Positions 1 to 34,336 of a stretch of DNA of 34,336 nt are shown one piece after another; position 1 is the stretch's first letter; every line of letters begins with the position of its first letter. Made by a program: the position numbers and the translations under genes. The notes under the pieces are model-generated. The model had not been told where the DNA came from and did no database searches. It saw only the letters and a list, made by a program, of their open reading frames with translations. This DNA comes from Clostridia bacterium (GTDB lineage: Bacteria > Bacillota > Clostridia > Christensenellales > Aristaeellaceae): assembly GCA_030529995.1 (NCBI GenBank), contig JAUMVT010000028.1, forward strand, positions 1-34,336, given 5' to 3'.

Positions 1-241
1 AGACAAGAAATTGTAAACCCTAGCAGTAGGATGCCCGAAGGGTTCCAAGGGGCGACCGGAAAGCCCCTTGGAATAAACACCACAGACAAGAAATTGTAAA
101 CCCTAGCAGTAGGATGCCCGAAGGGTTCCAAGGGGCGACCGGAAAGCCCCTTGGAATAAACACCACAGACAAGAAATTGTAAACCCTAGCAGTAGGATGC
201 CCGAAGGGTTCCAAGGGGCGATCGGAAAGCCCCTTGGAATA
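1..241. repeat. 83-bp tandem repeat, three copies
   Basis: Three head-to-tail units start at 1, 84 and 167 (period 83). The first two match almost throughout; the third differs by one base in the hairpin loop (gaccggaaa to gatcggaaa) and diverges near its end (about 241). Each unit holds a perfect 11-bp inverted repeat, TTCCAAGGGGC / GCCCCTTGGAA, with a 9-nt loop, at 43-73, 126-156 and 209-239. Because 83 is not a multiple of three, the open frames crossing the array change frame in each copy, so it is not a repeated peptide. The first unit starts at base 1, so the array may continue to the left. Confidence 0.95.
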
Positions 242-282
242 AGCATAGACGAAAAATAACAGGTAACCATCGCCTTCTGAAA

Positions 283-312
283 GAAACAAAAAGAGAAGCA
301 CCTTTCGGTGCT
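283..312 (-). terminator. intrinsic terminator downstream of the DUF4364 gene
   Basis: On the minus strand a 6-bp stem AGCACC / GGTGCT closed by a GAAA tetraloop (297-312) is followed by TCTCTTTTTGTTTC. This is a standard Rho-independent terminator for the minus-strand gene ending at 349. Confidence 0.7.
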
Positions 313-319
313 CCCCATT

Positions 320-348
320 TCGCCAAAGCGGCTAAATCGCTTTGGCGA
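320..348 (-). terminator. hairpin touching the DUF4364 stop codon
   Basis: TCGCCAAAGCG and CGCTTTGGCGA pair with a 7-nt loop. The hairpin lies directly against the TAA stop (349-351 on the minus strand). It has no strong T-tract of its own, and the terminator at 283-312 follows. The same type of hairpin, with TCG-N-CAAAG at its base, recurs at 2886, 20817, 21122 and 24008. Confidence 0.6.
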
Positions 349-1095
349 TTACTGTATGTTCATCAATTCAAGCAGCAGGGTTCGCATGTCATCACAGCAG
401 CCCTGCCACCGGGCAGCGTAATGCAGCGCCAGCCCCTGATCCGGCACGGACAGCATCAGCGTCATCCGGGGTCTCGGCATGGTATCCGCCAGGGACAGCA
501 GCCAGTCCTGATCATCTACCTGCTCCAGAGCAGCGGTCTCCGGCAGAGCCGGCGGGGGAACGGACGCGTCAAAGTTCGTGCCCAGCCGGGACATGATGGC
601 ATCATAGACCGCCTGAGCGGCACGCCCCCATTTTTCCGACAGCTGCGGCACGGCGGCGGTGGAGTCCAATGTCAGCATCAGGTCAATGAGTGCCGTGCTC
701 CCCTCCAGCAGCCGGAGCCGGATGCACATCCGCCCGTCGCTGAGGGTGAAGGACTCCGCCAGAGTCTGCTGCTCCCGGCGGAACCGGGACTGCCACTGAA
801 GGCAAGCGGCGTCAATGATTTCCTTGGTGCTGCTGGGCAGCCGGTGGTCAAAGGCGGTCAGGGTGTATTCCCCTTTTTCCCCAAGGGTGAGCAGGGAGCC
901 CAGCGGAGCGGGCTTCTCCAGAATCTGCTCCTGCTCCTGCAGTTCGCTCAGGTTCAGCTGCAGGGCGAAGTAGTTCATCAGATCCAGCTCCACCATGAAC
1001 TGCAGCAGCTGCATGTTGGTCACCGGCCCCAGACGGGAAAGGGCATAGAGAATCACCAGCTTGTACTCCGAGTCCGGAATGCTGCGCTTCTTCAT
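349..1095 (-). CDS. DUF4364 family protein
   Basis: Protein of 248 aa. The N-terminal ~100 residues match the DUF4364 pattern: a winged-helix-like segment (YKLVILYALSRLGPVTNMQL), then NYFALQLNLSELQEQ, then a wing GEYTLTAFDHRLPSSTKEII. DUF4364 proteins are found in Clostridia and are presumed DNA-binding; their role is not established. The C-terminal ~140 residues are less conserved and acidic, so this copy is longer than the usual ~170-180 aa. The start is the ATG at 1095, because GGAGGTG lies just upstream; an upstream in-frame start would put that site inside the gene. The gene follows the HPr-like gene on the same strand, but a terminator lies between them. Confidence 0.75.
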   Translation of the reverse strand: MKKRSIPDSEYKLVILYALSRLGPVTNMQLLQFMVELDLMNYFALQLNLSELQEQEQILEKPAPLGSLLTLGEKGEYTLTAFDHRLPSSTKEIIDAACLQWQSRFRREQQTLAESFTLSDGRMCIRLRLLEGSTALIDLMLTLDSTAAVPQLSEKWGRAAQAVYDAIMSRLGTNFDASVPPPALPETAALEQVDDQDWLLSLADTMPRPRMTLMLSVPDQGLALHYAARWQGCCDDMRTLLLELMNIQ

Positions 1096-1116
1096 CTGTC
1101 CACCTCCGCTCCTACT

Positions 1117-1150
1117 CAAGAAAACCCCTCAAACGTACGCTTGAGGGGTT
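1117..1150 (-). terminator. intrinsic terminator after the HPr-like gene
   Basis: A 10-bp perfect stem AACCCCTCAA / TTGAGGGGTT (1123-1132 and 1141-1150) has an 8-nt loop. Read on the minus strand it is followed by TTTTCTTG. It lies 19 bases beyond the stop of the HPr-like gene. Confidence 0.8.
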
Positions 1151-1169
1151 AAGCATGATGGGGGAATCC

Positions 1170-1397
1170 TTACGCCAGGAAAGGCTTCAGGTCAGCCATC
1201 AGGTCTTCACAATCGTCAGAGTAGATTTCCAGGGTGATGGGCTTGGACAGATCCAAGCTGAAGATGCCCAGGATGGACTTCGCATCCACAACGTGACGAC
1301 CTGCGCGCAGATCCATGTCATAGGGATAGCGGTTGACCATGTTGACGAAGGTCTTGACGTTCTCAGCCAGACTGAGCTTGATATTTACCTGCTTCAT
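1170..1397 (-). CDS. HPr-like protein lacking the catalytic histidine
   Basis: Protein of 75 aa with the HPr fold signature. The segment KSILGIFSLDL (40-50) matches the HPr regulatory region around Ser46 (KSIMGVMSL), so Ser41 is the likely counterpart of Ser46, the target of HPr kinase. The region that carries His15 in true HPr is replaced by ENVKTFVNMVNRYPYDMDL (12-30), which has no histidine. The protein should therefore not relay phosphate in the PTS. It is more like Crh-type or other HPr-like regulatory proteins. The ATG at 1397 follows GAGGAGGTG at a good distance. The gene is monocistronic, with its own promoter and terminator. Confidence 0.8.
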   Translation of the reverse strand: MKQVNIKLSLAENVKTFVNMVNRYPYDMDLRAGRHVVDAKSILGIFSLDLSKPITLEIYSDDCEDLMADLKPFLA

Positions 1398-1431
1398 TTG
1401 CTATGCACCTCCTCAATTTTGGCACAAGTAC

Positions 1432-1460
1432 AGTATACACGCTGCATTCAAAAAATGCAA
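1432..1460 (-). promoter_or_regulatory. sigma-A promoter of the HPr-like gene, with a dyad in the spacer
   Basis: On the minus strand TTGCAT (1455-1460), a 17-bp spacer and TATACT (1432-1437) form a good sigma-A promoter. A palindrome TGCATT-n5-AATGCA (1443-1459) covers the end of the -35 box and most of the spacer. It could be an operator. Confidence 0.7.
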
Positions 1461-1539
1461 GTAGCGGACACAGATTCTTTCACGGAATTTTCCCTTTCTG
1501 GTGGATAAAACGCCAGAATGGCTATGCTGAAGGGGCGCG

Positions 1540-1881
1540 TTACTGCCCTTTTCCGGCCTGCTCCTGCTGATACGCTCTGCCCCAGGCGGACATGGCGTCC
1601 AGAATGGGTCGCAGGCTCTGCCCCAGCGCCGTCAGGGAATACTCCACCCGAGGGGGCACCTCCGCATACACCTGCCGGTGCACCAGGCCGCTTTCCTCCA
1701 TGGAGCGGAGCTGGGCGGTGAGCACCTTCTGGGATACGGAGCCGATGGACTTCCGCAGCTCCCCGAAGCGGCGGGTGCCGGGGAGCAGATCCCGCAGGAT
1801 CAGCACCTTCCACTTGTCGCCGATAAGGGTCAGGGTGGTTTCCACCGGGCAGGCCGGGAGAGAGGACTTTGCGTCTGTCAT
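1540..1881 (-). CDS. HxlR-family transcriptional regulator
   Basis: Protein of 113 aa, typical HxlR length. The N-terminus has the conserved CPVETTLTLIGDKWK motif (Cys11), followed by the winged helix ILRDLLPGTRRFGELRKSIGSVSQKVLTAQLRSMEESGLV and the wing VYAEVPPRVEYSLTALGQSL. HxlR proteins (YodB, HypR, HxlR) are dimeric repressors or activators, often redox- or electrophile-sensing through the N-terminal cysteine. The gene diverges from the MBL-like gene at 2044, with a dyad between them (1930-1961), so that gene is the probable target. GGAGG precedes the ATG by 11 nt. Confidence 0.9.
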   Translation of the reverse strand: MTDAKSSLPACPVETTLTLIGDKWKVLILRDLLPGTRRFGELRKSIGSVSQKVLTAQLRSMEESGLVHRQVYAEVPPRVEYSLTALGQSLRPILDAMSAWGRAYQQEQAGKGQ

Positions 1882-1929
1882 TCAAAAAACGCCTCCCATG
1901 CGTTGATTTTCCGCAATGGTTTCCTTTGG

Positions 1930-1961
1930 GTAACTACGGCACAATATAGTGCCTACTTTAC
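1930..1961. promoter_or_regulatory. candidate HxlR operator
   Basis: An imperfect dyad GTAACTACGGCAC - AATATA - GTGCCTACTTTAC (13 + 6 + 13, 9 of 13 pairs complementary) lies midway between the divergent HxlR and MBL-like genes. It overlaps the -35 box of the candidate promoter for the latter. HxlR-family operators are commonly dyads of this size with TAC/GTA ends. Confidence 0.5.
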
Positions 1962-1985
1962 AAAAGGATGGTACGGCGATATTGT
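1957..1985 (+). promoter_or_regulatory. candidate promoter of the MBL-like gene
   Basis: TTTACA (1957-1962), a 17-bp spacer and TATTGT (1980-1985). The -35 box lies in the right arm of the dyad at 1930-1961. The transcript would carry GCAGGGG-n11-CCCCTGC, a possible leader hairpin, before the GGAGGG ribosome binding site. Confidence 0.45.
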
Positions 1986-2043
1986 ACTCCCTGCAGGGGG
2001 AAAAAGCAATCCCCTGCGGAATATCCATTCGGAGGGAACTAAT

Positions 2044-2847
2044 ATGAAGAAGACTGCAAGCCGCACCGTGCAACTGAACCGGGGACGCATGGAAGTGTAC
2101 CCCAAGGGGGATGTGACCCTTTACGCCTACCAGACCTGCGATCCTCTTGCGGACGAGGTGTTTGTGGCAGCCAAGCAGGGCAGGGGCGTGGTGATTGAGC
2201 TGCCCTGCTTTTACGATAACATTCGGGAGCTGACCGATTTCCTTGCATCGGAGGGGGTAAAGGTAGAAGCGAAGCTTTCCGCCTATCACGGGGCAGGAGC
2301 CTCCTTCCTGCCGGGGGTGCCGGTGTACGGCACGACGTCTTCCGCCAAGTATAACAGCGTAGGCGGCGGCGCAGCCCTGGTATCAGGCTTTGCCAAGGCC
2401 TTCGGGGATGCCTTCGATGCCGGCCTGTGCAAGCCGGATGTGCTGATGGACGCCGGGGAAAGGGTCATTGCCGGTATCACCTTCGTGGTGAGGCCCAATG
2501 AGGAAGCCTATGACCTGGAAATCCCGGAGATCAACTGCGTCTATACCCACATGATGGGGCACGACTGCCACTCCATCGTGGCGGGGCAGGGGCATGGGGA
2601 TCGCATCATTACCCAGCTGGAGGGCTATATCCGCCGGGGCTTTGACCTGGTGCTTACCTCCCACTACACCCCGGAAGACCTGAAGGACGCAAAGACCAAG
2701 GTGGATTACCTGACCCGGCTGAAGGCCATCGCCGCCGCCAGCACCAACGGTGCGGAGATGAAGGCGAAGGTACAGGCGCAGTACCCGGACTACGCCGGAG
2801 AGAATTATCTGGACATGACGGTAGGCTTCTTCTTCCCCGACAAATAA
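2044..2847 (+). CDS. metallo-beta-lactamase-like fold protein, catalytic motif not canonical
   Basis: Protein of 267 aa. No signal peptide or membrane segment. The arrangement of segments resembles MBL-superfamily proteins: a strand VVIELPCFYDNIREL, a GASFLPGVPVYGT region, AGITFVVRPNEEAYDLEIPEINCVYTH, then MGHDCHSIVAG (171-181) where a metal-binding GH-type motif would lie, and LVLTSHYTPED. The usual HxHxDH motif is absent; only AYHGAG (80-85) sits near that place. It may be a degenerate MBL fold or another fold altogether. The ATG at 2044 follows GGAGGG. It is divergent from the HxlR gene and probably under its control. Confidence 0.45.
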   Translation: MKKTASRTVQLNRGRMEVYPKGDVTLYAYQTCDPLADEVFVAAKQGRGVVIELPCFYDNIRELTDFLASEGVKVEAKLSAYHGAGASFLPGVPVYGTTSSAKYNSVGGGAALVSGFAKAFGDAFDAGLCKPDVLMDAGERVIAGITFVVRPNEEAYDLEIPEINCVYTHMMGHDCHSIVAGQGHGDRIITQLEGYIRRGFDLVLTSHYTPEDLKDAKTKVDYLTRLKAIAAASTNGAEMKAKVQAQYPDYAGENYLDMTVGFFFPDK

Positions 2848-2885
2848 AAAAACGCCAAGGCGGTATGACCGTCGTGGCGCATGGG

Positions 2886-2923
2886 ATCGGCAAAGCGACA
2901 ATGTTGCTTTGCCGATTTATTTT
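2886..2923 (+). terminator. intrinsic terminator of the MBL-like gene
   Basis: An 11-bp perfect stem ATCGGCAAAGC / GCTTTGCCGAT with a 9-nt loop (2886-2916) is followed by TTATTTT. It is also the first thing after the stop codon of the convergent gene (2917, minus strand), so the two genes share it. Confidence 0.75.
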
Positions 2924-3930
2924 AACAGCAGTGCCGTCACCGCATCATGCAGGCTTGCCTCAGGGAAAGACAATGCCGCCGGGGTCTTGCTTTCCCCCAC
3001 CAGATAGGTGCCGTCGGCAGCCAGGGACAGGCGGCAGGCGTCGTCGGAGATGATTTCATCCACCCGGGAAATGTCCCGGGAAAGATCAATGGGGAACACG
3101 GGATAGTCCGGGTTCGCCTTCTGCGCCTTCACATAGGCGGTGAAGCGGCTGCGAACCTCCTCCGGGCAATCCTCCGTATACCTGAAGAAGAGAATGGGCG
3201 CCTCCGGGGCGCTTTGCAGCCGCAGATCCTGCTGCTTCAGCATCCGCTCGGTGCAGGCAGCGTCCACATCCCGGCACAGGCCGAAGAGCCGCCGGTGCTT
3301 CCGCAGCACCTCATAGGAGGCGAACGTGCCGCTCTTGCTCATGGCCACCAGGGCCAGATTATCCACGCCTTCCAGGTCGCACAGGAGAGCGTCCGTCATC
3401 TTTTCATCCGGCAGGAAGGCGGTGAAGGCACAGTTGGGGAACTGATCGCACAGACCGCGCAGCACGTCGCTCCGGCCGTCCTCCTCCATCAGCGCCCAGG
3501 CCATGATGCCCAGGGGCATGCCCTGCTCAATGATCCCCTTGGCTGTGTCGATGGGCATCTGCTGCCCCTTCCAGGCGGTGTATAGGGTCATGCACCAGGG
3601 AATGTTCCGGTTCTCCTTGGCTTCCAGCCCCCGAATCACCGCAGCACCCCGGGTCCAGCTCTCAAAGGTCAGGTTAATGCCGTAATTCAGGAAATAGCAA
3701 TCGTCCACGTCCGCAGCCAGGCGGTTGCACAGGGAAAAATAGGGGTGATCCTCCGTCCGCAGCATGTCCTGCAGGGTCTGGAACACCGCCCGCTGAAAAC
3801 GGCCGTTGGAGAAATGCCCTCCGTGCTCCACCGCATTGCGCAGCACCCGCCGGTCAAACTGCTGCTTCAGCCCCTGCAAGCCCTGGGATACGGCCACCTC
3901 CACCATCAGGCGCGTAATTTCTCCTGCCAT
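2917..3930 (-). CDS. unrecognised 337-aa cytosolic protein
   Basis: I do not recognise this family. The protein has no signal peptide or membrane helix and contains several scattered cysteines (PWCMTLY, LCDQFPNCAF, LFGLCRDVDAACTE). The middle has a run of predicted strand-helix units (NIPWCMTLYTAW, MPLGIMAWALM, NCAFTAFLP, NLALVAMSKS, RRLFGLCRDV, PILFFRYTED) that would suit an alpha/beta barrel, but this is inference. The ATG at 3930 is chosen because GAGG lies 8 nt upstream; a GTG at 3939 is in frame but overlaps that site. It has a long, repeat-structured leader (3931-4103) and is convergent with the MBL-like gene. Confidence 0.7.
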   Translation of the reverse strand: MAGEITRLMVEVAVSQGLQGLKQQFDRRVLRNAVEHGGHFSNGRFQRAVFQTLQDMLRTEDHPYFSLCNRLAADVDDCYFLNYGINLTFESWTRGAAVIRGLEAKENRNIPWCMTLYTAWKGQQMPIDTAKGIIEQGMPLGIMAWALMEEDGRSDVLRGLCDQFPNCAFTAFLPDEKMTDALLCDLEGVDNLALVAMSKSGTFASYEVLRKHRRLFGLCRDVDAACTERMLKQQDLRLQSAPEAPILFFRYTEDCPEEVRSRFTAYVKAQKANPDYPVFPIDLSRDISRVDEIISDDACRLSLAADGTYLVGESKTPAALSFPEASLHDAVTALLLK

Positions 3931-4103
3931 TGTGCCCACCTCGCTGTCTTACATCCCCGGGAGGATGCGCGTCCGCCCCAGGGGGATCTTCGATTCGGTT
4001 TGATCCTTCGGTTTATTTTTGCCTTCGGTTCGACTTCTGTCCTCCGGGTCGTCCTTCCCGAAGCTTTACCCGAAGCTCGATCCGAAGATCCACCTTCAGT
4101 ATA
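3931..4103 (-). promoter_or_regulatory. promoter and structured leader of the 337-aa gene
   Basis: On the minus strand a TATACT box lies at 4098-4103; its -35 box is poor. Transcription would then begin near 4091, at a leader whose first bases GATCTTCG (4083-4090) are complementary to CGAAGATC about 100 nt later (3985-3992). The 5' half holds three CTTCGG words and the 3' half holds CCGAAGG twice plus CCGAATCG, so several alternative pairings are possible. I do not recognise a known riboswitch. Confidence 0.4.
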
Positions 4104-4268
4104 GCGAAAAATAAGGGAGGATGGTATGGACAAACGAATGGATTTGTCGGGAAGCAATCCTTCCGATTGCTGTTATTTGCGCCGATTCTTAATTGGAGAG
4201 GAGGACTTGTTGGTTTATCCATGTCACTTGGGGGAGATACCATGCTGAAGACGTTTTCATCCCCATCT
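4104..4268. other. intergenic stretch without a clear gene
   Basis: No supported gene. It contains a small hairpin AGCAATC-n5-GATTGCT (4153-4171), similar to the GCAATCC-GAA-GGATTGC hairpins in the elements at 20980 and 23829. Short frames reaching into the adjacent repeats read through non-coding hairpin DNA and are not called. Confidence 0.5.
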
Positions 4269-4337
4269 CCAGCTGGTTTTCGGGTGGGTGCGGGAGGGGC
4301 TTTTGACTCAAAAGCCGCCTCCCGCAATTTATGCCAT
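4269..4337 (+). repeat. dispersed hairpin repeat, left pair, copy 1
   Basis: The copy begins CCAGCTGGTTTTCGGG and carries a long hairpin: GCGGGAGG (from 4290) pairs with CCTCCCGC (to 4325) and GGCTTTTGA with TCAAAAGCC, with one bulged G. Compared with copy 2 the stem bases change in pairs (G-C for A-T), so pairing is kept. Confidence 0.85.
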
Positions 4338-4341
4338 CCCT

Positions 4342-4408
4342 AATTGGTTTTCGGGGAGAGCGCGAGAGGGAGCTTTTGGCACAAAAGCTGCCCTCTCGCA
4401 AATTTATG
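4342..4408 (+). repeat. dispersed hairpin repeat, left pair, copy 2
   Basis: The sequence AATTGGTTTTCGGGGAGAGC is followed by a hairpin GCGAGAGGG / CCCTCTCGC and AGCTTTTG / CAAAAGCT (4362-4399) with one bulged G. It is nearly identical to copy 3 at 18311, 14 kb away and in the same orientation. It lies immediately beyond the LysR stop codon (4412, minus strand). No T-tract follows on either strand. Confidence 0.85.
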
Positions 4409-4411
4409 CCC

Positions 4412-5293
4412 TTACTTAACAAACGTTCGCACCAGGTCAAGAAAATGCTTGCTGCCTACATCCAGCGGGTGATTCTTGGAGTACGCAAGGCTGATGGGGG
4501 TAACAATGCGCGGCTCAATATCCAGCACGACCAGGTCGTCGCTCATCAGCGGCTTGGTGGGCTTCTTGGTCAGTAGCGCAATGCCCATGCCCTTGCAGAC
4601 CAGATCGATGATGTTTTCCGCCCGATAGCCGGTAAAGACAACGTTCGGCGTGAACCCGGCGGCCTTGCAGCTCTGCACACAAAGGGAATACATGAAGGTG
4701 TCCTTGCCCAGCAGAATCAGGGATTCTCCCTTGAGCTGATCCAGGTGTATGACCTTTTCCCGAGCCAGCGGATGGGACTTGGGCAAGAACGCCCCTAAAT
4801 GATCTGTGGTAAAGCGAACCTTGTTGAATTCGTTATCTAAGTCATCCCATTCACGGATGAATGCGAGGGAGCACTGATTGGAACGCAGCATTTTCGTCAG
4901 CTGGTTGGAATCCCCTTCGATTACGTCCAGCGTGAAACGTGGATTTTCCTGCCGAAAGCGAACCATCACATCGGTAATGCCATAATGCGACATCATCGGA
5001 ATGGAACCGATGCGAATGTTGCCGTGCTCGGCGTTGAGCGCATTGCCCAAGGCAGTGGTGTATTCGTGATGCAGCGCAGCCATTTGCCGAGCATAGGGAA
5101 GAAACAGGGTGCCGAAAGCATTGAGGGTAACGCTGCGGGTTGATCGGTCAAACAGCGCCACACCCAGCTCCTCTTCCAGGCTTTTGATATGCCTTGACAG
5201 CGCAGATTGGGAAATGAACAGCTGCTCGGCAGCCTCCATATAGTTGCAGGTATTGGCTAGCACAACAAACTCGCGAATATAGCCAATGTCCAT
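4412..5293 (-). CDS. LysR-family transcriptional regulator
   Basis: Protein of 293 aa, the usual LysR length. The N-terminal winged helix-turn-helix is at about 4-60 (FVVLANTCNYMEAAEQLFIS, QSALSRHIKSLEEELGVALF, DRSTRSVTLNAFG). The effector-binding domain covers about 90-293 (GNIRIGSIPMMSHYGITDVM, then GESLILLGKDTFMYSLC and GMGIALLTKKP). It is divergent from the ceramidase-like gene at 5484, the classic LysR arrangement, and so probably controls the ten-gene cluster in response to a substrate or intermediate. The ATG at 5293 is preceded by GGAGG at 8 nt; upstream codons in the same frame fall in the promoter region. Confidence 0.95.
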   Translation of the reverse strand: MDIGYIREFVVLANTCNYMEAAEQLFISQSALSRHIKSLEEELGVALFDRSTRSVTLNAFGTLFLPYARQMAALHHEYTTALGNALNAEHGNIRIGSIPMMSHYGITDVMVRFRQENPRFTLDVIEGDSNQLTKMLRSNQCSLAFIREWDDLDNEFNKVRFTTDHLGAFLPKSHPLAREKVIHLDQLKGESLILLGKDTFMYSLCVQSCKAAGFTPNVVFTGYRAENIIDLVCKGMGIALLTKKPTKPLMSDDLVVLDIEPRIVTPISLAYSKNHPLDVGSKHFLDLVRTFVK

Positions 5294-5376
5294 CGGGGGT
5301 CCTCCCTTCCTGAACTGACTTGACAGCGGAAAGCATTCATTATTGCACGTTCTGCATAAATGATAAAGAAAAGTGG

Positions 5377-5396
5377 TTTGATTGTCAACAGTCAAA
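5377..5396. promoter_or_regulatory. candidate LysR operator
   Basis: A near-perfect dyad TTTGATTGT-CA-ACAGTCAAA (8 of 9 pairs) lies in the 190-bp gap between the LysR gene and the hydrolase cluster. It covers the -35 region of the candidate cluster promoter. LysR proteins typically bind interrupted dyads in such gaps. Confidence 0.5.
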
Positions 5397-5407
5397 TCTG
5401 CTATATT
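5378..5407 (+). promoter_or_regulatory. candidate promoter of the hydrolase-transporter cluster
   Basis: TTGATT (5378-5383), an 18-bp spacer and TATATT (5402-5407). It overlaps the dyad at 5377-5396, which fits a LysR-regulated promoter with a weak -35 box. An alternative pairing is TTGTCA (5382) with TATTCT (5404). Confidence 0.4.
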
Positions 5408-5483
5408 CTATTTGAAAGCATGAGAGCGCAAAAAAACAACATGCCGATGAAGGCAAAACGGACAAACATGGGGAGGCGAAAAC

Positions 5484-6731
5484 ATGAGGGTCGGCGCAGC
5501 AACATATCCTATTGTTCTTCCGGCAGACTTTCTTCCGACGGAAGGATTCACAAAGCAGATTGACGAGCTGCACGCCCGGGTGCTGGCCATGGAAAACGAA
5601 AGCCGGCTGGCACTGATGGCGGTGGAGGTGACCTCCCTGCCGCCGGAGGAAATCGAGGCACTCAAAGCCATTGTCTGTAAGGCAAGCGGGGCAGAAAAAG
5701 CGTTCATCTGCGTGACGCACACCTTTTCCGCACCTCACTTCATGCCGGATCATCAGCTGGATGATGCAGGGAAAGCGAAAAAGGCGGAGCTTCGCAAGGC
5801 TGTGCAGCTGGCCGCCCAGCAAGCGGCACGGGATGCGGCACAGGCAATGAGGCGGGCACGGCTGACCGTCGGTGAAGCAATGTGCACGGTAAACACTCCC
5901 CGGGACGTGGAAACCCCTATGGGCTGGTGGATTGATCACAACGGGAAGGGACCGGTGGATCATCGGCTGACGACCTTGGGCTTTACGGATGAAAAAAATG
6001 TGCGCATTGCCACCCTGCTCCATTATCCGATTCAATCTTCCGTACTGGACGGCTCCCAGCTGCGTGAAGGCGGCAAGGCGGTTTCCGGTGACTTGGCCGG
6101 CTGGCTGGCCTCCGAAGTCGAAAAGCAAACGAATGCCCCGGCACTTTTCCTAGTCGGTGCGGCAGGAGATCAGGCACCCAGAGAAAAGGCTGTGGGGTTT
6201 GTGGCGGAAGAAAAGGAACTGCATCGGACAGACAGGCAAGATGAAGCCATTGAAGCCGGCCGACTGCTGGCACAGGAAATGGCACAGGCGGCTTTTCAGG
6301 CCATTGCAGGGGAACGGCAAATCAAGGCAGATCCCCTGACCTTTACGGAAACAAAGGTTGTTGTGCCGGCCAAGAAGATGGAACGTGATCTGCACAAGCT
6401 GCATCCCACACGCATTGCGCCCTATGAAGCGGATGGGGAAAGCGTGCAGCCGGTTAGCCTGTTGACGATTGGCGAGACGCGGTGGATCGGCGTGCGGCCG
6501 GAGCTGAACTGTGTGACGGCTCAGGGGATTACGGCGGAGGATCCGCTGTCCAGGGTGATCACCCTTTTTGACGGCGGGGCAAAGTACATGGCGGATGCAC
6601 TTTCCTATGACCGCATCACCTATGAGGCGATGAACTCCCCCTTCGGGCAAGGTGCTGCGGAGCGTTTGGCTAAGGCAGCCAAGACGCTATTGACAAACGG
6701 ATTTGACGTTCGGCGAGAGAACGTTGAATAA
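5484..6731 (+). CDS. neutral/alkaline ceramidase-like hydrolase
   Basis: Protein of 415 aa. It fits the N-terminal catalytic domain of the neutral ceramidase family: RVGAATYPIVLP at the start, a strand RLALMAVEVTSLP (41-53), THTFSAPH (79-85; THTHSGP in the family), NTPRD (137-141), HYPIQSSVLDG (180-190), and FLVGAAGDQAPR (222-233) at the place of the family's N-GAAGD-SP motif. True ceramidases hydrolyse the amide of ceramide; short bacterial relatives in Clostridia have unknown substrates. No signal peptide is seen, so it should act in the cytosol. It is the first gene of the LysR-linked cluster and lies 23 bp before the binding-protein gene. Confidence 0.7.
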   Translation: MRVGAATYPIVLPADFLPTEGFTKQIDELHARVLAMENESRLALMAVEVTSLPPEEIEALKAIVCKASGAEKAFICVTHTFSAPHFMPDHQLDDAGKAKKAELRKAVQLAAQQAARDAAQAMRRARLTVGEAMCTVNTPRDVETPMGWWIDHNGKGPVDHRLTTLGFTDEKNVRIATLLHYPIQSSVLDGSQLREGGKAVSGDLAGWLASEVEKQTNAPALFLVGAAGDQAPREKAVGFVAEEKELHRTDRQDEAIEAGRLLAQEMAQAAFQAIAGERQIKADPLTFTETKVVVPAKKMERDLHKLHPTRIAPYEADGESVQPVSLLTIGETRWIGVRPELNCVTAQGITAEDPLSRVITLFDGGAKYMADALSYDRITYEAMNSPFGQGAAERLAKAAKTLLTNGFDVRRENVE

Positions 6732-6754
6732 ATGAAAGAAAGGTGGAAAACGTA

Positions 6755-8284
6755 ATGAAGAAGTTTCTATCCATGCTGTTGGTTCTTACCATGGCACTGA
6801 CCTGCTGCTTCGGCACCATTGCCTCGGCAGAGGCGGACAAGGTGGTTGTCGGCATTACCATTGATCCCGGCAATATCGGCCCCTTCCAGGGCATGAGCGC
6901 CGGCCGCATCGGCATTCTGTTCACGACCTACGAATTCCTGACGACCAAGGTCAACGGCGAGCGTGTCAACTGCCTGGCGAAGGAAGTTACCCAGGTGGAC
7001 GAAAAGACGGTTGACGTTGAGATCTATGATTACATCGTCGATCAGGCAGGGAATCCGCTGACCGCCGCCGATGTTGCATGGAGCTACCAGACCGGTATGG
7101 ACTCTGGCAATCTGCCCAAGCTTTCCGCCATTGCAAGCGTTGAGGCGACAGGCGATTACACCGTGCGCTTTGTGTTCAACGAGCTGTCCGCCGGCGACCT
7201 TGACGCACTGCTGATGGAGTGCCCCATTGTCACCCGTGCCGCCTACGAGGCTAGCCCTGACCAGATGGCCACCGACCCGGTAAGCACCAGTGCCTATCAG
7301 GTGGTGAGCTACGTTTCCGGTTCAAAGATCGTTTACAAGGATACCGGCAAGTATTGGCAGACGGACGACAGCCTCGTGCCGCTGACTTCCAAGCACAATG
7401 TTGAGAACATCGAAATCGACATCATCCCGGATACCGCGCAGCTGACCAACGCCCTCAAGACCCGGGCCATTGACGTTTCCGTGTGGATCTCCGCAACGGA
7501 TATTGCCGACTTCAAGGATCAGCCCGGCTTCACCGTATCCCAGATGCCGGAAAACAGCACCGAGGTGTTCCTGTTCAATTGTTCCGACCAGTCCGTGTTT
7601 GCCAACAATCCTGATCTGCGCAAAGCCGTTGCCTATGCCATTGATTCCGAGCTGATTGCCGAAGGCGCATACAACGGGGATGCCCGTCCGGTCAAGACCT
7701 ACGGCAACACCAAGTACGCCGACTATGTGGATGCCTGGAATGACGAATCCTACTACGAGTACGACTTGGATAAGGCTAAGGAGCTGTACGCAGCCTCCGG
7801 CGCAAGCAATGTGAATCTTAAGCTGATGTACGTTACCAGTGACGAAACGGCCATGATGGCCACCATCGTTCAGGCGGAGCTGGCGGAACTGGGCATTAAC
7901 GTGGAGCTTTGCGGCTATGATTCTCAGCTCTTCAACCAGTACAAGTTTGACGGCGCCGATCAGTGGGACATCATGATCGACGAAGTAGCCTCCTCCACCA
8001 ACCTTGCCAACGTCTATAAGCTGGCATGGGACTGCAACGGCTACACCCACAGCGGTACGCTGAATTACGTGGATGATGCACAGCTCCAGAGCCTGCTGGA
8101 GGCAGCCATGAACGAAAAGACCCATAACGATGAAACGATGAATGCCTTCCACCAGTATCTGAAGGAGCAGTGCTACGGCATTGGCCTGGTTCAGAAGCTG
8201 AGCAATGTGGCACACACCGACACCATCAAGACGCTGGCGACCTGCTTCCGCGGTCAGGTGCTGCCGGGCGCATGCGAATACTGA
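6755..8284 (+). CDS. ABC transporter substrate-binding protein, family 5 (Opp/Dpp type)
   Basis: Protein of 509 aa. It starts with a signal peptide MKKFLSMLLVLTMALTC, probable cleavage after ASA (residue 25). Two cysteines (17-18) lie in the hydrophobic core but do not form a good lipobox, so surface anchoring is uncertain. The body matches extracellular solute-binding family 5: VDVEIYDYIVDQAGNPLTAADVAWSY, FNCSDQSVFANNPDLRKAVAYAID, and the usual C-terminal lobe. Such proteins bind oligopeptides, nickel, sugars or other small conjugates. The ATG at 6755 follows AGGTGG. A hairpin after the gene (8306-8337) should raise its level over the permeases. Confidence 0.9.
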   Translation: MKKFLSMLLVLTMALTCCFGTIASAEADKVVVGITIDPGNIGPFQGMSAGRIGILFTTYEFLTTKVNGERVNCLAKEVTQVDEKTVDVEIYDYIVDQAGNPLTAADVAWSYQTGMDSGNLPKLSAIASVEATGDYTVRFVFNELSAGDLDALLMECPIVTRAAYEASPDQMATDPVSTSAYQVVSYVSGSKIVYKDTGKYWQTDDSLVPLTSKHNVENIEIDIIPDTAQLTNALKTRAIDVSVWISATDIADFKDQPGFTVSQMPENSTEVFLFNCSDQSVFANNPDLRKAVAYAIDSELIAEGAYNGDARPVKTYGNTKYADYVDAWNDESYYEYDLDKAKELYAASGASNVNLKLMYVTSDETAMMATIVQAELAELGINVELCGYDSQLFNQYKFDGADQWDIMIDEVASSTNLANVYKLAWDCNGYTHSGTLNYVDDAQLQSLLEAAMNEKTHNDETMNAFHQYLKEQCYGIGLVQKLSNVAHTDTIKTLATCFRGQVLPGACEY

Positions 8285-8305
8285 TTCATTTGCCCCTTGT
8301 CGGGA

Positions 8306-8345
8306 GGCGCTGCGGCTTCATAGGGGGTCGCAGCGCCTTCTTTCA
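8306..8345 (+). terminator. intra-operon hairpin after the binding-protein gene
   Basis: A 9-bp perfect stem GGCGCTGCG / CGCAGCGCC (8306-8314, 8329-8337) is followed by TTCTTTC. It lies in the 103-bp gap between the binding protein and the first permease. A leaky terminator or mRNA-stabilising hairpin here would give an excess of binding protein. Confidence 0.6.
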
Positions 8346-8387
8346 GCAACATGACCCGGCATAACGGCAAAAGGAAGAGAGGGCAAC

Positions 8388-9344
8388 ATGGGAAGATATA
8401 TTCTCAAGCGTCTGCTGTGGATGATTCCGGTGATGCTGGGCATTGCCGTCCTGATTTTCTCCATCATGTATATCTGCCCCGGCGACCCGGCTGCATCTAT
8501 GCTGGGTACGGGTGCGACCCAGGTGCAGATTGAGGCCAAGCGGGAGGAAATGGGGCTTAACGACCCGTATATCGTCCGCCTCGGGCGTTACCTGTGCGAC
8601 GTTTTCCTGCATTTTGATTTGGGCACAAGCTACATGTACGGCACCCCCGTCATCGATGGTCTGATGGAACGCATGCAGTACACGCTGGTCATTGCGCTGT
8701 CCTGCATGCTGATGCAGATTCTCATCGGTACGCCCTTAGGGATTATTGCTGCAACGCATCGCAACGGCATTGCGGATCGAATCTGCATGTTCATCGCCAT
8801 GCTGGGTGTGAGCATCCCGGCCTTCTGGCTGGCACTGATGATGGTGGTGGTATTCGCTGTGAACCTGGGGTGGCTTCCGGCGTTTGGTGTAGGCGGCTTC
8901 AAGTACTACATCATGCCATGCCTGGCCAACTGTCTGGCAGGCGTGGCGACACAGGCACGGCAGACCCGATCCAGCATGCTGGAGGTCATTCGTTCGGACT
9001 ATGTGACCACAGCGAAGGCGAAGGGGCTTTCCGAACGCAGTGTGCTGCTCAAGCATGCACTCCCCAATGCCTTGATTCCCATCATCACCATTGTGGGCAA
9101 TGGCATGGGCATGATGCTGGGCGGCACGGTGGTCATTGAGAACGTGTTCTCCATCCCCGGCATCGGCAGCTACATGACCAGCGCCATCAACAGCCGGGAT
9201 TATCCCATCGTCATGGGCGGCGTGCTGCTACTGGGGCTGATCTTCAGCCTGATTATGCTGCTGGTGGATGTGGTCTATGCCTTTGTTGACCCGCGCATCA
9301 AAGCCCAGTACGAAGGCAAAAAGAGGAGGAAGAGCCATGCGTAA
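8388..9344 (+). CDS. ABC transporter permease, DppB/OppB type
   Basis: Protein of 318 aa with six predicted membrane helices. The N-terminus YILKRLLWMIPVMLGIAVLI is typical of the DppB/OppB family. The cytoplasmic EAA loop that docks the ATPases is SDYVTTAKAKGLSERSVLLK. It pairs with the next gene, with which it overlaps by 8 bp (ATGCGTAA), to form the membrane channel of the importer. Confidence 0.92.
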   Translation: MGRYILKRLLWMIPVMLGIAVLIFSIMYICPGDPAASMLGTGATQVQIEAKREEMGLNDPYIVRLGRYLCDVFLHFDLGTSYMYGTPVIDGLMERMQYTLVIALSCMLMQILIGTPLGIIAATHRNGIADRICMFIAMLGVSIPAFWLALMMVVVFAVNLGWLPAFGVGGFKYYIMPCLANCLAGVATQARQTRSSMLEVIRSDYVTTAKAKGLSERSVLLKHALPNALIPIITIVGNGMGMMLGGTVVIENVFSIPGIGSYMTSAINSRDYPIVMGGVLLLGLIFSLIMLLVDVVYAFVDPRIKAQYEGKKRRKSHA

Positions 9345-10215
9345 AACCAACGACGTGATGCATCGCCGCCGCAAGGAGGGGCAGTTCGCACAGGTCATGC
9401 ATCGGCTGCGCAAAAATAAGGCTGCCATGCTTGGGTTGAGCATTGTACTGGTGCTCATTGTGCTGGCCATTCTTTCTCCGTGGATCATGCCCTACGACTA
9501 CACGAAGATGGACATCAAAAACAAGTATGCCACGCCCAGTGCTGACCACTGGTTTGGCTGCGACGAGCTGGGGCGGGACATTTTCTCCCGACTGCTGTAC
9601 GGTTCCCGTGCTTCCCTGAGCCTGGGACTGCTGGCAACGCTGCTTTCCACAGCCATCGGCGTGGTGCTGGGTTCGGTGGTCGGTTACTTTGGCGGCAAGG
9701 TTGACACGGTGATCATGCGGCTGCTGGACATCTTTCAGGCCATCCCCGGGATGCTGCTTTCCATTGCCATTTCTGCTGCCCTGGGCTCGGGCTTCGGCAA
9801 CACGATTATTGCCCTTTCCATCGGCGGTGTGCCGATGACGGTTCGCCTGCTGCGGGGCTCCATCCTGACCGTCCGTAAGCAGGAATACATTGAGGCGGCT
9901 GAAAAGATTAACTGCAGCAAGCTGCGGATCATCACTTCGCACATTCTGCCCAACGCAATCGCACCGCTGATTGTATCGGTGACCATGGGCATCGGCAACA
10001 CGATTCTGCAGGCGGCCTGCTTGAGCTATATCGGCCTGGGTGTGCAGCCCCCCACTCCGGAATGGGGCGCCATGCTCTCCGCCGGCAAGTCCGTCATTAC
10101 CCGCTACCCCCACCTGTGCATTTTCCCCGGTCTGTGCATCATGGTGATCGTGCTGAGCTTCAACATGCTGGGCGACGGTCTGCGTGATGCAATGGATCCC
10201 AAGCTGAAGAACTAA
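9337..10215 (+). CDS. ABC transporter permease, DppC/OppC type
   Basis: Protein of 292 aa. The N-terminus has the short DppC/OppC cytoplasmic segment FAQVMHRLRKNKAAMLGLS and then a first helix. HWFGCDELGRDIFSRLLYGS is the diagnostic OppC-type motif, and the EAA loop is EYIEAAEKINCSKLRIITSH. The ATG at 9337 is preceded by GAGGAGG and overlaps the end of the upstream permease, so translation is probably coupled. The next gene starts 13 bp downstream. Confidence 0.92.
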   Translation: MRKTNDVMHRRRKEGQFAQVMHRLRKNKAAMLGLSIVLVLIVLAILSPWIMPYDYTKMDIKNKYATPSADHWFGCDELGRDIFSRLLYGSRASLSLGLLATLLSTAIGVVLGSVVGYFGGKVDTVIMRLLDIFQAIPGMLLSIAISAALGSGFGNTIIALSIGGVPMTVRLLRGSILTVRKQEYIEAAEKINCSKLRIITSHILPNAIAPLIVSVTMGIGNTILQAACLSYIGLGVQPPTPEWGAMLSAGKSVITRYPHLCIFPGLCIMVIVLSFNMLGDGLRDAMDPKLKN

Positions 10216-10228
10216 GGAGGCTGAAACC

Positions 10229-11224
10229 ATGGACACCATCAAAAAGGATGCGCTGCTTTCCGTGCGTCACCTGACCGTGGAATACACCTCCGAGGGTGAA
10301 GTGATTCATGCGGTCAATGATGTATCATTCGATTTGGAGAAAGGGAAAACCATCGGCCTGGTCGGCGAAACAGGCGCAGGGAAAACCTCCATTGCCAAGG
10401 CCATTCTTCGGATTCTGCCTGAGCCGCCTGCCCGGGTGAAGACCGGCGAAATCTGGTTTGAAGGCCGGGAACTGCTGGGGCTGAAGGAAGAGGAGATGCG
10501 GAAGATTCGCGGCAAAAACATCTCCATGATCTTTCAGGATCCGATGACGGCACTGAACCCGATCATGCGCATCGGAAAGCAGATTGCCGAGGTCATCCGC
10601 CTGCATGAAAAATGCAGCAAGGCGCAGGCCGTCCAAAAGGCGAAGGAAATGCTGGAGATGGTCGGCATTCCCGGCGAACGTTACTATGAGTATCCGCATC
10701 AGTTTTCCGGCGGCATGAAGCAGCGTGTGGTCATTGCCATGGCGCTGGCCTGTGCGCCCGACCTGCTGCTGGCCGACGAGCCGACAACGGCACTGGACGT
10801 GACGATTCAGGCTCAGGTGCTGGATATGATCAACGAGCTGAAAGAGCGGCTCAACACCTCCATGGTGATGATCACCCACGATCTTGGCGTGGTGGCTCAG
10901 GTCTGCGACAGCGTGGCAGTGGTCTACGCAGGGGAGATCATGGAGTACGGCACCAAGGAGCAGATTTTCGATCATCCGCTCTACCCCTATACCAAGGGCT
11001 TGTTCGGGTCGCTGCCGGACATGAACGATGATGCCGAGCGGCTTTCTCCCATTGAGGGATTGCCGCCGAACCCGGCGGATCTGCCGAAGGGCTGCGCCTT
11101 CCATCCCCGCTGCCCTTATGCAACAGAAGCTTGTAAACAGGCGCATATTCCGCTGACAGACATGGGTGGCGGGCACCTGTGCCGCTGCTGCCGCGTAAGC
11201 GAAATTGCAAAGGAGGGAACATGA
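10229..11224 (+). CDS. ABC transporter ATP-binding protein, DppD/OppD type
   Basis: Protein of 331 aa. The Walker A is GETGAGKT (46-53), the Q-loop MIFQDPMTALNP, the signature FSGGMKQR (159-166), the Walker B LLLADEP with the D-loop TTALD, and a switch histidine in MITHDLG. The C-terminus has the oligopeptide-transporter extension with cysteines (KGCAFHPRCPYATEACKQ), which in some relatives binds an Fe-S cluster. All catalytic residues are present. AAGGAGG precedes the ATG. The stop overlaps the start of the next ATPase gene (ATGA). Confidence 0.93.
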   Translation: MDTIKKDALLSVRHLTVEYTSEGEVIHAVNDVSFDLEKGKTIGLVGETGAGKTSIAKAILRILPEPPARVKTGEIWFEGRELLGLKEEEMRKIRGKNISMIFQDPMTALNPIMRIGKQIAEVIRLHEKCSKAQAVQKAKEMLEMVGIPGERYYEYPHQFSGGMKQRVVIAMALACAPDLLLADEPTTALDVTIQAQVLDMINELKERLNTSMVMITHDLGVVAQVCDSVAVVYAGEIMEYGTKEQIFDHPLYPYTKGLFGSLPDMNDDAERLSPIEGLPPNPADLPKGCAFHPRCPYATEACKQAHIPLTDMGGGHLCRCCRVSEIAKEGT

Positions 11225-12186
11225 TGGAAGTACCCATGATCGAGGTCAGACACCTGAAAAAGTATTTCGACACGCCCAAAGGCCTGCTTCATGCGGTGGA
11301 TGATGTTTCCTTCAAAATCGGCAAAGGGAAAACCATGGGTGTGGTGGGCGAGTCCGGCTGCGGCAAAAGCACGCTGGGGCGCACCATCATTCACCTGCTG
11401 GAAAGCACGGATGGGCAGATTTTCCTGAACGGCGAGGATATTACCCATGTGAATCGGAAAAAGATGCACGAGATCAATGAGAAGATGCAGATCGTCTTCC
11501 AAGATCCCTATTCTTCCCTGAACCCGCGGCAGACGGTTGAGGAGATTATCAAGGAGCCGCTGAAGCTTTCAGGCCGCTATAAAACCCGTGCTGAGTTGAA
11601 TGCAAAGACGGAAGAGCTGATGGGGCTGGTGGGCATTGATGAGCGGCTGCGGCTGGCTTACCCCCATGAGCTGGATGGAGGACGCCGCCAGCGTGTAGGT
11701 ATTGCACGGGCACTGGCACTCAGCCCGGATTTTATCGTCTGCGATGAGCCGGTTTCTGCCCTGGATGTATCCATTCAGGCGCAGGTGCTGAATCTTTTGC
11801 AGGATTTGCAGCAGCAGCGCGGACTGACGTATATGTTTGTCACGCACGACCTTTCTGTTGTGCGCCATATTTCCGACGACATCTGCGTCATGTATCTGGG
11901 ACAGCTGGTGGAAACCGCCCCTGCAAAGGAACTGTTTGCCGCACCGCTGCACCCGTATACCAAGGCGCTGCTTTCCGCCATTCCTTCCACGGATATTCAC
12001 AGCAAGCAGGAGCGGATCCGCCTGAAGGGCGAAATCACTTCGCCCATTGATCCTAAACCCGGTTGCCGGTTTGCGGCGCGCTGCCCATATGCCTGTGAAA
12101 ACTGCCGCAAGCTCCAGGAACTGCAGGAGCTGATGCCCAATCACTTCGTCTCCTGCTGCCGCGCGAAAGAGATCAACGGATTGTGA
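11221..12186 (+). CDS. ABC transporter ATP-binding protein, DppF/OppF type
   Basis: Protein of 321 aa. The Walker A is GESGCGKS (43-50), the Walker B FIVCDEP with VSALD, and the switch histidine is in FVTHDLS. The signature reads LDGGRRQR (151-158), with Asp in place of the usual Ser of LSGGQ; I believe this variant occurs in other clostridial OppF proteins, so it is probably functional. The C-terminal cysteine segment PGCRFAARCPYACENC is present. It completes the two-ATPase, two-permease importer. A second ATG at 11224 is an equally good start. The next gene begins 11 bp downstream. Confidence 0.92.
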   Translation: MMEVPMIEVRHLKKYFDTPKGLLHAVDDVSFKIGKGKTMGVVGESGCGKSTLGRTIIHLLESTDGQIFLNGEDITHVNRKKMHEINEKMQIVFQDPYSSLNPRQTVEEIIKEPLKLSGRYKTRAELNAKTEELMGLVGIDERLRLAYPHELDGGRRQRVGIARALALSPDFIVCDEPVSALDVSIQAQVLNLLQDLQQQRGLTYMFVTHDLSVVRHISDDICVMYLGQLVETAPAKELFAAPLHPYTKALLSAIPSTDIHSKQERIRLKGEITSPIDPKPGCRFAARCPYACENCRKLQELQELMPNHFVSCCRAKEINGL

Positions 12187-12197
12187 GGAAAAAAGCC

Positions 12198-13409
12198 ATG
12201 AAAGAACCGCAAATGATGGAAATCACAACCCTTGTGGAGGCTCATTCTGCCGGGGCACGCATGACGGCCGTTGTCATTGAATACAGCGATGCGGTGCTGG
12301 GAGAGAAGCTGCGCATGGAGGACTTCCAGGTGGAGGGCTATCCGATTGTTGCGGCCTGCGCCTCGGACACGCCCCGGGGAACGGTGGCGCGGACAGGACG
12401 CTTTGTGCAGCTCATTCTGGATGAACAGAATCCGGCAACCCGGCTTTGCCAAATGGGGGAGGATCGGCGGCTGCAGATCAATCGGCCAACCCTTATGGTG
12501 ACGCAGAAGCGCCCCATTGAAATGGCCAGCGGCAAGCAGGCTGCACCGTTTGAGCAGCAAGCATCGGAGCACATGGATGCAGGGGTGATTGATCGCTTTC
12601 TGACGGCCTCCTTCACCACAAAGACGGGGCAGACCCTGCGCTATAACCTGTATACACCGGAGAAGATTGTCCGCGGGCAAAAGTATCCTGTCGTGCTTTT
12701 CATCCATGATTTGGGCTCCTGCTCGGAGGATGTGCAGGCACCTCTTCTGCAGGGCACGGGGGCAACCGTTTGGGCACTGGAATCCGATTACGGCCGCAGA
12801 CCCTGCTTCGTCCTCGCACCCCAGTACACCCGCCAGTGCGCCAATGATGACTTTGAAGTGACGTGGGAAGCGGATGCAACCGTGGAGCTGCTGGAAAATC
12901 TTTGCGATCTTTACGCCATTGACCGGAAGCGCATTTACGCAACCGGGCAGTCCATGGGCTGCATGATGATCTGCGAAATGATGCTGCGCAACCCGAATTT
13001 CTTTGCAGCCAGTCTGCTTGTTGCAGGTCAGTGGGATCCGGCGCGTATGGCGAAAGCAAAGAACGAAACCCTCTGGGTGGTTGTCTCCGGCGGCGATGAA
13101 AAGGCGTTCCCCATCATGCGGAAAGCACTGTACGGCATGCGGGCGGCAGGCGGATCCCTGTGCGAGGCGCATGTGAATGCCAGGGCGGATGCGGCCATGC
13201 TGGATGCCTTGATCCGCACCCAGAACAACCGGAACTGCAACCTGAATTTTACCTGGTTCGAGGGCAGGAGCGTGATCCCGGACGGGCTGGAGGTGCACGG
13301 CGGCATGCATCACATTTGCACCTGGAAAAAGGCTTACGACATCAAGGCGCTGCGGGAATGGCTCTTTGAACAGCGGCTTTACGAGGGGAGGATCAGCGTT
13401 CATGATTGA
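12198..13409 (+). CDS. EstA-like esterase with Ig-like N-terminal domain
   Basis: Protein of 403 aa. The first ~110 residues form a beta-rich segment (MTAVVIEYSDAVL, PRGTVARTGRFVQLIL) like the Ig-like N-terminal domain of EstA-type esterases. The alpha/beta-hydrolase domain follows: QTLRYNLYTPEK, YPVVLFIHDLG (oxyanion region), the nucleophile elbow GQSMG (250-254, Ser252), VVSGGDEK (Asp300), and HGGMHH (His371 or His372). There is no signal peptide, so it acts on imported material. Related proteins are annotated as PHB-depolymerase-type or prolyl-oligopeptidase-like esterases; the substrate is unknown. The ATG at 12198 has GAGG 9 nt upstream. The gene overlaps the next by 8 bp. Confidence 0.75.
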   Translation: MKEPQMMEITTLVEAHSAGARMTAVVIEYSDAVLGEKLRMEDFQVEGYPIVAACASDTPRGTVARTGRFVQLILDEQNPATRLCQMGEDRRLQINRPTLMVTQKRPIEMASGKQAAPFEQQASEHMDAGVIDRFLTASFTTKTGQTLRYNLYTPEKIVRGQKYPVVLFIHDLGSCSEDVQAPLLQGTGATVWALESDYGRRPCFVLAPQYTRQCANDDFEVTWEADATVELLENLCDLYAIDRKRIYATGQSMGCMMICEMMLRNPNFFAASLLVAGQWDPARMAKAKNETLWVVVSGGDEKAFPIMRKALYGMRAAGGSLCEAHVNARADAAMLDALIRTQNNRNCNLNFTWFEGRSVIPDGLEVHGGMHHICTWKKAYDIKALREWLFEQRLYEGRISVHD

Positions 13410-14289
13410 TTTTTCATGCAAGAAGGACATTTATCTGGAAGATGAGGACGGGCTGATCCTGCCCATGAGTGAGCCTTACTTTCGGGCGAAGCAAATTGCT
13501 CCGGGCACATGGCAGGTGCTTTCTGACGGTGATTATTCCTACCTGCTGGAGGGAGACGAGGAAGCACTGCTGATTGATTCCGGCTATGGTGCGGGCAATA
13601 TCAGAGCATATTGTCAGACACTGACGGATAAGCCTCTTGCCAAAATTGCCAATACCCATGACCACTTTGACCACACCGCCAACAACAGTTATTTTGATTT
13701 GACCTATCTGTCTGCGGAAACAAAGCCGCTGGCAACCATTCCCTTTCCCAGCTTTGCAGGCATTGATTTTCCGCGGAATTATCCGGTGCAGATCGTTGGC
13801 GACGGTGATGTGATTCCGCTTAAGGGGCGGGAACTGCTGGTCTTTGAGATTCCGGATCACGCCGTGGGCAGCCTTGCTTTTCTTGATAGAAGAGAGCGGA
13901 TTCTTTTCTCCGGCGACGAGTTCTCACCAATGGGGAAAAACTTAAACGGCGGTGTGACCCACTGGCTGGCCATGCTGCAGAAGCTTGCCCCCTACCGCAA
14001 GGATTTTGACCGTCTCTGCGCAGGCGCATGGATCATGGATGCTTCCGTCTTTGATGCTCAACTGGCCTGCACCCGGTATATTCTGGACGGACACGAGGGG
14101 GAGCCGGCGGAAGCGGCGAATTTCCCAAACACGGAACGGTTTGACGAGGCAGGACGGAGAATCTGGAAGCGCCGCCTGCCCCATCCGGGGGATGGACCGA
14201 AGAACATGAATGCCGGGCTTGCATGGAGGCGAACCGTGCATTACGGCGGAACAAGCATTACGTACGATATCCGCAAACTGCACGAATGA
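13402..14289 (+). CDS. MBL-fold metallo-hydrolase
   Basis: Protein of 295 aa. All metal ligands of a two-zinc MBL hydrolase are visible: THDHFDH (85-91; His86, His88, Asp90, His91), PDHAVGS (His153), SGDEFSP (Asp172) and LDGHEGE (His231). No signal peptide. Members of this broad family act as lactonases, thioesterases, lactamases and others, so the exact reaction cannot be read off. Its place between two esterase-type genes suggests hydrolysis of an intermediate of the same pathway. The ATG overlaps the upstream stop; GGGAGG is ~10 nt upstream. Confidence 0.85.
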   Translation: MIDFSCKKDIYLEDEDGLILPMSEPYFRAKQIAPGTWQVLSDGDYSYLLEGDEEALLIDSGYGAGNIRAYCQTLTDKPLAKIANTHDHFDHTANNSYFDLTYLSAETKPLATIPFPSFAGIDFPRNYPVQIVGDGDVIPLKGRELLVFEIPDHAVGSLAFLDRRERILFSGDEFSPMGKNLNGGVTHWLAMLQKLAPYRKDFDRLCAGAWIMDASVFDAQLACTRYILDGHEGEPAEAANFPNTERFDEAGRRIWKRRLPHPGDGPKNMNAGLAWRRTVHYGGTSITYDIRKLHE

Positions 14290-14339
14290 AGGCGGCGGTA
14301 CGTCCTGCCTTAAGCTCTGATAAAAAGGAGAGTGACCGT

Positions 14340-15371
14340 ATGGTCATCGACGCAAATGTATACTGGTTCCCGGAAGCCATGTTTCAGGATGACGCGCTGC
14401 GTGCCCGGTTCTTCATGGATGTTCCCCGGGGCTATGGGACAAACGGCAAAATGGTTTCCCGCAACGGCAAAAAGCAGATTGTTATTGAGCGGCCCGTTGG
14501 CTGTCCGGGGGTGGACTATGTTGAAGGTGATTACACACTGGAAGGCATGCTTGCTGCCATGGATGAGGCAGGAGTGGACAAGGCCGTCATGAAGGTTCCT
14601 TGCGTCCACGAGTGGATGAGCCTGGACATGTGCCGCTACTTCAATGACGGTATGGCGGACTTTGCACGCCGCTCCGGCGGCAGGCTGACGGCTCTGGCGG
14701 TGATTCCGCCCTGGGGACATGAGGCGCAGCTGGCTGAGCTGGATCGCTGCTATCAGCAGCTGGGCATGCGGGGGGTACAGCTTTGTGCCCACTACGGCAA
14801 ATATTATCTGGATGATGCGGTCTTTGCGGCTCTGTTTGAGCGGCTGAACACCTATGGCATGAATGCCTACGTGCACCACACCCCTGTCCCGGTGGAATAT
14901 GCCAGCATTGCGGATTACACCAATTTGCGCCGCAGCCTTGGCCGCTGCATGGATCAGCTGACGGCCGTGGGGCGTGAGCTGTTCAGCGGTATGTTCGAGC
15001 GTTACCCGAGGGTGCGGCTGATTCACTCCATGCTGGGCGGCGGCTTCTTCACCTTCAGTGAAATGCTGATGCCCCATGGCCCTGCGGCACCGGATGCCTC
15101 CGGCCGATTTACCGCAACCCCGGAAAGCATGCGCCGCCACTTGGCCAATAACCTGTTCTTCGAAATGAGCCATGCTCAGCCCTGGGGCAAGGTGCTGCTG
15201 GAAACGGCGGTGCAGGTGCTGGGGGCAGACCATATCATCTACGGTTCTTCTTCCCCGGTGAAGGCAGAATGGATGCGGGGCGGGCCGGACTTTGTACGTA
15301 CGCTGGCAGTCAGTGAAGCCGACAAGGAACTGATGCTTTATGGTAATGCAAAGCGGCTGTATCAGCTGTAG
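14340..15371 (+). CDS. amidohydrolase-2-like protein with degenerate metal site
   Basis: Protein of 343 aa. The overall pattern is that of the amidohydrolase-2 family, which includes aromatic-acid decarboxylases: IDANVYWFP at the N-terminus, RGVQLCAHYGKYYLDD, NAYVHHTP (His179-His180), RLIHSMLGGG (His229), and HIIYGSSSP (300-306). The canonical first HxH is replaced by Asn6-x-Tyr8, and the final metal-binding Asp (GSDxP) by Ser. So at most two of the usual ligands remain, and it may be non-catalytic or use another mechanism. It has its own GGAG site 50 bp after the MBL gene. A hairpin follows it. Confidence 0.7.
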   Translation: MVIDANVYWFPEAMFQDDALRARFFMDVPRGYGTNGKMVSRNGKKQIVIERPVGCPGVDYVEGDYTLEGMLAAMDEAGVDKAVMKVPCVHEWMSLDMCRYFNDGMADFARRSGGRLTALAVIPPWGHEAQLAELDRCYQQLGMRGVQLCAHYGKYYLDDAVFAALFERLNTYGMNAYVHHTPVPVEYASIADYTNLRRSLGRCMDQLTAVGRELFSGMFERYPRVRLIHSMLGGGFFTFSEMLMPHGPAAPDASGRFTATPESMRRHLANNLFFEMSHAQPWGKVLLETAVQVLGADHIIYGSSSPVKAEWMRGGPDFVRTLAVSEADKELMLYGNAKRLYQL

Positions 15372-15386
15372 ACACCTCTTTCCTGG

Positions 15387-15423
15387 GCTGCCTCTGAAAC
15401 AGATCGGAGGCAGCTCATTTTTT
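15387..15423 (+). terminator. terminator-like hairpin inside the cluster
   Basis: An 8-bp stem GCTGCCTC / GAGGCAGC with a 12-nt loop (15387-15414) is followed by TCATTTTTTTC. It lies between the amidohydrolase-like and tannase-like genes and looks like a genuine intrinsic terminator. It probably works only partly, since no promoter is obvious before the next gene. Confidence 0.7.
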
Positions 15424-15444
15424 TCTGATCAAGGAGGATTGAAC

Positions 15445-16803
15445 ATGAACCAATGGAAATTTTGCCCTTCCCTTGACTGCTGGTGCATGGAGGATGTGGT
15501 CTATACCGACAAGGCGGCAGTGCCGCAGGCGCAGCGTCTGTCTGTTTTTGCACCGAAGGCCTATCTGAGCGAAACGGGGATCATTCAAGAAAGGGGCGCA
15601 TGCGGCCGATATACGGCACAGAATGCACCGGTCATTTTTGAGAACAATGCGGCAGGATATATGGAAATGCCGAACACCCATCCCGGTGAGGATCGTTTCT
15701 TCGGTTCGCCTTATCTGGCGCAAGGCATGGTTTATGTAACCTGCGGCTGCCGTGGTCGATCAAGCCGGAACGAGCAGGGCGAGTATGTGGGCAAGGCGCC
15801 TATGACGATTGTGGATTTTAAGACGGCGATTCGCTTTCTGCGACATCATCGTGGGGTGCTTCCCGGTGACTGGAACAGGCTGATCAGTGTCGGCTTCAGC
15901 GCAGGAGGCGCCATGAGTGCCCTGCTGGCGGTATCAGGTGATCATCCGGACTATGATCCGTATCTGCGGGAAAACGGTGCCTATATGGAGGAAAGCGATG
16001 CGGTGTATGCTGCGCAGATTTACTGCCCCATCATCGACCTGGAGCATGCGGACATGGCCTATGAATGGCAGTTCGGGGCGGATCCGCAAAGTGAGGAAAG
16101 CTATGCCGGACCTGCCGAAATCATGACGCCCTTCAAGGAGGCGGTCAGCCGCAAGCTCAGCAGCATGTATGTGACCTATGTGAACGGGCTGGAGCTGACA
16201 GACCCCCGGACGGGGGAGGTGCTAACCCTGGGAGAAGACGGAAGAAGCGGCTCTTTTTACGAGTGTGTGATGCGCCGGCTGAGCGATGCGGCAAAGCTCT
16301 GCGGTGAGCAGCCGCCGGTTGATTTGGATGAAGATGTGCTGCACCGGCGCAGGCGGATGAAAGCCTGCACGGCCTTCGATCGGCTGGATGAACAGTCCGG
16401 CGAGAATGAGCTTTTCGGAAACAGGGCGCAAAACACGGCTCACTTTAGTCTCTCTGTCGCAAAAGCGGTTGCAAGCGTGGCAGAGCAATTTCCTGAGGAA
16501 GCTGCCTCATTGGCGGAGGGCTGGAAGCACTGCAGTGATGAAGGGTTTCAAACACGGCTGCGGCTGCTCAATCCCTTGGCGTACATTCGGGATCCGCAAG
16601 GGAAGAAGGCCGTCCATTACCGGATTCGTGTTGGCGCAGACGACGCAGATACAGCTTTCTCCGTCTCCATGACGCTGGCCGTCATGCTGCAGAATGCACA
16701 CCTTGGCACGGTGGATGATGCACTGGTGTGGCATCAGCCTCACTGCGAGGCGGATCTCCCGGGGCAGATTCAGGCGTGGATCCATCAGATTTGTAGGCAA
16801 TAA
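15445..16803 (+). CDS. subtype-B tannase-like serine esterase
   Basis: Protein of 452 aa, close to the ~470 aa of Lactobacillus plantarum tannase. The fit is along the whole length: VFENNAAGYMEM-like N-terminal strand region, GMVYVTCGCRGRSS, GKAPMTIVDFKTAIRFLRHH, the nucleophile motif GFSAGG (Ser152), and the C-terminal block HYRIRVGADDADTAF (Asp402) followed by WHQPH (His433). The Asp-His spacing (31) and Ser-Asp spacing (250) agree with the tannase triad as I recall it (S163, D419, H451). The usual PHSGDYD after the histidine is PHCEAD here, so substrate specificity may differ. No signal peptide; it would act on imported esters. AAGGAGG precedes the ATG. Confidence 0.7.
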   Translation: MNQWKFCPSLDCWCMEDVVYTDKAAVPQAQRLSVFAPKAYLSETGIIQERGACGRYTAQNAPVIFENNAAGYMEMPNTHPGEDRFFGSPYLAQGMVYVTCGCRGRSSRNEQGEYVGKAPMTIVDFKTAIRFLRHHRGVLPGDWNRLISVGFSAGGAMSALLAVSGDHPDYDPYLRENGAYMEESDAVYAAQIYCPIIDLEHADMAYEWQFGADPQSEESYAGPAEIMTPFKEAVSRKLSSMYVTYVNGLELTDPRTGEVLTLGEDGRSGSFYECVMRRLSDAAKLCGEQPPVDLDEDVLHRRRRMKACTAFDRLDEQSGENELFGNRAQNTAHFSLSVAKAVASVAEQFPEEAASLAEGWKHCSDEGFQTRLRLLNPLAYIRDPQGKKAVHYRIRVGADDADTAFSVSMTLAVMLQNAHLGTVDDALVWHQPHCEADLPGQIQAWIHQICRQ

Positions 16804-16816
16804 GGAGCAAAAGAAG

Positions 16817-18238
16817 ATGCAGAACCAACCCCGTGACAATAGCTTTCTTGGAACGGCTCCCCTTGGCAGGCTGATGCGGATGTTTTCCGTGCCCTGCATC
16901 ATTTCGCTGCTGGTGGCGGCTCTGTATAACATTGTGGATCAGATTTTTATCGCCAATGCGGATTACCTCGGTTCATACGGCAATGCAGCCAATACGGTGG
17001 TTTTCCCCATGACGATGATCGCCCTGTCGCTGGCTGTGATGATTGGCGATGGTGCGTGTACCTTTGTCAGCATCAGCCTGGGCGCCAAGAACCCGGAGAA
17101 TGCGCACAAGACCGTCGGCAGTGCGGTGATACTCTGCCTCGTGGTCAGTGCAGTGCTTACAACGGTCTATCTTGTATTCAGTACGCCGATTCTTGCGGCA
17201 TTCGGCGGCATGGTCAATGAACGCACCTTTGAATTGTCCAAGGAGTATTTCACCATCATCTCCATCGGCATTCCGTTTTACATGTTCGGGCAGTGTATGA
17301 ATCCCATCATTCGTTCCGACGGCAGCCCCCGCTTTGCCATGGGGTCTACGGTTGCAGGCGCACTGGTGAACGTTGTGCTGGATCCGATCATGATTTACGG
17401 CTTCAAGTGGGGCATGGCAGGCGCGGCCTGGGCGACGATCATCGGGCAGATGGTTACGGCGGCGCTTGCCGTCTGGTATATGATGCGGATGAAGGCGGTG
17501 AAGCTGCAAAAGAGCAGCTTCCGCCTGCATGTGCCGCTGGCGGCTCGCTTTGTACCCATGGGGCTGACCAGCTTTCTCAGCCAGATTTCCGTGGTTGCTT
17601 CCATGGCCGCCGTGCAGAATATGACGATGCAGTACGGTGCTCTTGATCCGATTTTTTCCCAAGATGGGCTGACGCAGATCCCCATGGCTGTGCTGGGCAT
17701 CGTAATGAAGTTTTTTCAGATCGTGATTGCGTTTGCTGTAGGCTTTTCTGCCGGGTGCATTCCCATCGTAGGTTATAACATCGGTGCAGGACGAAAGGAT
17801 CGTGCGAAGCGACTCTTTCAGATGATGATCGGTGCAGAGCTTGTTACCGGTCTGGCTGCACTGGCCATTGTGGAGTGCTTCCCCGGTCAGCTGATTCGCC
17901 TGTTTGGCGCAGCGGGAGAGAGCTCCTATTATACCGAGTTTGCGATCCGCTGCTTCCGAGTGTATCTGTGCATGCTGCCTCTGGCGACCATCAATAAGGG
18001 GACGTTCATCTACTTGCAGGCGCTGGGGAAGGCCGTGCTTTCCTCAGGCATTTCACTGGTGCGTGAAATTGTCTTCGGCTGCGGTCTGCCGATTTTGCTG
18101 CCTGTGTTCTTTGGCCTCGATGGTGTGCTGTATTCCATGCCTGCGGCAGATGTGCTGACGTTCCTGATTGCAGCAGCGGTGATTGTGCACGTCATGCAGC
18201 AGCTGGATGTGAAGGATGGAGGAGAAAGAAGCGCATGA
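16817..18238 (+). CDS. MATE-family multidrug/metabolite efflux transporter
   Basis: Protein of 473 aa, typical MATE length, with about 12 membrane helices in two related halves. Diagnostic segments are LGRLMRMFSVPCIISLLVAALYNIVDQIFI at the N-terminus (written here in part only: PCIISLLVAALYNIVDQIF), INPIIRSDGSPRFAMG-type (here NPIIRSDGSPRFAMGS), and the second-half AVGFSAGCIPIVGYNIGAG. MATE proteins expel cationic or aromatic compounds in exchange for H+ or Na+. As the last gene of the cluster, 13 bp after the tannase-like gene, it probably exports a hydrolysis product or protects against the substrate. The ATG at 16817 follows GGAG. Confidence 0.93.
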   Translation: MQNQPRDNSFLGTAPLGRLMRMFSVPCIISLLVAALYNIVDQIFIANADYLGSYGNAANTVVFPMTMIALSLAVMIGDGACTFVSISLGAKNPENAHKTVGSAVILCLVVSAVLTTVYLVFSTPILAAFGGMVNERTFELSKEYFTIISIGIPFYMFGQCMNPIIRSDGSPRFAMGSTVAGALVNVVLDPIMIYGFKWGMAGAAWATIIGQMVTAALAVWYMMRMKAVKLQKSSFRLHVPLAARFVPMGLTSFLSQISVVASMAAVQNMTMQYGALDPIFSQDGLTQIPMAVLGIVMKFFQIVIAFAVGFSAGCIPIVGYNIGAGRKDRAKRLFQMMIGAELVTGLAALAIVECFPGQLIRLFGAAGESSYYTEFAIRCFRVYLCMLPLATINKGTFIYLQALGKAVLSSGISLVREIVFGCGLPILLPVFFGLDGVLYSMPAADVLTFLIAAAVIVHVMQQLDVKDGGERSA

Positions 18239-18310
18239 AAGCATGGCAGTGCCTGCAAACCACCCAATGTCGCCCTAGTTGCTGTTAAATTGTGATCTTC
18301 TTATATTCAA
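18239..18310. other. short gap after the MATE gene
   Basis: No gene and no good terminator are seen between the MATE stop and the repeat pair. Transcription may end in the repeat hairpins at 18335 onward. Confidence 0.4.
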
Positions 18311-18377
18311 TCCCAGCTGGTTTTCGGGGAGAGCGCGAGAGGGAGCTTTTGGCACAAAAGCTGCCCTCTCGCAATTT
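18311..18377 (+). repeat. dispersed hairpin repeat, right pair, copy 3
   Basis: Nearly identical to copy 2 (4342): AGCTGGTTTTCGGGGAGAGC and then the GCGAGAGGG / CCCTCTCGC, AGCTTTTG / CAAAAGCT hairpin (18335-18372). It is in the same orientation as the left pair. Confidence 0.88.
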
Positions 18378-18386
18378 CACGTGCGT

Positions 18387-18450
18387 CCCAGCTGGTTTTC
18401 GGGGGTGGGTACGGGAAGGGGGCTTTTGGCACAAAAGCTGCCCTCTCGCA
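18387..18450 (+). repeat. dispersed hairpin repeat, right pair, copy 4
   Basis: The left arm (GGGTACGGGAAGGGGGCTT) resembles copy 1 while the right arm (CAAAAGCTGCCCTCTCGC) is that of copies 2 and 3, so the outer stem is imperfect. It may be a recombinant or decayed copy. Confidence 0.8.
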
Positions 18451-18460
18451 TCTTCGTCCC

Positions 18461-18490
18461 TTGACATCCCTCCCGTTTCCCCCTTACAAT
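18461..18490 (+). promoter_or_regulatory. sigma-A promoter of the HAD phosphatase gene
   Basis: A consensus TTGACA (18461-18466), an 18-bp spacer and TACAAT (18485-18490). The start site would lie about 15-20 bases before the ATG at 18514, leaving only room for GGGAGG. Confidence 0.75.
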
Positions 18491-18513
18491 GGCGTGCATG
18501 GGAGGATGATGGT

Positions 18514-19140
18514 ATGACGATTATTTGGGACTGGAACGGCACCCTGCTGGACGATGCGGCCATTGCCGTGGCGACGGATAATGAGATCTTCCGCCGCTAC
18601 GGCATTCCTCTGCTGACCATGGAAACCTATCGCCGGCATTTCCGCCACCCGGTGGCGGATTTTTATGAGGAAGTGGGCGTGCCCCGGGATCTGTTCCCCA
18701 AGCTGGCGGAGGAGTGGTCGCCTATCTATGAGAAGCTCAGCCGGGATTGCCCCCTGCGGAAGGGCAGCGAGGACGTGATCCGCCGCCTGCACGAGAAGGG
18801 ATTCCGCCAGGCCATTGTCAGCGCATCCCCCGTGGAGGTGCTCCGCCGGCAGGTGGCAGGCTACCCGACCCTGGCCGCCATGATGGACGATGTGGAAGGC
18901 CTGGGGGATGCCTACGGTGCCAGCAAAGTGGCGCTGGCCAAGAGCTACCTGGAGCGGAAGGATGTCCGGGATGCCCTGTTCATCGGGGATACCACCCATG
19001 ATGCGGAAGTGGCTCGCACCGCCGGCTGCCCCTGCCTGCTGGTGCAGGGGGGACATCAAACCGATGAGGTGATTCGTGCCTCCGGTGCGGAAATCTTCCC
19101 GGATCTCAACGCTGTGTATGAGCGGATTGTGAATGCATAA
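18514..19140 (+). CDS. HAD-superfamily phosphatase, phosphoglycolate-phosphatase-like
   Basis: Protein of 208 aa. Motif I is DWNGTLLDD (nucleophile Asp6), the helical cap covers roughly 15-80, motif II is IVSASP (101-106), the motif III lysine is in ASKVALAK, and motif IV is FIGDTTHDAEVA (157-167). The residue two after the nucleophile is Asn8 rather than Asp; DWNGTL occurs in a known subgroup of HAD hydrolases, but the change would affect acid-base catalysis. It is a cytosolic phosphatase of a small molecule, substrate unknown. GGAGG is 9 nt before the ATG. It is monocistronic, with its own promoter and terminator, and probably unrelated to the upstream cluster. Confidence 0.85.
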   Translation: MTIIWDWNGTLLDDAAIAVATDNEIFRRYGIPLLTMETYRRHFRHPVADFYEEVGVPRDLFPKLAEEWSPIYEKLSRDCPLRKGSEDVIRRLHEKGFRQAIVSASPVEVLRRQVAGYPTLAAMMDDVEGLGDAYGASKVALAKSYLERKDVRDALFIGDTTHDAEVARTAGCPCLLVQGGHQTDEVIRASGAEIFPDLNAVYERIVNA

Positions 19141-19143
19141 GCG

Positions 19144-19183
19144 AAACCGTCTGCGGATGAAGCTGTCCTCCGCAGACGGTTTT
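19144..19183. terminator. bidirectional terminator
   Basis: A 14-bp perfect stem AAACCGTCTGCGGA / TCCGCAGACGGTTT with an 11-nt loop (19144-19182) is followed by TGCTTT on the plus strand and by CGCTT on the minus strand. It lies between two converging genes, the HAD phosphatase and the secreted protein. Confidence 0.8.
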
Positions 19184-19195
19184 GCTTTGCCTGTT

Positions 19196-20746
19196 TCACC
19201 CATTCCCCGGCACAGGATTGTCCGTGACGGTCATCACGGCGTCCGCGCCGGTGAAGGTTAGCTGGTAATAGTCAATGCCGGTGACGTACAGGGTGATGGT
19301 CCACTCCGGCTGAGAAAAATCCTCGGCATCGTTCAGGTATTCGTATACGCCCTTGTAGCTCAGCAGCACCTCCGCCGGGAAGCCGTACTGCTCCGTCAGG
19401 GCATTCACCGCCCGGGTGAACATGTCCGTCAACTGGGGGGTGGCCACACCGTAGGCTACTGTGTCAGCGTAGGGGTCTCCTTCCTCCGGCATGGCGCCGC
19501 TGAACACCATGGGATACTGGATGGTCTTCCCGTCCGTGCCGGTGTAGGTCAGCATCACGTCCGGGTTCCGCAGGAGATTCTTGTCCAGCAGGCCTTCATC
19601 CCCGAAGCGAACCTCGTTCAGGGAAGGATCCTGAATCCAGCCTTCCATGATTTCGCCTGTCCGGGGTGAGGTGTAGCGGATGAGGATGTACCGGTTCCAG
19701 CCCAGCTGCTCGTCGTACAGGTCGCTGCTGTCGCTTTCCTCCCCGTGGCGGATCACCGTGTAGCAGGTGCCCGGAGCCAGGGTTTCCGCCCGGCGCAGGG
19801 AGCCGTTCACCAGCACGGCGGTCTCCGTGTATCGGTAGGTCCAGCCGGTCTGGGCGTTCTCCGGCACGTCCTCCGTCACGGCGGCAGTGTCGGTAAAGTC
19901 GCTGACCTGCCCCGTGCTGCCGTCCACCGTGGCAATCAGGTTGTACAGCACGTGATCCCCGAAGGCTTCCGTCAGCTTCTGCTGCACGTTCTCCGGCTGC
20001 AATTCGTAGGCGATGTAGACTTTCGCCTGCCACAAGTTGGCGTCCCCGTCCCACTGCAGGGTAATGTCCGGGTAGCCGAAGGTGGCGTATACGTTGTAAT
20101 CCTGCTCAAACCGGGTGTCGATGGCCTCCGTCACCGCCTGCCAGGCCTTGTCGTAGGTCATGGCGGAGGAGGCGTCCCCCCTGTTGAAGCAGGCCAGCTC
20201 GATGGTGCGGTCGCTGGTCTTCTCCGACGTGCTGATGCGGTAAATCATGGTGCAGCTTTCCCCGTCCATGAGGAATTCACATTGTTCCCAGGCGTAGGAT
20301 TCACTGATCTGCTGCCGCCGGGTAATGCGGATGTCTCCGTCAATCTTGCCGGAAGTGCCGCTCAGGGTGCCGATGACGTTCATCAGGGAGGCAATCTTGC
20401 CGTGGAGCACGCTGTCCGCCGTTTCCTCCGTGTCCTCCCACTGGCTGCGGATGGACATGCTGCCGTTCACGTACCGGAGCAGCTGACCATTGCTGCCGAT
20501 CAACAGGGAAACGTGCAGGGTGTTGCTGTATACGCAGTATCCTTCGGGAATCTGCTGAACCTGAGCCGTGGCCAGTCCTACCTCGGAGAAGGTATCCATG
20601 TAGGACTGCGCCCGGGCTTCCGCCTCCTCGGCGGTAACGGAGGATGCCTCCGTCAGGGAAGTGCCGGTGGCTTCCGCCAGGGTGCCCACAGGGGATAGTG
20701 TCAGGAAAAGGGCAGACAGGGCTGCCAGTCCTTGCCGATAGTTCAT
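19196..20746 (-). CDS. secreted protein of unknown function with SH3-like segment
   Basis: Protein of 516 aa. It has a Sec signal peptide (LAALSALFLTLSPVGTLA, cleavage after residue 24). Then there is a Thr/Ser/Glu-rich linker, two beta-rich regions that each begin with a helix like those of PepSY-type propeptide domains (AEARAQSYMDTFSEVGL and YDKAWQAVTEAI), and an SH3-like segment at about 307-374 (YTETAVLVNGSLRRAETLAP, ILIRYTSPRTGEIMEGWI). No catalytic motif was recognised and there is no C-terminal anchor, so it may be released or held to the wall through the SH3-like part. AGGAGG precedes the ATG at 20746. A terminator-like hairpin and an array of TGCAC words lie upstream. Confidence 0.7.
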   Translation of the reverse strand: MNYRQGLAALSALFLTLSPVGTLAEATGTSLTEASSVTAEEAEARAQSYMDTFSEVGLATAQVQQIPEGYCVYSNTLHVSLLIGSNGQLLRYVNGSMSIRSQWEDTEETADSVLHGKIASLMNVIGTLSGTSGKIDGDIRITRRQQISESYAWEQCEFLMDGESCTMIYRISTSEKTSDRTIELACFNRGDASSAMTYDKAWQAVTEAIDTRFEQDYNVYATFGYPDITLQWDGDANLWQAKVYIAYELQPENVQQKLTEAFGDHVLYNLIATVDGSTGQVSDFTDTAAVTEDVPENAQTGWTYRYTETAVLVNGSLRRAETLAPGTCYTVIRHGEESDSSDLYDEQLGWNRYILIRYTSPRTGEIMEGWIQDPSLNEVRFGDEGLLDKNLLRNPDVMLTYTGTDGKTIQYPMVFSGAMPEEGDPYADTVAYGVATPQLTDMFTRAVNALTEQYGFPAEVLLSYKGVYEYLNDAEDFSQPEWTITLYVTGIDYYQLTFTGADAVMTVTDNPVPGNG

Positions 20747-20810
20747 GGGCGTTCCCTCCTTTGCTTGGGTCTCTGACCATAGAACGAATGAGAAATGGTT
20801 TTTGTTCCAT

Positions 20811-20845
20811 AAAAAATCGGCAAAGTGGCTGTACCACCTTGCCGA
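20811..20845 (-). terminator. terminator-like hairpin upstream of the secreted protein gene
   Basis: On the minus strand TCGGCAAGGTGG-n5-CCACTTTGCCGA (one mismatch) is followed by TTTTTT (20811-20816). It lies about 65 bp before the ribosome binding site of the gene starting at 20746. It is either a second terminator for the histidine-kinase operon upstream, or an attenuator in the leader of the secreted protein gene. Confidence 0.6.
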
Positions 20846-20850
20846 AAACC

Positions 20851-20912
20851 CAATGTGCACCCCAATGTGCACAATTTGCACATTGTGCACGCCAAATGTG
20901 CATGATTTGCAC
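20851..20912. promoter_or_regulatory. cluster of TGCAC words, possible protein-binding array
   Basis: Six TGCA-centred words start at 20856, 20868, 20877, 20886, 20899 and 20908, spaced 12, 9, 9, 13 and 9 bp. Most read AATGTGCAC or ATTTGCAC. Some are self-complementary (GTGCAC), so both strands carry the same word. They lie just before the terminator-like hairpin upstream of the secreted protein gene. Confidence 0.6.
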
Positions 20913-20979
20913 GTGCTTTTTTGCCTGCACAGCTTTACAATAGAAACAGGGGAAGAATACTCAGCAGACCACGACCACC

Positions 20980-21150
20980 CTTGGGTGGTGTGGTCGGGCT
21001 CGACCCCTTCGGGGCTTTTTCGGTCGTTAAATGGGGCGAAGCCCCCGTAGCAATCCGAAGGATTGCTTCCTTACACGAAGGAGTGGCCGGGAGCGAAGCG
21101 ACCAACGACTGAGTGCAAACCTCGACAAAGTGGCTCTGCCACTTTGTCGA
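20980..21150. repeat. multi-hairpin intergenic element, copy A
   Basis: It contains a chain of short hairpins: ACCACCC-TT-GGGTGGT, GGGGC-GAA-GCCCC, GCAATCC-GAA-GGATTGC, and the terminal TCGACAAAGTGG / CCACTTTGTCGA. The core from GTTAAATGGGGCGAAGCCCC through GCAATCCGAAGGATTGC, TTCCTTACACGA, GGCCGGGAGCG and AGCGACCA is shared with copy B at 23829. No coding capacity is supported. It fills the gap downstream of the histidine kinase. Confidence 0.8.
21122..21150 (-). terminator. hairpin touching the histidine kinase stop codon
   Basis: A 12-bp perfect stem TCGACAAAGTGG / CCACTTTGTCGA with a 5-nt loop lies directly after the TAA at 21151. The T-tract is weak (GGTTTGC). It is the last part of the multi-hairpin element. 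Confidence 0.6.
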
Positions 21151-22620
21151 TTACTCCGTTTCAAGTTCAAACCAGAAGCATGTGCCTTCCCCCTGCTTGG
21201 AGGTGACCCCGTAGGGTGCGCCGTGATTCTCCAGAATGGTGCGCACAATGCTCAGCCCCAGGCCGGAGCCCTGCACCGCCCGCTTGTGGGATTCCTTGGC
21301 ACGGTAGTACCGGTTCCAGATCAGGGGCAGTTCCTCCTCCGGAATGCCCTTGCCGCTGTCCCGCACCTCCAGCCGTGCCCGGCCTTCGTGCACGGACTGA
21401 ATCAGCCGCACGGTCTTGTCCTCTCCCGTGTAGGTCAGGGCGTTGTTCACCAGATTGTACACCACCTGCTCGATGCGCCCTTCGTCGGCGATGACCGTCA
21501 GGTTTTCCTCCGGGTCAAAGCGGATGATGTACCCGTCCTTCTCCATGAGGGTGGCGCACCGGGACACAATCCCCCGCACCGTGTCCGTCAGGGAGAAGGG
21601 CTGTTTGTTCAGGGCGGTCATGCCGGCTTCCATCCGGCTGAAGTCCAGCAGCTCGTTGACCAGGGTGGACAGCCGGCCGGTTTCGTCAATGATCACCTGC
21701 ATATTCTCCGCCGTGACCTCCCCGGGCAGATCCCGCATGATCTCCGCATAGCCGCCGATCATGGTCAGGGGGGTTCGCAGGTCGTGGGAGATGTTGGCAA
21801 TCAGCTCGTGCTGCAGGTGCTCCACCTGGCTCAGCTCCTGGGCCGCCTTCTCCAGGGTGTCGTTCAGCTCGTGAATTTCCCGGTAGCTGTCCGCATGCTT
21901 CGCCCGGGTAAACCGGCTGTGGGAAAGCTCCCGGGCGTTGGTGGTGGTTTCGATGATGGGTCTTGAGAAGGTGCGGGAAAGCAGGAAGGCCAGCAGCACC
22001 GCCCCCACCAGCACAATCACCGTGATGATGATCAGCTGGGATTTCAGGGTGCTGACGGTTGCATCCACCGGGGAGATGACCGCGTTCAGCAGCAGATAGC
22101 CGCTGTCACCGCCGGGCAGGGTGATCCGCCGCACGTACAGCAGCACCTGGGAGCCATGCTCCCGCTCCCGATCCCGCTGCCGCTCCCCGGGCTGATTCTG
22201 GTTCGGGGGGGAGGCCATGTCGAACTGATCCAGCCGGGCGGTGCCGTCCTCCGGGGCACGGCTGCACCACCAGCGCAGATCCCTGTTCCGCACCGTGTGA
22301 ATGATGCAGAAGCTTTGTCCCTCGGCGGAGTACACCGTGTTCATCTGCTCATCCAGCAGCATGATGCACAGCCCGTTCTGCACCGCCAGCTGATTCAGGG
22401 TGCTTTCCAGATCCTCGCTGTCCAGGCTGCTGACCACCGTTTCCGCCGCCCGCTTGGCGGACTGGGTCTTGAAGAAGCGGTAGAAGTCATTCAGCAGGAA
22501 GATCTGGCAGACCCACAGCATGGCCAGAATGGCGCACACGAAAATCACCAGAAAGAGCATCATCTTCTGGCGAATGCCGGGCAGGGGACGGGCGGCGTGC
22601 CCTTCATCATTCTTTTTCAA
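21151..22620 (-). CDS. sensor histidine kinase
   Basis: About 489 aa. It has two membrane helices (about 20-42 and 196-214) flanking an extracytoplasmic sensor of ~150 residues, then HAMP, HisKA with phospho-acceptor in ISHDLRTPL (His279), N-box NLVNNA (389-394), and ATP-binding boxes VRDSGKGI and GSGLGLSI. The sensor region contains a hydrophilic stretch PPNQNQPGERQRDREREHG. The start is uncertain: a TTG at 22620 has GAGGAG upstream and gives a normal basic N-terminus, overlapping the response regulator gene by 14 bp; the first in-frame ATG near the helix is at 22563 and lacks a clear ribosome binding site. It forms an operon with the regulator and PDZ genes. Confidence 0.88.
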   Translation of the reverse strand: MKKNDEGHAARPLPGIRQKMMLFLVIFVCAILAMLWVCQIFLLNDFYRFFKTQSAKRAAETVVSSLDSEDLESTLNQLAVQNGLCIMLLDEQMNTVYSAEGQSFCIIHTVRNRDLRWWCSRAPEDGTARLDQFDMASPPNQNQPGERQRDREREHGSQVLLYVRRITLPGGDSGYLLLNAVISPVDATVSTLKSQLIIITVIVLVGAVLLAFLLSRTFSRPIIETTTNARELSHSRFTRAKHADSYREIHELNDTLEKAAQELSQVEHLQHELIANISHDLRTPLTMIGGYAEIMRDLPGEVTAENMQVIIDETGRLSTLVNELLDFSRMEAGMTALNKQPFSLTDTVRGIVSRCATLMEKDGYIIRFDPEENLTVIADEGRIEQVVYNLVNNALTYTGEDKTVRLIQSVHEGRARLEVRDSGKGIPEEELPLIWNRYYRAKESHKRAVQGSGLGLSIVRTILENHGAPYGVTSKQGEGTCFWFELETE

Positions 22621-23278
22621 AGCGATAGCCAACTCCTCTGAGGGTGGTGATCCGGTCAGCATAGGGTCCCAGCCGCTTCCGCAGCAGCTTGATGTGGGTG
22701 TCCAGGGTACGGTCGTCCCCATAGAAGTCGTAGCCCCACACCTCGGCCAGCAGCTTTTCCCGGCTCAGGGCAAGCCCCCGGTTCCGCACCATGTAAAACA
22801 GCAGGTCGTACTCCTTGGGGCTCAGATCCAGCACCTGCCCCGCCAGGGTCACCCGACGGGCGGAAAAGTCCACCACCAGGTCGCCCATGGTTACCTGCTC
22901 CTGGGGCTGAGCGTCGGTTTTGCCGCTCCGCTTCAGGATGGCGCCTACCCGCATCACCAGCTCCCGGGGGGAGAAGGGCTTCACCACATAGTCGTCAATC
23001 CCCAGCTCGAAGCCGTGAATCCGGTCGTATTCCTCCCCACGGGCGGAAAGCATGAGCACCGGGGTTTGGCTGAAGCGGCGGATCTCCCGCACGGCGGAAA
23101 AGCCGTCCAGCTCCGGCATCATCACGTCCATGATGATCAGGTCGTAGGCGGTCAGGCGGCACTTCTCCACCGCCTCCATGCCGTTGCCGGCCTCTTCCAC
23201 CGTGTAACCTTCAAATACCGCGTATTTCTTAATGATGTCCCGGATGCGCTCTTCATCATCCACAACCAGCAGCTTCAT
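22607..23278 (-). CDS. OmpR/PhoB-family response regulator
   Basis: Protein of 223 aa. The receiver domain has acidic pocket DDE (7-9), phospho-acceptor Asp51 in LIIMDVMMP, and Lys100 in VVKPFSP. The C-terminal winged helix (~130-221) is of OmpR type: LDLSPKEYDLLFYMVRN, VWGYDFYGDDRTLDTHIKLL (in part), and LRGVGYRF at the end. It is the partner of the histidine kinase encoded immediately downstream. It has its own good promoter (23304-23332), and GGAGG precedes the ATG at 23278. A likely target is the 11-bp repeat array upstream of the PDZ gene. Confidence 0.95.
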   Translation of the reverse strand: MKLLVVDDEERIRDIIKKYAVFEGYTVEEAGNGMEAVEKCRLTAYDLIIMDVMMPELDGFSAVREIRRFSQTPVLMLSARGEEYDRIHGFELGIDDYVVKPFSPRELVMRVGAILKRSGKTDAQPQEQVTMGDLVVDFSARRVTLAGQVLDLSPKEYDLLFYMVRNRGLALSREKLLAEVWGYDFYGDDRTLDTHIKLLRKRLGPYADRITTLRGVGYRFEKE

Positions 23279-23303
23279 GGGGCAGACCTCCTTCGTTGAG
23301 GCA

Positions 23304-23332
23304 AGTATAGCAAAAGGGAGGGCAAAGGGCAA
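23304..23332 (-). promoter_or_regulatory. sigma-A promoter before the response regulator
   Basis: On the minus strand TTGCCC (23327-23332), a 17-bp spacer and TATACT (23304-23309), with an extended -10 TGC immediately before. It gives a short leader of about 20 nt to the ATG at 23278, and allows the two-component genes to be expressed without the PDZ gene. Confidence 0.7.
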
Positions 23333-23340
23333 GATTGCGA

Positions 23341-23724
23341 TTAGGGCAAAGTGACCGTAATCGTTACCTCAGCTCCATACCGCAGCAGGGCAAAGGTCAG
23401 CTGTTCTTTCCCTTGCTCCGGCAGCAGGCTTTCCAGCTCGTCCGCCGTGGCCACCGTGTCGCCGTCAACGGAGAGCAGATAGTCCCCGGAGCGCACCCCG
23501 GCCAGGTCGGCGGCACTGCCCTCCCGAACGGCCAGCACATACAGACCGTTGTCCGTATCCTGCACCACCAGCCCCAAGGCGGCGGCGGAGGGCTCGGCAG
23601 TGGCTGCCGGGGTTTCATTGGCGGGGAACAGATGGGGATGGACGAAAATCAGGCACAGCACGGCAGCGGCGACGGCCACCAGGCCAATGATGAGAATCCG
23701 CTTCCGGGCTTTCTGCAGCAGCAT
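23341..23724 (-). CDS. membrane-anchored PDZ-domain protein
   Basis: Protein of 127 aa. One membrane helix (about 10-28: ILIIGLVAVAAAVLCLIFV) after a basic N-terminus, a short Ala/Pro/Thr linker, and a PDZ domain (~50-127) with GLYVLAVREGSAADLAGVRSG-type features (for example GSAADLAGVRSGDYLLSVDG). There is no protease domain, unlike HtrA or SpoIVB. It probably faces outward and may bind peptides or proteins as a sensor accessory for the adjacent two-component system, 62 bp downstream. AGGAGG lies 8 nt before the ATG. Confidence 0.8.
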   Translation of the reverse strand: MLLQKARKRILIIGLVAVAAAVLCLIFVHPHLFPANETPAATAEPSAAALGLVVQDTDNGLYVLAVREGSAADLAGVRSGDYLLSVDGDTVATADELESLLPEQGKEQLTFALLRYGAEVTITVTLP

Positions 23725-23773
23725 GTCCGCTCCCTCCTTTCCATTTGGATGCCTGTATCCTACCCAATGCAGG

Positions 23774-23810
23774 TGAACAGTGGGTGAATCCGATATGAAA
23801 GGGGCATGAA
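23774..23810. promoter_or_regulatory. four TGAA words with exact 11-bp period, candidate response-regulator site
   Basis: TGAA starts at 23774, 23785, 23796 and 23807, exactly 11 bp apart, inside GGTGAACAGTG, GGTGAATCCGA, TATGAAAGGGG and CATGAAAGGA. They lie 50-85 bp upstream of the PDZ gene start. OmpR/PhoB-type regulators bind direct repeats with 11-bp spacing. A further pair with the same spacing (24042, 24053) lies beyond the element at 23829. Confidence 0.6.
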
Positions 23811-23828
23811 AGGATGAGAAGACGATCT

Positions 23829-24036
23829 CTTGGGTGGCGTTGGAGGGCTCGCAAGCCCTTCAACTTTAGATCGGCTTTCAGCGAGCCACTTCGTGGCGTT
23901 AAGTGGGGCGAAGCCCCTGTGCGGTGAAAGCCGCAGCAATCCGAAGGATTGCTTCCTTACACGAGGGAACGGCCGGGAGCGCAGCGACCAGTGAGCGAGT
24001 GCAAAACTCGCCGAAGCGGCTTTGCCGCTTTGGCGA
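23829..24036. repeat. multi-hairpin intergenic element, copy B
   Basis: Relative of copy A (20980). It shares CTTGGGTGG, GTTAAGTGGGGCGAAGCCCC, GCAATCCGAAGGATTGC, TTCCTTACACGA, GGCCGGGAGCG and the closing hairpin TCGCCGAAGCGG / CCGCTTTGGCGA (24008-24036). It also has an extra insert with CGGTGAAAGCCG. Stem bases of the closing hairpin differ from copy A while pairing is kept. It is flanked on both sides by GTGAATCCG-nn-ATGAAAGG (23784 and 24041). Confidence 0.8.
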
Positions 24037-24321
24037 TGGCGTGAATCCGGCATGAAAGGAATGCGAATCCTTTCGGTTACATGGGAACAAAGCGACCCCT
24101 GCACCAAAAATTTTCTCAAAAAAATTTTTTCCCGCAGTCGCCTTCGCCTTTTCCCCTCCTTCGGGAGAAATGTGACAGCCATGTGCGCTCAGGTGACCTA
24201 TGAATGACCGTCGAATTGTTACAGGAATGTAACCGATTCTGAACCCTATGGCAACAAATCAGAGGGCTTTTGACACAATGCTGTCAAATTAAGTGCATCA
24301 GGAGGTGAAATAGCGGAGAAT
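24037..24321. other. AT-richer intergenic region with three palindromes
   Basis: No supported gene. It holds the second copy of GTGAATCCG-nn-ATGAAAGG (24041), an A/T run (about 24107-24130), and two perfect palindromes, GTTACA-n4-TGTAAC (24218-24233) and TTTGACA-n6-TGTCAAA (24269-24288). These could be operators for the secreted-protein genes to the right. A strong GGAGGTG at 24301 is not followed by a start at normal distance. Confidence 0.5.
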
Positions 24322-24501
24322 ATGACGTGCTGCCCGAAAAAAGAACCCCTTGACGCAGCAACACAAAAAAATGTGTTGCTCCGAAGAATTTTTGAGAAAA
24401 GGTCAAAAACAGGCGATTTTGAGGCGAAAAACAGCGATTTTTTTGTAAATTCTTTGTTCGGGGTTCTATTTGTAACCGCCCACGTAACCAAAATGGTGTA
24501 G
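24322..24501 (+). CDS. possible small protein, 59 aa, uncertain
   Basis: An open frame of 59 codons starts MTCCPKKEPLDAATQ and ends VTAHVTKMV, with GGAG 4-5 nt before the ATG. The protein is basic in the middle (RRIFEKRSK) with a hydrophobic end (VNSLFGVLFV). The base composition is more AT-rich than in neighbouring genes. A perfect hairpin AGCAACACA-n6-TGTGTTGCT (24357-24380) inside the frame is unusual for coding DNA. It could equally be a leader RNA. I do not recognise a family. Confidence 0.25.
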   Translation: MTCCPKKEPLDAATQKNVLLRRIFEKRSKTGDFEAKNSDFFVNSLFGVLFVTAHVTKMV

Positions 24502-24573
24502 AATAGAGATACCCAAGGTGGAATAGCATGTGTTGCCCCCTCCCGGGGCACGATGAATAGGAGGACACGATTT

Positions 24574-25071
24574 ATGAAGAAGCTGCTCACCATCCTGACG
24601 GCTGCGATGATGATGACCACGCTGGCCGCAGCGGAGTCCGGCACCCCCACGGATCTGGGAACCCCCTTCGCCGATGTAACAGCCACCCCCGCCCCCGTGG
24701 AGGAGACTGTTGCCCCTGCAACAGAGGTTCCTGTGGTGGTGACGGAAGTCCCTGCCACGGAAGTGCCTGTGGTGGTCACGGAAGTCCCTGCCGCAGAGAC
24801 TGAAGCCCCGGCTGATGAAGCCGCCGCTGCTCGCTCCGTCCGCATTGTTGCCTTCGGCGATGCCGAGGATTTCTATGTGGGCAACCGGGTGGGTCTGTTT
24901 GCGGAGCTGACGGGCTATGAAGGCCTGAACGTTGCCGTTCAGTGGCAGCGTTGGGATCCCACTACCGAAACCTGGGAAGACATCCCCGGCGCCACCAACC
25001 TGGCCCTGTGGATCGACACCACCGTGGGCATGGACGGTTCCATGTGGCAGGTGGTTGTGACCATCCTGTAA
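24574..25071 (+). CDS. small secreted protein with Thr/Pro/Val stalk
   Basis: Protein of 165 aa. It has a signal peptide (MKKLLTILTAAMMMTTLAAA, about 20 residues), then a stalk with an exact 12-residue tandem repeat ATEVPVVVTEVP (49-72, twice), then a C-terminal beta-rich domain of about 75 residues (GDAEDFYVGNRVGLFAELTG, NVAVQWQRWD, MWQVVVTIL). The same domain is at the C-terminus of the next protein. No sorting signal is seen. AGGAGG precedes the ATG at 24574 by 9 nt. It is the first of three secreted-protein genes in a row. Confidence 0.8.
   Translation: MKKLLTILTAAMMMTTLAAAESGTPTDLGTPFADVTATPAPVEETVAPATEVPVVVTEVPATEVPVVVTEVPAAETEAPADEAAAARSVRIVAFGDAEDFYVGNRVGLFAELTGYEGLNVAVQWQRWDPTTETWEDIPGATNLALWIDTTVGMDGSMWQVVVTIL
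24721..24792 (+). repeat. 36-bp tandem repeat in the stalk
   Basis: Two 36-bp units (24721-24756 and 24757-24792) encode TEVPVVVTEVPA twice. They differ at only a few bases. Confidence 0.85.
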
Positions 25072-25085
25072 GTTCCTATTATAAT
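25055..25085 (+). promoter_or_regulatory. weak internal promoter candidate
   Basis: A perfect TATAAT (25080-25085) lies just after the stop of the first secreted-protein gene, but the best -35 box, TTGTGA (25055-25060), is 19 bp away and weak. It may give extra expression of the next gene. Confidence 0.3.
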
Positions 25086-25145
25086 AAGGAAGAAACTCCT
25101 GCGCAGAAAATACCCTGCCCCATGAACTTGTAAGGAGGAACACCC

Positions 25146-25817
25146 ATGAGCAACAAAATGAGAAGCGTTGCGGCGCTGGCGTTGACGCTGGCCATGCTGC
25201 TGACGATGATGCCCGCAGCCATGGCAGACTCCGCCGTGTATGTACTTCACCTGAAGCCCGCGCCCACGGCCACCCCCGCCCCGGAGGCAACGGAAGCCCC
25301 GGCGGAGGAGACCCCCGTGGTCACCGGCGCCCCTGCCGAAACGGTGACCGCCGTCACCACCTGGCAGAAGGATGAGAACGGCAACCTGGTGCTGGATGAA
25401 AACGGCAACCCGGTGGCCACCGTTCCCGCCGGACAGGAAATCCCCGTGGCCTATGCCAAGGATGAAAACGGCAACCTGATCCTGGATGAGGATGGCAACC
25501 CCATCGTCACCGAAACCGTGCCGGAAGGCTCCGATAAGATCTCCACCCTGGAGGACGAACTGGATCCCAACCGCACCATCGACATTTATGTATCCTGGAA
25601 CGGGCAGGAGGCTGCCTTCGGCAACACCGCCACCCTTTCCGCCGTGCTCAACGGCTACGGCAATGCCCAGTGCACCATTCAGTGGCAGACCAGCAAGGAC
25701 GACGCCTCCTGGCAGAACGTGGCAGGCGGCACCGGCGCCCGGCTGAATGTGGTAGTCACGGAAGAAAACCACATGGACTACTGGCGCGTTGTGGTCACCG
25801 TAGCAGATCCCGAGTAA
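25146..25817 (+). CDS. secreted protein, relative of the upstream small protein
   Basis: Protein of 223 aa. Signal peptide to about residue 27 (LALTLAMLLTMMPAAMA), then a Pro/Ala/Thr/Glu stalk, then two copies of an Asp/Asn/Gly-rich motif (KDENGNLVLDENGNPV at 75-90 and KDENGNLILDEDGNPI at 105-120), then a C-terminal domain (WNGQEAAFGNTATLSAVLNG, CTIQWQTSKDD, DYWRVVVTV) matching the C-terminus of the upstream protein. The NGN motifs resemble turn-rich or calcium-like loops, but no binding is shown. AGGAGG precedes the ATG. The next gene begins 43 bp downstream, so the three are likely co-transcribed. Confidence 0.8.
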   Translation: MSNKMRSVAALALTLAMLLTMMPAAMADSAVYVLHLKPAPTATPAPEATEAPAEETPVVTGAPAETVTAVTTWQKDENGNLVLDENGNPVATVPAGQEIPVAYAKDENGNLILDEDGNPIVTETVPEGSDKISTLEDELDPNRTIDIYVSWNGQEAAFGNTATLSAVLNGYGNAQCTIQWQTSKDDASWQNVAGGTGARLNVVVTEENHMDYWRVVVTVADPE

Positions 25818-25860
25818 AGAACCTTTTCCCCAGAACCATTGGACAATGGAGGATGGAACT

Positions 25861-28800
25861 ATGAGAAACACCATGCGGAGAGCACTGGCGTGGCTGACGG
25901 CGGTCATGATGATCATCAGCTGCATGCCAATGACTGCCTTGGCAGAGATCATTGACATCAGCCGATCCACCCGGCCCTTCATCAGCGTTGCATCGGTCGT
26001 TCCCGATGAGGATGTTTACGTCACCTTCAACTTCAAGGTGAACGGTAACACGGTAAGCACCCAGATCGTCGACCAGACCAAGGGCGAAAGCCTGACGCAG
26101 CCCGCCACCCCCGACGCAGCCGACGGCAAGGAGTTCGACGGCTGGTATTACGAGGACGGCACGGCTGTCACCTTCGGCACGGTTTCCGGCTATACGGTAA
26201 CCACCGAGGTCACCGTGAACGCCAAGTTCACCGACGTGTACTATGTGTACTTCCTCGCGGAAGACGGCTATGTGCACGTCACCATGCGGGCTACTGCCGA
26301 TAACGAATACAAGGTCAGCCTGCCCACCGACTACGAAGCCAAGGATGCCAAGGTGACCGGCTGGGTCATCAAGGACACCACCACCGCCTTCACCGCGGAC
26401 ACCGTGGTGACCGGGGACACCTACGTGACCCCCGTGACCGTGCCCGCTTACTGGGTCACCTTCAACACGGCCGGCGGCAGCCAGATGACGAGCCAGTACG
26501 TGGAGAAGGGCAAGTCCATTAACGTTAGCAGCCTGACGCCCCCCACCCGCACCGGCTACACCTTCGCCGGGTGGAAGGACCCCAGCGGCAGCACCGTGTC
26601 CGGCAACTACACCCCCACCGCCAGCGTGGTGCTGACGGCGCAGTGGAACCCTGTGCTGGTTAAGTACACTGTGGTGTACTGGGGCGAAAACGCCAATGAC
26701 GAAAACTATTCCATGCTGGCAACGGAAACCGGCAAAACGGCATACACCGGCACGGAGCTGACCCTGGACGCTACCTCCGGCGCACTGCCTTCCTCTGTCA
26801 GCGATCGTACCTACTTCACCTTCGAGAAGTCCGATACCGTCACCGTGGCGGCAGACGGCTCCTCCGTGCTGAACGTATACTATACGAGAAATGCGTATAC
26901 CATTACCTTTGACCTGCTGGGTTATTATGGCAGCGGTAATCGATATTCGAAAGCATCCTCCAGCACGTTCAGCACGCAGCCTGTGCTGACCATGAACGGA
27001 ACAACCTATACAGGCACCTATAGTTTTACTGCTAAGTACGAGCAGGACATTTCTGCCCTGTGGCCTACCAGCGGCGACTTTACCACGAAGCCTGTTCGCT
27101 CTGGCGGCTGGGGCGGCGGCACCACCTACTCTCTTACCGGCTGGGAGAAGACTTGGGTATCCAAGCGTTTGACCCTGACCAGTGACATCATTGCTAAGGG
27201 CAACCTTGCCGCCTACTGGGCAACCAGTCTGACGACCTATACCCTGAACTACATGTTCGAAACGCCGGACGGCACCGGCACAGCCTATACCTATGGCGGT
27301 ACAACCCGGTATTATAAGAAGAACGAAGCATATTCTCAGACAGCAGACACCACCAGCGGCAACTGGAATGCAAAGGCCATTACGGGCTTCACCTCTGTAA
27401 ATGTTGTGCAGAGCGATACCACCGTAAACCTTTACTACTCCCGTAACAGCTATACCCTGACCCTGAACAACATGGGTTCCGAAACCTCCGAAAGTATCAT
27501 GTTCGAAGCGGATATTTCCGGCAAGGGCGGCACCCCTTCCACCATCTCCGATGGCTACACTGCTAAAGACTTCAAGGGCTGGTACGAAGTTGAACCCTCC
27601 AAGGTCAGCGACAGCAGCGTTCCCTACACCTTCGGCACCATGCCTGCCAAAAACGTGGTGCTCTACGCCTACTGGGCAAAGCCCAAGGTAACCGTGAACA
27701 TCAAGGTCACCGTGACCAGCGAAATCGGTTTCGATGAAAATGAAACGGTTGCCCAGGGCACTTCCATTGGCGAAACCTCCGTTTACGCCCAGGCAAATGC
27801 CTTCGTGAAGGAACACAACCTGACCATCGTGAAGTGGGTTGACAAAGATGACAACAACATCGATATCAACGAGCCCCTTTACGGCGATATGGAAATCAAA
27901 CCCACCTTCGTTGGCCAGAAGTACACCCTGACCTACACCGCCGGCGAGGGCACGGGTGCGGACGTTGTTGATGCCAACGAGTACGGCCCCGACGCTTCCG
28001 CCCGTGTGGCCAACAGCACCTTCGAGGCCCCTGCGGGCAAGGTGTTCGCCTACTGGCAGGATGCTGCGGGCAATGTCTACTACCCCGGCAGCTACCTGAC
28101 CCTGAATAAGGATACCACCCTGACCGCCGTGTACGTGGATACCTATGCCAAGGTGTCCGTGACCTACAAGGCCAACGGCGGCGACGGCAGCGACTACACC
28201 ACCGAGTCCGTGCTGAACAACGGCAAGGTCACTGTGCTGGGCAACACGGCTGCCGGCATTACCCCCAAGACCGGCTACCACTTCGTGAAGTGGAATACCC
28301 AGGCTAACGGCAACGGCACCTCCTTCAACCCAGACTCCGAAGCCCGCCTGAACAGCGATGGCGAAAACGTGCTGTACGCCATCTGGGCAGCCAACACGGA
28401 TGTCAGCTACACCGTTCACTACTATAAGCAAGGAACGACGACCAAGGTTGCAGATGACAAGGTGGTCACCGGCCAGACCTTCAACACCTCTGTCACCGAG
28501 TCTGCCGCAACCGTGACCGGCTACACCGTGGTGAAGCCGGAAGCCCAGACCTTCACCCTGGATGCCTACAAGAAGGAAATCACCTTCTACTACACCGCCA
28601 ATAACTACACCTACTATGTGAAGTATTATCTGGACGGTGTGGAGCAGCCCACCATGCAGGCAACCGGCACCGCCGCCTTCGGCACTCAGGTCGAAACCTA
28701 CACCGATAAGCACCCCGCCGGCTACGTGCTGGACAAGACGGAAAACCTGCCCCTGACCATTCAGGTGGATCAGAGCAAGAACGTCATCAACGTCTACTAT

Positions 28801-31800
28801 AAGAAGAACATCTTCACCCTCACCGTCAAGTACATTTACGAGGACGGCAGCGAAGCAGCCCCCGACCACACCGAAACCGTGACCTACGGTGCGGCTTATT
28901 CCGTGACCTCTCCTGCCATTGACGGCTACGTGCCCAGCACGGCAGTGGTCACCGGCACCATGCCTGCGGAAGACAAGACCGTTACCGTTACCTACACCAA
29001 GCGCACGGATCTGACCTATACCGTCCACTATGTGTGGAACAACACCACCACCCAGGTGGCGGATGACAAGGTAGTCACCGGCCAGACCTTCGCCGATGTG
29101 GTTAAGGAAACCCCCATCACGGTCAATGGCTACACCCCCGTATCCGAGGATGAAAAGACCGTTGAAATCACCACCGGCACCAACGAGATCACTTTCTACT
29201 ACTATAAGAATGCCGCCGTCATGGCACTCAGCTCCAAAACCATCTATGATGGCACGGAAGTGAAAGTGACTGAGTTCACCTGCTCCGAGGATGAAGCAGA
29301 CTTCTCCGATGTGGTCAAGGTGTCCGCCGCCCGTACGGACGCAGGCGAAACCGACGTTGTGCCCACCGTGGCAGAGAACCCTGTGGACAAGACCGGCAAG
29401 TACATCGTCACCTCTACCCGGGAAGGCCTCATTACCATCCTGAAGCGTGACGTGACCCTGACCAGCGCCACCGACAGCAAGACCTACGACGGCACCCCCC
29501 TGACCAACAGCAACGTGACTGTCTCCGGCGACGGCTTCGCTGATGGCGAAGGCGCAACCTATGATGTCACCGGCAGCCAGACGGTTGTTGGCTCCAGCGA
29601 CAACGCCTTCACCTACACCCTGAATGCCAATACCAAGGCAGACAACTACACCATCAAGACCGAAACCGGCAAGCTGACCGTCTCCGAAACCCAGGCGGAA
29701 GTGGTTGTTACCCTGAAGGGCAACACCAACACCCAGGTTTATGACGGCAACTCCTACAATGCCAACGGCTATGAGGTGGTGAGCATCTCCACCAGCCTGT
29801 ACACCGCCGCCGACTTCACCCTGAAGACCGGCGTCAGCGCCCATGCGGAGCGGCTCCATGCCGGCACCACCTACATGGGGCTCACGGCAGACAGCTTTGA
29901 GAACACCAACCCCAATTTCGCCAAGGTCACCTTCGTTGTCACCGACGGCTATGTGACCATTACCAAGAAGCCCGTAACCTTCACTGCGGCCAGTGAGTCC
30001 AAGGTGTACGACCGGCAGCCCCTGACCAACGCCAGCTACATCGCCGGCGCACTGGCGAAGGGCGATACGCTGGATGACATCACCGTGTCCGGCACCATCA
30101 CTGACGTAGGCACTGTGCCCAACGTGATCCGTGATGCCAAGATCTCCAACGCAGCGGGCGAGGATGTGCTGGGTGACTATGAAATCACCTACAAGAACGG
30201 CACCCTGGAAGTGACCCCCGTCACCGATGAAGTGACCGTCACCATCACCGGCAACACCAAGGCCATTGACTATGACGGCGATGCGCACGAAGTCACTGAC
30301 TATAGCGTCACCATCAATAACGACCTGTACAAGATCGCTGACTTCACCTTCTCCGGCGAGGCCAAGGCAACCGGCACCAATGCGGACACCTATCCCATGG
30401 GCATGACGGAAGCCGACTTTGCCAACATCAACACCAACTTCACCAATGTGAAGTTCGTGGTGAACGACGGCGCACTGACCATCGGCAAGCGCAGCGTCAC
30501 CCTGACCAGTGCTGACGATGAAAAGGTGTACGACGGCACCGCTCTGGAAAACCACACCGTCACCGTGACCAGCGGCAGCTTCGCCAAGAATGAAGGCGTG
30601 GATACCACCGTCACCGGCACCCAGACGGAGGCAGGCGAGAGCGAGAACAAGTTCACCTACGAGTGGCATGTGGACACCAACCCCGACAACTACGAAATCA
30701 CCACCGTCCCCGGCACCCTGACCGTCACCCCCGTGACCGACAAGGTGACCGTGACCATCACCGTTCACGGCGACACCGCCACCTACGATGGCAAGGAACA
30801 CACCGTGTCCGGCTATGATGTGGACATTTCCAATCCTCTGTACACCACGGACGACTTCACCTTCTCCGGCAAGGCGGAAGTATCCGGCACGGATGCAGGC
30901 ACCTACAACATGGGTGTGAAGGAAGACCAGTTCACCAACATCAGCAAAAACTTCACCAACGTGGAGTTCGTTGTGGTGGATCAGGATCTGGTCATCAACA
31001 AGCGTGAAGTCACCCTGACCAGCGGCTCTGCTGAAAAGGTGTACGACGGCACGGCCCTGACCAAGGATACCGTGACTGTCTCCGGCGACGGCTTCGCTGA
31101 GGGCGAAGGCGCCACCTACGATGTCACCGGCATCCAGCTGAACAAGGGCGAGAGCGACAACACCTTCTCCTACACCCTGAATGAGAACACCAACCCTGAC
31201 AACTACACCATCAATACCGTGCCCGGCACCCTGAAGGTGACTCCTGTGACCGACAAGGTAACGGTCACCATCACCGAGCACAGCGGCACCGCCAAGTATG
31301 ACGGCGAGGAACACACCGTCACCGGCTATGACGTAGCAATCGATAACAAGCTGTATACGGAAAATGACTTCACCTTCTCCGGTGATGCCACCGTATCCGG
31401 CACCAATGCCGATACCTACGACATGGACGTGAAGGCCACTGACTTCACCAACCTGAGCGACAACTTCGCTAACGTGGAGTTCGTGGTGGTGGATGGCCGG
31501 CTGGTCATCAGCAAGCGTTCAGTCACCCTGACCAGCGGCTCTGCCGAAAAGGAATATGACGGCACGGCCCTGAAGGAGGAAAGCTACACCGTTACCGGCG
31601 ATGGCTTCGTCTCCGGCGAAGGCATCTACATGACCTACACCGGCAGCCAGACCGACGCAGGCCAGAGCCAGAACACCTACACCTACGAATTTGATGAGGA
31701 TACCCTGGCAGCCAACTATGCCGTGACCGCACTCTTGGGCGCCCTGAAGGTGACCAAGCGTGGCGCAGGGGATACGGAGGTCATCATCAAGGCCAACGAT

Positions 31801-34336
31801 AACCTGGGCGTCGTCTACGATGGACAGATGCACGGCAAGAACGAGGCCAACCCCTTCACCGCCACCAATCTGGCAGAGGGTCACCGGGTTGACTCCGTGA
31901 ACATCGACTTTACCGCCGCAGCGGTAGGCAAGTACGAGAACGAGCTGGTGCCTGAGCAGGCTGTCATCGTGGATGCGGAAGGCAAGGACGTCACCGCCAA
32001 CTACGAGATCACCTATCAGCCCGGCACCCTGGAGATCGTCTCTCCCGACACGGTGGTGGTCACCGTGAAGGGCGTTACCAACACCAAGACCTATGACGGC
32101 AACCCCACCACCACCGTGGGCTACACCGTGGTCAGCATCTCTGACGAGCTGTACACCACCGCAGACTTCACCACCGTGGATCTGCCCATGGCCAAGGGCA
32201 CGGATGCAGGCTACTACCCCATGGGTCTGACGGAAGCCAACTTCGTCAACAACAACCCCAACTTCAACGTGAAGTTCGTTGTGGCGGAAGACGGCGGCCT
32301 GACCATTAACCCCAAGCCTCTGACCATTACGGCCGGCAGCGATAAGCGGGAATACAATGGCAAGCCCCTGACCAAGAACAGCGAAACCCACACCGATCTG
32401 GCTAACAACCAGAAGCTGGAGAGTGTCACCATCACCGGTGAAATCACCTATGTGGGCAAGGTGGACAATGTGCCTTCCGATGCCCACATCACGGATGCCT
32501 CCGGCAATGATGTCACCAAGAACTATGACATCACCTACGTGAACGGCTCTCTGGAGATCACCAAGAACACCCATGAACTCTGGATCTCCGTTCGCGGCGG
32601 AGAATGGACCTACGATGGACAGCCTCACGGCAATGACAGCTACCTGATCATGTACGATAACATCGGACGGGAAGCTGTCTCCGGCGAGCCTACCCATGTT
32701 CCGATTACTGACGATGATATCACCATCACCCTGGACACCACGGTGACCGACGTGGCAGACACCTGCGAGAACGCCATCACCTCCATCGTGTTCGAAAATC
32801 AGGATCAGTATGAAAATGTTCACTTCTACTGCTACACGCTGACCATCAAGCCCCGTGAAGCTACCGTCACCGCCAATGACAACACCGTGGTGTATGACGG
32901 ACAGCCCCATGGCGGAAATGGCTTCACCACCAGCAATGTGGTGGAAGGCCAGAACGTCACGGCCACTGTGGACGGCCAGCAGACCAACGTAGGCGACTAC
33001 GAGGATGAGCTGGTGCCTCGTGACGCTGCCATCTCCGATGCGGAAGGCAAGGACGTCACCGCCAACTATACCCTGACCTACGTGCCCGGCGACCTGCACA
33101 TCACCAAGGCAAACATCGCCGACTACGTAACCCTGACTCCCCATGACGTGACCAAGATCTACGACGGCACCACCTACACCGCCGCTGCTGCTGAAGCAAC
33201 GGATGTGAACGGCAACGAGCTGAAGATCGAGTATCGAGTCAGCTGGGACGACGAGTGGTTCACCGATCCCACCTGTATCCTGGCACGGGACTGCGAAGAC
33301 AGTGTTGACATCGAAGTGCGTGTATCCGGCGCAGACAACTACGAAGGATACGTCACCGGCTGGCAGCACCTGACCATCAATCCCCGCACCCTGATCCTCA
33401 CGTCTGAGAGCGCCAGCAAGTCCTACGACGGCACGCCTCTGACCAACAGCACCGTGAACGCCACCGGCTTTGTGGAGGGCGACGGGGCTGTGTACAACGT
33501 CACCGGCAGCCAGACCCTGGTAGGCTCCAGCGAGAACCTGTTCACCTTCGTGTGGGCAGCCGGCACCCTGGCCAGCAACTACTCTTACTTCCAGTACTAC
33601 GGCACCCTGACCGTAACGGATGAAGACGTGGCTGACGACCTGGTTGTCACCAAGGCTCACGAAGGCGATGGCTTCAGCACCGGCGATGTGGTCACCTTCA
33701 CCATCACCGTGAAGAACATCTACGCCGAGGAGAAGACCATTACCCTCACCGAGCAGGAAGGCGTAACCTTCGACAACGGCGAAACCACCAAGACCCTGAC
33801 CCTGGCAGGCGGCGCAGAGGAAACCGTGACCGCCACCTACACCGTCACCAGCGATGACGTGCTGGCAGGCACCTTCACCAACGAAGTGACGGCAGCCTTC
33901 GACACCGGCAAGAGCTGGAAGGCAACCGATACCGTCAAGCTTGGCGGGGTGGATGTTACCCTGTTCATCCGGAAGACCTCCGACAAGGACGGCCAGAAGG
34001 TGAAGCTGGATGATGTCATCACCTACACCATCGAAGTGACCAATAAGGGCAATGTTCCTTATTACAATGTGAAGGTAGACGACGATCTGGTCGGCCTGCA
34101 CGAGACCATTGCCGTGCTGGCCGTGGGCGAAACGGTCACCTTCAAACCCACCTACACCGTCACCAGCGACGATATCCTGAACGGCAAGGTCACCAACGCC
34201 GTGCTGGGCAAGGCTGATCCCGTGGTGGATCCTGCGGATCCTGAGAATCCCAAGACCCCCGACAGCGGCGACGTGGTGGTGGACGAGACCGACGACGTGA
34301 ACGCCGCCCTGAGCGTCACCAAGACCTCCGACAAGG
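25861..34336 (+). CDS. giant repeat-containing surface adhesin-like protein, partial
   Basis: The frame is open from the ATG at 25861 (GGAGG upstream) to the right edge, over 2,820 codons, with no stop seen. It starts with a signal peptide (cleavage after MTALA, residue 28). Then come Listeria-Bacteroides-type repeats (for example RTGYTFAGWKD near 26550), four MucBP-like repeats (about 28396-29210, TVHYYKQG and VKYIYEDGS), a long array of YDG/MBG-like domains (about 29221-33610, KTYDGTPLTNS), and DUF11-like repeats at the end (DVVTFTITVKN, DVITYTIEVTN). This order is typical of surface proteins that extend from the wall. A sorting signal, if any, lies outside the window. Confidence 0.9.
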   Translation, partial: MRNTMRRALAWLTAVMMIISCMPMTALAEIIDISRSTRPFISVASVVPDEDVYVTFNFKVNGNTVSTQIVDQTKGESLTQPATPDAADGKEFDGWYYEDGTAVTFGTVSGYTVTTEVTVNAKFTDVYYVYFLAEDGYVHVTMRATADNEYKVSLPTDYEAKDAKVTGWVIKDTTTAFTADTVVTGDTYVTPVTVPAYWVTFNTAGGSQMTSQYVEKGKSINVSSLTPPTRTGYTFAGWKDPSGSTVSGNYTPTASVVLTAQWNPVLVKYTVVYWGENANDENYSMLATETGKTAYTGTELTLDATSGALPSSVSDRTYFTFEKSDTVTVAADGSSVLNVYYTRNAYTITFDLLGYYGSGNRYSKASSSTFSTQPVLTMNGTTYTGTYSFTAKYEQDISALWPTSGDFTTKPVRSGGWGGGTTYSLTGWEKTWVSKRLTLTSDIIAKGNLAAYWATSLTTYTLNYMFETPDGTGTAYTYGGTTRYYKKNEAYSQTADTTSGNWNAKAITGFTSVNVVQSDTTVNLYYSRNSYTLTLNNMGSETSESIMFEADISGKGGTPSTISDGYTAKDFKGWYEVEPSKVSDSSVPYTFGTMPAKNVVLYAYWAKPKVTVNIKVTVTSEIGFDENETVAQGTSIGETSVYAQANAFVKEHNLTIVKWVDKDDNNIDINEPLYGDMEIKPTFVGQKYTLTYTAGEGTGADVVDANEYGPDASARVANSTFEAPAGKVFAYWQDAAGNVYYPGSYLTLNKDTTLTAVYVDTYAKVSVTYKANGGDGSDYTTESVLNNGKVTVLGNTAAGITPKTGYHFVKWNTQANGNGTSFNPDSEARLNSDGENVLYAIWAANTDVSYTVHYYKQGTTTKVADDKVVTGQTFNTSVTESAATVTGYTVVKPEAQTFTLDAYKKEITFYYTANNYTYYVKYYLDGVEQPTMQATGTAAFGTQVETYTDKHPAGYVLDKTENLPLTIQVDQSKNVINVYYKKNIFTLTVKYIYEDGSEAAPDHTETVTYGAAYSVTSPAIDGYVPSTAVVTGTMPAEDKTVTVTYTKRTDLTYTVHYVWNNTTTQVADDKVVTGQTFADVVKETPITVNGYTPVSEDEKTVEITTGTNEITFYYYKNAAVMALSSKTIYDGTEVKVTEFTCSEDEADFSDVVKVSAARTDAGETDVVPTVAENPVDKTGKYIVTSTREGLITILKRDVTLTSATDSKTYDGTPLTNSNVTVSGDGFADGEGATYDVTGSQTVVGSSDNAFTYTLNANTKADNYTIKTETGKLTVSETQAEVVVTLKGNTNTQVYDGNSYNANGYEVVSISTSLYTAADFTLKTGVSAHAERLHAGTTYMGLTADSFENTNPNFAKVTFVVTDGYVTITKKPVTFTAASESKVYDRQPLTNASYIAGALAKGDTLDDITVSGTITDVGTVPNVIRDAKISNAAGEDVLGDYEITYKNGTLEVTPVTDEVTVTITGNTKAIDYDGDAHEVTDYSVTINNDLYKIADFTFSGEAKATGTNADTYPMGMTEADFANINTNFTNVKFVVNDGALTIGKRSVTLTSADDEKVYDGTALENHTVTVTSGSFAKNEGVDTTVTGTQTEAGESENKFTYEWHVDTNPDNYEITTVPGTLTVTPVTDKVTVTITVHGDTATYDGKEHTVSGYDVDISNPLYTTDDFTFSGKAEVSGTDAGTYNMGVKEDQFTNISKNFTNVEFVVVDQDLVINKREVTLTSGSAEKVYDGTALTKDTVTVSGDGFAEGEGATYDVTGIQLNKGESDNTFSYTLNENTNPDNYTINTVPGTLKVTPVTDKVTVTITEHSGTAKYDGEEHTVTGYDVAIDNKLYTENDFTFSGDATVSGTNADTYDMDVKATDFTNLSDNFANVEFVVVDGRLVISKRSVTLTSGSAEKEYDGTALKEESYTVTGDGFVSGEGIYMTYTGSQTDAGQSQNTYTYEFDEDTLAANYAVTALLGALKVTKRGAGDTEVIIKANDNLGVVYDGQMHGKNEANPFTATNLAEGHRVDSVNIDFTAAAVGKYENELVPEQAVIVDAEGKDVTANYEITYQPGTLEIVSPDTVVVTVKGVTNTKTYDGNPTTTVGYTVVSISDELYTTADFTTVDLPMAKGTDAGYYPMGLTEANFVNNNPNFNVKFVVAEDGGLTINPKPLTITAGSDKREYNGKPLTKNSETHTDLANNQKLESVTITGEITYVGKVDNVPSDAHITDASGNDVTKNYDITYVNGSLEITKNTHELWISVRGGEWTYDGQPHGNDSYLIMYDNIGREAVSGEPTHVPITDDDITITLDTTVTDVADTCENAITSIVFENQDQYENVHFYCYTLTIKPREATVTANDNTVVYDGQPHGGNGFTTSNVVEGQNVTATVDGQQTNVGDYEDELVPRDAAISDAEGKDVTANYTLTYVPGDLHITKANIADYVTLTPHDVTKIYDGTTYTAAAAEATDVNGNELKIEYRVSWDDEWFTDPTCILARDCEDSVDIEVRVSGADNYEGYVTGWQHLTINPRTLILTSESASKSYDGTPLTNSTVNATGFVEGDGAVYNVTGSQTLVGSSENLFTFVWAAGTLASNYSYFQYYGTLTVTDEDVADDLVVTKAHEGDGFSTGDVVTFTITVKNIYAEEKTITLTEQEGVTFDNGETTKTLTLAGGAEETVTATYTVTSDDVLAGTFTNEVTAAFDTGKSWKATDTVKLGGVDVTLFIRKTSDKDGQKVKLDDVITYTIEVTNKGNVPYYNVKVDDDLVGLHETIAVLAVGETVTFKPTYTVTSDDILNGKVTNAVLGKADPVVDPADPENPKTPDSGDVVVDETDDVNAALSVTKTSDK
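29221..33610 (+). repeat. YDG/MBG-like domain repeat array within the giant protein
   Basis: About 17 units, each carrying a YDG-type motif (YDGT, YDGN, YDGK, YDGE, YDGQ; variants YDR and YNG), are spaced roughly 240-300 bp apart. They alternate between a form like EKVYDGTALTK and a form like ATYDGKEHTVSGYDV. Within 30496-31518 two pairs form a 510-513-bp super-repeat. Confidence 0.85.

What the first reader, a model, noticed from the sequence alone, without database searches (positions are those of the whole stretch)
4412..18238. LysR-controlled cluster joining an Opp-type importer, five different hydrolases and a MATE exporter
Ten co-directional genes are divergent from a LysR regulator. 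They are a ceramidase-like hydrolase, binding protein, two permeases, two ATPases, EstA-like esterase, MBL hydrolase, amidohydrolase-2-like protein and subtype-B tannase-like esterase, followed by a MATE pump. Gaps are mostly 11-50 bp or overlaps of 4-8 bp, so this looks like one operon. I know of no described pathway with this set. A reasonable reading is uptake of an ester- or amide-linked conjugate (perhaps a plant phenolic ester), stepwise cleavage in the cytosol and export of a product.
Basis: partly seen in the sequence, partly recalled or inferred. Interest (0 to 1): 0.85.

Follow-up and report, generated by a model that had tools for sequence, protein, structure and literature searches.

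The report
Tannin-linked uptake and cleavage gene cluster
A Clostridia genome carries a gene set, found rearranged in other bacterial groups, that probably imports plant tannin-type esters, cuts them inside the cell and exports the aromatic remainder, using two enzyme families whose usual metal-binding sites are altered.

Summary
In detail: LysR faces cer-sbp-perm1-perm2-atp1-atp2-est-mbl-amh-tan-mate. It is a conserved module: two other genera of the family repeat the order almost exactly and others keep large blocks; a genome of a Spirochaete class holds nine of the genes rearranged; Enterococcus raffinosus has lysR-amh-cer. A promoter motif between lysR and cer recurs in relatives before sbp and before est/tannase, suggesting one regulon. 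Tan passes the tannase-B cut-off and keeps the galloyl-binding residues. The "amidohydrolase" is closest to LigW/ACMSD decarboxylases, but in 27 of 27 rows the metal Asp is Ser and a conserved His is Met, and the first HxH His is missing in 26 of 26 rows that cover it; 11 of 11 ordinary relatives keep that Asp and His. Corrections: a strong terminator-like hairpin lies between amh and tan, so not simply one operon; amh is probably not a classical hydrolase. Best reading: import of galloyl-type esters, cytosolic cleavage, processing of the freed acid, export. Substrate inferred; nothing assayed. New variant of tannin-degradation systems. Interest 0.62.

The parts
4412..5293 (-). LysR-type regulator
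   Evidence: PF03466 3.9e-38, PF00126 1.3e-18; 47-68% identical regulators beside the set in L166, L167, L170, L172, L174, L178
5345..5380 (+). Conserved motif GCA-N6-GCA-NN-AAT-N7-AAA-N3-GGTTTG between lysR and cer; overlaps a candidate lysR promoter (5388-5360) and abuts a candidate cer promoter (5382-5409)
   Evidence: alignment of 7 divergent regions; 0 mismatches here; promoter-like sites; matrix scan. Binding by LysR is inferred
5484..6731 (+). cer: ceramidase-fold enzyme with altered site (HTF..SAPH and QSS where canonical forms have HTH and VH)
   Evidence: family profile hits neutral ceramidase 2zws 5.1e-8; site comparison
6755..8284 (+). sbp: family 5 solute-binding protein of the importer
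   Evidence: PF00496 6.3e-55
8285..8387 (+). stable hairpin after sbp
   Evidence: -50 kcal/mol, z -5.65; hairpin in 8 of 8 sbp-perm1 gaps folded
8388..9344 (+). perm1: Opp/Dpp-type permease
   Evidence: PF00528 7.9e-45; best NCBIfam Opp2B 328 bits, below its cut-off of 350
9337..10215 (+). perm2: second permease
   Evidence: ORF; 77-80% identical partners in family clusters; not scanned against Pfam
10229..11224 (+). atp1: importer ATPase
   Evidence: ORF; 76-84% identical partners in family clusters; not scanned against Pfam
11221..12186 (+). atp2: importer ATPase
   Evidence: PF00005 9.1e-30, PF08352 3.3e-19
12183..13409 (+). est: serine esterase with EstA Ig-like N-terminal domain
   Evidence: PF18435 7.5e-13, PF00326 2.9e-5; nearest solved 3doh, 2.2e-27
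13402..14289 (+). mbl: metallo-beta-lactamase-fold hydrolase with HxHxDH motif
   Evidence: PF00753 9.3e-15; motif read by eye
14340..15371 (+). amh: ACMSD/LigW-like enzyme lacking the canonical metal site (N6, M231, S304; invariant H180, H229)
   Evidence: PF04909 3.7e-22; profile best hit LigW2 2.2e-27; site counts
15384..15417 (+). intrinsic-terminator-like hairpin plus T run between amh and tan
   Evidence: 14-bp stem; -25.6 kcal/mol, z -4.7 for 15375-15430
15445..16803 (+). tan: subtype B tannase
   Evidence: NF041556 327.4 bits, cut-off 300; nearest solved are tannases 3wa6 and 4j0g
16817..18238 (+). mate: MATE-family efflux transporter
   Evidence: PF01554 4.5e-37; TIGR00797 159.6 bits, cut-off 147.4

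Best explanation
This is a LysR-controlled import, cleavage and export module for galloyl-type phenolic esters (hydrolysable-tannin fragments). Proposed steps: the five-part Opp-type importer takes up a small tannin fragment such as a galloyl ester or glucoside (inferred); tan, est, cer and mbl split ester or lactone bonds in the cytosol (tan: strong by homology; the others inferred); amh acts on the freed polyhydroxybenzoate, most likely as a metal-free non-oxidative decarboxylase (inferred); mate exports the aromatic product (inferred), leaving the sugar or alcohol part for growth. LysR senses an intermediate and switches on the cer promoter and, in relatives, separate tannase, esterase and importer promoters (shared motif shown, binding not shown). 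Shown by computation: gene content, conservation, the shared motif, tannase linkage, intact tannase residues, and the altered sites of amh and cer.
For: Tan scores 327 bits against NF041556 (cut-off 300) and keeps Ser163, Asp419, His451, Lys343, Glu357 and Asp421 of L. plantarum tannase (read off the alignment; roles from PMC4233993, passages). Same family: cer next to sbp in 9 of 9 strong cer loci, mbl next to amh in 10 of 12 strong amh loci. Tannase-family gene within 15 kb of amh in 5 of 11 other strong-amh genomes, 0.16 expected, P 2e-7; strong tannase somewhere in 9 of these 11 against 31 of the 199 other genomes, P 8e-7 (hand counts). Importer of the same type beside tannase without amh in two Hungatella species and a roe-deer Clostridia genome (L012, L014, L007). 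L253, class of a Spirochaetaceae genome, holds sbp, two permeases, two ATPases, cer, amh, est and mbl together. The motif also lies before est|tan, DUF554-tan and sbp. amh sits in what looks like an aerobic aromatic-acid operon in Thioclava (MFS, FAD monooxygenase, FAA hydrolase) and near a beta-glucoside PTS in E. raffinosus. In the family, UbiD is absent from 11 of 12 cluster genomes and PF00384 molybdoenzymes from 12 of 13, so known gallate-decarboxylase and molybdenum routes are missing and export of an aromatic is plausible.
Against: A terminator-like hairpin separates amh from tan. 5 of 12 strong amh loci show no close MATE within 5 kb (two on short contigs, one with it about 10 kb away). 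6 of 10 Negativicutes amh loci lack tannase in the stretch fetched, and two of the four that have it were found through tannase in the first place. All 4 of 4 genomes tested outside the family do hold UbiD, so there amh need not replace it. Importer, cer, mbl and amh travel together more tightly than tannase does, so the true substrate could be something tannase only helps to reach. Decarboxylation is inferred from family and context; losing the metal could mean another chemistry.
Confidence: 0.58

Rival explanations
1. Ellagitannin variant: amh works like Gordonibacter Eah, opening and decarboxylating ellagic acid to urolithin M5, with mbl perhaps as a lactonase and mate exporting a urolithin.
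For: [quoted passage not shown] That this entry is the ACMSD-type family is recalled; amh is nearest to that family. Ellagate, like gallate, has no hydroxyl ortho to the carboxyl (recalled chemistry), so loss of a chelating metal would fit.
Against: The Eah sequence was not obtained; orthology is untested. No PF00384 molybdoenzyme (family of the dehydroxylases, recalled) in 12 of 13 cluster genomes. The tannase residues point to galloyl esters.
Confidence: 0.15
2. General scavenging of acylated peptides or other ester/amide conjugates: the Opp importer takes peptides, and the tannase is a neighbour that cuts something else.
For: Importer family is Opp/Dpp; the core block without an adjacent tannase is common; ceramidase-fold enzymes usually cut amides (recalled).
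Against: Tannase linkage P 2e-7; motif before tannase genes; no peptidase among the cluster genes; galloyl-binding residues intact; amh in an aromatic-type operon of Thioclava.
Confidence: 0.15
3. Detoxification: the set removes toxic phenolics and the product is pumped out without nutritional gain.
For: Minimal lysR|amh-mate unit in G174 (L178); MATE pumps often export xenobiotics (recalled).
Against: An ATP-driven importer would bring the toxin in; a beta-glucoside PTS, GH3 and GH31 genes near amh or the motif suggest sugar gain.
Confidence: 0.08
4. amh is a catalytically dead scaffold or sensor rather than an enzyme.
For: Three canonical active-site positions are replaced.
Against: H179, H180, H229 and S304 are the same in 27 of 27 rows from several lineages, which is not decay.
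Confidence: 0.04

Closest known systems
Lactiplantibacillus plantarum tannin/gallate system (TanB, LpdB/C/D, transporter lp_2943)
   Same: Tannase makes gallate, a decarboxylase makes pyrogallol, the product leaves the cell (PMC4600210, abstract passages)
   Different: The decarboxylase there is LpdBCD (UbiD-type, recalled); UbiD is absent from 11 of 12 family cluster genomes. Here an ABC importer, an ACMSD-like enzyme, cer, est, mbl and a MATE pump lie beside a LysR gene
Gordonibacter eam cluster (Eah, Eadh1-3, MFS transporters, LuxR)
   Same: A decarboxylase-family enzyme acting on a tannin-derived aromatic, with transporters (PMC12771579, passages)
   Different: No dehydroxylases here, different regulator and importer; Eah sequence not compared
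LigW / gamma-resorcylate / ACMSD decarboxylases (PF04909)
   Same: Closest solved relatives of amh; His179 lines up with LigW His188
   Different: The other metal ligands, the acid Asp included, are replaced in the amh rows (roles from PMC8187880, passages)
gra gene cluster for gamma-resorcylate in Rhizobium (recalled, no call)
   Same: Decarboxylase beside FAD monooxygenase and MFS transporter, like the Thioclava amh operon
   Different: Thioclava amh has Met231 and Ser304 too; neighbouring genes differ
Neutral ceramidase (PF04734)
   Same: Fold-level similarity of the cer family
   Different: Shorter protein, no Pfam hit for the window copy, HTF and QSS in place of HTH and VH

Membership tests
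Subtype B tannase (NF041556) | Score above curated cut-off | tested here: met
   327.4 bits against 300
Subtype B tannase (NF041556) | Catalytic triad and galloyl-binding residues | tested here: met
   Ser163, Asp419, His451, Lys343, Glu357, Asp421 all matched in the alignment; roles from PMC4233993
Subtype B tannase (NF041556) | Galloyl esterase activity | not testable with these tools
   needs assay
ACMSD/LigW metal-dependent decarboxylases | Sequence family | tested here: met
   LigW2 4qs5 2.2e-27 with profile A1
ACMSD/LigW metal-dependent decarboxylases | Metal ligands (first-strand Glu/His, His, Asp) and Asp as general acid | tested here: not met
   position 6: N 25, D 1, uncovered 1; position 304: S 27 of 27 against D 11 of 11 in ordinary relatives; His179 kept in 27 of 27
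Neutral/alkaline ceramidase (PF04734) | Pfam gathering score | tested here: not met
   no hit at E 1 for the window protein
Neutral/alkaline ceramidase (PF04734) | Zinc ligands (recalled: His97, His204, Glu411, Tyr448) | tested here: inconclusive
   by eye, His, Glu and Tyr appear kept and the His204 position is Gln; ligand roles recalled, paper search empty
Opp/Dpp-type importer | Binding protein, two permeases, two ATPases | tested here: met
   sbp, perm1 and atp2 by Pfam; perm2 and atp1 by orthology only
UbiD-type gallate decarboxylase system (Lpd) | UbiD-family gene in the genome | tested here: not met
   PF01977 absent from the window's genome (92.2% complete, so a gap is possible) and 10 of 11 cluster relatives; present in 4 of 4 genomes outside the family
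Gordonibacter Eah | Orthology to Eah | not tested
MATE exporter | TIGR00797 cut-off | tested here: met
   159.6 bits against 147.4

The most novel reading that the evidence does not exclude
amh founds a metal-free branch of the ACMSD-like decarboxylases, rebuilt to decarboxylate para-activated polyhydroxybenzoates (gallate, or ellagate/HHDP) that lack the ortho-hydroxyl needed for metal chelation. With the altered ceramidase-fold cer, an esterase, an MBL enzyme, tannase and an ABC importer it forms a tannin pathway with no UbiD gene of its own, found in Clostridia and, in rearranged or partial form, in Negativicutes, Enterococcus and Spirochaetes.
Probability: 0.3. Interest if true: 0.82.

Novelty: new variant of a known kind. 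Interest (0 to 1): 0.62.

Why it matters
The best-described bacterial tannin route pairs tannase with the LpdBCD gallate decarboxylase. A module without a UbiD gene, with its own importer and two enzyme families with altered active sites, would explain how other gut-type bacteria use hydrolysable tannins, give a candidate metal-free aromatic decarboxylase, and make testable which organisms make pyrogallol- or urolithin-type products.

Tried and rejected
Considered and rejected or left open: sphingolipid (ceramide) use, because cer has no Pfam ceramidase hit and altered site residues; a chance gene string, because content recurs elsewhere; amh as an ordinary amidohydrolase. Led nowhere: viral contigs hold no amh relative; in a phylum-wide sample amh was found in 1 of 398 genomes, the window's own, so the wider kin came from tannase loci, the class of a Megamonas genome, the class of a Spirochaetaceae genome, and plasmids; of 129 plasmid records with a hit only the best 15 were listed, of which 6 (3 Enterococcus raffinosus, 3 Thioclava) are 48-50% identical and the other 9 are 23-28%; PHROGs gave nothing for the 2830-aa ORF; the ceramidase-ligand paper search was empty.

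Limits and rows dropped. Motif: G054 and G168 share near-identical loci (L172/L181, L173/L219; L170 resembles L172), so sites are not all independent; L214-L222 were fetched because one search matched there, so they are not an unbiased sample; the matrix control was one mononucleotide shuffle per locus; many of the 3-mismatch matches look like chance (control 11 against 77 in all; matches are not split by mismatch for the control). amh rows: L183 (partial) and L250 (in-frame stop, two short pieces) were left out of the 27; the 11 ordinary relatives were chosen from the weak hits, which hold more. The adjacency statistics use hand counts from call listings, assume random placement, and count some distant tannase-family members.


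Full report
WHAT IS THERE. The window (contig C83 of a 2.54-Mb, 92.2% complete genome in 102 contigs) holds twelve genes at 4412-18238: a LysR regulator on - and, on +, cer, sbp, perm1, perm2, atp1, atp2, est, mbl, amh, tan and mate. Ten of the twelve proteins were scanned against Pfam and NCBIfam; perm2 and atp1 were not, and rest on orthology. Most neighbours overlap by 4-8 bp or lie 11-50 bp apart. Exceptions are 103 bp after sbp, with a very stable hairpin (z -5.65; a hairpin in 8 of 8 such gaps folded), and 73 bp between amh and tan with a strong terminator-like hairpin at 15384-15417. Terminator-like sites as a whole are at chance level in the region (14 against a mean of 13.0); this one stands out by stem length and z -4.7. 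G070, which has no tannase after amh, also has a stable hairpin just behind amh (no control). So lysR|cer...amh is one likely unit, and tan-mate may be attenuated or separate. No promoter-like site was listed in the amh-tan gap.

CONSERVATION IN THE SAME FAMILY. In 200 family genomes, the window's own included, cer-like hits occur in 21 and amh-like hits in 26 at E 1e-3. Strong ones besides the window's: nine cer loci in eight genomes (over 130 bits) and twelve amh loci in eleven genomes (over 200 bits). I took these neighbourhoods (for G036, L003, whose hit has the same coordinates) and mapped them. cer is next to sbp in 9 of 9. mbl is next to amh in 10 of 12, one of them with a 182-aa ORF between; the two others are L178, and L182, where the contig starts 249 bp before amh. 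G070 and G170 repeat lysR|cer-sbp-perm1-perm2-atp1-atp2-est-mbl-amh almost exactly; G170 then has tan. A close MATE (50% identity or more) lies within 5 kb of amh in 7 of 12; G170 has one about 10 kb away. In G174 the unit shrinks to lysR|amh-mate.

ELSEWHERE. In the class of a Spirochaetaceae genome, G978 (L253) has sbp, perm1, perm2, atp1, atp2, a LacI regulator, cer, amh, est, an MFS transporter and mbl in one run: nine of the window's genes, rearranged; G958 (L254) has perm2, atp1, atp2, two cer-like genes and amh (extra genes). Only 3 of 248 genomes of that class hold cer at 1e-20, counting the centre G600, which came in through its tannase. In the class of a Megamonas genome (Negativicutes) 9 of 250 genomes hold amh at 1e-40, counting G597 and G598, which also came in through tannase. 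Of their ten amh loci 4 have tannase in the stretch fetched (2 of 8 without G597 and G598), and 7 of 10 have an MFS gene among the neighbours scanned; G730 (L252) has tan|lysR-amh-cer. An Enterococcus raffinosus plasmid has lysR (43%)-amh (50%)-cer (32%)-second cer-like gene-beta-glucoside PTS. Thioclava plasmids have MFS-FAD monooxygenase-amh-FAA hydrolase, which looks like an aerobic aromatic-acid operon. Two Hungatella species (L012, L014) and a roe-deer Clostridia genome (L007) have the same type of importer beside tannase, without amh or cer. In a phylum-wide sample amh was found in 1 of 398 genomes at 1e-40, the window's own, so it is a rare gene.

ONE REGULON. Seven divergent regions share a block ending in GGTTTG. 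As the pattern GCANNNNNNGCANNAATNNNNNNNAAANNNGGTTTG it matches the window at 5345-5380 with 0 mismatches. Twelve genomes give 77 matches at up to 3 mismatches against 11 for the reversed pattern; at up to 1 mismatch there are 14, of which 13 lie in the cluster loci and one before a secreted protein of G070. Many of the 3-mismatch matches are probably chance. A matrix from eight sites upstream of cer or amh was scanned over 37 loci, 460 kb: 34 sites at score 14 or more, none wholly inside a called gene, none in one set of mononucleotide shuffles. Thirty score 24 or more, of which 22 were not used for training. These lie before sbp in 8 of 9 cer clusters (not in G170, nor in the window, where cer and sbp nearly touch), between est and tan (L174), before DUF554-tan (L173, L219), before secreted proteins of about 500-570 aa with no Pfam hit (L173, L214, L217; a 198-aa piece in L215), before a GH31 gene (L218), beside a flavocytochrome-c-like operon (L183) and before a second Opp cluster (L216) (families). 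Some loci are near-identical pairs, and L214-L222 were fetched because the pattern matched there, so this is not an unbiased count. Binding by LysR is inferred from position.

TANNASE. Tan scores 327 bits against the subtype B model (cut-off 300); the nearest solved relatives are tannases 3wa6 and 4j0g. Ser163, Asp419, His451 (triad) and Lys343, Glu357, Asp421 (galloyl contacts; PMC4233993, passages) all have counterparts, read off the alignment. Among 11 other family genomes with strong amh, 5 carry a tannase-family gene within 15 kb (expected 0.16, P 2e-7), and 9 carry a strong tannase somewhere, against 31 of the 199 other genomes (P 8e-7; the script used 200) (hand counts). Eight tannase-like proteins from the fetched loci were scanned: four pass the B cut-off, one the A cut-off, and three are below (two secreted forms, and a broken copy of which only one piece was scanned).

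ALTERED ACTIVE SITES. amh's closest solved kin are LigW and other ACMSD-type decarboxylases. These bind a divalent metal through a first-strand Glu or His, a His and an Asp that is also the general acid in LigW, and chelate the hydroxyl and carboxylate of the substrate (PMC8187880, passages). In 27 amh rows (25 places: two genomes appear twice; L183 and L250 left out) position 6 is Asn in 25, Asp in 1 and uncovered in 1, position 231 is Met in 27 and position 304 is Ser in 27. Eleven ordinary PF04909 relatives have His in 10 (Asp in 1), His in 11 and Asp in 11. His179 is kept; His180 and His229 are invariant in amh and not in the others. The amh rows form one group apart from the ordinary relatives (100/97; midpoint root and long branches, so only a grouping). 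The pocket looks rebuilt rather than decayed. Gallate and ellagate lack an ortho-hydroxyl (recalled chemistry), so losing a chelating metal would make sense for them; this is inference. In cer, copies in amh, tan or importer clusters read H-T/S-F and QS where covered (two are cut at one or both places), while five other cer-like copies, two of them second copies in L252 and L254, read H-T/N-H and VH or TH; the two E. raffinosus copies show the same split, HTF/VQSS and HDH/VHST.

MECHANISM AND WHAT IS NOT SHOWN. I commit to import of a galloyl-type ester or glucoside, cytosolic cleavage, processing of the acid by amh and export by MATE (0.58). In the family 11 of 12 cluster genomes, the window's included, lack UbiD and 12 of 13 lack PF00384 molybdoenzymes, so the LpdBCD route of L. 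plantarum (PMC4600210, passages; UbiD kinship recalled) and molybdenum-dependent onward steps are missing there; these are draft genomes, so single absences are weak. Against this, 4 of 4 genomes tested outside the family do hold UbiD, so the module need not replace it everywhere. The Gordonibacter enzyme Eah turns ellagic acid into urolithin M5 (PMC12771579, passages); whether amh is its kin could not be tested. No described pathway with this set was seen in the listings, which cover open-licence papers only.

VERDICT. Observation confirmed; interpretation right in outline, corrected on operon structure and on amh. A new variant of tannin-degradation systems, with amh as the most interesting part.

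Noticed in passing
L173:504-2213, L214:2441-3946, L217:1131-2849: Secreted-looking proteins of about 500-570 aa, alike by eye and without Pfam or NCBIfam hits, sit directly behind the motif in cluster-bearing genomes; perhaps surface tannin-binding proteins.
   Followed up: partly
L173:2475-3176; also L219, L224, L225: A 233-aa DUF554 membrane protein (Pfam run on the L173 copy only) lies directly upstream of tannase in L173; L219, L224 and L225 have a 233-aa ORF at the same place.
   Followed up: partly
L172/L181 (G054/G168) and L173/L219: Two genomes of different genera share near-identical cluster sequences, suggesting recent transfer or cross-contamination of assemblies.
   Followed up: no
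window 25846-34335: An open reading frame of 2830 aa running to the window's end with DUF7507, Listeria-Bacteroides repeat and MucBP domains: a large surface protein.
   Followed up: partly
window 21151-23278: Histidine kinase and response regulator pair, on - strand downstream of the cluster.
   Followed up: no
L176:1206-13411: A second Opp-type cluster in G170 with two canonical-site ceramidase-like genes, each beside a PF00756 esterase: perhaps a sister system for another ester.
   Followed up: partly
L249:6825-9464: Upstream of amh in G616, one ORF joins an AP_endonuc_2 TIM barrel to an AMP-binding ligase.
   Followed up: no
L183:7246-10059: Motif-preceded operon with an FMN/FAD flavocytochrome-c-like reductase next to mate, amh and mbl in G195; may reduce an aromatic or acrylic side chain.
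   Followed up: no
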